This document shows, in pieces, positions 1-64,000 of a stretch of DNA of 64,000 nt (its first letter is position 1; each line of letters opens with the position of its first letter). The position numbers were made by a program, and so were the translations under genes. Source of the stretch: Hymenobacter sp. DG25B. GTDB lineage: Bacteria; Bacteroidota; Bacteroidia; Cytophagales; Hymenobacteraceae. The notes beneath the pieces are model-generated. The model had not been told where the DNA came from, ran no database searches, and was given only the letters and a program-made list of their open reading frames with translations. The stretch spans positions 2,232,001 through 2,296,000 of the forward strand of contig NZ_CP010054.1 of assembly GCF_000801315.1 (NCBI RefSeq). Reading direction: 5' to 3'.

Positions 1-423
1 CTTCTGCCGCCGTGGCATCAGCCCCCGGAGAAAGAAGAAGGCCTGATAAGCTGCCTGCAAAGCATAGCGCAACAGCTGCCCGCTTTTGCTGCCGAGGTGC
101 AGGATTTTGCCTGGTTTGGTCACCGCACGCTGTTTGTGCGGGTGCTGCCCCACCCGCAGTGGCCGGTTTTGCACCAAACCCTGGAAATGCAGTGCGCCGC
201 CTGGCTGCCCAAAGCCACCGCCAATCCGCGCCCGTTCACGCCCCACATGACACTGGCCACCCGCGACCTGCCGGCCAAGCTGGTGCCCCATCTCCGGGAG
301 CAGTTTGCCCAGCGCCACTACCAGGCCGCTTTCCCGGTCCAGAACATGACGCTCTTTCGGCACGATGGGCAGCACTGGCAACCCATTAACACGTTCCCCT
401 TCGCGGCGGAAGCAGTATCTTAG
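1..423 (+). CDS. 2'-5' RNA ligase family protein (3' part)
   Basis: The frame is open from the first base, so this is the C-terminal 140 residues of a longer protein. The 2H phosphoesterase signature HxT is visible as PHMTLATRDL, with the His near residue 82 of the visible part; the first HxT of the family should lie upstream of the window. Proteins of this family have two such motifs in a bilobed fold and act on 2'-5' or cyclic phosphate bonds in RNA, although the physiological substrate is usually unknown. The length after the second motif fits the family. The gene ends directly before a strong bidirectional terminator, so it is the last gene of its transcript. Confidence 0.75.
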   Translation, partial: LLPPWHQPPEKEEGLISCLQSIAQQLPAFAAEVQDFAWFGHRTLFVRVLPHPQWPVLHQTLEMQCAAWLPKATANPRPFTPHMTLATRDLPAKLVPHLREQFAQRHYQAAFPVQNMTLFRHDGQHWQPINTFPFAAEAVS

Positions 424-468
424 CAGCACAAAAAAAGCCCGGTACATACCGGGCTTTTTTTGTGCTGC
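424..468. terminator. Bidirectional intrinsic terminator
   Basis: A near-perfect inverted repeat (GCACAAAAAAAGCCCGG and its complement around a short loop) with A-rich and T-rich flanks. It separates the converging RNA ligase-like and OmpA lipoprotein genes and can serve both. Confidence 0.85.
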
Positions 469-487
469 AGGTCAGAAGTAGAGTGAT

Positions 488-1300
488 TTAATTCTGCTCC
501 AGAATCTGGAAAAGCTCGTCCAGCTTAGGAGTCAGAATAATTTCCGTGCGCCGGTTCAGGGCTTTGTTGGTGGGGCTGTCGTTGGCGGCTACGGGCACGT
601 ACTGCGAGCGGCCGGAGGGCGTCACCTGCGTTGAGTTGAGGCCGGATTGCGTCAGAATGCGGGTGATTTCCGTGGCGCGCAGCACGCTCAGGTCCCAGTT
701 GTCCTTCATGCCAGCCGTGCCGCGGGCTATGGGCACATTATCGGTATGGCCTTCCACCAGCACGTTTACGTCCTGATTGCCTTTCAGGGCGGCGGCCAGC
801 TTTTTGAGGGCTTCCTGACCTTTAGGGTCTACTTTGGTTGAGCCCGATTTGAAAAGCAGCTGCTCGGAGAGGGAAACGTATACTTTGCCGTTTTTGAGGT
901 TTACCTGCAAATCATTGGCATTAAAGCCTAAAAGGGCATCGGCTACTTTCTGGCGCAGGGCTTTCACGGCCTGATCTTTCTGATCCAGAATGCGCTGCAT
1001 TTCGGCAATGCGCGCTTCCTTGGTGCGCAGGTCGGCGGAAAGGGCCGAGTTGGCCTGCTGGGCACCGCTCAGGTTTTCATTCAGCTGATTTACCTGCTGG
1101 TTCTTGTTGCTCAAATTATTGCGCAGCTCTTCTTCGGTGCGCGCTTTGTCCTGCTCCAGGGCCGTTTTCGAAGCCTGCAGGTCAGAGTTCTGCTGTTGCA
1201 GGGCTTTATACTTTTTGGTTGATACGCAGGAAGAGGTGCCAATTAACAGGCTGGCGCCCAGCAAAGAGGCAAGCACGGTGTGGGGGAGGCGGTAGGACAT
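488..1300 (-). CDS. OmpA-family lipoprotein with coiled coil
   Basis: A 270-residue envelope protein. The ATG at 1300 is preferred because it is followed directly by a lipoprotein signal (hydrophobic segment, lipobox ending at Cys25 in TSSC); a longer in-frame extension has no signal peptide. Residues about 30-135 are rich in Q, N, E, K and A in a coiled-coil pattern (alanine zipper-like). Residues about 150-265 form an OmpA C-terminal domain with the peptidoglycan-binding signature EGHTDNVPI and NRRTEIIL near the end. Seen: lipobox, coiled coil, OmpA motif. Known for the family: such proteins tether the outer membrane to peptidoglycan. It probably anchors the envelope; a more specific role cannot be given. 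Confidence 0.9.
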   Translation of the reverse strand: MSYRLPHTVLASLLGASLLIGTSSCVSTKKYKALQQQNSDLQASKTALEQDKARTEEELRNNLSNKNQQVNQLNENLSGAQQANSALSADLRTKEARIAEMQRILDQKDQAVKALRQKVADALLGFNANDLQVNLKNGKVYVSLSEQLLFKSGSTKVDPKGQEALKKLAAALKGNQDVNVLVEGHTDNVPIARGTAGMKDNWDLSVLRATEITRILTQSGLNSTQVTPSGRSQYVPVAANDSPTNKALNRRTEIILTPKLDELFQILEQN

Positions 1301-1468
1301 AGGAATTAGGTAAGTGAAAAAGTATGCGTGCCTAAGAAACGAATTGAAGCAACCAACAGTTGCGCCACGCCCCGGATGCTGTGCCGCCACCAGCGGCTTC
1401 TGCCGTAAAATTTGCGGAAATAGCGGCCATCCGCGTACCTTCAACCCGCTTTGCTGGGGCAGTGGTTT

Positions 1469-3214
1469 ATGATGAGAATACCGGGTATGCGTAAGAGAAT
1501 GGCCTCAGGGTGGGCAGTAGTGCTGCTGAGTGTATACTTATTGCCCTGGTCTTCAGTCGCACAGTCTCTCAAAGTACCCTCAACAGCACCTTATTGGGTT
1601 TTTCTGCGCGATAAGCGGGCTATGCAGCTGGACCCGGCGCAGTACTTCACAGTTCCCGCCCAGCTCCGCCGCCAACGCCAGCACCTGCCCGCCGCCGACA
1701 GCACCGATTTTCCCGTGCGCCCCGACTATGTGCAGGCGCTGCGCCACACCGTTGATTCCGTCACCTACATCAGTCGGTGGTTCAATGCCGTGGCCTGCTG
1801 GGCCACGCCGGCCCAGATAGCGCAGGTGCGCCGCATGGCCGCCGTACGGGAAGTAGTGGCCCGGGCGTATGCTACGCCTGATCTGCTGCCCGCCCGCCGG
1901 ACAGCGGCCACCGCCGCCGAGCCGCTCAGCGACGAAGACCTGCAACTGGCCCGCCGGCAAACCAGCGCCCTGGGTGGCCCCGCTTTGCGCCAGGCCCGCT
2001 TAACCGGCCAGGGCCTGCGCATCGCCATTTTCGACGTGGGTTTTCGGGGTGTGGAAACGCACCCAGCCTTTCAGAAGCTGCTGGCTGGCCATCAGATAAC
2101 CGATACCTGGGACTTTATCCGGCAGAAACCGCAAGTGTATGCCTATGGCGACCACGGCACGGAAGTGCTTTCCTGCCTGGCCGGCCAGCTGAACGACAGC
2201 ACTTCGCTCGGGCTGGCTCCGGCCGCAGAGTTTCTACTGGCTCGCACCGAGCGGGAGCACAGTGAGCGGTATAGTGAGGAAGAAGCCTGGCTGGCCGCCG
2301 TAGAATGGGCCGATAAGCAGGGCGCCGACATCATCAATTCCTCCCTGGGCTATACCGAAAGGCGTTATTTCCGGGAACAGATGGATGGACGCACCAGCCT
2401 GGTGGCCCGCGCGGCAGCCCTGGCCGTGCGCAAGGGTATGCTGGTGGTGTGCTCCGCCGGCAACGATGGCGACAACCAGACTTGGGGCGTGATAGGCACA
2501 CCCGCCGACAACGACTCTGTGCTGACCGTTGGCGGCCTCGACCCCGGAACCTGGCTTCCTGTTGATTTTACTTCTCGTGGCCCCACGGCCCAACGGAGCC
2601 TCAAGCCCAACGTGGCCGCCTTTGGTATTGCTATTACGGCCCGCCCGGCGGGTGGCTTTGAGCGCAACGAGGGCACTTCTTTTTCCAGCCCGCTGGTGGC
2701 CGGCTTTGCCGCCTGCATCTGGCAGCAGCAGCGCGGCCTCACGGCCATGGAGCTCTTTCAGCAAATCCAGAAGTCGGCCACACTGTACCCTTATTTTGAT
2801 TATGCCCAGGGCTACGGCAGCCCGCAGGCCGCCTACTTTCTGCAGCCGTCTGCCCCAGCCACCGGGGCCACCTTCGATTTTGTGCGACAGGAAAACGGAC
2901 TTCTGCAGCTAATCCTTCGCCCCGAAGCCAGCGCGCAGCCGGCCCAAACGCTCCCTTTGCTGGCCGAGGAGCCTAACCGCCCGCTGCCTGCATTGCCGGC
3001 GCTGGCCCTCAATACCAAAGCAAACCTGCCGCTGGCCGCACCAAGCTATGTATACCTGCAGGTGGCGGATAAGCGCGGCGTACTGCGCCAGTACGAGGTG
3101 CGCGAAGTAACGCAGCGCCACGTAGCCAGCTGGGCCCTGAATACGCTGCAGCCTGGCGACATGGTGCGGGCTTCCTACAAAGGCTACACCCAGGACTATA
3201 CTGTTTCCCGATGA
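1469..3214 (+). CDS. Subtilisin-like serine peptidase (S8)
   Basis: A 581-residue secreted subtilase. The catalytic triad is visible: Asp near residue 189 (IAIFDVGF), His near 229 (YGDHGTEV) and Ser near 404 (GTSFSSPLVAGF); the oxyanion Asn lies in INSSLGY. An N-terminal basic stretch and hydrophobic segment ending AQS form a signal peptide. ATG 1469 is chosen over a TTG at 1451; ATG 1487 is also possible and gives a more compact signal. About 130 residues follow the catalytic domain and may form a beta-sandwich; no T9SS sorting motif is evident. Its stop overlaps the start of the next gene (ATGA), so the pair is probably translationally coupled, with the following outer-membrane-like protein as a functional partner (inference). 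Confidence 0.9.
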   Translation: MMRIPGMRKRMASGWAVVLLSVYLLPWSSVAQSLKVPSTAPYWVFLRDKRAMQLDPAQYFTVPAQLRRQRQHLPAADSTDFPVRPDYVQALRHTVDSVTYISRWFNAVACWATPAQIAQVRRMAAVREVVARAYATPDLLPARRTAATAAEPLSDEDLQLARRQTSALGGPALRQARLTGQGLRIAIFDVGFRGVETHPAFQKLLAGHQITDTWDFIRQKPQVYAYGDHGTEVLSCLAGQLNDSTSLGLAPAAEFLLARTEREHSERYSEEEAWLAAVEWADKQGADIINSSLGYTERRYFREQMDGRTSLVARAAALAVRKGMLVVCSAGNDGDNQTWGVIGTPADNDSVLTVGGLDPGTWLPVDFTSRGPTAQRSLKPNVAAFGIAITARPAGGFERNEGTSFSSPLVAGFAACIWQQQRGLTAMELFQQIQKSATLYPYFDYAQGYGSPQAAYFLQPSAPATGATFDFVRQENGLLQLILRPEASAQPAQTLPLLAEEPNRPLPALPALALNTKANLPLAAPSYVYLQVADKRGVLRQYEVREVTQRHVASWALNTLQPGDMVRASYKGYTQDYTVSR

Positions 3215-3927
3215 AAGGACGTGGCTTTATCCTGGCAGCGCTATTGGTAGCGGGTGGTGCAATCAGTGCCCGGGCTCAGCGGGTGCTGGCTTTTACCGAC
3301 GTTAGTGCAGATACGGCTGTGCAGCGTACTGGCCCCAACCGCGCCTATTTTCAGCACTTTTACGCTGGCTATAGCCCATTGGTGGGCAGCAGCCAGGCGG
3401 GGGCGCCCATTAAGTATGGCAGCACCGGAGAAATTATCCTGGGCTGGCGGCAGAAATGGCGCTTCTCGCAGCAACTGGCAGTAGGGGCCGACTTGCAGAC
3501 GGTACGCCTGCACGCCAACCTGCGCCAGACCGATGCGAAAGTAGTGCCCAATAGCCTTCGGCATGAGCGGGAAAGCCTCTCTTGGCAGCAGGTACAGCTG
3601 GGCGGGTTTGTGCGCCTGAATGTGGGGCACCGCGGCAACGTGATAGGGCGGTATCTGGATGTGGGCGGCTGGGGCGGCTGGGCATTTGCTACTACGCACG
3701 CGTTCCGGGATGAGCCCGCCGCTGGTCCTGTCAAAGTGCTAAAAGTAACTGAGCACGGGTTGAGCTACGCCCAGCGCTGGCAGTATGGCCTTAGCGCCCG
3801 TGTGGGGTCCTCGCGCTATGCTTTAGTGGTGCGCCGGCGCTTTTCCTCGCTGTATATGGGCAGGGAAGCAGATGCCTGGCCTGATCTGCCCCGATATAGT
3901 GCCGGCCTGGAGGTTGGTTTGCTTTAG
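3211..3927 (+). CDS. Probable outer membrane beta-barrel protein
   Basis: A 238-residue protein with a clear signal peptide (MKGRGFILAALLVAGGAISA then RAQ). The mature part has alternating polar and hydrophobic segments with many aromatic residues and Gly, as in a small outer-membrane beta-barrel, but no named family is recognised. It begins inside the last codon of the S8 peptidase gene (4-base ATGA overlap), which indicates translational coupling and a single transcript. No terminator is obvious after it. A barrel that receives, anchors or is processed by the neighbouring subtilase is possible but unproven. Confidence 0.75.
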   Translation: MKGRGFILAALLVAGGAISARAQRVLAFTDVSADTAVQRTGPNRAYFQHFYAGYSPLVGSSQAGAPIKYGSTGEIILGWRQKWRFSQQLAVGADLQTVRLHANLRQTDAKVVPNSLRHERESLSWQQVQLGGFVRLNVGHRGNVIGRYLDVGGWGGWAFATTHAFRDEPAAGPVKVLKVTEHGLSYAQRWQYGLSARVGSSRYALVVRRRFSSLYMGREADAWPDLPRYSAGLEVGLL

Positions 3928-4082
3928 TTGGCAGGTTGCTTAACTTCCGGCCCATTCCCGCGTAGAAGCCCGTAAAAGCCGCTCAGCGGAGTTTCTCTGC
4001 CTACTTGTGTTTCCGGTGCCCCTTATAGGTGGCTTGCCCGCGCAGGTATTTCCACCTTGCCCGACGTTGTTTTCGCTCTAAA

Positions 4083-4682
4083 ATGAAAAAACTATTTCTC
4101 CCTGTTGTCTTTGCTGCTTTGCTTGTGCAGTCCTCCTGTATCACAACGGAGCGCGAATCAGCATCGTCCAAAAACCCCGACCGGGTGTTTACGCCTACGC
4201 CCGAAGGCCAACGTGCCCGCCTGACCTCCAAGAGCATTCTGAATAGTGTGCGCACCACGCACCATTTCTCTGATAACAAAACCAAGGACAATTTTGTACT
4301 CTTGCTGCAAGGCACCAAAATCCTCAACAGCCAGGCCCGCTTTATAATCACCAGCAGCAAAGGCGATACGCTTCGGAATGAAGTGATTCCTGCCCTGGCC
4401 CTGCTGGATGAGCGGGAGCTGGAAGACCCCCAGGCTGCCACCGTGCGCGACAAGGAAATTGGTATTCTGAAGGGAATGAACAATTTCTTCCGCGACGACC
4501 ATTTCACTTCACCCGCCATTCCGCGCTCCATGACGACCGCGCCCGTAGCCGACCAGGAAGCCTGGCAGGCCGTGCGGGATGACAATAAATCCGTTGGCTT
4601 CGATTACATAACGTCCGGCGGCCGTGAGCGGCGTATTTCCTACGCTCGCAAGCTGAACAAAGCGGTGATTGTAGCCGAATAA
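4083..4682 (+). CDS. Hypothetical lipoprotein
   Basis: A 199-residue protein of unknown family. ATG 4083 is chosen because it begins a typical lipoprotein signal (MKKLFLPVVFAALLVQSSC, Cys19), while the in-frame extension to 4029 adds only arginine-rich sequence. The mature part is soluble and mixed alpha/beta, with the stretch FVLLLQGTKILNSQARFIIT in its middle. It has no close operon partner and is followed by a strong terminator. It probably faces the periplasm or cell surface as a lipid-anchored protein. Confidence 0.8.
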   Translation: MKKLFLPVVFAALLVQSSCITTERESASSKNPDRVFTPTPEGQRARLTSKSILNSVRTTHHFSDNKTKDNFVLLLQGTKILNSQARFIITSSKGDTLRNEVIPALALLDERELEDPQAATVRDKEIGILKGMNNFFRDDHFTSPAIPRSMTTAPVADQEAWQAVRDDNKSVGFDYITSGGRERRISYARKLNKAVIVAE

Positions 4683-4706
4683 TCTTACTCCTCCCATAAG
4701 CCTTAA

Positions 4707-4745
4707 AAACAAAAGCTCCCGCCTTTCTGGCAGGAGCTTTTGTTT
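4707..4745. terminator. Bidirectional intrinsic terminator
   Basis: Inverted repeat AACAAAAGCTCC / GGAGCTTTTGTT with a 13-base loop, lying between the converging lipoprotein and M23 peptidase genes. Confidence 0.8.
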
Positions 4746-4837
4746 TGGTAGCCGGGTGAGGAAAAAGATATAATCCGCTTTTTCTCGTTCATACAAGCGC
4801 AATATGGCCCCTATGGCATTTAACCAGAAGTAAAGGG

Positions 4838-6219
4838 TTAAGTATTCGATTTATCAGGGGTTGAAAGCAGCCAGCCCAGTTGCCCTTTTTGGCTACGCAC
4901 CAGCCGATATAAGCCATACTCGCCCAGCACGGCAACCGTACTACGCGCGGGCAGGGAATCAAGCGGGGGGCGCCCTGAAAGGGGTAGGCCAGGAGGTCGG
5001 CTACGGCGGGCAGCATTTCGCGGCGCAGAGGCTCCAGCGTGGCCGTGGTGGCTTGCACCGGCAGGTAGCCCACGCCTCCGCCCGGATACTCCACCCGATA
5101 CCATTCGGCCTGCGCGCCCAGCACAAAAAGGGCCGTGTTCCGGGGGATTTTAGTTAGCGCCTGGGCTTTGTTGGATGGGCTGCGGCGCAGGGCTACGGAT
5201 TTCTCCCGCACGCGCACCCACTGGCCCGGCCGGTTGGGGACGCTTCGGGGGGCAGCCGGGGCGGCATCGGGCCGGCGCAGGTAGGGGAAAGGGTCCACGG
5301 CGCCCCGGCCCGCGCGGTAAATGCCAAAGTGCAGATGCGGCACTGTGGTCCGGGCATTGCCGGTGTTGCCAATCAGGCCCAGCGTATCGCCGATGATTAC
5401 TTTCTGACCTATTTGCACCAACTGCTGGTCCAGGTGGGCATAGTACAAATGCTGGCCGTGCTCGGCATCAGCCAGCCACACTACCTTGCCACCGATGGGG
5501 GTTTCGGTGACGCGGGTAATGTAGCCAGGCGCGGCCGCAAGGGCCGGGGTGCCGCGGGGGGCAAAAATATCAACGCCTTCGTGGCGACGGGCGCCCTGGT
5601 CCCGGTCGGCGCCCCAGAAAGAGCCCACGGCCGCGTCGGTTTTACCCTGCACCGGGAAGCTCAGGGAAGGCGCCCGTTGAATGCGCAGGGTATATCGGCC
5701 GGTGCGGAGCAATTCGGGCTGCACGCGCAGCAAGTGCTGCCGGTCGTCCTCGGCCACATAGCTAAAGGCCAGCGAAGCGGTATCGGCGGAGGCCAGCAGC
5801 CTAGGCTCGGTACGGTCTGGACTCAACTCAAAGGCATCGAGGAAAACATGCGCCTGCGTGCCGGGGGCCAGCGCCAGGCTCACGCGCACGGTTTCGCCGG
5901 CCCGTACGGCGTAGCGGTAGGAGGCAGCCGTGGCGCGCCCGGCCTGGAAATAGCCGGTTTCTTCAAAAGGCAGCGTTACTACCAGCGAATCGCGCAGGGC
6001 CTGGTCGGCGGCGGCCAACCAGTCGCGGCCCAGGGCAGTTCGGTCTAAGCCGGCTTGGTGCAGGCGGCGGGCATATGCCTGATGTGGGGAGGTGGGCTGA
6101 TTAAAAATGCCCTGTAGGGTTTGCTGCTTGCCACAGGAAGTGGTGAGCAGCGCAGCCAGCAAAACGTAGGTAATTCGGCGGAGAAAGGTTGGTAGCAAGA
6201 TATTCGCGTATAATGGCAA
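4838..6219 (-). CDS. M23 peptidase lipoprotein, 3' frameshift
   Basis: A peptidoglycan endopeptidase of the lysostaphin-like M23 family. Zinc ligands are visible at His213 and Asp217 (RRHEGVDIFAPRG) and in HLHFG (His295, His297). The N-terminus has a hydrophobic segment with LTTSC (Cys29), so it is probably a lipoprotein. An SH3-like domain follows the peptidase. No in-frame ATG exists: an in-frame stop lies just upstream of TTG 6219, so the start is TTG (6219 or 6198). The SH3 domain is broken at a run of six C (4965-4970, minus strand): the continuing frame to 4789 gives cysteine-rich nonsense, whereas adding one C restores a coherent C-terminus (STVAVLGEYGLYRLVRSQKG) ending at 4838. The coordinates given follow the restored reading. 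Confidence 0.8.
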
Positions 6220-6294
6220 CTAGAAAAACCCCGGCCGGTCATCATAGGTTCGGTTTTCCGGACCGGAAGCTACCGGGCCTTTGGCGGGCTTTTC

Positions 6295-6302
6295 TACCTT
6301 TG
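6295..6302 (+). promoter_or_regulatory. Promoter -7 element for mvaB
   Basis: TACCTTTG matches the Bacteroidota sigma-ABfr -7 consensus TAnnTTTG exactly and lies 27 bases before the chosen ATG, giving a short leader. The -33 element is weak. Confidence 0.55.
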
Positions 6303-6328
6303 CTTTCCACCCTATTTATCTGCACCCG

Positions 6329-7180
6329 ATGAAGCTTGTTGAATGCCCCCGTGACGCTATGCAGGGCTGGTCAGAGTTTATTCCTACCGCCCGCAAAACC
6401 GAATACCTCAACGCCTTGCTGCGCGTGGGCTTTGATACCCTGGATTTCGGCTCGTTTGTCTCGCCCAAGGCCATTCCGCAGCTGGCCGATACCGCAGAGG
6501 TGCTGGACGGGTTGGATCTAAGCCAGTCGGGCACGCGGCTGCTGGCTATTGTGGCTAACCTGCGCGGGGCTGAGGCTGCTGCCCATCACCCCCAGATTCG
6601 TTATATCGGCTTTCCGCTCTCGGTTTCGGAAACTTTTCAGCAGCGCAACACCAACAAAAGTATTCAGCAGGCGCTGGCTGAGGTGGCCGCCATTCAGGAA
6701 GTATGCGCCCGCACCGGCCAGGAGCAGGTAGTGTACCTGAGTATGGGTTTTGGCAACCCCTACGGTGACCCCTGGAGCCCGGCGGTGCTGGGCGAGTTCA
6801 CCCAGAAGCTGGATGCGCTGAAGGTGGGCATTGTGGCACTATCTGATACCATTGGGGCCTCAGTGCCCGCCACCATTGCCCCGCCTTTCCAGGAGCTGAC
6901 GGCGGCATTTCCGCACATTGAATTTGGCGCCCATCTGCACACCACCCCGGATACCTGGCAGGAGAAAGTGCACGCGGCCTACCACGCCGGCTGCCGCCGC
7001 TTCGATGGGGCCCTGGGCGGCTACGGGGGCTGCCCCATGGCCACCGACAAGCTGACCGGCAATATGCCCACCGAACAGCTGATTGGCTTTGCCGCCGCAC
7101 ACGGCGAGGATTTGCGCCTGCACATGGATGCCTTGCAGGAAGCCCAGTCCATTAATCAGGAAATATTTGGCGGGCATTAG
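6329..7180 (+). CDS. mvaB: Hydroxymethylglutaryl-CoA lyase
   Basis: A 283-residue TIM-barrel lyase that cleaves HMG-CoA to acetyl-CoA and acetoacetate, in leucine degradation and ketone body metabolism. Seen: the N-terminal substrate and metal-binding segment LVECPRDAMQGW, the metal-binding HLHTTPD, and the active-site Cys loop GGYGGCPMA followed by TGNMPTE. ATG 6329 is chosen because homology begins there and the -7 promoter lies inside the longer frame. Length is normal for the bacterial enzyme (about 290). It is a single gene here; with icmF at 50-53 kb it fits branched-chain acyl-CoA breakdown (inference). Confidence 0.93.
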   Translation: MKLVECPRDAMQGWSEFIPTARKTEYLNALLRVGFDTLDFGSFVSPKAIPQLADTAEVLDGLDLSQSGTRLLAIVANLRGAEAAAHHPQIRYIGFPLSVSETFQQRNTNKSIQQALAEVAAIQEVCARTGQEQVVYLSMGFGNPYGDPWSPAVLGEFTQKLDALKVGIVALSDTIGASVPATIAPPFQELTAAFPHIEFGAHLHTTPDTWQEKVHAAYHAGCRRFDGALGGYGGCPMATDKLTGNMPTEQLIGFAAAHGEDLRLHMDALQEAQSINQEIFGGH

Positions 7181-7276
7181 TAGAGTGTTCCCAGTTTTGT
7201 CTATCTACACTTAATAGTTTAGTATGAAAAGTGGCCAAGCTTATTTATACATGGCTTTCAATAAAAAAAATAATAT

Positions 7277-7792
7277 ATGATCCGCGTTAATCTGTATCTT
7301 TTATCGCCAAAATTTTTTTATAAATGGATAAATATTTTCTTTTCATCGGCATTTATATTATTTTGGTTATTTTGTTTATTTAATCTGCGCGATGTTTATC
7401 GAATGATAATAGCTGCATTGTTTTTGGTCAATATGACAGTGTTTTTATTTATTAGTGTTATAAGTTTATTTTTTCCTAAAAAGCATTCTGTGATGTTTGT
7501 TAGTGGAGATGATATTTTTATTGATCATCCACAGGGTAATAGTGACTTAGGAGATATAAATAAGATAATATTTGAGAAAAAATATCCAATAACAAATTTT
7601 GAACAAGAGGTGTGTACTTGGGGGGCTGAAGTGTATTTAAAAAATGGGGATGTGTATTACATGAAAACACTTCATAGAAACACTGTAAATAAACTAATTT
7701 CTATAGGTAGGCAAAAAATTGGTTATAGGGATTGTTCTTCATTACAGATTCCGTTTACTAAATTTCTGTCCAATTTTTCAATCGATATGTAA
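7277..7792 (+). CDS. AT-rich orphan membrane protein, PH-like tail
   Basis: A 171-residue protein in a clearly AT-rich segment, unlike the GC-rich genes on either side, with A/T at most third codon positions. Two hydrophobic segments (residues about 15-40 and 42-68) form a membrane hairpin. The remaining 100 residues look like a cytoplasmic beta-rich domain (VSGDDIFID, GDINKIIFEKKYPI, AEVYLKNGDVYYMKTL), resembling the bacterial PH-like domains found after such hairpins. No family is recognised with certainty. Composition and isolation suggest recent transfer. An immunity or accessory protein is one possibility, without direct support. Confidence 0.7.
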   Translation: MIRVNLYLLSPKFFYKWINIFFSSAFILFWLFCLFNLRDVYRMIIAALFLVNMTVFLFISVISLFFPKKHSVMFVSGDDIFIDHPQGNSDLGDINKIIFEKKYPITNFEQEVCTWGAEVYLKNGDVYYMKTLHRNTVNKLISIGRQKIGYRDCSSLQIPFTKFLSNFSIDM

Positions 7793-7970
7793 TTTAGATG
7801 CCTAATGTATAAAGCTGTTGTTAATCCCTATAAATCATCTAAGCTACTACTACTATAAATCAAATAATTAACAGATTGTTCCTGATAAATGGCAGTCATG
7901 TAAAAGCTATTGATTAGCTATTTTTGCTGCTCAGGGCTTATGAATTAGCTAATAGAAAGTGGCGCGGCCT

Positions 7971-8879
7971 TTATGCGTACATGCGCGGCTCAATGGGTAG
8001 CGTAAACTGCTCGCCGCCACTGAGCATGTGCAGGCGCAGGCCCCGCAGCGTAAAGGGTGTGTTAGGGGCTATTTCATGAATGTTGGTGGACGAGCAGTCC
8101 TTGGCATCCAGGATCATTACCAGACCACTGCCCACAATTTCCAGGTCGCGGCCATTGGTGACCAGCACGGCAGTATCTTCTTCAATGCCCAGCCCAACGC
8201 AGGCGGGGTTGGTAGCCAGAATCTGGGCCATACGCACAATGCGGCCCCGGGCCACAAAATGAGTATCTACGGCTACATCGTGCAGCAGCTCTAGCCCGGT
8301 GGTGATGTGTATTTCGCCTTTCAACATGCCGGCATCGTCGCGGCCCTGGTAAATCATGGGCGTCGACATGGCCGTAGCGCCGGCGCTGGTGCCAGCTACT
8401 AACAGGCCATCGTGGGCGTAGCGCTTTTTCAGACACTTCTGCAAAGCCGTGCCGCCGAGCAGCGCCGTAAGGCGGAGCTGGTCTCCGCCGGTAAAGAGGA
8501 CGGAACCGGCATTTTCCAGCACCGCAATAATTTTAGGATTATTAGCTTCCTCGCGGCTTCGTACGTCCAGAATTTCCACTTTGGGCGCATCCAGACGGCC
8601 AAAGGCTCTTACGTAGGCCTGCGCCGAACTTTTAGGCTCGCTTGAAGCAGTAGGAATTACCACAATTGGCCCGCGGGAGCCGGTTTCATCCACCAGCCGC
8701 TGCAGCACCGCCATGGAAGTGAAGTTTCGGTTTTCGGCTTCTTCTTTCTCCTCCTCTGATTTCTCATCTCCCTTGCTTTCATGCCCGCCAATGAGCAGCA
8801 GCTTGCCCTTCGGAGCAGGGCAGGAGCGGGAGGCGGCCAACGTGTGCGGCGCGGGGGGCGCTTTGGATTTTGTAGCCAT
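7971..8879 (-). CDS. cphB: Cyanophycinase (peptidase S51)
   Basis: A 302-residue S51 serine peptidase that degrades cyanophycin (multi-L-arginyl-poly-L-aspartate) to beta-Asp-Arg dipeptides. Seen: GGDQLRL, the nucleophile elbow GTSAGATAMS (Ser165), and the family pattern of an N-terminal GG segment followed by IPTAS. ATG 8879 is chosen; the longer frame to 8948 adds non-conserved sequence. Residues 36-50 form an unusual charged insertion rich in E and K (ESKGDEKSEEEKEEAEN). No cyanophycin synthetase is nearby. A related peptidase activity on other beta-linked peptides cannot be excluded. Confidence 0.88.
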   Translation of the reverse strand: MATKSKAPPAPHTLAASRSCPAPKGKLLLIGGHESKGDEKSEEEKEEAENRNFTSMAVLQRLVDETGSRGPIVVIPTASSEPKSSAQAYVRAFGRLDAPKVEILDVRSREEANNPKIIAVLENAGSVLFTGGDQLRLTALLGGTALQKCLKKRYAHDGLLVAGTSAGATAMSTPMIYQGRDDAGMLKGEIHITTGLELLHDVAVDTHFVARGRIVRMAQILATNPACVGLGIEEDTAVLVTNGRDLEIVGSGLVMILDAKDCSSTNIHEIAPNTPFTLRGLRLHMLSGGEQFTLPIEPRMYA

Positions 8880-9101
8880 GGGGAAGTATCCAGGTGGATT
8901 AAATAATGGCCCGAAGCCAATAGCTGATTTTACGCCGGAGCCGAGCATATGTTAAGCCCTGAAAATTATTTGCCCGATGCGGTAAGCGGGAATTCAGGAG
9001 ATAGTCAGACGATTATAAATTTGCGGCCGGAGGCGAGTGCCGGCCTTCCTTGCCGGATGAGTATCTTGGTACCCTGTTTCTGCCCCTTCAACTTCGCCAC
9101 T

Positions 9102-9845
9102 ATGCCTACTGCCGTCGACCTGTTTATTCCGTGCTTTGTGGACCAGATCTTCCCCCAAACCGCCATGAATATGGTGAAGGTGCTGGAAGCCGTGGGGTGT
9201 GAGGTGCACTATAATGCCAACCAGACTTGCTGCGGCCAGCCGGCCTACAACGCGGGCTACAAAGCCGAAAGCTGCACCGTGGCCCGCAAGTTTCTCAATG
9301 ATTTTCCGCCCTCCGCAGATGCTACTGAGCGCTATATCGTGAGCCCCTCCGCCTCCTGCGTGGGCATGGTACGCAACGCCTACGCCGAGCTGTTCGAAGG
9401 CACCCCCGACCAGGCCCGCTATTTCGGCTTGCAGCGGCGCATATTTGAAATGACGGAGTTTCTGGTAGATGTGCTCGGCATCACGGAAATCCCCGGGGCC
9501 GTGCTGCCCGGCAAATACACCTACCACGATTCCTGCTCGGCCCTGCGCGAATGCGGCATCCGGGAGGCGCCGCGCCAGCTGCTGGACGCTGTGCAGGGCC
9601 TGGAGCGCATTGAAATGGCCGAAACCGAAACCTGCTGCGGTTTCGGGGGCACGTTTGCCGTCAAGTTTGAAGCTATTTCCGTGGCCATGGCCGAGCAGAA
9701 GGTGGAGCACGCCCTGGCCACCGGCGCCGAGTACCTCATCAGCACCGATACCAGCTGCCTGATGCACCTCGATGCCTACATTCGGCGCCAGCAGAAGCCC
9801 ATTAAAACCATGCACGTAGCCGATGTGCTGGCTAGTGGCTGGTAA
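9102..9845 (+). CDS. LutA/GlcF-type Fe-S oxidoreductase subunit
   Basis: A 247-residue protein with two cysteine-rich CCG domains (TCCGQPAYNAGY near residue 43 and TCCGFGGTFAVK near 190), the hallmark of LutA, GlcF and heterodisulfide reductase-related subunits. LutA is one of three proteins for L-lactate oxidation through Fe-S clusters in the cytoplasm. ATG 9102 is chosen because the conserved VDLFIPCFVDQ starts there; TATCTTGG just upstream (9062-9069) resembles a -7 element. LutB and LutC partners are not adjacent, so they must be elsewhere if the pathway is complete. Length matches LutA (about 240). Confidence 0.87.
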   Translation: MPTAVDLFIPCFVDQIFPQTAMNMVKVLEAVGCEVHYNANQTCCGQPAYNAGYKAESCTVARKFLNDFPPSADATERYIVSPSASCVGMVRNAYAELFEGTPDQARYFGLQRRIFEMTEFLVDVLGITEIPGAVLPGKYTYHDSCSALRECGIREAPRQLLDAVQGLERIEMAETETCCGFGGTFAVKFEAISVAMAEQKVEHALATGAEYLISTDTSCLMHLDAYIRRQQKPIKTMHVADVLASGW

Positions 9846-9930
9846 AACCGGTTACAGTATCTCGTTTTTTGCGAGGAGGCATAACTAAGCCATCCGTCCT
9901 CTACGCAGCCAGACGCTCCCTTTTATCAGA

Positions 9931-9964
9931 AAGCCCTTGACGTAATCCACGTCAAGGGCTTTTC
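9931..9964. terminator. Intrinsic terminator
   Basis: AAGCCCTTGACGT / ACGTCAAGGGCTTTT hairpin after the LutA-like gene; A-rich and T-rich flanks allow use from both sides. Confidence 0.75.
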
Positions 9965-9997
9965 ACATCTCAGGGCTTGCTTCATCCCAGAGGAAGG

Positions 9998-10022
9998 ATT
10001 GCGTCGCTTCGCTCGCAATGAC
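9998..10022. repeat. Short palindromic intergenic repeat
   Basis: ATTGCG ... CGCAATGAC around GTCGCTTCGCT resembles the widespread GTCATTGCGAGCGAAGC-type intergenic palindrome seen in many bacterial genomes. It lies in the spacer between the converging LutA-like and dapA genes. Confidence 0.5.
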
Positions 10023-10037
10023 ACTCGCCGTTAACGC

Positions 10038-10949
10038 TTACAGCAGCTTCTGAATTCGTTCTTTCAAGCCCGAGGAGGCTTCTATAAGCGGCAGGCGCAC
10101 AGCCCCGGAGCATAAGCCCAGCCCTTCCAGGGCCGCTTTCACGCCCACGGGGTTGCTTTCCTCATACATCAGCGGGTTGATATCCAGAAAGCCGAAAAGC
10201 AGTTTGCTGGCGGCCGCGTAGTTGCCGGCCAGCGCCTGCCGCACCATATCGGTGAAGCGGTGGGGGAAGGCATTGGCCAGCACGGAAATAACGCCTTCGG
10301 CTCCAAAAGAAATCATGGAGGTAGTGAAGGTATCTTCGCCGCTGATGAGCATAAAGTTTTTGGGCTTGCCGGCCGCAATGGCCATGCATTGCTCCAGGTT
10401 GCCGCTGGCTTCTTTAATACCGATAATGTTGGGGTGCTGCGCCAGCCGCAGGGTGGTAGCCGCCGTCATGTTAGACATGGTGCGGCCGGGCACGTTATAC
10501 AGGAGAATGGGCAGGGGAGAGGCTTCCGCCAGGCGCAGATAGTGCTGCACAATACCCGCCTGAGAGGGTTTATTGTAAGCCGGGCTCACGGAAAGAATAG
10601 CCGATACACCGGCCAGCTCGGTGGTGCGGAGTTGCTCTTCTACAGCGGCGGTATTGTTGCCCCCAATGCCGTATACCAAGGGTACGCGGTTTTTGGTCTG
10701 CTGGCGCACCACGTCCAGAATGCCTTTGCGCTCATCCTCCGTCAACGTCGGCGACTCCGCAGTGGTGCCATTAATTACAAGGTATTCTACCCCGCCTTCA
10801 ATGGTGAAATCTACCAGGCGGCGCAGGGCAGCGTAGTCAATGGAATGGTCGGGGGCAGCGGTAAAGGGAGTAACCAGGGCCACGCCCGTGCCCCGGAGAG
10901 CGGTGCGCAGGGTGTTACCGGAAGGAAGACGCGAATCAAGTTTGTCCAT
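10038..10949 (-). CDS. dapA: 4-hydroxy-tetrahydrodipicolinate synthase
   Basis: A 303-residue class I aldolase-fold enzyme condensing pyruvate with aspartate semialdehyde in lysine and diaminopimelate synthesis (cytoplasm). Seen: the GTTAESPTL pyruvate-binding loop, the proton-relay Tyr in LLYNVPGRT, and the Schiff-base Lys in IIGIKEASGN. ATG 10949 is preferred: the extension to 11036 has no homology and would cross the promoter. Length is normal for the family. It is monocistronic here and divergent from the deacetylase lipoprotein. Confidence 0.95.
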   Translation of the reverse strand: MDKLDSRLPSGNTLRTALRGTGVALVTPFTAAPDHSIDYAALRRLVDFTIEGGVEYLVINGTTAESPTLTEDERKGILDVVRQQTKNRVPLVYGIGGNNTAAVEEQLRTTELAGVSAILSVSPAYNKPSQAGIVQHYLRLAEASPLPILLYNVPGRTMSNMTAATTLRLAQHPNIIGIKEASGNLEQCMAIAAGKPKNFMLISGEDTFTTSMISFGAEGVISVLANAFPHRFTDMVRQALAGNYAAASKLLFGFLDINPLMYEESNPVGVKAALEGLGLCSGAVRLPLIEASSGLKERIQKLL

Positions 10950-10991
10950 GCGGCAAATAAGCTGTTGATTTGTAAAGTGGACGAGCCGGGG

Positions 10992-10999
10992 CGAAGGTA
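10992..10999 (-). promoter_or_regulatory. Promoter -7 element for dapA
   Basis: On the minus strand this reads TACCTTCG, one base from the TAnnTTTG consensus, 43 bases before the dapA ATG. Confidence 0.4.
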
Positions 11000-11073
11000 C
11001 AGAAAGCCCGGGCTTCCTCGCTTTTTTTCCTTCCAAATGGCCGGGCAGCTCTGTCAGGTCGCTTTTTGCTTAC

Positions 11074-11970
11074 ATGTTTCGTTTTCGTACCCCGCTTCTC
11101 CTGGCTTCGGCCACTTTCGCTGCCGGCCTCTCGCTCAGCAGCTGTGAAACCAAACCGGCTGCCGCTACGGAGCAACCCGTAAGCACGCCCGCCGCCGATA
11201 CCACCGCGGCCGCCAGCGCATCTACTACACAAGCCCCGGACCCCAGCAGCATTCCGGCCAGTAATATTGCTAATGCGGCCGCCATTACGGCCCGCCCGCA
11301 GGTTCCTATTCTGTGCTACCACCAAATCCGGGACTGGCGCGCCAAAGACTCCAAAGCCGCCAAAGATTACATTGTGCCGGTAGCTGAGTTTAAAAAGCAG
11401 ATTAAAATGCTGGCCGATAGCGGCTACCATACCATTCTGCCCGACCAGCTGTACGCCTACCTCACTACTGGTGCCAAGCTGCCCAGCAAGCCCGTCATGC
11501 TCACCTTCGACGACACCGACCTGGACCAGTTTACCATTGCCAAGCCCGAAATGGATAAGCACGGCTTTAAAGGCGTGTTTTTCGTGATGACCGTTAGCCT
11601 GGGCCGCCCCAACTACATGACCAAGGCCATGGTAAAGCAGCTTTCCGATGAAGGCCACGTTATCGGCTCGCACACCTGGGACCACCATAACGTGAAGAAA
11701 TACCAGGGCCAGGACTGGGTAACGCAAATCGAGAAGCCCACCAAAACGCTGGAGGAAATTACGGGCAAAGACATCAAGTATTTTGCTTTCCCCTTCGGCC
11801 TCTGGAACACGCAGGCCATTCCCGAGCTGAAAAAGCGCGGCATGGTAGCGGCCTTCGTGCTGGCGGAAAAGCGCGACCAGCAGGACCCGCTCTTCACCAT
11901 CCGCCGCATTATTGCCAGCGGCTACTGGAGCCCCCGCACCCTGCACAACAGCATGGTAAACAGCTTTTAA
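11074..11970 (+). CDS. Polysaccharide deacetylase lipoprotein
   Basis: A 298-residue lipoprotein (lipobox LSSC, Cys24) with a linker rich in Ala, Thr and Pro to about residue 75 and then a NodB-type carbohydrate esterase domain. Seen: TFDD motif (Asp146 catalytic base, Asp147 metal ligand) and SHTWDHH with metal ligands His200 and His204. Such enzymes remove N- or O-acetyl groups from polysaccharides; PgaB-type proteins are lipoproteins that deacetylate exported poly-GlcNAc. It sits immediately before the synthase/glycosidase region, convergent with the first synthase, so action on that polymer is plausible but inferred. Confidence 0.88.
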   Translation: MFRFRTPLLLASATFAAGLSLSSCETKPAAATEQPVSTPAADTTAAASASTTQAPDPSSIPASNIANAAAITARPQVPILCYHQIRDWRAKDSKAAKDYIVPVAEFKKQIKMLADSGYHTILPDQLYAYLTTGAKLPSKPVMLTFDDTDLDQFTIAKPEMDKHGFKGVFFVMTVSLGRPNYMTKAMVKQLSDEGHVIGSHTWDHHNVKKYQGQDWVTQIEKPTKTLEEITGKDIKYFAFPFGLWNTQAIPELKKRGMVAAFVLAEKRDQQDPLFTIRRIIASGYWSPRTLHNSMVNSF

Positions 11971-12001
11971 GGAGTGTTAATACTTTAAAAGCGTTTACAG
12001 T

Positions 12002-12040
12002 AAGGGCCTTCTGTAAGAATTACAGAAGGCCCTTTTCTTT
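12002..12040. terminator. Intrinsic terminator overlapping a stop codon
   Basis: A 15-bp perfect stem (AAGGGCCTTCTGTAA) with a 3-base loop, followed by a T-rich run on the plus strand. The right arm reaches the last codon of the convergent synthase gene. It clearly ends the deacetylase transcript. Confidence 0.8.
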
Positions 12041-14563
12041 TTTAGATGAAATAGCGCGAGCCATAAGTTCGCTGGCATCGGGCGTTACGAGTTGCCCAAA
12101 ACCGGCATAGCCAATTACAGCGCGTACTTCCGGATACTGCCGCATCAAATATTGAGAGGTGGCACTGATTTCCTTCGTAACAATAGGCTGATTAATCAGC
12201 AGCACCGGTTTGTAGTGCAAATCGATACGAGAGGCCAGATTGCGCCGTAGTATGGTATAAGGCTTTTTAGAAGAAGGTATAACGACCCTGCTTGCATTAG
12301 CTACCTGTACTTCAGCCGCAATCCAATCGATATAGGGGGCTCCTGGCGAGTAGGTGGCTACCGAATCCTGATAAGGCGGGGTCCATACCCAATTTACATT
12401 AGTGGCTTTTTGTTGGGTGAAAAGCTCAACCATGTAGCGCCAGCGCTGCCGATATTCAGCTGGGGTAGCAGAGGCCAGAATAGGCCGCAACAAGATAGGA
12501 CCAGGTAAAGCAGCTGCCTGCCGTGCCATTTTTCTGACAGCTGCCTCCGTCATAGCTCCGGAAGAAAGGTCTAGAGTTACCAGCGGCACCTGCCCAAAAG
12601 CCATAATAGCCCGCAGGCCTGCTACGGGCAACGCCTCATCCGTGCCACTTTTGTAGTTAAAGCTTACAATACTGATTTTAGTTAACCGATTATTGCCCAC
12701 CAGTTGTCTATCTCTCTCCAGAGGAGAATTAGGGACCGGGGAAACTACTGCAACAGGACTATTACCTGGCAACAAGTTGGCAGAACGTGCTGCCCAGCCA
12801 GCCATCATATCCCGTTGTGAATTATCAAGGTGCTGTATTACAATATTGCCTCCAGCAACTAAAGTAACCAGAAGAAAAGCCAGCTGTAGAGATACTGCCC
12901 GAATGCGGGGTATTAGATGCCCTATTTTAAACTCTATTTGCTGCCATTGCAGTAATGCCCTGCGCATGAGCCGGGTAGCAGTTATATCCCGGATTAAATT
13001 ATGCACCATGATATGCTGCCCCATGAAAGCAGCCATCAGCAAAATGCACGCGTTTAGTATGGCAAAGCAGAACATGATCCGGGTGTATGGATCTCGAATC
13101 AGTATCATGCCATATTTGGCAGCGGCAATGGAAATGAGCGCTACCAGGATATTAGGCAGGGCAATGCGCCATTCGTTACGTTCTTCCCCCTCTTTAGGCG
13201 TAGGAATGTAAGGTACTTTTATTCGAAAAATAGCATATAAGAAACCCAAAGTGTAAATCCACCAAGTTCCAACCCTTAGTAAACCACCTGCCAAGTGAAG
13301 TCCCTTCTCCTGTGGGTCGCGTAGCCAGCGCTGTGCATAAAGCCGAATCAGTAAAGAAATAATAGTGACCGGGAATAAATACCAGACAAATTCCAAAATT
13401 GGGACATGCCAGGGAATCTGAGCCATTACCAGCGCCAGTATTGGCACCAGAATATCAATCAACGCCACTACACCGGAGAAGAAATGGAGGGGTAGGGTGA
13501 AGTAATGCAGGCGCTGGCGCCAGGTAAATTTGGAGAACAGGCGCGGATACACGTGGAAAAGCAGATCAAAGCAACCCCTGGACCACTTCAGCTGCTGCGC
13601 ATAATACGCTGCGAGCGAAGAAGGTACTAGTCCGCGGCTAACAATGACGGGGGCATACACCGATTTCCAGCCCTGGGCATGCAGGCGCATGGCCGTGTGC
13701 ATATCCTCCGTCAGCCCGGCCGCATGCCCGCCAATAGAATCCAGGGCCGCCCGCCGAAACGTGCAGTTGGCCCCAATGGCCTGGGCCGTGCCGTAGCTGT
13801 TCATGCCCATCATCAGGGGACCATAAAAATGGTAGGTCTGCTCGGCGGCGCCCCGCGCCACCAGGCTTTCCTGCTGATTGCCGTACGCCTGCACCACCTG
13901 CACAAAGCCGATGGCCGGATCCTGGAAATACGGCAGTACCTGGTCCAGAAAATTGGGGGTGGGCACGTGGTCGGGGTCGAGCACGACGCAGAACTCGCCC
14001 GTGGCCTGGCGCAGGGCGTTATTGATGTTGCCGGCTTTGGCGTCGACCTTAACCTGGCGCGTGACGTGGACTACGCCCAGCTTGGCACAGACCTCGCGCA
14101 GGTAGGGGTCGTTGCCTTCGTCGCAGAGGTAGCTCGTGTGCGGGTAAGTAATAGCCTGTATGGCCTGCAGCGTGCGCACAATCATTTCCCGTGGCTCGCC
14201 GGGGCAGGCCGTCGTTAAAATATCGACGGTAGAGTATGTTCCTGATGGGGCTGGTAACGGGTTTGGTATTGCTACCCGCATGTAGTGATACCACTCATGC
14301 AGCATTCGAAGCATCTTAAAGCCCAGAGAAATGACCAGGAGCCAGAATAAGGGAGCAAAGCCAATATGTTTCTCGTCAGCAAACCACCAAAGGAAATGCC
14401 CAGTGAAAAAGATACCTAGCAGTATCAAAACCTGCATCTTCCGCAACCCTTTGGCCGGCTTATAGGTAACGGTGACGGGGTGGCTTTTGGCTTTTTTAGT
14501 TTTGTTTAATGGTGTTGAATAAGTACTTGCCTTCGAATCTTGCGTATCTAATAGTGTCTGCAC
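12020..14563 (-). CDS. Processive GT2 synthase fused to GH26-like domain (copy 1)
   Basis: An 847-residue membrane glycosyltransferase of the cellulose/hyaluronan synthase type. Two N-terminal membrane helices (about 42-62 and 68-85) precede the GT2 domain with Asp148 (CDEGND), DPDH (Asp196/198), TED (285-287) and QQLKW (323-327), a Lys variant of QxxRW. Several membrane helices follow (about 350-580). The last 250 residues resemble a GH26 TIM barrel (RWRYMVELF, TNVNWVWTPP, YIDWI, KPVLLI), but where GH26 enzymes have HEMN and the nucleophile in AEFG, this protein has RPILAS and INQP, so the domain appears catalytically dead. It is divergent from a GH-A glycosidase gene and is paralogous to the gene at 18900-21452. 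Substrate unknown. Confidence 0.9.
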   Translation of the reverse strand: MQTLLDTQDSKASTYSTPLNKTKKAKSHPVTVTYKPAKGLRKMQVLILLGIFFTGHFLWWFADEKHIGFAPLFWLLVISLGFKMLRMLHEWYHYMRVAIPNPLPAPSGTYSTVDILTTACPGEPREMIVRTLQAIQAITYPHTSYLCDEGNDPYLREVCAKLGVVHVTRQVKVDAKAGNINNALRQATGEFCVVLDPDHVPTPNFLDQVLPYFQDPAIGFVQVVQAYGNQQESLVARGAAEQTYHFYGPLMMGMNSYGTAQAIGANCTFRRAALDSIGGHAAGLTEDMHTAMRLHAQGWKSVYAPVIVSRGLVPSSLAAYYAQQLKWSRGCFDLLFHVYPRLFSKFTWRQRLHYFTLPLHFFSGVVALIDILVPILALVMAQIPWHVPILEFVWYLFPVTIISLLIRLYAQRWLRDPQEKGLHLAGGLLRVGTWWIYTLGFLYAIFRIKVPYIPTPKEGEERNEWRIALPNILVALISIAAAKYGMILIRDPYTRIMFCFAILNACILLMAAFMGQHIMVHNLIRDITATRLMRRALLQWQQIEFKIGHLIPRIRAVSLQLAFLLVTLVAGGNIVIQHLDNSQRDMMAGWAARSANLLPGNSPVAVVSPVPNSPLERDRQLVGNNRLTKISIVSFNYKSGTDEALPVAGLRAIMAFGQVPLVTLDLSSGAMTEAAVRKMARQAAALPGPILLRPILASATPAEYRQRWRYMVELFTQQKATNVNWVWTPPYQDSVATYSPGAPYIDWIAAEVQVANASRVVIPSSKKPYTILRRNLASRIDLHYKPVLLINQPIVTKEISATSQYLMRQYPEVRAVIGYAGFGQLVTPDASELMARAISSKKEKGLL
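13761..13888. repeat. 128-bp tract identical to 20680-20807
   Basis: Part of the GT2 domain in synthase copy 1. The 128 bases are identical, base for base, to the matching part of copy 2, inside a longer region of very high similarity (about 13490-14140 against 20405-21060). The flanks of the two genes differ far more and copy 1 has more A/T at third positions there, which points to gene conversion or strong constraint. Confidence 0.85.
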
Positions 14564-14826
14564 AGTCAGTCCCCTTTAGCTGGTTTTAGCCATAATCACT
14601 TATACAGCAATGAAGGCTAATACCGAAAAACAGGGTAAAAAGGTTCAGATAGCTCTATAGTAATTGTATTTAATATTGCTTTTATTATAATAAAATAATT
14701 TAATTTCTATTTAGGGTTAGTGATGGAGTGATATAGAAGGCTTACCCACTTTCTAATGGATGTATTTGTTTCAAGCGGTTCTTGGAGTGGGTTACTTTCT
14801 TATGACTGAAAAAAACTAATTAAAGA
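14564..14826. promoter_or_regulatory. AT-rich divergent intergenic region, copy 1
   Basis: A 263-base AT-rich spacer between the divergent synthase and glycosidase genes. It must hold both promoters. No clear TAnnTTTG -7 element was found and no obvious operator repeat was seen. Confidence 0.35.
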
Positions 14827-16143
14827 ATGGGTTTTACATTCAGGGTTCTAGCTGCAGTTACCCTTTTGGGATTGATATCTTGTAACCAAAATAGAGGTTC
14901 GGAAAATGGTCTTGTATCAAATCCAACCAACGTTGTAAGGTTGGAACAATCCGGTAGCGGGTATCGATTGACTCGGAACAGTAAACCTTTTTTTATCAAA
15001 GGAGGGGCCGGATTACAGCACTTCGATAAGCTAAAGGCTGCCGGAGGCAATTCAATTCGTATCTGGACTACGGAGTATGCTGATGAGGTCCTTAATGCTG
15101 CACACCAGCAAGGATTAGTAGTGATGCTTGGATTATGGATAAAGCCAGCGCGAGAGGGTATTGATTACTATGATCCCGAAGCACTACAAACTCAACAGGC
15201 AAGCATCCGTGAACAAATCCTTCGTTACCGCAATCATCCCGCCCTTCTTATGTGGAATGTTGGAAACGAATATGACATTGAAGCTCCCAGTCCCAAAGTT
15301 TTTCAAGCAGTTAATGCTATAGCAAAAATGATCCATGAGTTAGACCCTAATCATCCGGTAACAACAACTATTCTCGCGAATCCTAACTCAGTTGACCACT
15401 TTATTAATTTGTGTTCTGACGTTGATATTCTATCCATCAACGTATTTGCAGGGCTAGATTATTTTCCAAGGTTGTTAGACAAACACGGATTAACTAAACC
15501 TTACATAGTAACGGAGTTTGGGGCCAAAGGACATTGGGAGGCTCCCTATACTGCATGGAAAGCTCCCCTGGAACAAACCAGTACCGCTAAGGCAGGCTTT
15601 ATACTTCCTCGGTACCGTGCGAGTATTGCAACAGATACTGCTCACTGTTTAGGTGGATATGTTTTCTTCTGGGGTACAAAATATGAACAGACCACTACCT
15701 GGTTCAGCCTTTTCGGTGCTAAAGGGGAAAAGACTGCTACTGTAGACCTGATGCAATACCTGTGGACAGGTAAGTACCCTAGGAATCGGGCCCCCGAAAT
15801 TGGCCGCCTCCGCTTCGCTGGTGGGTACGGTACTAATAACCTTCAACCGCAGGCTGGCAGCCTGCAGGATGCTAGCGTTACTGCTTCAGATATAGAAGGA
15901 GATTCTCTACACGTAGTATGGCAGGTATTTCCCGATAATAATCTACTGGGTAGAAATAAGAAGAAGGATATAGCCCCGGAAGAAATACCCAACTCTATTA
16001 TAGCTGCCCACGGGTTGCACGCAATGGTAAGGGTTCCAAAGAAACCAGGTCCTTACCGGCTTTTTGTGACGATATATGATGGAAAAGGGAGCATTGCCAC
16101 CGCCAATGCTCCCTTCTATAGCCGTATAAAATCAACTGATTGA
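14827..16143 (+). CDS. Clan GH-A glycosidase lipoprotein (copy 1)
   Basis: A 438-residue lipoprotein (ISC, Cys19) with a TIM-barrel glycoside hydrolase domain of the GH2/GH5-like type. Seen: FIKGGAGLQHF and NSIRIWTTEY at the start of the barrel, the acid/base Glu148 after Asn147 in MWNVGNEYD, and the nucleophile Glu230 in PYIVTEFGAKG. The last 90 residues look like an Ig/PKD-type beta domain (SVTASDIEGDSLHVVWQVF, GPYRLFVTIYDGKGSIA). It diverges from the GT2 synthase and has a paralogue at 21669. Codon use is more AT-rich than that of the paralogue. It probably trims or transglycosylates the polymer made by the adjacent synthase (inference); the exact GH family needs a profile search. Confidence 0.85.
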   Translation: MGFTFRVLAAVTLLGLISCNQNRGSENGLVSNPTNVVRLEQSGSGYRLTRNSKPFFIKGGAGLQHFDKLKAAGGNSIRIWTTEYADEVLNAAHQQGLVVMLGLWIKPAREGIDYYDPEALQTQQASIREQILRYRNHPALLMWNVGNEYDIEAPSPKVFQAVNAIAKMIHELDPNHPVTTTILANPNSVDHFINLCSDVDILSINVFAGLDYFPRLLDKHGLTKPYIVTEFGAKGHWEAPYTAWKAPLEQTSTAKAGFILPRYRASIATDTAHCLGGYVFFWGTKYEQTTTWFSLFGAKGEKTATVDLMQYLWTGKYPRNRAPEIGRLRFAGGYGTNNLQPQAGSLQDASVTASDIEGDSLHVVWQVFPDNNLLGRNKKKDIAPEEIPNSIIAAHGLHAMVRVPKKPGPYRLFVTIYDGKGSIATANAPFYSRIKSTD

Positions 16144-16149
16144 AATATG

Positions 16150-18366
16150 CTAGCGGCCGGTGGTAAGGATAATAGGTTGCCAGTGTATATTGGTTCCTTC
16201 CTGTACCTGCAGCATATAGTGGCCGGATGGTAAATCAGCCACAGGCAGTTTCAATGAATTTGTCATTTGCATTTGAGGGCTGAATATTTGACTCCGGCAC
16301 ATTTTTCCTTGTATAGAATAGAGGCGGAGTGCCACAGTAGATCCTGTAGACTGATTACAAGCTACCTGTACCATCTCCCGTGCCGGATTTGGGTAAACCG
16401 ATATTGCTGCTTTAGTGCGCGAGCCGATTTTAGCAACCTGGACACTTGATAAGCTTTCTTTCCCATCTCTGTCTACTTGCCGGAGCCGGTAAAACACCGT
16501 TGTGCCAATAGGAGCTGCATCCGTAAATTTATAAGCCAGCACCTGCGTACTATTTCCCGCCGCTTCTACCCGTCCTAATGCCACAAACTGATCTGGGCTG
16601 GTGCTGAGTGCCCGTTCGATCTGAAAGTGGCTGCTGTTTCGCTCGGAGGCAGTATTCCAGGTAAGCATTACGCCCGTTGGACAAAGTGCGGCCTGCCAAT
16701 GCGTAAGTTCCACAGGCAAAGGGGGGGAGCTAACCTGGATTTTACCTTCCCACGCGCCTATGTTCACCGGCTGATTAACTAAGGGAGTTGCATTACCAAA
16801 AAAATCACGCGTGCCTATACTCCAGCCAAATTCCTTGATTAGGTTTAGACCTTTGCCTGTCAGGGTGGAGGTAGGTTGTAACTGGTAAGGCTCCGTGTCA
16901 GAAGTGGTAAGGCTGCTTCTTAGGCTACTAGTTCCAAAGGAGGTACTTGGTAGCACAAGCTTTGGATCTTCACTTACTCCACATAAAACCGTGTTCAATT
17001 TTTCCTGGGTGGTAGCGGCCTGCCAGCCAGCTAGGCTGGAGTAGGTTGTACTTCCCCATTTGATTTTAAAGGTCGCTTCTGAGCTCCAGTAGCAATTCCC
17101 TTGGAACAATGCCCCACTGGCGTACGGGGCTGATACCAGTTCAATGCCGCCGGTAGTCTGAAAAATGTTGTTGCGGAACGTTACAGCACTGATGCCATTG
17201 CTACTGAGATATACTGCTTTTGGCTGAGCGGTATTCTCAACAGTAGTAGGTGTGAGGTAGACAATGTTATTGTAAATGGCTGCCCGCTGAATTCCCCCGT
17301 TCGACCCCGACGACCAGACGGCAATAGCTCCCTGGCCATAGCGACGGGCATCATTCTCACTGATATTGTAACGGATAATAACATCCGTTAAGGGCGGGGC
17401 ACCCGGATACTGTGCAATCAGATAGCCAGCTCCATCATTATCATGGGAGTAGTTATACTGCATGGTGGAGTTTGTGCAGCCGCCATCAATGTCAAACCCG
17501 CCGCCGTCATGAGCAAGGCCGGACCGGTTATGGTGGGATTCAGAGTTTTGAATCACTAGGTTGTTGCAGCACCAACCCCAGATACCCACCGGTCCACCGC
17601 TTGGGTTCGCATTTAGCCAACCATTGTTATACGCCTCGCAACGCTCAATTAGTACACCATTAATGCCTGAGACAACAATTCCGTTGCCCGTGTGGGTAGT
17701 AGTTATATCGGCTCTGCCCGAATTATTGTACGCCTTAGTATCAGCAATGTACCAATTGCTATGTGCTTTCAGGCTTTCAGCGTAAGAGCTGATTCCGGCT
17801 TCTCCGTTATCATGCGCTTGGGAATTGGTGATACGGACATCAGCGTAACCGCTGGTACCTTTCCAACTTCCAATATTGATACCCGAGGCCCGGTATCCAC
17901 TTGCTTCTACGCTATCCAGGCGCAGGTATTGTAAATGGGTATTAAGCGAGTCAGTATAAAAAATGATGCCTGAGTTGGTATTACTTAGTCTGCCCGAGCC
18001 GGCAAAGGAGAGCCTGCGCAGCTCAATACCAGCCGTGTTATATGCATAAAAGCCATAGGAGTCACCACTGGTAATGGTAGCCCTGCCCTTGCCGAAAGAG
18101 GAAAATATAATAGGCTTACTGCTAGTTCCCGCTGTGCTGGCACGCAGGTAGATACCGCCACTAAAGGTGCTACTTCCTTCAAACAAAATTTTATCACCCG
18201 GCTGAAAGCGGGTTTTGTTTACCCGGGCAATTGTTTTCCAAGCGGTAGTTTGGGAAGTGCCCTCATTTGCATCATTGCCAGCGCTACTGACATAATAAGT
18301 TGATGCAAACAGGATTTGAGGACTAAGACATACTACAAGTAAAAAAAGTATAAATTTTGCCTTCAT
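16150..18366 (-). CDS. T9SS-secreted parallel beta-helix protein
   Basis: A 738-residue secreted protein: signal peptide (MKAKFILFLLVVCLSP to FAS), then YYVSSAGNDANEGTS, a typical opening of right-handed parallel beta-helix proteins, and repeated helix turns to about residue 540. Next comes a fibronectin-like module (LTHWQAALCPTGVMLTWNT) and a C-terminal type IX sorting domain (ISVYPNPAREMVQV to GHYMLQVQ). Proteins with this layout include polysaccharide lyases, epimerases and surface adhesins; no catalytic motif can be assigned. It lies between the two synthase/glycosidase units, so its target may be the same polysaccharide. Its stop is only 6 bases from the convergent glycosidase stop. Confidence 0.88.
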   Translation of the reverse strand: MKAKFILFLLVVCLSPQILFASTYYVSSAGNDANEGTSQTTAWKTIARVNKTRFQPGDKILFEGSSTFSGGIYLRASTAGTSSKPIIFSSFGKGRATITSGDSYGFYAYNTAGIELRRLSFAGSGRLSNTNSGIIFYTDSLNTHLQYLRLDSVEASGYRASGINIGSWKGTSGYADVRITNSQAHDNGEAGISSYAESLKAHSNWYIADTKAYNNSGRADITTTHTGNGIVVSGINGVLIERCEAYNNGWLNANPSGGPVGIWGWCCNNLVIQNSESHHNRSGLAHDGGGFDIDGGCTNSTMQYNYSHDNDGAGYLIAQYPGAPPLTDVIIRYNISENDARRYGQGAIAVWSSGSNGGIQRAAIYNNIVYLTPTTVENTAQPKAVYLSSNGISAVTFRNNIFQTTGGIELVSAPYASGALFQGNCYWSSEATFKIKWGSTTYSSLAGWQAATTQEKLNTVLCGVSEDPKLVLPSTSFGTSSLRSSLTTSDTEPYQLQPTSTLTGKGLNLIKEFGWSIGTRDFFGNATPLVNQPVNIGAWEGKIQVSSPPLPVELTHWQAALCPTGVMLTWNTASERNSSHFQIERALSTSPDQFVALGRVEAAGNSTQVLAYKFTDAAPIGTTVFYRLRQVDRDGKESLSSVQVAKIGSRTKAAISVYPNPAREMVQVACNQSTGSTVALRLYSIQGKMCRSQIFSPQMQMTNSLKLPVADLPSGHYMLQVQEGTNIHWQPIILTTGR

Positions 18367-18899
18367 GCACGAGCCGTTAAACGTTTACGGCTCAATATTA
18401 TAGCATTGTTCTAAATATAAAAATAGGAATGTTTTTCTAATTATTTTCACCAGTACTTATATTGGTTATTTTATATTAGACTGGCGTTTTAGGTGTATTA
18501 TTTATTCGGTTGTGTCATATAATGCTACTTTATTTAGTACTCTTGCCTACCGTGCTATTGAACTCTAGACTGATATAAAAAGCCCTACTCATGCATGAGT
18601 AGGGCTTTTATCCATGTCTTTAAGAATGATTTTCTTCTTGGGTTCGTAAGGAAAAAGCATTTATCCGCTTACCAATTATCAGATTCCCTAAAGCTGTACC
18701 TCTGTGTGTTTAGGACTCTATAACTATACTTACTGATTAGATATGAAATAGAAATGTTTGAACTTTTAGGTGAACAAGAATACTCTTCATCTGAAAAAAG
18801 CACTTATTACTTAAGGGATAAAATTATGATATAATATTTATAAATCTGTATATTATAAGATGCCTTTTTACGCAGTTAACCCACATATCTAAGTGTCAT
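18367..18899. other. 533-base AT-rich spacer without a clear gene
   Basis: This strongly AT-rich gap separates the beta-helix gene start from the stop of synthase copy 2. It contains one strong hairpin (18577-18610). A 26-codon frame at 18754-18834 is the only noticeable open frame and lacks support. No transposon ends or known RNA were seen; it may be decayed DNA between the duplicated units. Confidence 0.5.
18577..18610. terminator. Intrinsic terminator hairpin
   Basis: AAAAGCCCTACTCATG and its complement, flanked by A and T runs on both sides. It lies about 290 bases past the stop of synthase copy 2 (minus strand) and probably ends that transcript, leaving a long 3' untranslated region. 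Confidence 0.7.
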
Positions 18900-21452
18900 T
18901 TATAATCCCGAAAGCACTTTGGGGCTACTGCTAATAAGGCCGGCCAACCGCTTATTAGCACTGGTAGGGCGGCTTAGACTGGCTTTCTGTTCTAAGGGAG
19001 CAGTGGTATTTGGCCCAGGCGTGCTGAATACCACTGCTTTTATTTCGGGGTAACGTTCCGAGAGTCGTTCTATCTGTTGAGCGGGCATTTCATTGATTGG
19101 GGCCGGCAAAATCACCATAACCGGGGTTTGGTGAAACTCGGCGCGGGTGGCCACCTGGTGCCGGAAAGAAGCATAGGTAGCCGTGGGGCGTTGGGCCGCG
19201 CTTACCGGGGTGCCATCTACGCAAAGCCAGTCTACGCTGGCAATGCCCGGGTAATAGGCCGCCAGCGAATCGGAGGCGGGGGGCGTCCATACCCAAATGG
19301 TTTTTTCCACGCCGGCTTTCCGGAGGCCATCCACCAGCTTTTGCCAGGCCCGGCGGTAGCCCCGGGCACTGCGGGCCTGAATCTGGGGACGAAACATGAG
19401 CGGCCGGGGGAAGCGGGCTAATATCCGCACTTTCGCCAGCCAGGCCGTGTCCCTCAGGGCCCCTTCGGGCACGGCCCAGCTGAGTAGGGGCATTTGGCCA
19501 TCCCGCAGGTAGTTCACCAACTGCTGGGGAGAAACCGTGGGGAAAGCCGTGGCCGGAAAATCCAGCCCGATAATTTCCGTGGCCAGGGGAAAGTCTTCCC
19601 GGCTTGCAGCCTTCGGCGCGAAAGAATAGTAGCTGGCCAGCGTGGTAGGATCTTCGGGGGCGCTTAGTATATGGCCGGTGCGTACCTGGTCATCCCCCGT
19701 CAGCAGCCAAAGCTCACTGTTATAACGCTGGCGCTGGAGCATCCAGGAAGCTGCCTTCCACTGGCCGGCAGCTCCCAAAAATACCAGGAATAAGGCCAGC
19801 GGAACGGCTACTCTGCTAAAGGATGGCAGCAGGATACGGTGAATCCAGGTGTATGCCTGCTGCACGCGTAGGGATATAGCCCGGGTCCTATGTGTTCTTA
19901 CTAAAAGATTTTTTAGGTTTCGAAGAAGAGCCTGCTGGCCCATCAGAACGGCCGCAATCATAATGCCCGCATTCAGGGCGGCCAGGCCGGCCAGCATCCA
20001 GCCATAGGCATCGTGCATCAGGCGCAGCCCATAGGCCGCCAGCGCCAAGGACGCCACCAGCATTAGAATGTTAGGCAACGCAATGCGCCACTCGTTGCGC
20101 TCTTCGCCTTCTTTGGGAGTGGGAATGTAGGGTACTTTTACATTGAGCAGCGTGTACAGAAAGCCCAGGGAGTAGATCCACCAGGTGCCTACCCGCAGCA
20201 GGCCCCCGGTGAGGTGTAGCCCCGCTTCATGCGGCTCCCGCAGCCAGCGCTGCGCCGAAAGGCGGATAAGCAGGCTCACGCCCATCAGGGGCATCATGTG
20301 CGCCACAAAGCTGGCTATGGATACGTGCCAGGGAAATTTGCTGAGCCAGAGCCCCAACAGCGGTACAAATAAATCAATAAGGGCTACAATACCGGAAAGG
20401 AAATAAAGCGGCAGGGTAAAGTAGTGCAGGCGCTGGCGCCAGGTAAATTTGGAGAACAGGCGCGGATACACGTGGAAAAGCAGGTCAAAACAACCCCTGG
20501 ACCACTTCAGCTGCTGTGAGTAATAAGCGCCCAGCGAGGAGGGCGCCAGCCCCCGGCTCACTACCACCGGCGCATACACCGATTTCCAGCCCTGGGCATG
20601 CAGGCGCATGGCCGTGTGCATATCCTCCGTCAGCCCGGCGGCGTGGCCACCAATAGAATCCAGCGCCGCCCGCCGGAAGGTGCAGTTGGCCCCAATGGCC
20701 TGGGCCGTGCCGTAGCTGTTCATGCCCATCATCAGGGGACCATAAAAATGGTAGGTCTGCTCGGCGGCGCCCCGCGCCACCAGGCTTTCCTGCTGATTGC
20801 CGTACGCTTGCACCACCTGCACAAAGCCTATTTCCGGATTCTCAAAGTAGGCCATCACCTTATCCAGAAAATCGGGGGTAGGGGCGTGGTCGGGGTCCAG
20901 TACCACGCAAAACTCGCCGGTGGCCTGGCGCAGGGCGTTATTGATGTTGCCGGCCTTGGCATCCACTTTCACTTGCCGCGTCACATGTACTACGCCCAGC
21001 AAATCACACACCTGGCGCAGGTAGGGGTCGTTACCTTCGTCGCAGAGGTAGCTGGTATGCGGGTAGGTAATGGCCTGCATGGCTTCCAGCGTGTGTACAA
21101 TCATAGCGCGTGGCTCGCCGGGGCAGGCCGTGGTAAGGATATCCACAGTACGCTGCTGGGCCGGGGCCGGGGGCAGCAGTGGCTCCCGCACATTTACATA
21201 GTGGTACCACTCATGTCCTAAACGCAGCAGCTTAAAACCTACTGAGAACACCAACAGCCAGAAAAGCGGGGCGTAGCCTATATGGTCGGGGTTGGCAAAC
21301 CAATAAACAAACTGTACCAGACAGAGTACCCCCAGGAAAACCAGCCAGCGCATTTGGCGCGTGCCAGCCACCAGCCGATACTGAATGCGGCTGTCTGCCG
21401 CCTGGATAGGAAGATTTTGGGTAATAGGTGCGGTGGAGGAGAGGTCGGGCAT
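18900..21452 (-). CDS. Processive GT2 synthase fused to GH26-like domain (copy 2)
   Basis: An 850-residue paralogue of the protein at 12020-14563 with the same order: N-terminal helices, GT2 domain (CDEGND, DPDH, TED, QQLKW), a cluster of membrane helices, and a C-terminal GH26-like domain. The last domain shows TIWVWTPPASDSLAAYYPG and VDWLCVDG, typical of GH26 barrels, but RPQIQA stands in place of the HEMN acid/base segment and VMVILPAP in place of the nucleophile segment. Unlike copy 1, the codon use is uniformly GC-rich. It diverges from the second glycosidase gene at 21669. Inference: it makes the same or a related extracellular polymer, the dead barrel guiding or binding the chain outside the membrane. 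Confidence 0.9.
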   Translation of the reverse strand: MPDLSSTAPITQNLPIQAADSRIQYRLVAGTRQMRWLVFLGVLCLVQFVYWFANPDHIGYAPLFWLLVFSVGFKLLRLGHEWYHYVNVREPLLPPAPAQQRTVDILTTACPGEPRAMIVHTLEAMQAITYPHTSYLCDEGNDPYLRQVCDLLGVVHVTRQVKVDAKAGNINNALRQATGEFCVVLDPDHAPTPDFLDKVMAYFENPEIGFVQVVQAYGNQQESLVARGAAEQTYHFYGPLMMGMNSYGTAQAIGANCTFRRAALDSIGGHAAGLTEDMHTAMRLHAQGWKSVYAPVVVSRGLAPSSLGAYYSQQLKWSRGCFDLLFHVYPRLFSKFTWRQRLHYFTLPLYFLSGIVALIDLFVPLLGLWLSKFPWHVSIASFVAHMMPLMGVSLLIRLSAQRWLREPHEAGLHLTGGLLRVGTWWIYSLGFLYTLLNVKVPYIPTPKEGEERNEWRIALPNILMLVASLALAAYGLRLMHDAYGWMLAGLAALNAGIMIAAVLMGQQALLRNLKNLLVRTHRTRAISLRVQQAYTWIHRILLPSFSRVAVPLALFLVFLGAAGQWKAASWMLQRQRYNSELWLLTGDDQVRTGHILSAPEDPTTLASYYSFAPKAASREDFPLATEIIGLDFPATAFPTVSPQQLVNYLRDGQMPLLSWAVPEGALRDTAWLAKVRILARFPRPLMFRPQIQARSARGYRRAWQKLVDGLRKAGVEKTIWVWTPPASDSLAAYYPGIASVDWLCVDGTPVSAAQRPTATYASFRHQVATRAEFHQTPVMVILPAPINEMPAQQIERLSERYPEIKAVVFSTPGPNTTAPLEQKASLSRPTSANKRLAGLISSSPKVLSGL
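20680..20807. repeat. 128-bp tract identical to 13761-13888
   Basis: Partner of the identical tract in synthase copy 1, same orientation, 6.9 kb apart. Direct recombination between the two would delete the first glycosidase and the beta-helix genes. Confidence 0.85.
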
Positions 21453-21668
21453 AAAAACTACCGGATATAGGGTGTGCTAAACCAAGCTGGAGCTTCGGCT
21501 AACCCAGAATATTAACCTGATGACATATGGATCTAATATAGGAAACCGATACCACTTAACTAATATTAAATATAATTTATTTACGTAAATATTTTACTAT
21601 CTTAGGTGTCTATCCTTTTCATTGCTCCTTAAGTGCAGTACCTTCAAAAATATATACAAATACTATTT

Positions 21669-23051
21669 ATGGGTTCTAACTACTCTTCGTCAGGGGCCAG
21701 CCACCTATTCGCTTTGATTTATCTGGTCGGTTTGGGAATACTGCCGCTCGTTGGCTGTCAGCGTACATCGGTTTCCTCAGATGTTACGCAGGCGCTGGTA
21801 GCCCCGGCCGGAGTTATTCCGGTGCAGGTGGTGCAGCAGCAGGGGCAGGCGCAGCTGCTGCGCGGTGGCAAACCTTATTATATAAAGGGAGCCGCCGGCC
21901 TGCAGCACTATGAGGCGATTCGGGAAGCCGGCGGCAACTCCGTGCGGCTCTGGACCACGGATTTTGCGGATACATTAATGAATGCCGCACATCAGAATAA
22001 TATTTCCGTAATGCTGGGCATCTGGCTGGAGCGGGAACAGGAAGGGTTTGACTACTATGATGAAGCGCAGGTGCTGCGCCAGCGCGAGTACGTACGCAAG
22101 CAGGTATTGCGGTATCGGCGCCACCCGGCCCTGCTGATGTGGAACCTGGGCAATGAGATGGACCTGAACGCCAAGAACCCAAAGGTGTATGAGGCCATCA
22201 ACAACCTGGCCGTGATGGTGCACGAACTGGACCCTTACCACCCCGTAACCACCACGCTTTCCGGCAACCTGGGCATGATCCGGAACGTGAAAGCCTGGTG
22301 CCCGGCTATTGATATCCTTTCCATAAATGCTTTCGGTAGTCTGGATGTGCTGCCGGAAGATTTACGCGGCTACGGCTGGACCAAGCCCTACATTGTAACC
22401 GAATATGGGGGCCTGGGCTACTGGGAATCTCCTACTACCACCTGGATGGCCCCACTGGAGCAATCCAGTACCAACAAAGCCGAAAACCTGCGCAAAGCCT
22501 ACGTAGGCACTATTCAGGCCGCCCGGGCGCAATGCATTGGGGCCTATGCTTTCTATTGGGGGCAGAAGTTTGAGTTTACCAACACCTGGTTTGGCTTGTT
22601 CACGCCAGAAGGCGAAAAAACGGCCATGATTGATGTGCTGCAGGAGCTATGGACCGGTCATAAACCCGCCAATACCTCTCCCAGGCTGGAGTGGCTGGTG
22701 CTGAACAAGCAGCAGGATTCCAGTAGTGTAAGTATTCCGGCCGGTTCCCGGGCTATGGCCTACGTAGGTGCCACCGATGCGGAAGGCGACACGCTGACGG
22801 CCCGCTGGGAGGTACGCCCGGATAAGCAAATCACGGAACGGTACGAGGAACGGAGTACGCCCACCGAGCCGCTGCCCCATGCTATCCGGCAGGCCACCGG
22901 GCTGCAGGCCGAGGTGGTTGCGCCGCGCACCCCGGGCTTTTACCGGCTTAGCGTAATAGTTTCCGATGGCAAAGGCAGCGCCGCCATGGCCAACCTGCCG
23001 TTTATGGTTACCGCCCGGCCGCGCCCTAAGCTGGTGGCCAGCCTCCGGTAA
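21669..23051 (+). CDS. Clan GH-A glycosidase (copy 2)
   Basis: A 460-residue paralogue of the glycosidase at 14827. ATG 21669 is chosen over an upstream GTG (21633). A hydrophobic segment ending LVGC suggests a lipoprotein, although the signal is long. Barrel motifs: YYIKGAAGLQHY, NSVRLWTTDFAD, acid/base Glu in LLMWNLGNEMD and nucleophile Glu in PYIVTEYGGLG. The C-terminal beta domain (AYVGATDAEGDTLTARWEV, GFYRLSVIVSDGKGSAAM) matches that of copy 1. Divergent from synthase copy 2 across a 216-base spacer. Both catalytic glutamates are present, so the glycosidase is probably active, in contrast to the barrel on the synthase. Confidence 0.85.
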   Translation: MGSNYSSSGASHLFALIYLVGLGILPLVGCQRTSVSSDVTQALVAPAGVIPVQVVQQQGQAQLLRGGKPYYIKGAAGLQHYEAIREAGGNSVRLWTTDFADTLMNAAHQNNISVMLGIWLEREQEGFDYYDEAQVLRQREYVRKQVLRYRRHPALLMWNLGNEMDLNAKNPKVYEAINNLAVMVHELDPYHPVTTTLSGNLGMIRNVKAWCPAIDILSINAFGSLDVLPEDLRGYGWTKPYIVTEYGGLGYWESPTTTWMAPLEQSSTNKAENLRKAYVGTIQAARAQCIGAYAFYWGQKFEFTNTWFGLFTPEGEKTAMIDVLQELWTGHKPANTSPRLEWLVLNKQQDSSSVSIPAGSRAMAYVGATDAEGDTLTARWEVRPDKQITERYEERSTPTEPLPHAIRQATGLQAEVVAPRTPGFYRLSVIVSDGKGSAAMANLPFMVTARPRPKLVASLR

Positions 23052-23099
23052 AGGCACTCAGCTGATGCCTGTGTTACGCAAGTACAGTACTGGTGGTGG

Positions 23100-23500
23100 T
23101 TATTCCGTTTTCGCGCCGGCTTCCTTGAGCTTAGGATACGCTCCAGCGTTTACTACGTGGCGCAGCCCATGCTCCCGCATCAGAATAGAAGCCTTGCTGC
23201 TGCGGTTGCCGCTGGCGCAATACACCAGGTAGGTCTGGGCCGTGTCCAGCTGCGCCAGCTGGCTGACAAACTCCGGCGACTTTACATCCAGATTCTGCGC
23301 CCCGCGTACGTGGCCGGCGTTGAACTCCTCGGGCGTGCGCACATCCAGCACCTTTACCTTATGCTTCTTCACCAGCTTTACGGCCGCTCTGGGGCCACAT
23401 CAGCGGGGGGAGGGACGGTGCCCTGGGCCAAGACAGATCCAAAAACGAAGCCAGCTGGCAAGAGTAAAAGCAGCAGTTTGTGCGAGAGGGAAGTGCGCAT
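23100..23500 (-). pseudogene. Periplasmic rhodanese-like protein, frameshifted
   Basis: A single-domain rhodanese (sulfurtransferase-like) protein broken by one base. ATG 23500 opens a good signal peptide (MRTSLSHKLLLLLLPAGFVF, then LAQ) and continues to PPPADVAPERP, where it meets a stop at 23380-23378. From about 23383 the neighbouring frame gives AVKLVKKHKVKVLDVRTPEE and the complete domain, including the active-site loop YCASGNRSS. Inserting one base in the GCGGCCG stretch (about 23382) joins the two. It follows ligA by 84 bases on the same strand. If intact, it would be a periplasmic thiol/sulfur carrier of about 130 residues. It may be a sequencing error rather than true inactivation. 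Confidence 0.75.
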
Positions 23501-23583
23501 AGTCAGGAACAAGAAAAGGTGGGTGCTGAAGTAACAAAGGCAATGCGCTGAAAAGTGCCGCCCGGCTGATGCCCGCTGCCCTA

Positions 23584-25853
<2,270 letters not shown>

Positions 25854-25905
25854 ACTGCAGCAAATAAGATACTATTCTACATAGCCATGAGCCCATGGCG
25901 GCCGC

Positions 25906-26739
25906 TTAGCGTAGCTGCCGCGTAGCCAGTACCTGGGTTTGCTGCAACTTATGGCCTTTATCATACAGCTCCGTACGCACGATGCCAACCGTAGGCGAAT
26001 AGTAGTCAACGGCATACGAAATCGTGCGCCGGATGATATCGGGCTTTGGCTTTATAGCCGATTCCCGCTCTGATTCTACTTTGTAGCACAGGAAGGTGCC
26101 GGCCGGAGTGGTTACGTTTTGTGGGCCGCCTACCACGCGCCGGTTCCGAACCGTAGTGTATACTTTGGCAATATCTACGGCGGAGCTATGCACATCTACC
26201 AGAATGCCGCCCTGGGGCAAGCTGCTGCCGGCCTGCGCCTGGTGCGGCCAGGCCAGGGAAGTGGGCGTAAAGTCAAAATACCGGTCGCGGAAGGATTTCA
26301 GGTTATCGTAGTCCATTTCCTGCAGGCCATCGGTAAAGGCCGTGTCGCGCTGGCAATGGAAAGTAAGGTCCTGCTGCCGGATGAGCTGGTTGTCGGGGCC
26401 ATAGTAGCCGCTTTTGAGCAGCACGGTGTTTATTTGCAGGTCACCCTTTTTATTGGTTTTAGTGCCCAGTGAAACCACCCGCTTCCGGATTTCACCCTGA
26501 GGTTTCCCATTGGCATCGGCCAGCTTATAAATCAGCTCCATATTATCATAAAGCCCAAAGGGGTGGGCACAGTCGGGGGCGGTGGGCGTGGGGGCGGCCG
26601 TGCTGGGCGGGGTAGTTACCGCCGTATTAGCCACCGGTGCTACGGCCTCCGGGCCGGCCGAAGAAACAGGCCGTGAACAGGCCGCCAGCGCCAGAGAAGG
26701 CAGCACAAGCCAGGCGAGGGGGAAAAAAGTACGGTGCAT
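25906..26739 (-). CDS. TapB/DUF3108-like lipoprotein
   Basis: A 277-residue lipoprotein: ATG 26739 opens a signal peptide ending LALAAC. A Pro/Ala/Thr-rich linker leads to a beta-rich domain starting at CAHPFGLYDNMELIYKL, with GTFLCYKVES and YYSPTVGIVRTELYD near the end, a pattern known from the TapB/DUF3108-like group of Bacteroidota envelope proteins. Function unknown; the fold may bind a lipid or hydrophobic ligand. It is monocistronic, with its own terminator before ligA. The long extension to 26898 crosses the probable promoter and is rejected. Confidence 0.8.
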   Translation of the reverse strand: MHRTFFPLAWLVLPSLALAACSRPVSSAGPEAVAPVANTAVTTPPSTAAPTPTAPDCAHPFGLYDNMELIYKLADANGKPQGEIRKRVVSLGTKTNKKGDLQINTVLLKSGYYGPDNQLIRQQDLTFHCQRDTAFTDGLQEMDYDNLKSFRDRYFDFTPTSLAWPHQAQAGSSLPQGGILVDVHSSAVDIAKVYTTVRNRRVVGGPQNVTTPAGTFLCYKVESERESAIKPKPDIIRRTISYAVDYYSPTVGIVRTELYDKGHKLQQTQVLATRQLR

Positions 26740-26952
26740 AGAGTGTGGCAAAGGGCAGAACACCAGATGGGGCCTGCGCCCACATACGCAAGTCCGGTTT
26801 TTTGGATGGGGCCCGCCGCATAACTTAGGCGCCGAAATTGCGTTTGCCAACGGAGAGCGGTAGTTTTCGCCCTGGCTGGGCAGCTCCGCCGTCAGCAAAC
26901 AGCCTCAGACCTCCATTCTTTCCTCTCACCGGCATTCACTTTCTTTTCTCCT

Positions 26953-27505
26953 ATGGCTGATTCTTCCGCTAACTGGGCCGATACGGCCGCTTCTCTGTTG
27001 TCCAAGCTCTCGGGTGGGGTAGAAATGAACCTGGCCTTCGATCAGATGGAAGTGCAGGTGCCAAACATGCAGAACCCGGCCGCCGCTCCCAGCACCTGGC
27101 GCATCAACGGCTCCATCCGCATCCGTACCCGGGGCGAAAGCCCGGCGGCTCCCATTGCTAACCCCACGCCTCAGCAGCTTGGCTAGCGGGCTGGATCTGG
27201 AAGCCCGGCTGGTTATTTCCCGGAATGGCGACGATATTCAGATAGCCGCATCCGGCACTTACCTCATTGTGAATATTCCCAGTCAGCGGGTGCTGGATGA
27301 ACTGACCAGCAGCAACGGCCCTGAAAAAACCAAGGCACCGGGCGCGCCCAATGCCTTGCAGCAGCTGAATATGCTGGCTTTGCAGCTGGGCCTGGTGCTG
27401 GACCTGCGCGTGGCCGGCAAAACCTACGTCACCTTTGGCACGGGCCGGAGTCCGAAGATAACCTTCAATGCCGTTCTGGGTAAAATCGGCTCTTTTTTTC
27501 GCTGA
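26953..27505 (+). CDS. Conserved hypothetical protein, internal frameshift
   Basis: Two short frames appear to be one protein of about 183 residues. The first runs from ATG 26953 to a stop at 27186 (MADSSANWADTAASLLSKLS to NPTPQQLG). The second frame continues without a natural start as LASGLDLEARLVISRNGDD and ends at 27505 (VLGKIGSFFR). Removing one G near 27180-27183 fuses them as PQQLASGLDLE with no loss. The product is soluble, with alternating beta strands (MNLAFDQMEVQV, WRINGSIRIRTRGE, IQIAASGTYLIVNI). No family is recognised. Either an assembly error or a genuine inactivation. It has its own upstream spacer and is followed by the oxidase subunit gene after 137 bases. Confidence 0.65.
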
Positions 27506-27642
27506 CAATTAGTCGCGCATTTGCTGGCCGGCACTTGGGTTTTTCCGTATCTTGGAAGGTGTATCTAATCTGGCAGTGAGGGGTTTCGGGTGGAACTAAT
27601 GCTTGCTGGATTGGTTAGCTACTAGCAATCAGCCCCAGCGCA

Positions 27643-28287
27643 ATGAACTCCGATAAAGAACGCAAAGACAAGGTAGGAGCAGGCCGGCCCACCTCTACCT
27701 TTACCCGCATGGAGCGGGTGCCGCCGCTTCTAATGCTCTTGTATCTGGGCATTGCGGGAATCGGGGTTTTGTTTCTGATTTTGCTGGGCGCCTACATCCA
27801 TACCCGTGTGCAGAGCGGGGTACCCACCGGGCTGTATAGCTTTCCGCGTTTTTTCTCCCTCAGCACCATTGTGCTGCTCAGCAGCAGCTACACGCTGGCG
27901 CAGACTGCCCGCTTATACCGCGAGGACGATATCCGTAACCTGGCGCGCTGCCTGGGCGCCACTTTTGTCCTGGGGCTTATTTTTGCCGGCTTACAGGTAA
28001 TGGGCTGGCGCGAATTGATGGACCAGGGTATTTATTTCCGGGGTGATGCCAGCGGCACGTATGTTTACCTGATTTCCGCGCTGCACGTAGCGCACCTGTT
28101 GGCCGGTATGCTGTTTATGGCCGGCCTGTTTCTGCGGGTGCTGCATATTTCCCGGGATGGAGTCCGCACGCTGCTTTTTATCCGCAACCCCTACCGGCGC
28201 CTGCAGCTGCGTATGCTCAGCAGGTACTGGCACTTCATGGGTGCTTTATGGGTGCTGATGTTTACGGTGTTCCTGTTCTTTTATTAG
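27643..28287 (+). CDS. Haem-copper oxidase subunit III family protein
   Basis: A 214-residue integral membrane protein with about five helices, matching the short form of cytochrome oxidase subunit III: YIHTRVQSGVPTG after helix 1, SSYTLAQTARLY, GLQVMGWREL, YLISALHVAHLLAGM and YWHFMGALWVLMFTVF. The motifs around the conserved histidines of helices IV and V are retained. Subunit III stabilises the catalytic core of the terminal oxidase in the inner membrane. No other oxidase subunit gene is adjacent, so this is an isolated extra or displaced copy. TATCTTGG at 27548-27555 resembles a -7 element. Confidence 0.88.
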   Translation: MNSDKERKDKVGAGRPTSTFTRMERVPPLLMLLYLGIAGIGVLFLILLGAYIHTRVQSGVPTGLYSFPRFFSLSTIVLLSSSYTLAQTARLYREDDIRNLARCLGATFVLGLIFAGLQVMGWRELMDQGIYFRGDASGTYVYLISALHVAHLLAGMLFMAGLFLRVLHISRDGVRTLLFIRNPYRRLQLRMLSRYWHFMGALWVLMFTVFLFFY

Positions 28288-28444
28288 GCTGGAGGCTGAC
28301 ATCGGCTGGCACCGGCAAAGGCAGCGGGCAAGCCAGTGCACTACCTCACAGAGGGAAATCTGCCTCCAATATTGCATAAACCAGAGGCTGATTAAACGCT
28401 CCTGACTACCTTGCCGCTTTATTTTCGGAATAGGTGTCATTTGT

Positions 28445-30424
28445 ATGATAAAGAGGCTAGTAGGGGCTTTGGCGGCCTGTTTCATCGGTTTTCAAAGCCA
28501 GGCCCAACAGCCCGCGGTCGGCGTGCTTCCTGCCGCTGACCAATGCGCTGCGGCGCGTACCCAGAATGCCAAAGCCCGCCCGGCTACCACAGTGGCCCAC
28601 CGGGAAAAGATGGACCGGTACGACGTTACTTACTATAAGCTGGACCTGGCCCTGGAAAATAACTCCCGGCAGGTAAGCGGCTCCGGCTGGATGCGGGCGC
28701 GGGTAGGCCGGCAGGCCCTGGATTCGGTAGCCTTTGAGCTGTTTGAAACCTATACCATTGACTCCGTACTGGTAAACCGGCAAAAATGCCCCGGTTTGCA
28801 CCGCCGCTCCGGCAACGTTACTGCCCGGCTCGCGCAGCCCGTGGCTGCCAATCAGCTGTTTGATATGGTGGTGTACTACCACGGTACCGCCCCCAACGGC
28901 AACTCCGCCGCCATCGGCAATGCCCTGGATACCAAGGTGGAGCCCACCTCCGGCATAAGCGTAACCTGGAGCCTGAGCGAGCCTTTCCACGCCTACGAGT
29001 GGTTTCCCTGCAAGCAGGTTCTCACCGATAAAGCCGATTCCTCGGATGTTTGGGTTACTACAGCGCGCCAGAATAAAGTGGGCTCCAACGGGCTGCTGCA
29101 GCGCATCACACCAATTTCAGAAGAAAAGCACCGGTATGAGTGGAAGTCGCGCTACCCCATAGCCTACTACCTCATTTCCGTGGCCGTGGCTCCGTATCTG
29201 GAATACACCTCCAGCGTTACGCTGGAGGGCGGACCTACTATTCCGCTCGTCAATTACGTTTATAACCAGGCTACGCTGGATTTCTACCGCGCCGAAATAG
29301 ACCGTACGCCCGGCTTTATTCTAAATTATAGCCAATTGGTAGGGCCCTATCCCTTTGCGCGCGAGAAGTACGGCCACTCCATGGCGCCCATTGGCGGAGG
29401 CATGGAGCACCAGACCATGACCACCCAGGACAGCTTCTCCTTTAATCTGACCGCCCACGAGCTATTCCACCAGTGGTTTGGTGATAATGTTACCTGCGCG
29501 TCCTGGAAGGATATCTGGCTGAATGAGGGCTTTGCTTCCTATGGCGAATACCTCTCCCAGGCTAAGTTTAACCCGGGCGGCGAAGTAGGCTGGATGAATG
29601 AGGCCCACCGCCGGGTGATGTTTGATAACAATAAGCAGATTATCCCGGGCGGCTCCGTGCAGGTGCTGGATACCACCAATGTAAATCGCATCTTCAGCTC
29701 GCGCCTCACTTACAAAAAAGGCGCCGCCGTAGTGCATATGCTGCGCTACCTGCTGCACGACGACACTAAATTTTTTGCCGCCCTGCGCACCTACCAGGAA
29801 ACCTATGCCGGCCGCACGGCCCGCACCCGGGATCTGCAGCGCATTTTTGAAAATGCGGCCGGTACCTCCCTCAATTACTTCTTTCAGCAGTGGTTTGAGG
29901 GGGAAGGCTTTCCCACCTTTAAAGTGCAGTGGAGTCAGCAAGGCAGCAGCGTGCAGCTGCAGACTACGGAAACGGCCTCCATGCCCAGCGTAACGCCCTT
30001 TTTTCGCACCGAGCTAGATTATCGTATTACCACTACTACCGGCACCCAAACCGTGCGCTTATGGCAGAATGAGCCCAATATGCTGGCTGAAGTGCCGGTT
30101 ACAGGCACCGTACTCAACGTGGAGCTGGATCCTGACCAATGGGTGCTCAATAACGCAGAAGTGCTGCAGGGCAGTGCCACCGCAGAATTACCAAAGGTAG
30201 TGGCCTATCCCAATCCCTGCGCCGAGTACCTGGAGCTGGCCAATTTGCCAGAGCCCGGTGGCGTGGCCGAAGTGCGGGATGCGCTTGGGCGGAAAGTGCG
30301 GGAGCAAACCTTCGTAAGCACGCCTGGGCGGCTTAACACCAGCTCATTGGCTGCCGGACTCTATCATCTGCAGCTTTCTTTTCCCTCCGGTGAGGTACGT
30401 CGTTTGCGCTTTGTGCGCCGATAA
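28445..30424 (+). CDS. M1 family aminopeptidase with T9SS sorting domain
   Basis: A 659-residue secreted zinc metallopeptidase. Signal peptide MIKRLVGALAACFIGFQSQA. N-terminal beta domain, then the M1 catalytic domain with the exopeptidase motif GGGMEHQTM and the zinc site HELFHQWFGD (first His about residue 338) with downstream Glu in NEGFASYGEY. The final 80 residues are a type IX sorting domain (VVAYPNPCAEYLELANL to GLYHLQLSF), so it is exported through the T9SS and attached or released at the surface. It has the usual catalytic architecture but lacks the long C-terminal ERAP-like domain of PepN. Role: removal of N-terminal residues from extracellular peptides for nutrition (family knowledge). 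Confidence 0.93.
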   Translation: MIKRLVGALAACFIGFQSQAQQPAVGVLPAADQCAAARTQNAKARPATTVAHREKMDRYDVTYYKLDLALENNSRQVSGSGWMRARVGRQALDSVAFELFETYTIDSVLVNRQKCPGLHRRSGNVTARLAQPVAANQLFDMVVYYHGTAPNGNSAAIGNALDTKVEPTSGISVTWSLSEPFHAYEWFPCKQVLTDKADSSDVWVTTARQNKVGSNGLLQRITPISEEKHRYEWKSRYPIAYYLISVAVAPYLEYTSSVTLEGGPTIPLVNYVYNQATLDFYRAEIDRTPGFILNYSQLVGPYPFAREKYGHSMAPIGGGMEHQTMTTQDSFSFNLTAHELFHQWFGDNVTCASWKDIWLNEGFASYGEYLSQAKFNPGGEVGWMNEAHRRVMFDNNKQIIPGGSVQVLDTTNVNRIFSSRLTYKKGAAVVHMLRYLLHDDTKFFAALRTYQETYAGRTARTRDLQRIFENAAGTSLNYFFQQWFEGEGFPTFKVQWSQQGSSVQLQTTETASMPSVTPFFRTELDYRITTTTGTQTVRLWQNEPNMLAEVPVTGTVLNVELDPDQWVLNNAEVLQGSATAELPKVVAYPNPCAEYLELANLPEPGGVAEVRDALGRKVREQTFVSTPGRLNTSSLAAGLYHLQLSFPSGEVRRLRFVRR

Positions 30425-30495
30425 GTGAATCAAGCGAGGGCAACTGCCGGCAGTTATACGAATAGGAGGAGACAGGCCACGTACTGGCTGCGTTC

Positions 30496-31059
30496 CTACC
30501 TCTTATAGTAAGCTTTTATCCGATTTTGAATGACCTCATCGGCGGGGGGCTGATTGAATATCTTACTCAGCAGCTCATCAAAGGTATGGGCCGGGGTGAA
30601 GATGCTGTCATCAAACGGATTGCTGAAAAAGCGGATAAACCCCGGCTGGTCATTGATGCAGACTAAATCCACCGTTACGTTGCCGTAGTGCTGCTGGCAG
30701 CGGCCGGTAGCCGTGCACGTCTTGGGCTTGGGCTTCAGGAAATGTTTATAAATCGTTTCGCGGTAGCGGGGGTGCTCGGCGGTACGCTGGTCAGAGGTAG
30801 AGAGATTATAACCCAGCTGCTGGGTTTGCTCGGCAATGAAATCAAACAGGTGCTGAAAGTTGCCCGGCCCAATACTGGGGTCATAGAAGAGCAACAGGCC
30901 CTGCCGGCCGCTTTCCCGCAGCAGTTGCACGCGAAAACCTTGGCCGGTTACATTGGTCTTTTTGAAATGATACGCCTTAAAATAAGGCCCCAGCCAGTTC
31001 AGGTACACCTGCTCGGCTACCCATTGGGTATGCCGGCGCCGCTGCGCCGGCGTGCGCAT
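30496..31059 (-). CDS. Conserved hypothetical protein
   Basis: A 187-residue soluble protein from ATG 31059 (MRTPAQRRRHTQWVAEQVYL). The frame continues upstream to a TTG at 31179 and would add 40 residues with a hydrophobic stretch (TDFLLFLFDFL); the ATG is preferred but the longer form cannot be excluded. The sequence is mixed alpha/beta, rich in aromatic residues (YFKAYHFKK, GLLLFYDPSIGPGNFQHLFD, YGNVTVDLVCIND), with a Cys pair in CTATGRC. No domain is recognised. It is transcribed away from the next gene. Confidence 0.7.
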   Translation of the reverse strand: MRTPAQRRRHTQWVAEQVYLNWLGPYFKAYHFKKTNVTGQGFRVQLLRESGRQGLLLFYDPSIGPGNFQHLFDFIAEQTQQLGYNLSTSDQRTAEHPRYRETIYKHFLKPKPKTCTATGRCQQHYGNVTVDLVCINDQPGFIRFFSNPFDDSIFTPAHTFDELLSKIFNQPPADEVIQNRIKAYYKR

Positions 31060-31226
31060 AAGCGGGCGCCAGGCCACGCTGTCAGCAGCCGGCCCGGAAC
31101 GGAAAGCAAGAGCACGCTTTAGAAAATCGAACAAGAACAATAAAAAATCAGTACGCCGGAAAAACACAGTGCTCCCCAAATAGTTTCCAATTACCGCCTC
31201 CTCCCAAGCCCTTTACTTGATTGACG

Positions 31227-31718
31227 ATGAAGACGATGAAGACGATGAGAACGGCTGTAAAAAGCCCCGGCCGGCTAAAACAGGCATTACTAGCTGAGTG
31301 TCTGCGTATTCAGCAGTGCAAAGCCGATAACGCCCGGCAGGCTATGCTGGATGTGCAGGAAAGCGCCAATGAGCATCAGGGTTCCATCGAAGATAAGTTT
31401 GAGTCGTTTCGGGAGGCCTGCCACATCCAGCGGGAGCTGTTTGCGCACCAGCTGGAAGAGGCGGAGCGCGGCCTGGCAGTGCTGCAGCGCCTGCGCGATG
31501 CCCACGTGCTGGCCGGCGTGCCTGGGCTGGGCTCGGTGGTGGAAACCGACGTGCACACGTACTTCATTTCCGTGAGCATTGGCGAGTTTACGGTAGATGG
31601 CCAGCCGTATTGCGCTATTTCCGCCTTCTCGCCCTTATTTCTGGCCATGGCCAACCACCGCGCCGGCGACACGTTCCAATTCAGAGGGCGCAGCTACCAC
31701 ATCAAAGCAGTGTACTAA
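31227..31718 (+). CDS. GreA/GreB-like C-terminal domain protein
   Basis: A 163-residue protein with an N-terminal helical region (AECLRIQQCKADNARQAML, KFESFREACHIQREL, a long coiled-coil-like hairpin) and a C-terminal beta domain (TYFISVSIGEFTVDGQPYCA to GDTFQFRGRSYHIKAVY) that looks like the FKBP-like C-terminal domain of transcription cleavage factors. Similar Bacteroidota proteins are often labelled 3-oxoacyl-ACP synthase, which the sequence does not support. Three in-frame ATGs (31227, 31236, 31245) arise from a tandem 9-bp repeat (ACGATGAAG) and the true start among them is uncertain. A role at RNA polymerase is possible by fold only. Confidence 0.75.
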   Translation: MKTMKTMRTAVKSPGRLKQALLAECLRIQQCKADNARQAMLDVQESANEHQGSIEDKFESFREACHIQRELFAHQLEEAERGLAVLQRLRDAHVLAGVPGLGSVVETDVHTYFISVSIGEFTVDGQPYCAISAFSPLFLAMANHRAGDTFQFRGRSYHIKAVY

Positions 31719-31734
31719 AAGCGGCGCTACCCCT

Positions 31735-31778
31735 TCAAAAAGAAACGACGCCCGAAATCGGGCGTCGTTTCTTTTTGA
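31735..31778. terminator. Bidirectional intrinsic terminator
   Basis: A perfect palindrome (AAAAAGAAACGACGCCCGA and its complement) between converging genes, with A and T runs on both sides. Confidence 0.9.
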
Positions 31779-31790
31779 ATTAGCCGGAGC

Positions 31791-32231
31791 CTAGCGTACG
31801 CGGGTCCAGGTCTGGGAGCGGCCAATCAGCGAGAAGCCAATGTAGCCTTTCACTTCCATGGTATTAGGGCTCAGTAATTTCATGTAGCAGGAATACGTTT
31901 TGCCGCTTTCCGGGTCATAGATTTTGCCATCATCCCACTTGTTGTCTTCATCGTACTCAAAGTCCTGCATGAAGACCAGGCCTAAGCGCGGGCGGGAGCG
32001 GAGCTTGGGGTCGGGGTTTTGCGAGTCGGTTTTCGGCTTACCGGTTTTAGGGTCGTTCGGCACCGTGAGGGAAACAATCCGTCCGCAGAGTTTCTTGCCG
32101 CACTGGTAAATCTCAAACGTAGCCTTCTTCTCAGCATTGGTCCACACCCCCAGAGGTGATAGTTTTTGCGCGGAGGCCACGGAAGCTAGTCCCAGCACGA
32201 GGGCCAGACAGAGAAACAGAACTTTTTTCAT
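31791..32231 (-). CDS. DUF2147 family secreted protein
   Basis: A 146-residue periplasmic protein: signal peptide MKKVLFLCLALVLGLASVAS then AQK. The mature part has the DUF2147 pattern: GVWTNAEKKATFEIYQCGKK, LCGRIVSL, the stretch WDDGKIYDPESGKTYSCYM, and GYIGFSLIGRSQTWTRV at the end. The family is a small beta-barrel of unknown function, thought to sit in the periplasm. ATG 32231 is clear from the signal peptide; the longer frame to 32498 is not coding. Monocistronic. Confidence 0.9.
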   Translation of the reverse strand: MKKVLFLCLALVLGLASVASAQKLSPLGVWTNAEKKATFEIYQCGKKLCGRIVSLTVPNDPKTGKPKTDSQNPDPKLRSRPRLGLVFMQDFEYDEDNKWDDGKIYDPESGKTYSCYMKLLSPNTMEVKGYIGFSLIGRSQTWTRVR

Positions 32232-32437
32232 TGAAATAGATGGAAAGAAGGGTTTGAGTGGAAAATATAGGCAAACTCCCGAGAATGTCAATATCGGAAG
32301 ACGAATGCTGTGCACCCCAAAGGCAAGGATAGTACCATGATTTGCCGACGGGTTTTTTGCGCCGAAAAAAAAGCGGCTGACAGTCAGCGGTATGTCCTCA
32401 AAATTGGACTGATCTACTAAAAAAAGCCTTTTCCATT

Positions 32438-32466
32438 TTGAACCTTCAGCCCGAGTTTTAACTTTA
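32438..32466 (+). promoter_or_regulatory. Possible promoter before gene-free segment
   Basis: TTG at 32438-32440, 18 bases, then TAACTTTA at 32459-32466, close to the Bacteroidota -33/-7 arrangement (TTTG and TAnnTTTG). It precedes the hairpin-rich segment at 32473-32826 and no protein gene on this strand. Confidence 0.4.
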
Positions 32467-32472
32467 CCAACC

Positions 32473-32826
32473 GTAGCGAGTGCTACAGCCCCCGCCAAGC
32501 CGCCCTAAGGTGCTGGGAAGCAAAGCCTGGGTTATGTTGGATCTAAAGAAAGGAGGTACAAAATGTCTAGTAGTCCCAAACAAATCCTGCCAAGCCTGTC
32601 GAATGTAGTACGCTTCACCGCCGTACGCGCTTAACAACAGCTTTCGCGCGGAACCTCTGTTAGCCCCTCAGGGCGGGTTCCCGCATTCTGGCAAGGTCTT
32701 ACTCGAAAGATGTCGGGGCTGAACCCCAGACTCGTCGCTTGGTAAGATTTGAAGGATTAGATGCCCGGTTAGCCCAGCAGCCTGTACGTCAGGACTGCAT
32801 AGGCTACCCGGGCATCGTTCGTTTAT
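32473..32826 (+). ncRNA. Candidate structured RNA or leader
   Basis: About 350 bases without a credible long gene on either strand but with many stable hairpins on the plus strand: GTAGC/GCTAC at 32473-32486 right after the predicted start; AACAG/CTGTT at about 32637-32661; GCCC/GGGC and GCGG/CCGC near 32662-32684; GTCGGGG/CCCCAGAC at 32712-32731; and a long 3' helix 32760-32816 (GATGCCCGG/CCGGGCATC with nested helices). Inside is a strong Shine-Dalgarno AAAGGAGGT (32549-32557) before an ATG (32563) opening 23 codons, unusual in this phylum. It does not match tmRNA, RNase P RNA, SRP RNA or riboswitch consensus that I know. Could be an sRNA, a peptide-encoding RNA or remnants. Confidence 0.35.
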
Positions 32827-32828
32827 AC

Positions 32829-32937
32829 CAGTGGTGAGTTGGTGATATAGTGAGGTGGTGAGTTTGATGTTCTGGCAGCACCGACGGCGCTAATAGAACA
32901 TCAAACTCCCCATTTCACCCACTTGTCAATTCGCCAT
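32829..32937. repeat. Imperfect inverted intergenic repeat
   Basis: A 14-bp perfect stem (GAGTTTGATGTTCT at 32860-32873 with its complement at 32895-32908) flanked by GGTGAGTTGGTGA-like and TTCACCCACTTG-like tracts that extend the symmetry. It resembles a dispersed palindromic element and may also terminate the converging NlpC/P60 transcript. Confidence 0.55.
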
Positions 32938-33540
32938 TTACAGCACGCGGCGCACGGCCATAAAGCGGCGCTCGTAATCCGTCTTTTCCACCGTGCTGAT
33001 TTTCACGCCGGATTCTTTTCTAGCAGAGGAGGAATGGATAAAACGGAGCGGCTCGCCGGGGTTGGAAATTACAATGCCGGCGTGGCCGGGGGTGGTGGCG
33101 GTTGCGGCAGTGCCGGTAAACACCACAATGTCGCCGGGACGGGCGCTGCTGCGGGGCACTTCCCGGCCTGTATTAATAAGTAGGGCCGTGGAGTGCGGAA
33201 CCGGCACGCCGAAGCGGGCAAAAACGTAGTTTACAAAGCCAGAGCAGTCAAACCCGGTTTCGGGCGTGGCGCCGGCATAGCAGTAGTTGGTGCCCAGCTG
33301 GCGCATGGCAAACCGGATAACGCTGTCGGCGCGGGCCACATTGGGAGCGGTGGCGGGCTCCTCCACCTTCCAAACCGCTGGGCGAGCCGGCGTGCGGTTG
33401 GCGTTTACGGTGGGGCGCAAAATGGCTTCCGGCGCCTCATTATCCGCCAGCGCCAGGGGCGCGGCTTGCTGGTGGTTGCGGATGGTGACGCCCACAATGA
33501 AAGCCGCAATAACAAAGAAACTCAGCCAGACATAACGCAT
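32938..33540 (-). CDS. NlpC/P60 family peptidase
   Basis: A 200-residue protein with one N-terminal membrane segment (VWLSFFVIAAFIVGVTI), so it is membrane-anchored or secreted, and a linker to about residue 65. The NlpC/P60 cysteine peptidase domain shows catalytic Cys99 in TGFDCSGFV, His153 in PGHAGIV and a third polar residue His169 in FIHSSS. Such enzymes cut D-Glu-to-diaminopimelate bonds in peptidoglycan peptides. Length and motif spacing are typical. It converges on the repeat-rich spacer and probably forms its own transcript. Confidence 0.92.
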   Translation of the reverse strand: MRYVWLSFFVIAAFIVGVTIRNHQQAAPLALADNEAPEAILRPTVNANRTPARPAVWKVEEPATAPNVARADSVIRFAMRQLGTNYCYAGATPETGFDCSGFVNYVFARFGVPVPHSTALLINTGREVPRSSARPGDIVVFTGTAATATTPGHAGIVISNPGEPLRFIHSSSARKESGVKISTVEKTDYERRFMAVRRVL

Positions 33541-33721
33541 GACAATGCAGGACTTCCCGGAATATAAGCGGAAAGGTATTCTCCTAACGGCAGGACCGGG
33601 AGAGGGGTTCCGGTGGGTTTAAGTGGCCGCGGGCGCTTCGTCACTTAATTTTCACCAGTATCTTGCAACTCCTGGCGGATAGCTGTGTCCGCTACCCAGC
33701 ATTTCTCACTTACTCTTTTCC

Positions 33722-35533
33722 ATGCTTCACCACCGTTTCCGTTTCCTTCTGGCCGGCTTGCTGCTTTGGCTTACCGTGCAGGCCGCCCCGGCGTGGGCAG
33801 CCCCCAAGCTGCAGTACACGCTGCTGATGCCCGCCCCTCAGACGCACTATTTTGAAGTAGATATGCGCCTCTCAGGCTTCCGCAAGGCTTACACCGATGT
33901 GAAAATGCCCGTTTGGGCCCCCGGTTCTTACCTGGTGCGGGAGTTCTCCAAAAACGTAGAAAGCCTGGAAGCCAAAGCCGGCTCCTCGGAGCTGCGTACC
34001 GAAAAAATTGATAAGAACACCTGGCGCATTTATCACCCCAAAGCCCAGGATTTTGCGGTACACTATCGGGTTTATGCTTTCGAGCTTTCCGTGCGCACCA
34101 GCTTTATTGATGCCTCGCACGGCTACCTGAACGGCTCCAGCGTGTTTATGTACCCCGCCGAGGAGAAGGGGCTGGCCAGCACCCTCACGGTAGTGCCTGC
34201 CAACGGCTGGACGCAGGTAACCACCAGCCTGAAGCCGGTAGCCGGCGGTGCGCCCTTCACGTTCCGCTCTGCTTCTTATGATGAGCTGGCCGATTCGCCC
34301 ATTGAAATTGGTACCCACCAGGTATTGCAGTTTGAGGCTAACGGCACCCCGCACACCATTGCCATGTACGGCAACCCCCGCTTTGACGAGCAGCGCCTGC
34401 TCACGGACATGAAGCGCGTGTGCGAGGAAGCCCACCGCGTAGTTGGCAAAAACCCCTTGGACCGCTACGTCTTTATCATTCATAACATTGACCGCGGCAC
34501 CGGCGGCTTGGAGCACCTGTTCTCCACCACGCTGTCGGTATCGCGCAATGCCTATTCTACGGAAGCCGGTTACCTGAACTTCCTGGGCCTGGTGGCCCAC
34601 GAGTACTTCCACCTCTGGAACGTGAAGCGCATCCGCCCGGTAGCCCTGGGGCCGTTTGATTACGACCGGGAAAACTACACGCACATGCTGTGGGTGAGCG
34701 AAGGCGGCACGGAGTATTTCTCCAACCTGATTACCCAGCGGGCCGGTTACTACACGCCCCAGCGCTACCTCGATGCCCTGGCCAACGGCATTACCCGCGT
34801 AGAAAATACGCCCGGCAACAAAGTGCAGTCGGCGGCGGAATCCAGCTTTGATGCCTGGATTAAGTACTACCGCCCCAACGAGAATTCCAGCAACACCGGC
34901 ATCAGCTATTATGATAAAGGCGAGCTGATTGGGGCCATGCTGGATCTGATGATCATCAACGAAACCAAGGGCGAGAAGAACCTCGATGACGTGATGCGCT
35001 ACCTCTACGAGCGGTATTACCAGCAGCTGGGCCGCGGCTTCACCGATGCCGAGTACCAGGATGCCGTAGCCAAAGTAGCCGGCCGCCGCTTTGATGCGTT
35101 CTTCCGCGACAATGTGTACGGCACCAAAACCCTGGATTATGCCACCAACCTGGGCTATGCCGGCCTGCAGCTCAGCGCCACGCCCTCCTCGGGTGAAGGC
35201 GTGCTGGGCGCTAACGTAAGCACCACGGGCGGCAAATACACCGTTTCCAGCGTAGTGCGCAACGGCAGCGCCTGGCAGGGCGGCCTGAGCGTGAACGACG
35301 AGCTGCTGGCCTTGGACGGCATCCGCCTCACCGACGACCCCAACAAGCTGCTCACCGCCCGCGCACCCGGCACGCCTATCCGCCTGCTCATCGTGCGCGA
35401 CGGCCAGACCCGCGAGCTGATCCTGCCGCTGCTGCCCGCCACCACGCAGAAGTACCGCATCGAGATGATGCCTAACCCCACCGAAGCCCAGCAGAAAGTA
35501 CTGCGCAAATGGCTACCCGAGCGTAAAGCGTAG
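33722..35533 (+). CDS. M61 family peptidase with PDZ domain
   Basis: A 603-residue secreted metallopeptidase of the glycyl aminopeptidase family. Signal peptide MLHHRFRFLLAGLLLWLTVQ to WAA. An N-terminal beta domain (to about 170) precedes the M61 catalytic domain with HEYFHLWNVKRIRP (first His about residue 293) and the third ligand region VSEGGTEYFS. A PDZ domain occupies about 470-570 (VSSVVRNGSAWQGGLSVNDEL, LDGIRLTD). Family members cleave N-terminal Gly or Ala from peptides. Upstream TATCTTGC-like sequence may be the -7 element. The gene is closed by a strong terminator. Confidence 0.92.
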   Translation: MLHHRFRFLLAGLLLWLTVQAAPAWAAPKLQYTLLMPAPQTHYFEVDMRLSGFRKAYTDVKMPVWAPGSYLVREFSKNVESLEAKAGSSELRTEKIDKNTWRIYHPKAQDFAVHYRVYAFELSVRTSFIDASHGYLNGSSVFMYPAEEKGLASTLTVVPANGWTQVTTSLKPVAGGAPFTFRSASYDELADSPIEIGTHQVLQFEANGTPHTIAMYGNPRFDEQRLLTDMKRVCEEAHRVVGKNPLDRYVFIIHNIDRGTGGLEHLFSTTLSVSRNAYSTEAGYLNFLGLVAHEYFHLWNVKRIRPVALGPFDYDRENYTHMLWVSEGGTEYFSNLITQRAGYYTPQRYLDALANGITRVENTPGNKVQSAAESSFDAWIKYYRPNENSSNTGISYYDKGELIGAMLDLMIINETKGEKNLDDVMRYLYERYYQQLGRGFTDAEYQDAVAKVAGRRFDAFFRDNVYGTKTLDYATNLGYAGLQLSATPSSGEGVLGANVSTTGGKYTVSSVVRNGSAWQGGLSVNDELLALDGIRLTDDPNKLLTARAPGTPIRLLIVRDGQTRELILPLLPATTQKYRIEMMPNPTEAQQKVLRKWLPERKA

Positions 35534-35549
35534 TTGGTATAACACTCAT

Positions 35550-35587
35550 AAAAAAGCCGCCCGGTCAGTAGATCGGGCGGCTTTTTT
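35550..35587. terminator. Intrinsic terminator after M61 peptidase
   Basis: AAAAAAGCCGCCCG / CGGGCGGCTTTTTT around a 10-base loop. Confidence 0.9.
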
Positions 35588-35635
35588 ATGGAAAAAATCA
35601 AGAAGCATATCTAGTGTGAGTCGTTGCTGCTCTAC

Positions 35636-35737
35636 TTGTCATCCTGAGCTTGCGAAGGACCTTCCCACGGCTGAACGATACTCGTCCCAAGGACTCGTGC
35701 TGGCGGGATAAGGTCCTTCGCAAGCTCAGGATGACAA
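35636..35737. repeat. 28-bp perfect inverted repeat element
   Basis: Two 28-base arms (35636-35663 and 35710-35737) are exact reverse complements, containing GTCATCCTGAGC and GCGAAGGACCTT, around a 46-base centre. This TCATCCTGAGC...AAGGACCTT type is a common dispersed intergenic repeat. The 35588-35840 spacer holds nothing else recognisable. Confidence 0.75.
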
Positions 35738-35840
35738 ATGGAATAGGAGGGAAGAAAATGAAGTTGCCATGGCAAGGCCCTACCTGAGATACTTGGACTG
35801 CGCTCTGTAAGACGGTTAAGGTTGAACATCTTAAAACCTA

Positions 35841-35876
35841 AACGCCCCGCCTGGAACAAACCAGGCGGGGCGTTTT
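35841..35876 (-). terminator. Intrinsic terminator after kup
   Basis: AACGCCCCGCCTGG / CCAGGCGGGGCGTT with a 6-base loop, 22 bases past the kup stop. Confidence 0.85.
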
Positions 35877-35897
35877 CACTGGCTGACCAGCCAGCAC

Positions 35898-37841
35898 TTA
35901 ATACACGCGTTCCAGGGAAACTTCCCGAACCGGGGCAATAACCAGCGGCACCTTTTCCACTTTTACAGAGCTAGTATCCAGCCCAAAATACTTGTCCTCG
36001 GAAGCAATGAACTGCTTGATGTAGAAGTAGGCCTGCATCACCAGGCGCTCCACCCAGGGGAAGTCGTTTTCTACCGAGAGGAACTTCTCCAGCACCACAA
36101 AGCGGAAGTCGCCGGTTACGTGCTGCTTGCTCAGCGACTCGTAGCGGGAGGTGATATCCACTTCCTTGTTGCGCACCAGGTCCTCAATTACTTTGCGGAA
36201 GTAGAGGTTGATTTTCTGCTCTACCCGGAAGCCCAGACGGAAAGTAATGCGGAAGGCATCATCGGGGGCCAGCTCCACCACTTTGTACTCCATGGTGTAG
36301 GGCTGGTCGGTGGTATCTACGTGCACAAACCAGTAAATATCGGCCCGCTTGGGGCGCTTCTGGAAAATGGAGTAAATGATTTTGGACTCGATTTCCGTTT
36401 GCCGCTCCGCCGAGGTCATGAATACCAGGTGCGTGGAGTACTTCGGTACGGATTCGTCGGCGCTCAGCTGCTTCAGAGCGTCCATGTAAGGGTCTATCTT
36501 CACAAACTCCGTCAGGCGGCGTTTGATGTAGAAAGCCCGCAGCCACACATACATCACCGAAATCAGAACCAGGCTGATAGCCACGGATACCCAGCCGCCG
36601 TGCGGAAACTTGATGAGGTTAGCCACAAGGAAGGCGCCCTCAATGGCGCCATACAGCAGCAGGAAAAGCGCTACCAGCCCGGCAGGCACCCGCTTGGTGC
36701 GCAGCCACATAGAGAGCAGCAGCGTGGTCATGAGCATGGTGATGGTAATAGCCAGACCATAAGCCGCTTCCATGGCACTTGACTCCCGGAAGTACAGCAC
36801 CACCGCAATACAGCCCAGCAGCAGCAGACGGTTCATGCTGGGCACATACAACTGGCCTTTTACATTGGTAGGGTAGTTGAGACGCACTTTCGGCCACATA
36901 TTCAGCCGAATGGCTTCCGCCACCAGTGTGAAGGAACCCGTAATCAGGGCCTGAGAAGCAATAATGGCCGCAATGGTAGCAATACCGATACCAATCAGCA
37001 GAAACCAGGACGGCATCAGCTCATAGAATGGGTTGCGGCCGCTCAGGTGCTGGCCCACCTGCGTCATCAGCCAGGCACCCTGCCCAAAGTAATTGAGCAG
37101 CAGGCAAAGCTTCACAAATCCCCAGCTGATGCGGATGTTGCCTTTGCCACAGTGGCCCAGGTCGGAGTACAGAGCCTCGGCCCCGGTCGTACACAGGAAA
37201 ACGGCGCCCAGTAGCCAGAAACCGCCCGGCGTGTTCACCAGCAGATTGTAGGCATAGTAGGGATTAGCGGCTTTCAGAATTTCGGGGTGCTGCGAGATGC
37301 TGTAAACACCCAGTACGGCCAGCATGGAAAACCACAGAAACATGATGGGCCCGAAGGCTTTACCCACAATCTGCGTTCCAAAGCTTTGCAGAAAAAACAG
37401 CCCGCACAGAATAGCAATTACGATGTAGACAATCGTGGTTTGTTCCAGATGCGGGTACACCGTTTTAAGTCCTTCTATAGCCGAAGAAACCGAAATGGGG
37501 GGCGTAATAACACCATCGGCCAGTAGCGCGGCGCCGCCCACAATGGCCACGGCCGAAAGCCAGGTGCCGCGGCGGCGCACCAGCGCAAACAGGGAGAAAA
37601 TACCACCCTCCCCGTTGTTATCGGCGTTGAGCGTGAGCAGGACGTACTTAATGGTAGTTTGCAGCGTGAGCGTCCAGAGCACGCAGGAGATGCCTCCGTA
37701 AACCAAATCCTGGGTAATGGTTTCCGGCACAATGGCCTTCATCACGTACAGCGGTGATGTGCCAATATCCCCGTAAATAATGCCGAGCGCAATAAGCAGG
37801 CCCGCCGTGGATATGGCTGTGTGCTGGTGTTTGGCGTCCAT
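35898..37841 (-). CDS. kup: KUP/HAK/KT potassium transporter
   Basis: A 647-residue inner membrane potassium uptake protein. Seen: GIIYGDIGTSPLYVMK in helix 1, the signature of the family, followed by about 12 membrane helices to residue 450 and a cytoplasmic C-terminal domain of nearly 200 residues. Conserved polar segments include NADNNGEGGIFSL and GAEALYSDLGHCGKGNIR. Length equals that of typical Kup (about 620-650). It imports K+ driven by the proton gradient (family knowledge). An exact -7 element lies upstream and a strong terminator downstream, so it is monocistronic. Confidence 0.96.
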   Translation of the reverse strand: MDAKHQHTAISTAGLLIALGIIYGDIGTSPLYVMKAIVPETITQDLVYGGISCVLWTLTLQTTIKYVLLTLNADNNGEGGIFSLFALVRRRGTWLSAVAIVGGAALLADGVITPPISVSSAIEGLKTVYPHLEQTTIVYIVIAILCGLFFLQSFGTQIVGKAFGPIMFLWFSMLAVLGVYSISQHPEILKAANPYYAYNLLVNTPGGFWLLGAVFLCTTGAEALYSDLGHCGKGNIRISWGFVKLCLLLNYFGQGAWLMTQVGQHLSGRNPFYELMPSWFLLIGIGIATIAAIIASQALITGSFTLVAEAIRLNMWPKVRLNYPTNVKGQLYVPSMNRLLLLGCIAVVLYFRESSAMEAAYGLAITITMLMTTLLLSMWLRTKRVPAGLVALFLLLYGAIEGAFLVANLIKFPHGGWVSVAISLVLISVMYVWLRAFYIKRRLTEFVKIDPYMDALKQLSADESVPKYSTHLVFMTSAERQTEIESKIIYSIFQKRPKRADIYWFVHVDTTDQPYTMEYKVVELAPDDAFRITFRLGFRVEQKINLYFRKVIEDLVRNKEVDITSRYESLSKQHVTGDFRFVVLEKFLSVENDFPWVERLVMQAYFYIKQFIASEDKYFGLDTSSVKVEKVPLVIAPVREVSLERVY

Positions 37842-37886
37842 GAAAATGGTAAAAAGAGATAGTAGCTGCTATGTTTTTAGCAGGGC

Positions 37887-37894
37887 CAAAGGTA
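37887..37894 (-). promoter_or_regulatory. Promoter -7 element for kup
   Basis: Reads TACCTTTG on the minus strand, an exact TAnnTTTG match, 46 bases before the kup ATG. Confidence 0.55.
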
Positions 37895-37925
37895 AGGCAA
37901 ATGGGAAAACCCGCGCCTGCTTGAC

Positions 37926-38561
37926 TTATTGCACCGGCGGTGCCCCGTCTTCCGGAGGTGACTGCCAGGCAGAAACTGCCTGAAAAAGTATAGCAGCCTG
38001 CTCATCGTGGCGCTGCTGAATGCGCCGGTTTACCTGGGAAACCAGGCTTTGCCACGGGGCCAGTTCGCCGGAAAGCGTGTAAAACAAATCTTCCTGTCCC
38101 AGCCGCAGGATGCGCAGGCGTTTGGCACCCCGGTGCCCAATGAGTAGCAGGAGCGCCCCCACCGTCATGCCCATGGCGGCGGGCATGGTGCGCAGCCAGT
38201 TCTGCAGAAAGGCCATGGTGAAAATAGCCAGCGTGAGGCCACCCAGCAGGTACCAGAGTAGCCAGCGCACCGGCTTTACTTCAATAGCCTCCAGCTCCAG
38301 CAGGCTGAATACCCGCCCATTTACTGTTAGGGTAGTAGCCGTAAGCTCCAGCCGGCCATCTTCGCTGCGAACAACAGGCTCGGGGGGAGCAGGCGGTGGC
38401 GGAGTTGGTAAGGGTTCATCCATTACGGCAGGAGGTAGGGTAGCGTCAATGGCGGGCCGGGACAACGTAAAAGCCGGCACCGGGCCGCTGGTACTGCGGC
38501 TGCCCGCGCTCCAGCGGGGCACGGCAGTCGAGGAGGTTCCCAGCGGCCCGGTGTCAGGCAT
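37926..38561 (-). CDS. Hypothetical two-helix membrane protein
   Basis: A 211-residue protein with a proline-rich N-terminal region (PLPTPPPPAPPEP), a beta-rich segment (RLELTATTLTVNGRVFSL), and two adjacent membrane helices (about 98-118 and 124-142), then a charged C-terminal part (LRILRLGQEDLFYTLSGEL) with a helical tail. The layout recalls DUF6232-like membrane proteins with a PH-like segment, but I cannot confirm a family. It starts 2 bases after the stop of the FKBP gene, so both are on one transcript, and a role linked to envelope folding is possible only by context. Confidence 0.75.
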   Translation of the reverse strand: MPDTGPLGTSSTAVPRWSAGSRSTSGPVPAFTLSRPAIDATLPPAVMDEPLPTPPPPAPPEPVVRSEDGRLELTATTLTVNGRVFSLLELEAIEVKPVRWLLWYLLGGLTLAIFTMAFLQNWLRTMPAAMGMTVGALLLLIGHRGAKRLRILRLGQEDLFYTLSGELAPWQSLVSQVNRRIQQRHDEQAAILFQAVSAWQSPPEDGAPPVQ

Positions 38562-38563
38562 CG

Positions 38564-39199
38564 TTAGTTATTTACTTTCAGCAGCTCCACGTCGAAGATG
38601 AGCGTGGAATCGGGACCGATGTCACGGCCGGCGCCGCGCTTGCCATAGGCCAGCTCGGAGGGAATATATAGGCGCCACTTAGAGCCTTCGGGCATCAGCT
38701 GCAGGGCTTCTGTCCAGCCGGCAATTACACCGTTCACGGGGAAAGTGGCGGGCTGGCCGCGCTGGTAGCTGCTATCAAACACATTACCATTGATGAGCGT
38801 GCCGTGGTAGTGCGTGGTAACCGAGGAGTTAAGCGTAGGCTTCTTGCCCGAGCCCTCCTGCAGCACCTCGTACTGCAGGCCGCTGGGCAGCGTGTGCACC
38901 CCGGCTTTGTCTTTGTTGGCGGCCAGGAAAGCCAGCCCTTCGGCCTGGTTCTCGCTGCCGCTGGTGCTGCCGGCACCGTCGCCCTCGCCATCTTCCTGGG
39001 CTTCCATCTGCTGCTGCAGCTTGCCCATGGCTTCTTTCATCTGATCCTGCGTGAGGCGGCTGGGCTCACCGGCCAAGCCTTCCTTCATACTGGCGGCCAG
39101 CACATCAATATCCAGATCCAGGCCCTGCTGGGCGAAGTTGCGGGCCAGGTCGCGGCCAATGATGTAGCTGATTTGTTCTTTTAAGCTGTTGAGGTTCAT
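38564..39199 (-). CDS. FKBP-type peptidyl-prolyl isomerase
   Basis: A 211-residue isomerase with an FKBP-N dimerisation region (LKEQISYIIGRDLARNFAQQ to QMKEAMGKLQ, about 1-75), an acidic Gly/Ser-rich linker (EDGEGDGAGSTSGSENQ), and an FKBP catalytic domain (about 100-211: VTTHYHGTLINGNVFDSSY, VIAGWTEALQLMPEG, IPSELAYGKRGAG, LIFDVELLKV). ATG 39199 is chosen since the FKBP-N begins there; no signal peptide is present in this form, so it may act in the cytoplasm, unlike secreted FkpA. It is the first gene of a two-gene unit. Confidence 0.93.
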   Translation of the reverse strand: MNLNSLKEQISYIIGRDLARNFAQQGLDLDIDVLAASMKEGLAGEPSRLTQDQMKEAMGKLQQQMEAQEDGEGDGAGSTSGSENQAEGLAFLAANKDKAGVHTLPSGLQYEVLQEGSGKKPTLNSSVTTHYHGTLINGNVFDSSYQRGQPATFPVNGVIAGWTEALQLMPEGSKWRLYIPSELAYGKRGAGRDIGPDSTLIFDVELLKVNN

Positions 39200-39351
39200 A
39201 AGGGTAGGGAACAGAGAGTGAGAAACGGCTGCGATACGCCTACTACGTACCATACCGTGAAGTACCGAAATCCAATGGGAATGGATGTGCTTTTCTTCCG
39301 CAGGGGCAGGAAACCCCTGAGAATGAGCCCTAAAATCACGGCCTAAGACGT

Positions 39352-39382
39352 AAAAAAGCCCCGCCAACAAGTAGCAGGGCTT
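39352..39382 (-). terminator. Intrinsic terminator of the 44-residue peptide gene
   Basis: Minus strand AAGCCCTGC / GCGGGGCTT stem (one G-T pair) followed by TTTTTT, 24 bases past the stop of the small gene. Confidence 0.75.
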
Positions 39383-39405
39383 CTTCTTTCAGGTATACGG
39401 GCCGG

Positions 39406-39540
39406 TTAGCAGTAAAAGCAGCTATCCTCGCCCCGCAGGTCAAAATTCAAATCAAGGTCTTTTAGTTGGGCCGACAGGTAACGGAATGAACCCAGGCCAC
39501 CCAACAGCAACAACGACGAAAACGCGGTGGTCTTTTTCAT
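39406..39540 (-). CDS. 44-residue cysteine-containing small protein
   Basis: A compact gene for a 44-residue product beginning MKKTTAFSSLLLLGGLG and ending RGEDSCFYC. The N-terminus is basic then hydrophobic, like a short signal or membrane segment; a middle acidic stretch follows (LKDLDLNFDLRGED), and the C-terminus has a CxxC pair. Support for a real gene: an exact TAnnTTTG -7 element 31 bases upstream of the ATG and a terminator 24 bases downstream, giving a self-contained unit, and GC-rich third positions. No family is recognised. A secreted peptide, a small membrane protein, or a precursor of a modified peptide are all possible. Confidence 0.6.
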   Translation of the reverse strand: MKKTTAFSSLLLLGGLGSFRYLSAQLKDLDLNFDLRGEDSCFYC

Positions 39541-39570
39541 ATCAACTTCTCTCTTACTGGTTTGTGCGGG

Positions 39571-39578
39571 CAAAGATA
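39571..39578 (-). promoter_or_regulatory. Promoter -7 element of the small gene
   Basis: Reads TATCTTTG on the minus strand, an exact TAnnTTTG match with a T-rich -33 region (AACATTTTAGG) in the right place. Confidence 0.6.
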
Positions 39579-39689
39579 CGGAGATATACCTAAAATGTTA
39601 TGCAAGCATACTTTACTAATATGTTAACTGGCCGCATAAGCGTGGTAGCGCACTGAAAGCCCGGTTTTGCTAAACAGCTTTACCAACTG

Positions 39690-40076
39690 CTATTCTACCA
39701 GCTGCGCATACAGACGGTTCAGGGTATCGGCGGCATTCTCGCACAGGCCGGGGTGCACCGGAGAGGTCTGCACTATGGTGCTGCGCTGCGCCGTGAGCCA
39801 GCGAAAACGGGACGCCACGGGCAGCTGGCCAATGGGGCCGCCTTCCCGGCGGCCATGGCAGATTCGCTCAAACGCCCGCAGGCGCTGAGCCAGGTCCTGC
39901 AGGTCCAGCTCGGCGCAGCCAAAGGCGCGCAACCGGGCCTCCGGCACCGCGCACCGCACCTGCAGAAATCCTTCTGAAGCGCAGTACAGAATAACGCCTA
40001 CGTTGAGGAATTCCTCGCGCTCCACGCGGGGAACTACGCGCAGAACGGCATACTCAAATAAGTGCTTTTCGGGCAT
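39690..40076 (-). CDS. DUF3037 family protein
   Basis: A 128-residue soluble protein matching DUF3037: YAVLRVVPRVEREEFLNVGVILYC near the start, then a helical Arg/Leu-rich middle (LDLQDLAQRLRAFERIC) and FRWLTAQRSTIVQTSPVHPGL near the end. Function is unknown. ATG 40076 lies inside the upstream HipA-like kinase gene (23-base overlap), so the two are translationally coupled. The same neighbourship, DUF3037 next to a HipA-like kinase, is common in bacteria, which implies that they work together. There are no membrane segments or secretion signals. Confidence 0.85.
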   Translation of the reverse strand: MPEKHLFEYAVLRVVPRVEREEFLNVGVILYCASEGFLQVRCAVPEARLRAFGCAELDLQDLAQRLRAFERICHGRREGGPIGQLPVASRFRWLTAQRSTIVQTSPVHPGLCENAADTLNRLYAQLVE

Positions 40077-40854
40077 GCTGCGCTTCCTGAACAAAGGTTT
40101 CTGATGCGGACAGGCGGGCTTCCAGGAAGCGCACGTAATTCTGGCGCTGCTCCGCCGCCGACAGCGTGGTAGACTGATCGGAGGTCAGCCATTCATCGGG
40201 CACCAGGGCCAGAATGGCCTGGAGCACGTCGGAAGTGAGGAGGGCACGGCTGGCCGCGTCCACAGCTTCCAGCTCGCTGGCCTGGGGCAGGAGCACGTGG
40301 TCTTTCACCTGCGGGAAGGGGCGGCGCGTGTTCTGGGCCCAATCCGGGCCGGTGTGGTGCACGTAGAGAGCGGCGCCGTGGTCAATAAGCCACAACTCCC
40401 GGTGCCACATCAGCATATTGGTGTTGCGGGCGGTACGGTCTACGTTCAGCGTGAGGCAGTCCAGCCACACAATTTGCGAGGCCAGCCGGGGCTCAATGGT
40501 ATTCACCAACGGGTCGTAGGTAATGGCGCCGGAGAGGTAGTGCAGCGCTAGGTTAAGGCCGGTGCTGAAGCGCAGCAGGTCCTGAATTTCCTCGTCGGGC
40601 TCGGTGCGGCCAAAGGCTTCATCCAGCCGGATAAACACTAGCTCCGGCATGTGCAAACCCAGAGCCCGCGCCAGCTCGCCCACAATCAGCTCGGCAATCA
40701 GCGCCTTCAAGCCCTGGCCCGCCCCCCGAAACTTCACCACGTAGAGGAAGCCGTCATCAGCCTCCACCAGGCCCGGCAAAGAGCCGCCTTCGCGCAGTGG
40801 GGTAACGTAGCGCGTCACGTCAACGGTTCTAAGAGAAAGGTCAGGGATGGGCAT
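40054..40854 (-). CDS. HipA-like kinase family protein
   Basis: A 266-residue protein with the reduced kinase fold related to HipA (HipA_2 type). Seen: the ATP-binding Lys41 in LYVVKFRG, a catalytic loop LNVDRTARNTNM with Asp139 and Asn144, and the metal-binding Asp158 in LWLIDHGAAL, corresponding to the DFG region. It lacks the HipA N-terminal lobe and no HipB-like antitoxin is adjacent; the downstream partner is a DUF3037 protein overlapping by 23 bases. HipA kinases phosphorylate glutamyl-tRNA synthetase in toxin-antitoxin systems; the target of this subgroup is not known. Confidence 0.85.
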   Translation of the reverse strand: MPIPDLSLRTVDVTRYVTPLREGGSLPGLVEADDGFLYVVKFRGAGQGLKALIAELIVGELARALGLHMPELVFIRLDEAFGRTEPDEEIQDLLRFSTGLNLALHYLSGAITYDPLVNTIEPRLASQIVWLDCLTLNVDRTARNTNMLMWHRELWLIDHGAALYVHHTGPDWAQNTRRPFPQVKDHVLLPQASELEAVDAASRALLTSDVLQAILALVPDEWLTSDQSTTLSAAEQRQNYVRFLEARLSASETFVQEAQHARKALI

Positions 40855-41046
40855 GCAGGTGGATTAGGGAAATGAGCCGCACAAATAACCTACAATTCCG
40901 GCAGTTTGTGGAGGCGTAAAAATCAAAAGGGAAAGTGGATGGGCGCTGGATACCTGGGATATGCTAATTCCTTGAAAAAATTAACTAAGCTCGAATAGTC
41001 ACGTACACAGGTCCCATTCTCCTCTTCCCATCCAAACATTCTCTTT

Positions 41047-41667
41047 ATGAAAAAGCACTTGCTAAGCGCCCTTGCGCTGACGGCCCTGCTCTCCTCCGCT
41101 TGTAACGACCTGAAAAAGCCCCAGGAAAAAGACCAGCCGCAGGAAGCCACCGCCGACACGGCCGTAGTATACCGGGATGGCACCACGGCCGCTGGCCTGG
41201 CTGACTCCGCCGGTAATTCCGCCGAATCGGCCTGGGACATGACCAAGGCTAAGCTGGCCAACGAAACGTACGAGGAAGTCAATATGCCCGAAATTACGGT
41301 GCGAGGCGACGACCGGTACAGCGTATACGGCATCGAAGAAAAAGTGCTTTTTGATACAGATAAAGCCGAAATCAAGCCTTCCGCTACTAATGCTTTGAAG
41401 CAGATTGGCGCTTCTATCAGCAAGCGTTACGGCAAAAACCAGGTGCGCGTCATGGGCTTTGCCGATTCCCGCGGCGAAAAAAGCTATAACCGGGAGCTTA
41501 GCGAGAAGCGGGCCGAGGCCGTGAAAACCTGGCTCACTAAAAATGCCAACATTGCCGCCGACCGCATCAGCGTGGAACCCATGGGCGAAACCGCTCCGGT
41601 TGCTACCAACGCTACGGCCGCCGGTCGTCAGGAAAACCGCCGCGTAGAAATTGGCGTGTTGAAATAA
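41047..41667 (+). CDS. OmpA-family lipoprotein
   Basis: A 206-residue outer membrane lipoprotein: MKKHLLSALALTALLSSAC (Cys19), a charged linker rich in K, E and Q, and a C-terminal OmpA domain from about residue 95 (VLFDTDKAEIKPSATNAL, GFADSRGEKSYNRELSEKRA, RQENRRVEIGVLK). The domain binds peptidoglycan and anchors the outer membrane; Pal is the best-known relative. The short length and N-terminal lipid anchor make it Pal-like in design, but Tol genes are not adjacent. It is closed by a strong terminator. Confidence 0.9.
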   Translation: MKKHLLSALALTALLSSACNDLKKPQEKDQPQEATADTAVVYRDGTTAAGLADSAGNSAESAWDMTKAKLANETYEEVNMPEITVRGDDRYSVYGIEEKVLFDTDKAEIKPSATNALKQIGASISKRYGKNQVRVMGFADSRGEKSYNRELSEKRAEAVKTWLTKNANIAADRISVEPMGETAPVATNATAAGRQENRRVEIGVLK

Positions 41668-41708
41668 GCCTCTGCGCTTATCCTTTAGCATTCTCGGAAA
41701 AGTAAATC

Positions 41709-41742
41709 AAAAAGGGCTGCCCGATAAAGGCAGCCCTTTTTT
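41709..41742. terminator. Intrinsic terminator
   Basis: AAAAAGGGCTGCC / GGCAGCCCTTTTTT between converging OmpA lipoprotein and aldo/keto reductase genes. Confidence 0.9.
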
Positions 41743-41806
41743 ATGGCTTAAGCAGCGGCTGGTTGTTAAATTTTCGGCTTGCTGCGAATGCACCCACGCG
41801 CCCCAG

Positions 41807-42676
41807 CTAGCCCAGGTAGGCCATATCCTCCGGGCTTAGGCGGATATTTACGGAGGCCAGATTTTCCCGCAAATGCGCCAAGGACGAAGTACCCGGAATG
41901 GGCAACAGCCACGGCGACTTATGCAGCAGCCAGGCTAGGTTCAGCTGGGCTTCGGTAGCATTATGCTTGCGGGCCATTTCGGCCATTTTAGTGTCGGCCT
42001 TGGGTAGGGAGTTGAGTAGGGAAAAATAGGGGATAAGTGGAATGCTATGCTGTTCGCACAGGTCCAGCACTTCCTCGCCGCCCCGGTTTTCTCCGTAGGG
42101 CAGCTTTAGGGTGGTGCGCTGCCCATAGCCGTACATATTTTCCACGGTAGCAATAGGGCCCATCTGCAAACCGGTTTCTAACTCAGTCCGGCTCACGTTG
42201 CTCAGACCCACATGCAGAATCAGGCCTTCCTGCTGCATGTCAAACATAGCCCCCAGCGACTCATCAAATGGCACCTCCCTGTGGCCCATGGTGCGCAGAT
42301 GCACCAGCTGAATCTGCTCCTGCCGCAGGGTGCGCAGGTTGTTTTCGATGCTGGTGCGCAGGTTTTCGGGCCTGATGAAGGGCACCCAGCTTTTATCGGG
42401 GCGGCGCGTGGCGCCTACTTTGGTGCAAATCACCAGGTCAGCGGGGTATGGGTACAGGGCTTCCCTAATCAGGCGGTTGGTCACATCCTCGCCGTAGTAG
42501 TCGGCGGTGTCCAGGAAATTTACGCCCTGCTCCACGGCGGTGCGCAGAATCTGCAGCGCCTCCGGGCGGTTGGCAGGCTCTCCCCAGATTTCCGGGCCGG
42601 TGAGGCGCATGGTGCCGTAGCCCAGGCGGGAAACAGTGAGGGGCTGAGCCGAGTTTTTGGCGATGGTAATGGTCAT
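41807..42676 (-). CDS. Aldo/keto reductase
   Basis: A 289-residue NADPH-dependent oxidoreductase TIM barrel. The catalytic tetrad is visible: Asp56 and Tyr61 in NFLDTADYYG, Lys86 in ICTKVG and His in QLVHLRTMG. Cofactor-binding elements near the C-terminus include IPLIPYFSLLNSL and IPGTSSLAHLRENL. It reduces aldehydes or ketones; the physiological substrate is not evident. Length is normal for the bacterial group of about 290-330 residues. It is a single gene, convergent with the OmpA lipoprotein. Confidence 0.92.
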   Translation of the reverse strand: MTITIAKNSAQPLTVSRLGYGTMRLTGPEIWGEPANRPEALQILRTAVEQGVNFLDTADYYGEDVTNRLIREALYPYPADLVICTKVGATRRPDKSWVPFIRPENLRTSIENNLRTLRQEQIQLVHLRTMGHREVPFDESLGAMFDMQQEGLILHVGLSNVSRTELETGLQMGPIATVENMYGYGQRTTLKLPYGENRGGEEVLDLCEQHSIPLIPYFSLLNSLPKADTKMAEMARKHNATEAQLNLAWLLHKSPWLLPIPGTSSLAHLRENLASVNIRLSPEDMAYLG

Positions 42677-42775
42677 GGGCAGCAGGAGTAAGGGTATGTA
42701 TTTAGGAATAGCAGAACAATCAACTCAGAAAAAGAGCCGGGGATGAGTAACGCAGCCCCGGACGCCGGAGATACA

Positions 42776-42808
42776 AACGGCCCGTTCCGGGAGCAGGAAC
42801 GGGCCGTT
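42776..42808 (-). terminator. Hairpin after the 42837-43784 gene
   Basis: A 13-bp perfect stem (AACGGCCCGTTCC and complement) 28 bases past the stop. The T-run is short (TTTG), so termination may be incomplete or factor-dependent. Confidence 0.55.
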
Positions 42809-42836
42809 GTATAAGCTGAGGAAAGATAGAAAGTGG

Positions 42837-43784
42837 CTATTCCTCGTCAGAAGCTTGCTCCGTTTGCTTAGGGCCACCGCCCATCATAATAGCTAACGAC
42901 TTCATCCCGATTTGCAGCTCGTCTTTGGCGTAGTCGAGAATAGGGGTGTTGGCTTTAATCTGCAAGTCCTGGGGCGAAATGGGCTTTAGCTGCACGCTAG
43001 CAAACTCATACACCATTTTCTGGCGGCGCTCCTTGTCAAAGTATACTATCAGTTTGGTGATGCCATTCTTCTCCTTAACGTACACGGGGTGGGCGAAATT
43101 CAGCATCTGCGGAATCTGGGCGGAGGTCCACACGTCCAGGGCTACCGGCTTCTGGCTCATTTCTCCGGGGTTGTTGGCTGGGGCCGCGGCGCCTGGCTTC
43201 AGCGTATAAGTGGTTTTCTGGCTGGGGTAGCCGGCCACCAGACTGGTTTCGGGGAAGATTTTTAGCGTGTAGTCTTCCTCTGTAACCACAATGCTCTGCC
43301 AACTCTTTTTCAGCGTGGCAGCATTGTAGGTGTAGGCTACCCGCTCAGGGCTGGCGTGGGCAGCCAGGAGGAATAGGCCGGTGTTTTTAGCCCCGTCGAA
43401 GTAATTTTCGAGGTGGTAGGAAAGACCGTCGGTGCTGACGCGGGCTTCCTGGCCACGGTAGTAGATGGTGCCTTTGCGCGGCAGCATCATGGCGCCCATC
43501 ACTAGAGCAGGACTCAGCTTAGCAGCCTCGGCCTGAAACTGCTGTTGTTCCGCCGGCGTCATGCGCATGGCCAGCTGCTGCATCTGCGCCTGCACGTTGC
43601 CCTTGGTGGGGTCAATCTGGCTGAGGAGCTTATCGTAGGGGTTGCCCGGCAATGATACTTTGGTAGTGATAATCCCTTGGGTGAAAGTGGCCGGCGCCAC
43701 GGCCGTATTAGAAGAAAAACCGGCCGCAGTTAACAGCGCAGCAACGGGTACCATGGCAAAAGCAAGCGGACGAGGGTTACGCAT
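42837..43784 (-). CDS. Hypothetical secreted protein
   Basis: A 315-residue protein with a signal-like N-terminus (FAMVPVAALLTAAGFSS). The region from about residue 50 contains a helical Gln/Met-rich segment (AQMQQLAMRMTPAEQQQF), then a predominantly beta domain (GTIYYRGQEARVSTDGLSYH, YTLKIFPETSLVAGYP, PVALDVWTSAQIPQMLNFA) that resembles the periplasmic LolA-like or DUF4412 group, with low certainty. The C-terminus is Gly- and acid-rich. No operon partner. It probably acts in the periplasm. Confidence 0.75.
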   Translation of the reverse strand: MRNPRPLAFAMVPVAALLTAAGFSSNTAVAPATFTQGIITTKVSLPGNPYDKLLSQIDPTKGNVQAQMQQLAMRMTPAEQQQFQAEAAKLSPALVMGAMMLPRKGTIYYRGQEARVSTDGLSYHLENYFDGAKNTGLFLLAAHASPERVAYTYNAATLKKSWQSIVVTEEDYTLKIFPETSLVAGYPSQKTTYTLKPGAAAPANNPGEMSQKPVALDVWTSAQIPQMLNFAHPVYVKEKNGITKLIVYFDKERRQKMVYEFASVQLKPISPQDLQIKANTPILDYAKDELQIGMKSLAIMMGGGPKQTEQASDEE

Positions 43785-44024
43785 GAGCGGTTTGAAAAAA
43801 GGGAAGAGACACTACTCAACTTCAGCCTGAGTTAATGGCAGGGCTGAAATCGGGGTCAATCTATATAGATAAAACGTAATGCTTGCTTTATTTCTTCCGG
43901 CTTTTATCTGAAATGATATAAAATTAATACCACAGTAATGCTGGTCAGCCTCCACAAAGCTTTGCAATGAAAAATGTGCTATTAATAGCAGGAACAGGTG
44001 GTCAAGAGAAGTCCAGGCAGTTTC

Positions 44025-45101
44025 TCAGTCCCGCATCTCCTCTACTTCCACGCGCCGGTTGCGGGCATCGGGCGAAGGAAATAACGGGCGAGCCCCGCCA
44101 TACCCAATGGTGCTGATGCGGGCTGATTCGATGCCGGACTTCACCAAAAAGGCCTTAACGGCGGTGGCTCGTTTCTCCGAGAGAGTCAGGTTCTTCTGAT
44201 CTTCGCCTACCTGGTCGGTATGGCCTGCCAAACGGATCCGAAGCCTAGGACGGGCCTGCAGCTCCCGCACCAGCTGATGCAGAGAGGCATCGGCTGCAGG
44301 CAAAAGCTCCGCTGTTCCCTGGAAAAATAACACTTTTGGCAGCACTACGGGGGTATTCGTTACTAAAGCGGTGGAGTTTTTGGCTTGCCGGCCTACTGCC
44401 GCATCGGCCCGCTTAGCCAGCGGCCGGGTGGCTAGCGGTTGGGGTGCGCTGCGGGACGGAACTACCTGAATGGTAACCGACACCGCAGTTTGCTGGGAAG
44501 TAGGGTAAAAGCCCTGCGTGAGATAAAACGTGGTGGTTTTGCTTAGAATGGTGCGGTAGCTAGTGCCCTGGTTTACACGCCGGGTTAGCGCCGCATCGGT
44601 GTACCACTGTACATCACGCCCCGTTACCTGAATAGTGGCAGACCTGCCCGCCGGCACCGTAGCGGCCGATTTTAGCTTGATGCGGTAAAGGTGAAACTCA
44701 CCCGTTTCGCAGTTGCCCACGGGGCGGTAGCTGGCCCGGCCGGTCAGCTTCTCCTCGGCGGGGTCGTAGGTGAACGTAACGGAGCCCTGGCACCAAAAGA
44801 AATCCGGGTCGCGGTAACGCTCATACAAAATCCGGGTTTCATTTATCCGCAGCTGGTTACCCAACTGGGTACCCTGCAGCTGAAATGATACCGAAGAGCT
44901 GGCATCGTGCAGAAGCTCCTGATACAAAACCCCAAACATGGCTGTTCCCTCGCCCGGCTGCAGGCGCAGAATGGTAGGCCAGGCTAAGCCCGGGCGCTGG
45001 TCGTCCCATTCCGCTCCCTGCCACACGCCCGCTAACGACTGGCTTTTCCCTTCCCTGGCCAGTACCAGGGCCAGCAGGCTAACCCATAAGGCTCTAAACA
45101 T
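44025..45101 (-). CDS. Secreted OmpA-domain protein
   Basis: A 358-residue protein from ATG 45101 (a GTG at 45110 is the alternative). Signal peptide MFRALWVSLLALVLAREGKS. The first 160 residues form a beta-rich domain (LAGVWQGAEWDD, TYDPAEEKLTGRASYRPVGNC) common in Bacteroidota as an N-terminal module; a second beta module follows to about 225 (IQVTGRDVQWYTDAAL). A linker leads to an OmpA C-terminal domain (VLFFQGTAELLPAADASL, LAGHTDQVGEDQKNLTLSEK, RNRRVEVEEM). It likely binds peptidoglycan while its N-terminal part senses or holds something in the periplasm. Not a lipoprotein. Confidence 0.85.
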   Translation of the reverse strand: MFRALWVSLLALVLAREGKSQSLAGVWQGAEWDDQRPGLAWPTILRLQPGEGTAMFGVLYQELLHDASSSVSFQLQGTQLGNQLRINETRILYERYRDPDFFWCQGSVTFTYDPAEEKLTGRASYRPVGNCETGEFHLYRIKLKSAATVPAGRSATIQVTGRDVQWYTDAALTRRVNQGTSYRTILSKTTTFYLTQGFYPTSQQTAVSVTIQVVPSRSAPQPLATRPLAKRADAAVGRQAKNSTALVTNTPVVLPKVLFFQGTAELLPAADASLHQLVRELQARPRLRIRLAGHTDQVGEDQKNLTLSEKRATAVKAFLVKSGIESARISTIGYGGARPLFPSPDARNRRVEVEEMRD

Positions 45102-45172
45102 TCTACTCACGAATAATTTCGTGAAAATAAGGGCAGAAGAACAAATACCGCAGTTCTACTAAGTAGAGCTGT

Positions 45173-46996
45173 TTACTCCTCGCGCCGGGCTGCTTTCTGC
45201 ATGCGGGCTTCCCCGCGTTTGCGCCGGGGTGCTATGCTGCCGCGCAGGTATTTCTCCATTACCAGCACAGCAGCCGGCGCGGCAGACTCAGCCCCGAAGC
45301 CGGCGTTTTCCAAGTACACCGCCACGGCAATTTTGGGGTTATTAGCCGGCGCGAAACCAACAAAGGCGGCATGGTCGTCGCCCTCATCGTTCTGCACCGT
45401 ACCGGTTTTGCCGGCCACCGAAATACCAACATCGGCCAGGCTGGAGCTGGCGGCCGTACCGCTGCGCATCACGGCTACCATGCCGGGCACCAGGGCTTCA
45501 AAATTTACACTGTCGATGAGGGTGCGGTGCTTTACCCGGAAGCGGTGGAGTGGCCCGCCGGCGCCAATACCACGCACCAGATGCGGCGTATAATACCAGC
45601 CGCGGTTGGCAATAATGGCCGCCATATTAGCCATCTGCAGGCCGGTAAGGTTGATTTCGCCCTGCCCGATGCTGAGCGAGTAAATGGAGCGGTACGTCCA
45701 GGCGCGCGTGCGGCGGGCCTTGTCGTAATATGCCGGGGTAGGTAGGAAACCGGGCGCCTCACGGGGCACATCCACACCCAGCACGGAGTCCAGCCCAAAC
45801 GAGCGGGCGTAGCGGCGCCACTGGGCCAGGTTGGCATGGCGGGCAGCCACCGAATCGGTAGCCAGGCTATCGGGCGTGTAATTTATCAGGCCCTGCATCA
45901 CCTGATAGAAGTAGGGGTTGCAGCTGTATTTCAGCCCGGCCGTGAGGGTTTTCGCCTGAGGGTGCTCGTGCACACAGCTCACCAGCGACTGGTCGCAGCG
46001 GAAACCCGTGGTGGGGCTGATGGTACCCATTTGTAAGGCTATAGCGGCATTCACCAGCTTAAATACTGAGCCGGGCGGGTTAGCCAGCATGGCCGGCCGG
46101 TTCAGCAGCGGCATATCCTCATGTTCCAGCAGCTTGGCCCGCACCCCAGCCTGGTCGGGTGCGGTGATGGTGGTGGCCGGATACACGGGGGCTGATACAA
46201 AGGCCAGGATTTCCCCGGTGCGCGGGTCCAGGGCCACGAGGTAGCCCTTGCGGCCGCCCAGCAGCTTCTCGGCGTAGGCCTGCAGTTTCACATCAATAGT
46301 CAGGTGCAGGTCCTGGCCCTGCTGAAAGGCGGTGTCTTTGGCCCAGGTGCCGTGCTCTTTGCCTTTGGCATCTACCAAGGGGTGCAGGTAGCCGCGGTGG
46401 CCGTTGAGCAGACCGTTATAATACGTTTCCACGCCGCCGTTGCGCAGGCGGTAGAAGCGGCCGCGCACGGTGCGTTTGGCCTGGCGGAGGAAAGGCTGTG
46501 CCTCAGCATACCGATAACCTAGTAAGGGGGCGCCCGCACGGGTGGTATAAACGCGCTGGCGTCGCTGGGTTAAGGTCAATGTGGGCCAGGCAGCGCTATC
46601 CTGGCGCACCCGCTTAACTTCGGCCGCCGTGAGGCTGAGTTGGACCGGATAGCCGGCCGGCGCTTTGGGGTAGGGCAGCGCATCAGTGATGCGCCGCCGC
46701 ACCGTAACGGAGTCCCAGCCCAGCAGCTGACCCAACGCCAGGGTATCAAGCGGGGGGCGGCGCGGCAACTTCAGCAGGAACTGGGGGCGGGTGTCTACCA
46801 GCACGGAGTCGTAGCGGTCCAGCACGCGGCCCCGCTGCGGCACGTCAGGCACGATGACGCGGCGGGCGGTGTAGCGTACGCGCACGTCCTGGTCCTGGGT
46901 GGGTCCGCCGCTTTGCTGGTCGGGGGAGGAGCAGGCGGCTGCTACTACGAGCAGGGCTAGTAGACTCTTTCCCCAACAATTGATAGCCGTACGCAT
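45173..46996 (-). CDS. Class B penicillin-binding protein (PBP2-like)
   Basis: A 607-residue DD-transpeptidase that cross-links peptidoglycan. Catalytic motifs are all present: SVFK (Ser310, Lys313), SCN (358-360) and KTGT (530-533). An N-terminal dimerisation module (about 45-230) is shorter than in typical PBP2. Instead of the usual membrane helix, the protein starts with a lipoprotein-like signal, VVAAACSS (Cys22), so it may be lipid-anchored; the lipobox is not ideal because it has Ala at -3. The C-terminus is basic (RRKRGEARMQKAARREE). Not next to mreCD or rodA, so it may be an accessory PBP. Confidence 0.9.
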   Translation of the reverse strand: MRTAINCWGKSLLALLVVAAACSSPDQQSGGPTQDQDVRVRYTARRVIVPDVPQRGRVLDRYDSVLVDTRPQFLLKLPRRPPLDTLALGQLLGWDSVTVRRRITDALPYPKAPAGYPVQLSLTAAEVKRVRQDSAAWPTLTLTQRRQRVYTTRAGAPLLGYRYAEAQPFLRQAKRTVRGRFYRLRNGGVETYYNGLLNGHRGYLHPLVDAKGKEHGTWAKDTAFQQGQDLHLTIDVKLQAYAEKLLGGRKGYLVALDPRTGEILAFVSAPVYPATTITAPDQAGVRAKLLEHEDMPLLNRPAMLANPPGSVFKLVNAAIALQMGTISPTTGFRCDQSLVSCVHEHPQAKTLTAGLKYSCNPYFYQVMQGLINYTPDSLATDSVAARHANLAQWRRYARSFGLDSVLGVDVPREAPGFLPTPAYYDKARRTRAWTYRSIYSLSIGQGEINLTGLQMANMAAIIANRGWYYTPHLVRGIGAGGPLHRFRVKHRTLIDSVNFEALVPGMVAVMRSGTAASSSLADVGISVAGKTGTVQNDEGDDHAAFVGFAPANNPKIAVAVYLENAGFGAESAAPAAVLVMEKYLRGSIAPRRKRGEARMQKAARREE

Positions 46997-47150
46997 GAGG
47001 TAAAGCTAGGCAATTGTTGGGTGTTGGGCTAAGTTGGCTGGTAAACCGGAGATATTGCTGCGCTTAACCTGCGCCAGTTGGAGCAAAGTTTTGGCGGCTT
47101 GGGTGTAGAGACGCAAATAGGCTTCTCTACATCCGCCGATGTCGCTCACC

Positions 47151-47271
47151 AAAACGCCGCCCGGATTGCTCCAGGCGGCGTGGTTCCGGTTTGCCGCGTT
47201 GCGGCAGTGGAGGTACAACCTCCACCTCAAAGCTGGTCACGAGTTACGGCTGCGCCTAAACTCGCGCCAGT
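47151..47271. repeat. About 120-bp direct repeat, left copy
   Basis: Shares about 120 bases with 48179-48300: both start AACGCCGCCCGGATTGCTCC and end near ACTCGCGCCAGT. The first part is itself a hairpin (CGCCGCC/GGCGGCG). The two copies differ at scattered positions and flank the MBL-fold gene in direct orientation. Confidence 0.75.
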
Positions 47272-47293
47272 TTGGGACCAGTATCTGGTTAAC

Positions 47294-48073
47294 TTACTGG
47301 GCCGCCGGATACCAGTTGCGCAGCCGAACGTCGATTTTTTTATTGGCCTGGTTCACGGTTTTCTTGAAGCTCTCCACGTCGCTCAGGCCGTTCTGGCCCC
47401 GATAGTGATACGGATACACAATGCGTGGCCTGAAGGCCAATACGCCCTGCGCGGCCTGCGGCACATCCATGGTGTAGGGCAGGTTCATGCATACAAAGGC
47501 CACGTCGATATTCTTGAGGGCGCGCATCTCGGGTATGTCTTCGGTATCACCGGAGAGGTACACGTTTTTGCCGCCCAGGCTGAGCACGTAGCCGTTGCCC
47601 CGGCCCTTGGTGTGCATGGCGTCGGGGGCTTCGGGCAGGTTGTACATCGGAATGGCCGACACGCGCATGCCCAGCGTGTCGAGCTTCTGCCCGTTGCCCA
47701 GGATGCGGACCTGGCCTTTGTACTCGGCGGGCAGCTTATCGGCCACGGCCTGGGGCACAATCATTAGGGCCTTGCCCACGGAGAGGCCTGAGAGTGTCTG
47801 CGGGTCGAGGTGGTCGCCATGAATGTCGGTGATGAGGACCACATCGGGGGCGGCCAGGCCGGCGTAGGCGGCGGCTCCGCCGTAGGGGTCCACGTAAATG
47901 GTCTTGCCGCTCCAGGTTAGCACCACGCTGCCGTGGGTGATGGGCTGCACCGTGAGCGGGCCTTTCTTGGTGGCAATCTGGTCGGCCGCCGCCCGCGGCG
48001 CGGGGGCAGTTTGGGCCAGTGCCTGCGTAGTAACCGCCGCAAAGGCCGCCGCGAGGATAAGGGTAGATTTCAT
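47294..48073 (-). CDS. MBL-fold metal-dependent hydrolase
   Basis: A 259-residue secreted protein: signal peptide MKSTLILAAAFAAVTTQALA, then a metallo-beta-lactamase fold related to the UlaG/YtnP-like group: HGSVVLTWSGKTIYVDP, metal-binding motif LITDIHGDHLDP, VYLSGDTEDIPEM and YPYHYRGQNG. ATG 48073 is chosen by the signal peptide; an extension through the right repeat (to 48259) is not coding. The substrate is unknown. It is flanked by 120-bp direct repeats, which may indicate that it was inserted or can be excised. Confidence 0.85.
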   Translation of the reverse strand: MKSTLILAAAFAAVTTQALAQTAPAPRAAADQIATKKGPLTVQPITHGSVVLTWSGKTIYVDPYGGAAAYAGLAAPDVVLITDIHGDHLDPQTLSGLSVGKALMIVPQAVADKLPAEYKGQVRILGNGQKLDTLGMRVSAIPMYNLPEAPDAMHTKGRGNGYVLSLGGKNVYLSGDTEDIPEMRALKNIDVAFVCMNLPYTMDVPQAAQGVLAFRPRIVYPYHYRGQNGLSDVESFKKTVNQANKKIDVRLRNWYPAAQ

Positions 48074-48178
48074 CGAGTTTTTGTTGGTGGGTGAAGGGGA
48101 CCGGGTTGCTAACCCGGGACGGGGGCGAAAGTTCTGGGGGGAGGGGTAGCTAGCGTGTTTCGCAGGAGTGAAGCATAG

Positions 48179-48300
48179 AAAACGCCGCCCGGATTGCTCC
48201 AGGCGGCGTGGTTTCGGATTTGTTGCAATGCAGCAGTGCAGGTACAAACTACACCTCAAAGCTGGTCACGAGGTATGGCTGCGTCTAAACTCGCGCCAGT
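48179..48300. repeat. About 120-bp direct repeat, right copy
   Basis: Second copy of the repeat at 47151-47271, same orientation, 1.03 kb away. It also lies immediately after the stop of the AT-rich gene at 48314, whose insertion point it may mark. Confidence 0.75.
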
Positions 48301-48313
48301 GGGGCGCTACAAG

Positions 48314-49789
48314 TTACAAAGTGACATTAGAAGCAGAAGCTTTTGGACTTGCATCTATCAAGATAATATTTTCCTTATCCTCTAGCTTCAGTTCCTTTAA
48401 TACAGACGTTAAATGCATGTATTCACTTTGGTTGAAGTACATAATTACTTTAATAGAACTCTTGGTATAATTGGCTTCTTCATATACTTCAACTTGCTTC
48501 GCAAGATTCTGCTTCAGCTTGGAATTGGAAGCCAGTTTGAACTCTATAAGTGTTTTGTCAGCCGAGCCTTTTGAAACAGCATAGTCAACAGGGCCTCTAC
48601 CATTGTTAGTTTCCCTATTAACGTCAAAATCACTCGCAAACCAAGTCAGTCGGTAGATGATTTGCAAATCTTCCTCTCTTTTGATTGGTTGACCATTCAT
48701 GTAAAATAGCCTGTATCCATCATTTTTTTCAATGACGTCCTTTAAATAATTAAGTCTATTAAGTGATTGTTCGTAAGAAGATATTGGCTTGATATCATAG
48801 AAATTGCTGTTGTCAAGAAGGCGTTCAACTAAAGCCTTGATATTTCTTATGAAGAAAGATTCAACCTCTTCAACTTTTTGCTTTGAAATATTTTTAGCGC
48901 CCTGTTTGTTCTCTTCTTTGCTTTTTAGATAAAGTTTAATAATATCTGGAAACTGCATTATTGTTGCCTGGATTGCAGCAGCACGTTCCTTCTGTGAAAT
49001 TTTCTCATCTACAGGCTTGCTTGGTAGTTTTTCTGCGAAGTAGTTAAAGATTTCAGCTCTGAGTTGGCTATTGGGTATGCTATTGCATATTCTTTCAAAG
49101 TCTCCTCGTAAATCGTGAGAATTTATCCAGTTATCATCCTTAGTTAAAATATTTTTGGGTGTCAAAAGTACATAGTCATTAAAGATAAAAGGAAGTGTAA
49201 ATTCCTTTGGCATCCATCTTTGAAGAGTGTAGTCAAAATAAACTTTATCAACTTTAACAATTTTTACATTAGTGGGCAGCATGTGCTCTAAAGCAAACTT
49301 TTCAGTGTAATTGAGTAAAAATTCCTTTGTAAGGTTTGTGGTGAAGTCACTTATATTGTCTTTGCCTATACCTGTTTGAAACAGACCGGCTTTTTCCAAG
49401 TGGGATGATTCAGTGATTATTTCTTTTCCCAAATCATCAAATACAATATTTATTGAGGAGGAAAAAGTCTTTCCAAATTTAGGACCTAAGCCACTTCCAT
49501 TGTTTCCTATTTGACTATAGCCGAGCCAGTTTTGTTTGACTTCTCGAAATACATACCACGCTAATATTTGTGCTTCTGTTACTTGCCCATTTTCAGATTT
49601 TTGTTTTAAGAAAGCTAAGTAACGTAAGATATCCTCATGTAACTTTTGATACACTGGGTCTTTGCTTCCAAATAACAAAAATGGATCAATAAAAACCGGA
49701 AGGTCATTTATCAATGAGATATTAAAAGCTCCATAGGCTTCAAGAGTTTCTGGCTCGATGCCGAAGAAATCGGAAAAATATATATTCAT
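48314..49789 (-). CDS. Putative PD-(D/E)xK nuclease, AT-rich orphan
   Basis: A 491-residue protein of unknown family in an AT-rich gene, unlike its GC-rich neighbours (A/T at most third positions). The C-terminal part has a nuclease-like signature: Asp402 in GRGPVDYAVSK, then Glu416-x-Lys418 in TLIEFKLAS, followed by Gln432 and Tyr436 in KQVEVYEEA, consistent with a PD-(D/E)xK core with a QxxxY element. The first 350 residues are mixed helical and strand (FGIEPETLEAYGAFNISLIN, DPFLLFGSKDPVY) without a recognised domain. It has no methylase or other partner beside it and lies next to a repeat. A solitary anti-phage or restriction nuclease is possible; this is inference. Confidence 0.8.
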   Translation of the reverse strand: MNIYFSDFFGIEPETLEAYGAFNISLINDLPVFIDPFLLFGSKDPVYQKLHEDILRYLAFLKQKSENGQVTEAQILAWYVFREVKQNWLGYSQIGNNGSGLGPKFGKTFSSSINIVFDDLGKEIITESSHLEKAGLFQTGIGKDNISDFTTNLTKEFLLNYTEKFALEHMLPTNVKIVKVDKVYFDYTLQRWMPKEFTLPFIFNDYVLLTPKNILTKDDNWINSHDLRGDFERICNSIPNSQLRAEIFNYFAEKLPSKPVDEKISQKERAAAIQATIMQFPDIIKLYLKSKEENKQGAKNISKQKVEEVESFFIRNIKALVERLLDNSNFYDIKPISSYEQSLNRLNYLKDVIEKNDGYRLFYMNGQPIKREEDLQIIYRLTWFASDFDVNRETNNGRGPVDYAVSKGSADKTLIEFKLASNSKLKQNLAKQVEVYEEANYTKSSIKVIMYFNQSEYMHLTSVLKELKLEDKENIILIDASPKASASNVTL

Positions 49790-49811
49790 TTGTAAAGAAA
49801 AGTGTAAAATG

Positions 49812-49847
49812 AAAAGGGCACTATCTCAGAAAGATAGTGCCCTTTTA
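49812..49847. terminator. Intrinsic terminator after icmF
   Basis: AAAAGGGCACTATCT / AGATAGTGCCCTTTT with a short loop, 22 bases past the icmF stop and 22 bases before the ATG of the nuclease-like gene, leaving almost no room for that gene's own promoter. Confidence 0.85.
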
Positions 49848-49868
49848 TTAACAAAAGGAATTCAAACT

Positions 49869-52800
49869 CTACATATTCCGCCGATACTGCCCACCAACTT
49901 CAAACAAGGCATTGGTCACCTGCCCGAGTGAGCAGAACTTCACTGTTTCCATCAACTCCTCAAATAGGTTGCCATTGGCCACGGCTACTTGCTGCAGCTG
50001 CTTCAGGCGCTGCTCCGCAGTGCCCTCATTGCGTGCGTGCAGGGTCTGGAGCTGCGTGATTTGGAATTGCTTTTCCTCCTCCGTGGCGCGGATTACCTCG
50101 GCCGGGATGACCGTGGGGGAGCCTTTGGAAGAGAGGAAGGTATTCACGCCGATGATGGGAAACTCGCCGGTGTGCTTCAGGGTCTCGTAGTAGAGGCTTT
50201 CTTCCTGAATCTTGCCGCGCTGGTACATGGTTTCCATGGCGCCCAGCACGCCGCCGCGCTCCGTGATGCGGTCAAACTCCAGCAGCACGGCTTCTTCCAC
50301 CAGGTCCGTCAGCTCCTCGATGATGAATGAACCCTGCAGCGGGTTTTCGTTCTTGGCCAGGCCCAGCTCCCGGTTGATGATGAGCTGAATGGCCATAGCC
50401 CGGCGCACCGATTCCTCGGTGGGCGTGGTAATGGCCTCGTCGTAGGCGTTGGTGTGCAGGGAGTTGCAGTTGTCGTAGATGGCGTAAAGGGCCTGCAGCG
50501 TGGTGCGAATATCGTTGAAGTCAATTTCCTGGGCGTGCAGGCTGCGGCCGCTGGTCTGGATGTGGTATTTCAACATCTGGGAGCGGGCATCGGCGTTATA
50601 CCTCAGCTTCATGGCCTTGGCCCAGATGCGGCGCGCCACCCGGCCAATTACCGCGTACTCAGGGTCGATGCCGTTGGAGAAGAAGAACGACAGGTTGGGC
50701 GCGAAGTCATTCACGCTCATGCCGCGGCTCACGTAGTACTCCACAAACGTGAAGCCATTGCTGAGCGTGAGGGCCAGCTGCGTAATGGGGTTGGCGCCCG
50801 CCTCCGCAATGTGGTAGCCCGAAATAGACACCGAGTAGAAGTTGCGAACCTTCTCCTTAATGAAGTATTCCTGCACGTCGCCCATCAGGCGCAGGGCAAA
50901 CTCCGTGGAGAAGATGCAGGTGTTCTGGGCCTGATCTTCCTTCAGGATATCGGCCTGCACGGTGCCGCGCACCTGCGCCAGCGTACGTTTTTTGATGGTT
51001 TCGTACACCTCGGCGGGCAGCACCTGGTCGCCGGTTACGCCGAGCAGCATCAAGCCGAGGCCGTCGTTGCCTGCCGGCAGCTCGCCCTGGTAGAAGGGGC
51101 GGCCCACGCCTTTCGCGGCGTAGATCTGGTCAATCTTCTGGCTGACCTCATCTTCCAGCCCGTGCTCCTTTATATATAGTTCGCACTGCTGATCAATGGC
51201 GGCATTCATGTAGAACGCGGCAATGGTGGCGGCCGGACCGTTGATGGTCATGGACACCGACGTCATCGGGTTGGCCAGGTTGAAGCCGGAATACAGCTTC
51301 TTGGCATCATCGAGGCAGCAAACGCTCACGCCGGCGTTGCCAATTTTACCATAGATATCAGGCCGGTGGTCGGGGTCCTCGCCGTACAGCGTCACCGAGT
51401 CGAAGGCCGTACTCAGGCGCTTGGCCGGCAGGCCCGCCGATACATAGTGGAAGCGGCGGTTGGTACGCTCAGGGCCACCTTCGCCGGCAAACATGCGGGT
51501 AGGGTCTTCGCCTTCGCGCTTGAAGGGGAATACGCCGGCTGTGTAGGGGAATTCGCCGGGCACATTTTCCTGCAGCTGCCATTTCAGCAAATCGCCCCAG
51601 GCGGTGTAGCGCGGCAGGCTTACTTTCGGAATCTGGAGGTGGGAGAGGCTTTCGGTGTGCGTTTTAATGCGGATTTCCTTGTCGCGCACCTTAAAGATGA
51701 ACTCCGGGTCGCGGTAGGATTTTACCTTTTGCGGCCAGGTCTCCAGGAGCTTCCAATTTTGCCCATCCAAACGGAGCTTGACCTCCTCGAAGGTGCTCTC
51801 CAGGCCGGCCACGAGTGCTCCTGATCCGAGTCCATGGCTGCTGCTCCCGGTGCCAGATCCTCCAACGGCGGTGTTGCCGAGGCTTTGGACGGCTCCAATG
51901 GCTTGCCGGATTCCGAAGAGCTGCTGAGCAGTGTCAGCTTGTTTTTGAACCCACTGGTCATATTGGCGGTTGGTTTCGGCTATTTCTGAAAGGTAACGCG
52001 TGCGGTGAGGCGGAATGATGTAAATCTTCTCCGAGTCCTCCTTGCTGGTTTCCAGGTGAGAGGCAAACGGTACGCCCGTTTTGGCTTCTACCGTTGCCAG
52101 AATAGCGCGGTAGAGGCGGTTCATGCCGGGGTCGTTGAACTGGGAGGCAATGGTACCGAACACGGGCATTTCGTCCAGCGGCTGATTCCAGAGCTGGTGG
52201 TTGCGCTGGTACTGCTTGCGCACGTCGCGGAGAGCATCCAGGGCGCCGCGCTTGTCAAACTTATTGAGGGCAATAACGTCGGCAAAATCGAGCATGTCGA
52301 TTTTCTCCAGCTGCGTGGCCGCGCCGTACTCGGGCGTCATCACATACAGGCTGGCATCGGAGTGCTCAATGATTTCGGTATCGGACTGGCCAATGCCGGA
52401 GGTTTCGAGGATGATGAGGTCGAAGTCGGCGGCGCGTACCACGTCCACGGCGTCCTGCACGTACTTGCTCAAGGCCAGGTTGCTCTGGCGCGTGGCCAGG
52501 CTGCGCATATACACCCGCGGCGAGTTGATGGCGTTCATCCGGATCCGGTCGCCGAGCAGGGCCCCACCGGTTTTGCGCTTGCTGGGGTCTACGGAAATAA
52601 TGGCAATGGTCTTGTCCGGGAAGTCGAGCAGGAAGCGGCGCACCAGTTCATCTACCAGGGAAGACTTACCGGCCCCGCCGGTGCCGGTGATGCCCAGAAT
52701 AGGGGCTTTCTTAACGGAGGCAGAAGGATTCACGCGCTGGTCGGCGCCGCCCTCGGCCTGCTGGAAATCGGAAATCAGCTGGCCTTTCACCCGCTCAAAC

Positions 52801-53342
52801 TCCTGGGGGAAGTTCTCGGCGGCTGAAATCAGGCGGCCAATGCTGCGGGCATCTTTCTCTTTTACGTGCTCTACTTCGCCGTTCAGATGCTGGCCGGTGG
52901 GGAAGTCAGACTGCTTGAGCAGGTCATTAATCATGCCCTGCAGGCCCATGGCGCGGCCGTCGTCGGGCGAGTAGATGCGCGTGATGCCGTGCTTCTGCAG
53001 CTCCGCAATTTCGGTGGGCAGAATTACGCCGCCGCCGCCGCCAAATATCTTCACATGGCCCGCCCCGCGCTCTTTGAGCAGGTCGTGCATGTACTTAAAA
53101 TACTCGTTGTGGCCGCCCTGGTAGGAGGTAATGGCAATGGCCTGGGCATCTTCCTGAATGGCGCAGTCTACAATTTCCTGCACCGAGCGGTTGTGGCCCA
53201 GGTGAATAACCTCGGCGCCACTGCTCTGGATAATGCGGCGCATGATATTGATGGCGGCATCGTGCCCATCAAAGAGGGCCGCAGCCGTTACAATGCGGAT
53301 GTGATTCTTGGGCTTATACGGAGCTACGGGAGCTGGATGCAT
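49869..53342 (-). CDS. icmF: Fused isobutyryl-CoA mutase IcmF
   Basis: An 1157-residue fusion of a B12-binding domain (about 15-145, with [12 protein letters not shown]), a MeaB-type GTPase chaperone (about 213-480; Walker [17 protein letters not shown]) and the acyl-CoA mutase catalytic barrel (about 560-1150). It interconverts isobutyryl-CoA and n-butyryl-CoA, and in some cases pivalyl-CoA, using adenosylcobalamin, with the GTPase guarding cofactor loading. The order B12/GTPase/mutase separates it from methylmalonyl-CoA mutase. An odd Gly/Ser-rich insert ([17 protein letters not shown]) lies between the GTPase and mutase parts. Monocistronic, with its own promoter and terminator. Confidence 0.94.
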
Positions 53343-53374
53343 AGCACGGGGGAGTTGGGTGGAATTATAGGGAG

Positions 53375-53382
53375 CGAAGGTA
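53375..53382 (-). promoter_or_regulatory. Promoter -7 element for icmF
   Basis: Reads TACCTTCG on the minus strand, the same variant as before dapA, 33 bases ahead of the icmF ATG. Confidence 0.4.
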
Positions 53383-53384
53383 AG

Positions 53385-53413
53385 AAAAAAGCCCCGGCGG
53401 GTAAGGCCGGGGC
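53385..53413 (-). terminator. Intrinsic terminator upstream of icmF
   Basis: GCCCCGGC / GCCGGGGC stem followed by TTTTTTC on the minus strand; it ends the transcript coming from the 53691-54044 gene and lies just ahead of the icmF promoter. Confidence 0.7.
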
Positions 53414-53470
53414 TGATTTGGGAATGGGAAGAAGTGAATATCTAATTAAAAAGCGTTTTCCAAACCATAC

Positions 53471-53635
53471 GGTCATGTCGAGCGAAGTCGAGACATCTCG
53501 CTAGTGTGGTAAATAGTATTCCAACGAAGCGGTAGAGATGCTTCGGCCAGCTCAGCATGACTCGTTCTATTTGAAAGATGTTCTTTATCCAACAACGTCA
53601 GCACGCGAGATGTCTCGGCTCCGCTCGACATGACC
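53471..53635. repeat. Inverted intergenic repeat, 31-bp arms
   Basis: Arms at 53471-53501 and 53605-53635 (GGTCATGTCGAGCG and complement) pair with two mismatches around a 103-base centre that also holds a GAAGCGGTAGAGATGCTTCG hairpin. Together with the terminator it fills the 348-base gap between icmF and the next gene; no gene was found in it. Confidence 0.7.
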
Positions 53636-53690
53636 GGAGTTTATTATATATACAAGATGAGTTTACCTTCATCCTGTTGCTTCCTGGTTG

Positions 53691-54044
53691 CTACTTCGCC
53701 GCCTTCTTCTCCAGCGCCTGCAGCAACTCATCAGCAGCCTTCTCAATATCCGAATACCCTTGCTGGGCGGCGCGCTCTTTGGCGGCAATCAGGCCGTCGC
53801 GGTGCACGGTTTTGAAGTCGCCGTAGGGGAAGTGGTAGCGGCCTTTGGTGTCTTCGCCTTTGCTTTTATCGATGCCCAGGTGCCACTGGCCGTACTCGGT
53901 TATTTCGTGCTTCTCTAAAAACTTATTTTCGGCGCTGCTGTCGGGGTTGTGCTGGCCCCAGTGGCCCTGGTCGTTCTTGAGTTTGCCATCCTGAATCAGC
54001 TGTTTGGCAAATTTTACGGCATCGTTATTTAACTGCATACTCAT
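53691..54044 (-). CDS. Conserved hypothetical protein
   Basis: A 117-residue soluble protein (MSMQLNNDAVKFAKQLIQ at the start). Strongly patterned segments HWGQHNPDSSAENKFLEKHE, WHLGIDKSKGEDTKGRYHFP and GDFKTVHRDGLIAAKERAAQ suggest a conserved family found in several phyla, but I know no function for it. C-terminal helix rich in Ala and Lys. It has no partner on the same strand except the distant icmF. Transcribed away from lepA. Confidence 0.75.
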   Translation of the reverse strand: MSMQLNNDAVKFAKQLIQDGKLKNDQGHWGQHNPDSSAENKFLEKHEITEYGQWHLGIDKSKGEDTKGRYHFPYGDFKTVHRDGLIAAKERAAQQGYSDIEKAADELLQALEKKAAK

Positions 54045-54196
54045 ATTAGTAGGGGCTAAAGGGTTAGTGTAATATGGGTTAGGTATAAGTGATACGCCGG
54101 AAAACAGCAGAAGTTGACAAGGAGCGGGGCTGGTTTAAATAACCAAGTATACTGCTGGCAAACCCGCCGGTTTTAGCATTTTCAGCCCCTTTTGCC

Positions 54197-54204
54197 TACC
54201 TTTG
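54197..54204 (+). promoter_or_regulatory. Promoter -7 element for lepA
   Basis: TACCTTTG, an exact TAnnTTTG match, 23 bases before the GTG start. Confidence 0.5.
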
Positions 54205-54226
54205 CCACTGGAAAAAACCGCCTCTA

Positions 54227-56014
54227 GTGAAGAACATCCGCAATTTCTGCATCATCGCCCACATCGACCACGGCAAAAGCACGCTGGCCGACCGCCTGCT
54301 GGAATTTACCAGCACCGTGGCCAAGCGGGACATGCAAGCCCAGCTGCTCGACAACATGGACCTGGAGCGGGAGCGGGGCATCACCATCAAGAGCCACGCC
54401 ATTCAGATGCAGTTTCCCTACAAAGGCGAAACCTACACGCTGAACCTGATTGATACCCCCGGCCACGTTGACTTTAGCTACGAAGTAAGCCGCAGCATTG
54501 CTGCCTGCGAAGGTGCCCTGCTGATTGTGGATGCCTCCCAGGGCATCGAAGCCCAGACGATTTCCAACCTGTATCTGGCTATTGGGGCCGATCTGGAAAT
54601 CATTCCGGTGCTCAATAAAATAGACCTGCCGCACGCCATGCCGGAGGAGGTAACCGACGAAATCGTCGACCTCATTGGCTGCGCCCCGGAAGATATTATT
54701 CATGCCTCCGGCAAAACCGGCATCGGCATCGAAGACATTCTGCACGCCATCTGCGAGCGGGTGCCCGCCCCCAAAGGCGACCCGGAAGCTCCCCTGCAGG
54801 CTCTGATCTTTGACTCGGTATTCAACTCCTACCGGGGCATCGAAGTCCTGTTCCGCATCAAGAACGGCACCATGCGCAAGGGCGACAAGCTCCGCTTCAT
54901 GGCTACCGGCAAGGAATACGGCGCCGATGAAATTGGTATTCTGGGCCTGAACCAGGAGCCCCGCCAGGAAATGAGTGCCGGCAACGTAGGCTACCTGATT
55001 TCCGGCATTAAAGAAGCCCGCGAAGTAAAAGTAGGTGACACCATCACCCACGTAGCCCGGCCCACGCCGGAAGCCATTCAGGGCTTTGCCGATGTGAAGC
55101 CGATGGTATTTGCCGGTATCTACCCCGTAGAAACCAGCGAGTACGAGGAGCTGCGCGGCGCCATGGAAAAACTGCAGCTGAACGATGCCTCCCTGGTATG
55201 GGAGCCGGAAACCTCCGTGGCCCTTGGCTTCGGCTTCCGGTGCGGCTTCCTGGGCATGCTGCACATGGAAATTGTGCAGGAGCGCCTGGAGCGGGAGTTC
55301 AACATGACGGTGATTACCACCGTGCCTTCCGTGCAGTTCCACGCCATTGGTACCAAGGACCAGCTCCTGACCATCAATGCGCCCTCCGAAATGCCTGATC
55401 CTAACATGATCAAGCTGATTGAGGAACCCTATATCAAGGCCCAGATTATCACGGCCTCGGAATACGTAGGTGCCATCATCACACTGTGCATGGATAAGCG
55501 CGGCATCATCAAAGGCCAGAGCTACCTGACCTCTGAGCGGGTGGAGCTGTCGTTTGAGCTGCCCTTGTCGGAAATTGTATTCGACTTCTTTGATAAGCTC
55601 AAAACCCTCTCGCGCGGCTATGCCTCCCTAGACTACGAGCTGATTGGATTCCGCGCCGCCGATATGGTGAAGCTGGACATCATGCTGAACGGGGAGAAGG
55701 TGGATGCGCTGTCGGCTATTGTGCACCGCAGCAAGAGCTACGAGTGGGGACGCCGCCTCTGCGAAAAGCTCCGGGAGCTGCTGCCCCGTCAGCAGTTTGA
55801 AATTGCCATTCAGGCCAGTATTGGGCAGAAGATTATTTCCCGTGAGACCGTAAAGGCTTTGCGCAAAAACGTAATTGCCAAGTGCTACGGCGGCGACATC
55901 AGCCGGAAGCGCAAGCTGCTGGAAAAACAGAAAGAAGGTAAGAAGCGGATGCGCCAGGTGGGCTCCGTAGAAATACCCCAGGAAGCCTTTTTGGCCGTCC
56001 TTAAAATCGATTAG
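54227..56014 (+). CDS. lepA: Elongation factor 4
   Basis: A 595-residue translational GTPase (EF4) that back-translocates or resets stalled ribosomes. It starts with GTG 54227, where homology begins ([19 protein letters not shown]); no ATG is available at this position. Motifs: G1 [10 protein letters not shown]2 RGITIKS, G3 DTPGHVDF, G4 NKIDLP, followed by domains II and III, the EF-G domain V-like part, and the LepA-specific C-terminal domain ([20 protein letters not shown], a Lys/Arg-rich signature). Length is normal for the family. It ends in a strong terminator. Confidence 0.97.
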
Positions 56015-56020
56015 TATCAG

Positions 56021-56051
56021 AAACGCGTCCCCGCCGGACGCGTTTTTTTTT
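56021..56051 (+). terminator. Intrinsic terminator after lepA
   Basis: AACGCGTCC / GGACGCGTT stem followed by nine T. Confidence 0.9.
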
Positions 56052-56094
56052 GCGGTGCAAGGTGCATTTCAATCAAATCTAAACAGTAAATCTC

Positions 56095-56286
56095 ATGATG
56101 AATTGCCCCGAAGTAGCCCGCAAACTCACCCGCAATTGTTCCAGTGAAGGACAGCTCCTGAAAATCCTGGCCCACGCCAAGAAAAGCTATGCCTGGCGCG
56201 ACGAATGGCCCACGCTGCAAGTTGATATTCAGACGGAAGGCGCTGCTGCCATCAGCCGCCATCAAACCAGTACTACCACGGCATAA
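56095..56286 (+). CDS. Small hypothetical protein
   Basis: A 63-residue product (MMNCPEVARKLTRNCSSEGQ at the start) between lepA and folD. Codon third positions are GC-rich as in the neighbouring genes, supporting real coding; ATG 56095 or 56098 are both possible. It has two Cys near the N-terminus and a helical middle (LLKILAHAKKSYAWRD). It lies 18 bases upstream of folD on the same strand, so the two may be cotranscribed. No family recognised. Confidence 0.55.
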   Translation: MMNCPEVARKLTRNCSSEGQLLKILAHAKKSYAWRDEWPTLQVDIQTEGAAAISRHQTSTTTA

Positions 56287-56304
56287 ACCAACCATACCAT
56301 CAGC

Positions 56305-57216
56305 ATGACTACCGCTCCCGAAGCCACTACCTACCGCCTCATTGACGGCAAGCAGACCGCCGAGGCCATTAAAGAGGAAATTGCTGCTGAAGTGCAGGCT
56401 CTAAAAGTGGCCGGCCACAAAGTGCCCCACCTGGCCGCCGTTCTGGTAGGCCACGATGGCGGCTCGGAAACCTACGTGCGCAACAAAGTGCTGGCCTGTG
56501 AGCGGGTAGGGTTCGAAAGCACCCTCATTCGTTACGAGGATGATATTACGGAAGCTGAGCTGCTGGCCAAAGTGGAAGAGCTGAATCAGGACGCCAACAT
56601 TGATGGCTTTATTGTTCAGCTGCCGCTGCCGCGCCACATCTCCGCCGAGAAGGTAATTGAAGCTATCCGGCCGGAAAAGGATGTGGATGGTTTTCATCCC
56701 ATGAACATAGGCCGGATGGTGGCCGGGCTGCCAGCCTTGCTGCCCGCTACGCCTTCGGGGATTGTAGAGCTGCTGCGCCGCTATGAGCTGCCTACGGATG
56801 GCAAGCACTGCGTGATTATTGGGCGGAGCAACATTGTAGGCACGCCGGTTAGTATATTGCTGGCTAAGAACTTAGACCCTGGTAACTGTACGGTTACTTT
56901 ATGTCACTCGCACACGCAAAACCTGGCGGAAATTACCCGCACGGCTGATATTCTGGTAGCGGCTCTGGGCCGCCCGGAGTTTGTGCGGGCTGATATGGTA
57001 AAGCCCGGTGCGGTGGTAATTGATGTGGGCACCTCCCGGGTAGCCGATGCCACGAAGAAGTCGGGCTATGCCCTGAGAGGTGATGTATGCTTTGATGAGG
57101 TGGCTCCGCTGACCTCCTACATTACCCCGGTTCCCGGCGGTGTGGGTCCCATGACTATTGCTATGTTGCTGCAAAACACCCTGAAAGCAGCCAAACAAGA
57201 GGTGTATACACGGTAG
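56305..57216 (+). CDS. folD: Bifunctional FolD protein
   Basis: A 303-residue cytoplasmic enzyme with methylenetetrahydrofolate dehydrogenase and methenyl-THF cyclohydrolase activities in one-carbon metabolism. Seen: substrate-site motif [15 protein letters not shown] with the catalytic Lys in [30 protein letters not shown], the NADP-binding loop [13 protein letters not shown], and [14 protein letters not shown] near the end. All the usual active-site residues are present and length is normal. It may be cotranscribed with the small gene upstream; a terminator follows. Confidence 0.96.
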
Positions 57217-57308
57217 AGTGCAATTTTAAGCCGTTGTAGCTTTCATTTACAGTCGAATTTTACTACTTTTAAGGTCGGGCCCCGGATGTGGAACCGGCTG
57301 GCATGCCA

Positions 57309-57345
57309 GGCTGGTTTCCATTCGGGAACCGGCCTTTTTTGTTTT
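57309..57345 (+). terminator. Intrinsic terminator after folD
   Basis: GGCTGGTTTCC / GGGAACCGGCC (11 bp with two G-T pairs) around ATTC, followed by TTTTTTGTTTT. Its position shows that queE must start downstream of it. Confidence 0.75.
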
Positions 57346-57354
57346 GCTTACGCT

Positions 57355-58008
57355 TTGACACACTCCTTTCCTTCTCTGCCCGTCCTGAATTCTCTGCACC
57401 CCGAAGCCGGTGCGGCCCTGCCCCTAATGGAACAGTTTTATACTATTCAGGGTGAGGGATATAATGCCGGCCGCGCCGCCTATTTCCTCCGTCTGGGCGG
57501 CTGTGACGTGGGCTGTGTGTGGTGCGATGTAAAAGAGTCCTGGGATGCAGACCAGCACCCCCGGGTAGCCATTTCTGACATGGTGGCGGCCGCTACGGCA
57601 AATGCCGGCCGCAACGTGGTTATTACCGGCGGCGAGCCGCTGATGCACGACCTGACCTCGCTGACTACGGCGCTGAAAGAAGCCGGCTGCCAAAATTGGA
57701 TAGAAACCTCCGGGGCCTACCCACTTTCCGGCATCTGGGACTGGATATGCGTGTCACCCAAGAAGTTTAAAGCCCCGCTGCCGGAAGTGGTAGCGCAGGC
57801 CCACGAGTTGAAAGTGGTGGTCTTCCATAAGAGCGACTTTGTCTGGGCCGAGCAACACGCCGCAATGGCCGGGCCGCAGACGCGCCTGTATCTGCAGCCG
57901 GAGTGGAGCAAAGCCGCTATCATGACGCCCCTTATCATTGAGTATGTGAAGGCGCATCCGCAGTGGCAGATTTCGCTGCAAACGCACAAATACCTCGATA
58001 TACCGTAA
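57355..58008 (+). CDS. queE: 7-carboxy-7-deazaguanine synthase
   Basis: A radical SAM enzyme (217 residues from TTG 57355) converting 6-carboxytetrahydropterin to 7-carboxy-7-deazaguanine, for queuosine or related deazapurines. Seen: ALPLMEQFYTIQGEG, the cluster-binding GCDVGCVWCDVKESW (CxxxCxxC), TGGEPLMH and IETSGAYPL. Start choice: homologous enzymes have about 20-25 residues before LPLMEQFY; TTG 57355 fits this and lies just past the folD terminator, whereas the more distant ATG (57286) would place the terminator inside the gene. ATG 57427 would cut off conserved residues. PorE-like gene follows 9 bases after the stop. Confidence 0.9.
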   Translation: MTHSFPSLPVLNSLHPEAGAALPLMEQFYTIQGEGYNAGRAAYFLRLGGCDVGCVWCDVKESWDADQHPRVAISDMVAAATANAGRNVVITGGEPLMHDLTSLTTALKEAGCQNWIETSGAYPLSGIWDWICVSPKKFKAPLPEVVAQAHELKVVVFHKSDFVWAEQHAAMAGPQTRLYLQPEWSKAAIMTPLIIEYVKAHPQWQISLQTHKYLDIP

Positions 58009-58017
58009 CCGCCCGCT

Positions 58018-59955
58018 ATGCGTTTCTTTGGTCTGTTTTTGCTTTTCGGTTTGCTGACGATGGGAGGTACTTTGCCGCTACAGGCGCAGGTACGGCTTTC
58101 TTCCACCAATACCAAAGCCCGCAACCTGTTTGAAAAGGCAGTAAGTCAGGCAAAAAGCCGGGACTTTGCCAAGGCCATTGAAACCCTGGATCAATTAAAC
58201 CAGAAGTTTCCTTCTTTGGGTGAGCCATTCCTGGTAAAGGGCTCCTTACAGAAAGCGCTGGGGGATAATCGCGGCGCTTTTGAATCTTACCGCGCCGGGC
58301 TGCAGCTGCTGCCTTTTAGCCCGGCCCGCTCTCTGGATTATTTTACGCTGGGCGAGTTAGCGCTAAGCTACGGGGAGTATGCTGTGGCTGCTGACAATTA
58401 TAACAACTACCTGAAAACGGCCGCCAAAGGCCAGCGCAACATACCCAAAGCGCAGCGCCAATTGCAGAACTGCGAATTTGCCAAGGCGGCCATTTCGAAA
58501 CCAGTGGGCGTTGCGCCGCAGCGCATGCCTGAGCCCCTGAATACCTTCCGATTTCAGTATTTTCCGTCCCTCACCGCCGACAACCGTTTCCTGCTCTTCA
58601 CGGGCCGCACCACGGCGCAGAGCGACGAAGACCTATACCTGAGTCAGCAGAACCCCGATGGCACAATGGGCCCGCCAACTTCCATTTCTGCCACCATTAA
58701 TACCGAGCTTAACGAGGGCGCGGGCACCATTTCCGGCGACGGCAAAACCCTCGTTTTTGCTTCCTGCGACCGGCCGGGCTCCATGGGAAACTGTGACTTG
58801 TATATTTCCCGCCGCACCGGCAATGCCTGGAGCAAACCCCGCAATCTGGGTCGCGCCGTGAATTCCGCCAACTGGGACTCGCAACCGGCCCTGTCGGCTG
58901 ATGGCCGCACGCTGTATTTCACATCTGACCGCCGCGGCGGCCAGGGCTTGGAGGATATCTACGTTACTGCCCTGCAGCCCGATGGCACCTGGAGCCCGGC
59001 GCGCAACCTGGGGGCGCCCGTGAACACAGCCGGCAAGGATATGGCCCCTTTTATCCACGCCAGCGGCAGTACGCTGTATTATGTCACCGATGGACTCGTG
59101 GGCATGGGCGGCCTCGACATCTATAAGTGTACTATCGAAAACGGGAAATGGTCGGAGCCCATGAACCTGGGCTACCCGCTGAACACGCATGAAAACGAAG
59201 CCTCCCTGTACATTGCCTCCGATAACGTGCGGGGCTTTTGCTCGCGCACCCGCCCGGCAGAGGCCGGCGTGATGGAGCGCGACCGGGCCGTGGATCTGTT
59301 TTCTTTTGAAGTGCCCAAAGAAGTACGCTCCCGCGAGGCCAGCACCTACACGCAGGGGCGGGTGTATGATGCTACCACCAAAAAGCCTCTGCAGGCGGAT
59401 GTACAGCTCTACGACCTGGTTACGAATCAACTGGTGCAATACGTTACCTCCGACCCGGTAAATGGCGACTATACCGTGGTTCTGAATGAGGGCCGGCAAT
59501 ACGCCATGTATGCCTCTGCCAATGGCTACCTGCTCAAGAGCCTCAGCTTCGACTACACCAACCAACACACCTTCGACCCGCTGACCCTGGATATGTACCT
59601 GGAGCCCGTGAAAACCGGCCGCACCATGGTGCTCAACAACCTGTTTTTCGAAACCAACGAGTATAAGCTAAAGCCCACTTCCCGTACGGAGCTGGACCGG
59701 CTGATTCAGTTTATGCGCCAGTACAAAGACGTGCAGGTGCAGATTGCCGGCCACACCGATGACGTAGGCGCCGAGGCCGACAATGAGAAACTTTCTCTGA
59801 ACCGGGCCAAATCGGTGTACAGCTATTTGGTGGCCAACGGCATACCGGCAAGCCGCCTGCGGTATAAAGGCTACGGCGAAAACAAGCCTTTAGTCGCCAA
59901 CGATTCCGAAAGCAACCGTCAGCAAAACCGCCGAATTGAGTTCGAAATCTTATAA
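58018..59955 (+). CDS. PorE-like T9SS component (TPR, propeller, CRD, OmpA)
   Basis: A 645-residue envelope protein with four parts: signal peptide (MRFFGLFLLFGLLTMGG to LQAQ); TPR helices about 35-160 (ARNLFEKAVSQAKSRDFAKA); a PD40 beta-propeller about 175-430 (repeats such as PSLTADNRFLLFTGR, PALSADGRTLYFTSDRRGG); a carboxypeptidase-regulatory-like domain about 445-525 (TQGRVYDATTKKPLQADVQL); and an OmpA domain to the end (IAGHTDDVGAEADNEKL, NRQQNRRIEFEIL). This order is that of PorE (PG1058) of Porphyromonas gingivalis, an outer membrane-peptidoglycan linking part of the type IX secretion system. The family also includes proteins of other roles. It follows queE closely. Confidence 0.88.
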   Translation: MRFFGLFLLFGLLTMGGTLPLQAQVRLSSTNTKARNLFEKAVSQAKSRDFAKAIETLDQLNQKFPSLGEPFLVKGSLQKALGDNRGAFESYRAGLQLLPFSPARSLDYFTLGELALSYGEYAVAADNYNNYLKTAAKGQRNIPKAQRQLQNCEFAKAAISKPVGVAPQRMPEPLNTFRFQYFPSLTADNRFLLFTGRTTAQSDEDLYLSQQNPDGTMGPPTSISATINTELNEGAGTISGDGKTLVFASCDRPGSMGNCDLYISRRTGNAWSKPRNLGRAVNSANWDSQPALSADGRTLYFTSDRRGGQGLEDIYVTALQPDGTWSPARNLGAPVNTAGKDMAPFIHASGSTLYYVTDGLVGMGGLDIYKCTIENGKWSEPMNLGYPLNTHENEASLYIASDNVRGFCSRTRPAEAGVMERDRAVDLFSFEVPKEVRSREASTYTQGRVYDATTKKPLQADVQLYDLVTNQLVQYVTSDPVNGDYTVVLNEGRQYAMYASANGYLLKSLSFDYTNQHTFDPLTLDMYLEPVKTGRTMVLNNLFFETNEYKLKPTSRTELDRLIQFMRQYKDVQVQIAGHTDDVGAEADNEKLSLNRAKSVYSYLVANGIPASRLRYKGYGENKPLVANDSESNRQQNRRIEFEIL

Positions 59956-59982
59956 CAGCACTTAAAGTATTAGTTGCAGTGG

Positions 59983-60013
59983 CCCTGGTAGTTGTTCTAT
60001 CAGGGTTTTTTAT
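59983..60013 (+). terminator. Intrinsic terminator after the PorE-like gene
   Basis: CCCTGGTAG / CTATCAGGG stem with one G-T pair followed by TTTTTT. Beyond it, 60014-60274 is AT-rich and holds only the promoter of the next gene. Confidence 0.8.
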
Positions 60014-60156
60014 TGTCTTATACAAAGAATATTAGCGTATACTAATGCTTCTGCAGAAGTCTATTAATAAGCTGATAATGAATATATTAATACAAGTGCT
60101 AAAAAGTGATACAGGAGTATACTTATAAAAATTCTTTTTATTATTAAATATTCTCC

Positions 60157-60164
60157 TATATTTG
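60157..60164 (+). promoter_or_regulatory. Promoter -7 element of first Spy-like gene
   Basis: TATATTTG, an exact TAnnTTTG match in an AT-rich stretch, about 110 bases before the ATG; this leaves a long 5' leader. Confidence 0.5.
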
Positions 60165-60274
60165 TTTCGGCTGGTTCCTTAAGAATCTGCTAAAACCAGA
60201 AGCCTTATCTGGTTAGTCTTTTTCTCTCACGTGTCTTGTACAATTCTCTCCTCACCGTTCAACCTTCACCCTTT

Positions 60275-60649
60275 ATGAAAAACCTCTTCGTGTATGCCTG
60301 TCTGTTGATGGGAACCCAGGCTTTTGCTTCCAATAACGGCAAGGCCGTGGTGCCGGATCATGGCGCAGCTATCAGCGCCCGCGCTACGGCACTCACCCGC
60401 ACTATGGCCCAAACGGTGCAGCTGGACGAAGGCCAGTATTTGAAGATAAAGCAGCTGAATACCCGCATGCTCACGGCTGTGGAAGATTTGAAGGCCCGCT
60501 TCTCCGCCGATCCGGAACTGTTGGACCAGCACATGGCCGAAGCCCAGTTCCGTTATGAAATGGAGCTGACCGCGCTGCTGCGCCCCCGCCAGATAGCCGT
60601 GTATCATGAAGCCCGTGAAAACATGACGGCCCTCAGCATTACTCGCTAA
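60275..60649 (+). CDS. Spy/CpxP-like periplasmic protein 1
   Basis: A 124-residue secreted protein (signal peptide MKNLFVYACLLMGTQAFAS). The mature part is all helical and has the LTxxQ-like spacing of the Spy/CpxP group: ARATALTRTMAQTVQLDEGQ, YLKIKQLNTRMLTAVEDLKA and MELTALLRPRQIAVYHEARE. Family proteins are periplasmic chaperones or sensors of envelope stress. It is followed by its own terminator and then a paralogue at 60895 (similar layout and motif order, low sequence identity), so the two probably arose by duplication. Confidence 0.75.
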   Translation: MKNLFVYACLLMGTQAFASNNGKAVVPDHGAAISARATALTRTMAQTVQLDEGQYLKIKQLNTRMLTAVEDLKARFSADPELLDQHMAEAQFRYEMELTALLRPRQIAVYHEARENMTALSITR

Positions 60650-60674
60650 ACGCTCCGAATATCATCTTAAAATG

Positions 60675-60699
60675 AGCCCGCCAAAAGCGGGCTTTTTTT
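60675..60699 (+). terminator. Intrinsic terminator between Spy-like genes
   Basis: GCCCGC / GCGGGC stem followed by TTTTTTT. Confidence 0.8.
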
Positions 60700-60826
60700 A
60701 TGTCCTATGACGTAGTGCCGCTGTTAGAAGCAATGGAATATATTCAATTGAGAATAATTTAAGTAATACTTTGTTAAAGTCATTATTATATTTATTTTTA
60801 TAAAAAATATAACTTAATTGAAAGGT

Positions 60827-60847
60827 TTGCAAAAGATGCTTTTGCAA
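60827..60847. promoter_or_regulatory. Possible operator before second Spy-like gene
   Basis: Perfect 9-bp inverted repeat TTGCAAAAG / CTTTTGCAA with a 3-base spacer, 48 bases before the ATG in an AT-rich region. It may bind a dimeric regulator or form a leader hairpin. Confidence 0.35.
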
Positions 60848-60894
60848 TCAGTATTCAGTTAGGCAGTTGGTATCACTTCCTCAGCTCTTTTAAT

Positions 60895-61287
60895 ATGAAA
60901 CGAAATATACTCCAGGTGTTATGGGCATTGGGGCTGTTTGTTTACCTCAGCAGCTGTGCTACGCCCTCTACCAAGGCCAGTCTGCCAGATTTTGCTACCT
61001 CGCTCACCCGGCAAATGGCCGATAAGGCCCGCCTGACGGAAGGGCAGTATGACCGGGTGAGAAAGCTGCATATGCATCAGCTGGCGGAAGTGAAGCGGCT
61101 TAAGAAGCAACTGGTTCATCAGCCTATTCTGCTGCAAAACCGGCTTGAAGAAGTACGGACTCTATATGAATGGGAGCTGGCCACCATTCTACTCCCGGAG
61201 CAGGTAGCCTTACTGGAACCCTACCAGAGTGAGTTTACGGCCCGGCTGGTGGAAAGCACCGGCCAGACGGAAGCTGAAAGCCTATAA
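60895..61287 (+). CDS. Spy/CpxP-like lipoprotein 2
   Basis: A 130-residue paralogue of the preceding protein. Here the N-terminus is a lipoprotein signal (LGLFVYLSSCATPS, Cys22) rather than a cleaved Ser/Ala site, so it is anchored to a membrane. Helical core with LTRQMADKARLTEGQYDRVR, KLHMHQLAEVKRLKKQL and LYEWELATILLPEQVALLEP, the same order as in the first gene. The 245-base spacer before it is AT-rich. Role probably in envelope stress or metal/chaperone function by family resemblance only. Confidence 0.7.
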   Translation: MKRNILQVLWALGLFVYLSSCATPSTKASLPDFATSLTRQMADKARLTEGQYDRVRKLHMHQLAEVKRLKKQLVHQPILLQNRLEEVRTLYEWELATILLPEQVALLEPYQSEFTARLVESTGQTEAESL

Positions 61288-61288
61288 A

Positions 61289-61322
61289 TAAAAAGCCGGC
61301 CTGATAGCAGGCCGGCTTTTTT
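61289..61322. terminator. Bidirectional intrinsic terminator
   Basis: AAAAAGCCGGCCTG / CAGGCCGGCTTTTTT between the converging Spy-like and gltA genes. Confidence 0.9.
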
Positions 61323-61341
61323 ATGCTTGGTTTAAACGATA

Positions 61342-62628
<1,287 letters not shown>

Positions 62629-62654
62629 AAGCGTGAATTTGGGTGGATGCGGGG

Positions 62655-62662
62655 CGAAACTA
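62655..62662 (-). promoter_or_regulatory. Possible -7 element for gltA
   Basis: Reads TAGTTTCG on the minus strand, one base from TAnnTTTG, 27 bases before the ATG. Confidence 0.3.
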
Positions 62663-62829
62663 AAGAATTACCGGCAAGCCGGAAAGCCCGGTGGTCAGTT
62701 GCACGTTATACTACAAACCAGCCCGGCGGTTGTTCAGCGAAGGTTGCAAAAATATTCGCTATGCCGACAATACCGTAATAGTTGAGCTGTTTCTGCAAAG
62801 ATTTCTGAAAAATACCACTCGATAACCTG

Positions 62830-64000
62830 CTATTTGCCAATGCAGAACTGGGTGAAAATGCTCGTTAGCAGGTCATCAGAGGATATTTCGCCGGTAATTT
62901 CTCCTAACGATGCCAGGGCCCGCCGCAGGTCCGCGGCCAGCAGCTCCGTGCCCTGGTTGTTGGCCAACCCCTGCAGTACCGCATCCAAAGAATCCAGGGA
63001 GGCTTCCAGACTGCGGGCATGGCGCAGGTTGGTTACAATAGTAGCGGTGCCGGTACGATCCAGGCCTGCCCCACGCACTTTTTGCAGCAGCGCTTCCTTT
63101 AGCTCCTCCAGCCCGGCCCCGGTAGCGGCGGCTATCGGCAGCACGTAGGGCAGGTTCGCAAAGGCAGCCAAGGCATCCGAAGTAGCTATATCGGCTTTAT
63201 TGGCCACGGCCAGCACCGGTATCCTTTCCTGAGGGTTTAGCGCCTGCAGCTCGGCCGTTAGTTCCTCGGGCGTGGTGGTGGAAAGATCAAACAGGTAAAT
63301 AAGCAGGGCGGCCTTCTGCACGCGCTGCAGCGTGCGCTCCACACCAATAGACTCCACTACATCCGTGGTTTCGCGCAGTCCGGCCGTATCCACAAACCGA
63401 AACCGAATACCCTCAATGCTTACTTCGTCCTCAATAAAGTCGCGGGTAGTGCCCGGCACCGCCGATACAATGGCGCGCTCTTCATTGAGCAACGCATTCA
63501 GTAGGGTGGATTTTCCGGCGTTGGGCTTGCCGGCAATTACGGTGGTTACGCCGTTTTTAATAACGTTGCCCAGCTCAAAGGAGCGGAGCAGCTGCCGGAT
63601 AATGGTTTGCAGCTCCTGCAGCAGGCGCAGCATACCGGAGCGGTCAGCAAACTCCACATCTTCTTCCCCAAAATCCAGCTCCAGCTCCAGCAGGGCGGCA
63701 AACTGCACCAGGCGGCCGCGCAGGGCTTTCAATTCCTGGGAGAAGCCGCCGCGCATCTGCTGCATGGCCACCTGGTGGGAAAGAGCAGAGTCGGCGGCAA
63801 TGAGGTCGGCCACGGCTTCGGCCTGGGCCAGATCGAAGGCGCCATTCAGGAAAGCGCGCTTGGTAAACTCGCCGGCTTCGGCCAGGCGCGCGCCGTTGCG
63901 GGTCAGCAGTGCCAGCAGTTCCTGCACAATGTAGTCGGAGCCATGGCAGCTGATTTCCACCACGTCTTCGCGGGTGTAGGAGTGCGGCGCCCGAAACAGG
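62830..64000 (-). CDS. mnmE: tRNA modification GTPase MnmE (5' end missing)
   Basis: The C-terminal 389 residues of MnmE; the frame stays open to the window edge, so the N-terminal folate-binding domain lies mostly beyond 64000. Seen: the end of the N-terminal domain (SYTREDVVEISCHGSDYIVQ), helical domain, inserted G domain (IAGKPNAGKSTLLNALLN, GTTRDFIEDEV, DTAGLRETTD, NKAD), and the C-terminal active-site Cys in FCIGK. With MnmG it puts 5-carboxymethylaminomethyl or related groups on U34 of tRNA. The GTG at 63963 is not the true start. Confidence 0.96.
   Translation of the reverse strand, partial: LFRAPHSYTREDVVEISCHGSDYIVQELLALLTRNGARLAEAGEFTKRAFLNGAFDLAQAEAVADLIAADSALSHQVAMQQMRGGFSQELKALRGRLVQFAALLELELDFGEEDVEFADRSGMLRLLQELQTIIRQLLRSFELGNVIKNGVTTVIAGKPNAGKSTLLNALLNEERAIVSAVPGTTRDFIEDEVSIEGIRFRFVDTAGLRETTDVVESIGVERTLQRVQKAALLIYLFDLSTTTPEELTAELQALNPQERIPVLAVANKADIATSDALAAFANLPYVLPIAAATGAGLEELKEALLQKVRGAGLDRTGTATIVTNLRHARSLEASLDSLDAVLQGLANNQGTELLAADLRRALASLGEITGEISSDDLLTSIFTQFCIGK

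Follow-up and report, generated by a model that had tools for sequence, protein, structure and literature searches.

The DNA analysed here (the window) is a stretch of 64,000 nt of Hymenobacter sp. DG25B (GCF_000801315.1, NZ_CP010054.1, positions 2,232,001..2,296,000 of the forward strand), and all coordinates below are relative to it. Two adjoining genes each encode a GT2 synthase with a fused, catalytically dead C-terminal GH26-type barrel, and each is paired with an intact, free GH158-like glycosidase; the two divergent synthase/glycosidase pairs proposed in the initial annotation are confirmed. The features of the locus are the following:

11074..11970, forward strand: polysaccharide deacetylase lipoprotein, recognized by profile matches, flanking synthase 1
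12020..14563, reverse strand: synthase 1, 847 aa, BcsA-like GT2 with membrane helices and a C-terminal GH26-type pseudo-barrel
13514..14266, reverse strand: GT2 catalytic core of synthase 1, ~residues 100-350, with motifs LDPDH (195), TEDMHT (285) and QQLKW (323); the PYIPTPK motif (residues 451-457, gating-loop position) lies after the core
12824..12892, reverse strand: extra transmembrane helix of synthase 1, ~residues 558-580 by hydropathy (helix 558-595 in the predicted model)
12023..12766, reverse strand: GH26-type pseudo-barrel of synthase 1, residues 600-847, acid/base loop deleted, N at the nucleophile position
14827..16143, forward strand: free GH158-like protein 1, 438 aa, catalytic E148 (15268-15270) and E230 (15514-15516)
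16150..18366, reverse strand: secreted beta-helix-like protein with a T9SS sorting domain (beta-helix from the initial annotation and by eye)
18900..21452, reverse strand: synthase 2, 850 aa, whose architecture matches that of synthase 1 by sequence
18903..19655, reverse strand: GH26-type pseudo-barrel of synthase 2, ~residues 600-850, acid/base loop deleted, L at the nucleophile position
21633..23051, forward strand: free GH158-like protein 2, 472 aa, catalytic E175 (22155-22157) and E257 (22401-22403)

Against NCBIfam models, both window synthases score higher with CelA (177-182 bits) than with PgaC/IcaA (51-56 bits), every score lying under its cut-off; for the CelA/BcsA model TIGR03030 the values are 176.8 and 181.7 bits, below the cut-off of 699.1. 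Both proteins carry QQLKW and VPYIPTPK, and lack the QxxRW and FXVTXK motifs of CelA/BcsA; QQ(L/I/V)KW is present in 139 of 141 sampled synthases, and an xYxxTPK motif in 128 of the 141. Profile searches of the window synthases yielded no PilZ match at E up to 1, the C-terminal part being a GH26-type barrel, and no match to GH17, their barrel being C-terminal rather than N-terminal. The listed database entries that bear a name are labelled glycosyltransferase, cellulose synthase or hypothetical protein. Gene conversion affecting the GT2 cores of synthases 1 and 2 was also considered, as their third-position identity is 0.60-0.85 over ~residues 121-360 and 0.2-0.45 elsewhere; a recent event is not supported, because over the same stretch synthase 1 also shares 0.57-0.80 identity with a synthase 2 relative from another genome.

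The fused barrel has a GH26 TIM-barrel fold, modelled for synthase 1, and the nearest solved protein in both fold and sequence is the GH26 lichenase CtLic26A (Endoglucanase H), in agreement with the GH26 likeness initially read in residues 600-847. The structural search employed a barrel-only model, since matches to the whole synthase were filled by GT2 chains. In sequence terms the two window barrels narrowly pass the PF02156 gathering cut-off of 20.2 bits (21.3 and 20.7 bits), and the C-terminal part used as sole query matched three proteins, one being the query itself. The expectation that the barrel is dead is borne out: the acid/base Glu (HE motif after beta4) is deleted with its loop and the nucleophile Glu after beta7 is replaced, leaving no carboxylate at either GH26 catalytic position in the window barrels. 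The acid/base Glu is missing in all 32 scored Hymenobacter-type barrels, where A, L and T are the three commonest letters at the nucleophile position, and E was not found there in any Hymenobacter-type row scored. Loss extends to cleft residues of live GH26 enzymes, namely the beta2 W, the beta3 E and the NYG loop, as well as the beta3 W in synthase 1.

Other positions have been kept. WxW, PG, the beta6 W and the Glu of YPE, which sits before beta8, are present in 32/32 Hymenobacter-type barrels, the beta6 Asp is present in 22/32, and the ends of beta5 and beta6 are among the most strongly conserved places. The dN/dS of the barrel is 0.06-0.25 in 10 of 13 pairs (all 10 that were measurable), indicating purifying selection on dead barrels, although the GT core changes more slowly (0.03-0.14 in 12 of 13 pairs), and the selection could reflect folding alone. 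Repurposed TIM barrels exist, and the retention of the barrel would also fit an enzyme that has acquired new catalytic residues; this is highly improbable, however, as the acidic residues mostly kept among 32 positions examined are the beta6 Asp and the YPE Glu. With regard to topology, the helix count and the predicted model suggest that one extra membrane helix would set the barrel outside the membrane, on the periplasmic side.

The paired glycosidases, initially described as GH-A enzymes with both catalytic glutamates, do possess the two residues, and their class can be refined to GH158-like. Proteins 1 and 2 match solved GH158 enzymes over nearly their full length (9oro, E 5.9e-84 and 6.7e-85; 6pal, E 1.4e-65 and 2.1e-57, respectively), these being GH158(Pro) (9oro) and BuGH158 (6pal; PMC7157763), and the homology covers the C-terminal part, described as Ig-like in the available portion of the BuGH158 report (PMC7157763). 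An NE and an E are common to all, and in both window proteins they align with N136/E137/E220 of BuGH158, the Asn-Glu acid/base and the Glu nucleophile. By eye, lipobox-like sequences are recognizable in protein 1 (LISC) and protein 2 (LVGC), and the true start of the latter is probably further in than annotated. The family includes endo-beta-1,3-glucanases. BuGH158 resides in a polysaccharide-degradation locus (PMC7157763), whereas the partner of GH158 in the present loci is a synthase. Of 143 sampled synthases, 134 have a free GH158-like gene nearby, and 128 of 129 free GH158 rows are intact, the remaining one being an unscorable fragment. GH158 on its own was rejected as a marker of the synthase, since 74 of 120 genus genomes carry a homologue (E <= 1e-40); the DG25B genome itself holds a third copy far from the window.

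The search for the same fusion elsewhere, as called for by the initial annotation, uncovered relatives across Bacteroidota, many with a live barrel. The relatives have two sources: searches with synthase 1, in which each genome contributed few scored candidates, and a ranking of 512 loci by comparison with a live triple fusion, of which the best 80 were taken. The proportions thus describe this sample rather than a census; several loci are metagenome-assembled, those of Balneolaceae among them. Besides Balneolaceae, loci come from Hymenobacter, Spirosoma, Pontibacter, Pedobacter, Chitinophaga and flavobacteria. Among the 109 sampled rows that are not of the Hymenobacter type, 84 are longer than 960 residues, nearly all of these being GT2-GH26-GH158 triple fusions, of which the Hymenobacter arrangement looks like a reduced form. 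Among plasmid records synthase 1 had 538 matches at E up to 1e-10, none over 80% of its length.

Loss of catalysis recurs in several lineages of this sample. By a strict count, both GH26 glutamates are kept in 66 of 125 scored synthases and not in 59, with at least 10 changes of state on one quick GT2 tree; a looser count gives 60 live, 67 dead and 11 changes. The looser count includes L129 and L130, two rows without a GH26 domain that the strict count excludes, and scores as dead six rows with both Glu but without the His. For the Ferruginibacter-like rows L189-L197, whose motifs are odd, scoring followed the alignment column, and partial misalignment is possible there. The change counts are independent of the root, although they could shrink, since the single tree (LG+G4, SH-aLRT) has several weakly supported branches; label shuffles give 35-49 changes, which indicates only that states are clustered. 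With the S. meliloti outgroup row sitting on a branch of 8.57, the tree gives no firm root and no direction of change. The fused GH158 domains are dead in 65 of 84 cases. Many relatives have an intact GH26 barrel, either fused or on a separate membrane-anchored protein, and in ten relatives that form one clade, most of them Pontibacter, the GT2 is ~600 aa long and has no barrel, with GH158 adjacent in nine of the ten; the barrel is therefore not essential everywhere.

Such a range of states, including the barrel-less clade, could also arise if the free GH158 had made the fused glycanases redundant, with stepwise loss from triple fusion to GT2 plus dead barrel to GT2 alone and the barrel retained only for folding or topology. 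The faster evolution of the barrel relative to the GT core would fit this view of the barrel as a vestige, which is nevertheless unlikely given the WxW, PG and beta6 W kept in every scored Hymenobacter-type barrel and the purifying selection in all measurable pairs. Alternatively, the barrel might serve to bring the free GH158, or some other component of export, to the synthase rather than to bind the chain, in line with the almost invariable presence of a free GH158 beside the synthase and with conservation that extends beyond the cleft to the YPE Glu. Docking of this type is more doubtful still, since the Pontibacter clade retains the free GH158 without a barrel and part of the strongest conservation is at the beta5 and beta6 ends.

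The reading we prefer, at about even odds (roughly 0.5), is that the two genes of each pair form a unit for beta-glucan synthesis, in which the GH26-type barrel serves as chain binder and the free GH158 cuts. The GT2 part would polymerize glucose in the cytoplasm and thread the chain through its own membrane channel in a BcsA-like manner, and the extra helix would set the lichenase-subgroup GH26-type barrel at the periplasmic exit. There the Hymenobacter barrel, having lost both Glu and the acid/base loop and kept its core and several cleft aromatics, would probably bind and orient the emerging chain, and the adjoining intact GH158-like protein would carry out cutting or release. That the dead barrel might bind and steer the chain had been proposed initially, and the conservation pattern is consistent with it. 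The lost cleft residues, the faster change of the barrel and the barrel-less clade weigh against this reading. The families of the partner hydrolases (lichenase-type GH26 and GH158) point to a likely product with beta-1,3 bonds, either a mixed-linkage (1,3;1,4) glucan or a beta-1,3-glucan. Since such cutters have been broken again and again across Bacteroidota, the fused barrels are suggested now to hold or guide the new chain, and the best reading is of a little-described beta-glucan synthase family whose periplasmic glycanase modules have repeatedly become non-catalytic chain-binding modules. More tentatively, and at somewhat less than even odds, QQxKW-marked beta-glucan synthases of Bacteroidota and Balneolaceae as a whole may have repeatedly turned their own GH26/GH158 modules into pseudoenzymes that receive the chain where it leaves the channel, with a free GH158 paralogue remaining catalytic, so that holding and cutting are split.

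The neighbouring deacetylase evokes a non-glucan, PNAG-like polymer that it would trim, as it adjoins synthase 1 and shows a likeness to the PgaB/IcaB models, with scores of 77.9 and 59.3 bits that lie below their cut-offs. This is very unlikely in view of the higher CelA scores and of partner hydrolases from glucanase-containing families; moreover, a deacetylase homologue lies near 15 of 34 Hymenobacter-type rows but only 2 of 109 others, and the enzyme, initially placed in the same pathway, is judged not to be part of the conserved system. The same claim for the beta-helix protein (near 18 of 34 versus 4 of 109 rows) survives weakly, as this protein is probably at best a genus-level partner and not core.

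BcsZ is the hydrolase that accompanies the bacterial cellulose synthase BcsA. CcsZ likewise accompanies a cellulose synthase, according to the accessible part of its report (PMC7710045). The family described here differs from BcsA in QQxKW rather than QxxRW, in a PYxPTPK-type loop rather than FXVTXK, and in scores far under the CelA cut-off; at E up to 1 the window synthases also gave no PilZ match. Among the papers listed by searches of open-licence literature, no title or abstract opening describes a GT2-GH26 or GT2-GH158 fusion. The closest parallel, Pseudomonas 'Orphan'/NdvB, also joins a periplasmic TIM-barrel hydrolase to a BcsA-like GT2 on one polypeptide, and beta-1,3-glucan processing at the channel exit has been proposed for this GH17-GT2 fusion; in the available text its GH17 is N-terminal and treated as active (cyclization) (PMC10237404), whereas the module here is GH26, often GH158 too, C-terminal, frequently dead, and accompanied by a separate live GH158. 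The mixed-linkage glucan synthases BgsA (PMC5567048) and RiGT2 (PMC10374906) share the BcsA-like GT2 and the product class suggested here, but possess a c-di-GMP-binding tail and PilZ, respectively, and the available portions of these papers describe a fused glycosidase barrel for neither. In the C-terminal GH153 of PgaB, as presented in the part of that work at hand, a hydrolase domain likewise binds polymer and matters for export, although it belongs to a different family, acts on a different polymer, is on a separate protein and is catalytically active (PMC5933820); CtLic26A, for its part, is a free active enzyme, in contrast to the window barrels. It is an open question in the field how a synthase hands over the nascent chain for processing and export. 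Relatives with closely similar synthase cores form a natural series here, comprising a separate live GH26, a fused live one, a fused dead one and no barrel at all, and their comparison makes the roles of catalysis and binding at the channel exit testable. The family further suggests that environmental Bacteroidota produce a beta-glucan, which may be mixed-linkage.

The possibility that another GH26 compensates for the dead barrel was also considered. A PF02156 search of the DG25B genome returned nothing at E up to 0.1, and is too blunt to show absence, since the genome does hold a tandem GH26 protein and the fused barrels pass Pfam as proteins. This tandem protein (604 aa, ~240 kb from the window) has PEME and no nucleophile in copy 1, and HEME and ITEFG in copy 2. 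It is no general substitute, as 29 of 34 genus genomes with a synthase match show none; the 34 include five with the split type only (open frame ~540-570 aa). Matches to it occur in 6 of 120 genus genomes (one with an internal stop, one partial), five of which are among those 34 (Fisher p 0.007, uncorrected for relatedness).

The window holds both of the divergent synthase/glycosidase pairs proposed in the initial annotation, each consisting of a free glycosidase and a BcsA-like GT2 synthase that ends in a GH26-type barrel:

12020-16143: pair 1, divergent, synthase 1 (847 aa, - strand) and glycosidase 1 (438 aa, + strand)
18900-23051: pair 2, divergent, synthase 2 (850 aa, - strand) and glycosidase 2 (472 aa, + strand)
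13484-14203 (- strand): core stretch of high likeness in synthase 1
about 20403-21122 (- strand): the matching stretch in synthase 2

The synthases are 55% and the glycosidases 46% identical to each other. Within the GT2 core (synthase 1 residues about 121-360) the two synthases are much closer than elsewhere, third codon positions included, an excess that may reflect either conversion or constraint. A search of the genome itself (a 4.36 Mb assembly in 4 contigs, whose proteins are closest, among named ones, to those of Hymenobacter) with synthase 1 recovered both window synthases and one weak partial match elsewhere.

With synthase 1 as query, matches appeared at genus level in 34 of 120 genomes (cut-off E <= 1e-40), at order level in 24 of 194 (E <= 1e-60) and at class level in 20 of 395 (E <= 1e-70), in overlapping sets with few candidates scored per genome. 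An 18-row alignment, run against named genomes, gave 512 confirmed loci, of which the best 80 were taken; their titles place them in Cytophagales, Chitinophagaceae, Pedobacter and kin, flavobacteria, Prolixibacteraceae and Balneolaceae, and some are metagenome-assembled. Once rows that agreed fully across residues 101-500 had been taken out, 143 of 148 GT2 rows were left, namely 34 of the Hymenobacter type (GT2 with a dead GH26-type barrel; two are pieces of one split gene, one is truncated) and 109 others. In this sample, which includes the best 80 of 512 loci and is biased to triple fusions (GT2-GH26-GH158), since one of them served as the reference for ranking the named scan, 84 of the 109 others exceed 960 aa; 82 of these carry GH26-like and GH158-like parts behind the GT2, as exemplified by protein P0118 (GH158 structure 9oro, E 2e-24; GH26 lichenase CtLic26A, E 1e-17), and two lack the GH26 part. 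In ten rows forming one clade, most of them Pontibacter, the GT2 stands alone. Locus duplication is seen a second time in Chitinophaga japonensis (L168), where a unit of GH158 and triple fusion is repeated in tandem, one copy with an intact HE in its GH26 motif and one with PE.

The suggestion that the fused barrel lacks the GH26 catalytic residues holds throughout the Hymenobacter type, with the acid/base Glu in 0/32 barrels (one from Solirubrum) and the nucleophile Glu in 0/32. Other positions of live enzymes are also gone, namely the beta2 Trp, the beta3 Glu (lost in 25/32) and NYG. Both beta5 Trp, PG, the beta6 Trp, the beta7 Pro and the Glu of YPE are retained in all 32, and the beta3 Trp in 28. 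The barrel dN/dS is 0.06-0.25, computable in 10 of 13 pairs (dS >2 in three of the 10), as compared to 0.03-0.14 for the GT part in 12 of 13; the barrel is therefore under selection, less strictly than the GT core.

Catalytic loss extends beyond this type. With both Glu required, the GH26 module counts as live in 66 of 125 rows and as dead in 59, which takes at least 10 changes on a quickly built GT2 tree with several weak branches; 100 label shuffles give 35-49 changes, and the states therefore cluster. When His is also demanded, 60 are live and 67 dead (n=127; 11 changes). The GH26 is dead in 32/32 scored Hymenobacter-type rows versus 27/93 others. Fused GH158 modules are live in 19 of 84 and dead in 65, with at least 4 changes. 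These counts come from the sample that includes the best 80 of 512 loci; its 84 long rows comprise 53 with live GH26 and dead GH158, 9 with both live, 10 with dead GH26 and live GH158, 10 with both dead, and 2 with GH26 absent and GH158 dead.

Both window glycosidases, lipoprotein-like by eye, match GH158 over nearly their full length (9oro, E 5.9e-84 and 6.7e-85; 6pal, E 1.4e-65 and 2.1e-57). According to PMC7157763, BuGH158 (6pal) requires N136, E137 and E220; the NE and E of both window proteins align with these residues, as expected from the initial claim of two catalytic Glu. Among free GH158 rows >400 aa, not de-duplicated and without shorter or split copies, 128 of 129 have NE and E, the last being an unscorable fragment. 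In the sample including the best 80 of 512 loci, 33/34 Hymenobacter-type rows and 101/109 others have a free GH158-like gene no more than 6 kb away; three of the nine exceptions are the split-type loci L098-L100, and some stand at contig ends. The genome also has a third GH158-like gene, with no synthase linked (L220:7994-9274; C1:1564062-1565267 of the genome), and similar matches (41-45% identity) occur in many Hymenobacter genomes.

For synthase 1, hydropathy and a model give a pair of N-terminal helices followed by the GT2 domain, a C-terminal helix set, an extra helix at about 558-580 and the barrel. The C-terminus of BcsA is a cytoplasmic PilZ domain; with one more membrane crossing, as the helix count suggests, the barrel would lie outside. 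The split type, in which GT2 and GH26 are separate genes, bears on the extra helix:

L098:6184-10698 and L099:6014-10401: TPR protein, a GT2 protein of roughly 540 aa and a live GH26 encoded separately

In L098-L100, of which L099 and L100 are from the window's own genus, the separate GH26 protein opens, by eye, with a hydrophobic segment, and gene fusion would thus explain the helix before the fused barrel. The upstream gene in L098 and L099 encodes a TPR protein (Pfam) with a C-terminal part that resembles, by eye, an outer-membrane barrel, an arrangement like that of known synthase-dependent export operons. Outside the window, the genome encodes a membrane-anchored tandem GH26 protein (G000:C1:2534545-2536356; L219:7546-9360), copy 1 being without the nucleophile and copy 2 having HEME and ITEFG; several other loci (L129, L130, L143 and L146, for example) have a relative of about 560-590 aa close to the synthase.

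A mechanism may be proposed in which the GT2, by homology, would polymerize the chain and form the channel, with the barrel at its exit, as topology and model suggest. That the barrel would be incapable of hydrolysis by the GH26 mechanism is strongly supported by its sequence; its kept aromatics and selection suggest that it may bind glucan. The free GH158, with intact residues and near-constant pairing, could cut or release the chain, and the lichenase-type GH26 and GH158 partners suggest that the polymer is a beta-glucan with 1,3 bonds.

The open-access literature searched for this synthase-glycanase fusion yielded no description, although one may exist. The closest architecture found, in PMC10237404, is the Pseudomonas Orphan/NdvB protein, where a GH17 barrel, there regarded as active and proposed to form cyclic beta-1,3-glucan, is joined to GT2. 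The present synthases differ in employing other hydrolase families, at the opposite protein end, with barrels that are often dead, and therefore represent a variant of this architecture.

The two neighbours once assigned to the same pathway fared less well. Deacetylase homologues lie within 6 kb of 15/34 Hymenobacter-type rows but of only 2/109 others, and the protein is judged a neighbour. Homologues of the beta-helix protein occur within the same distance of 18/34 Hymenobacter-type rows and 4/109 others; it may be a genus-level addition. Downstream of synthase 2, a seemingly perfect hairpin followed by T lies in an AT-rich stretch (18577-18609), a terminator by eye. A 491-aa protein (48314-49789, - strand) in an AT-rich island (GC 0.39 over 48001-50000) matches a PD-(D/E)XK nuclease weakly, at 17.9 bits, below the cut-off of 25.5, and is perhaps a defence-type or mobile gene.
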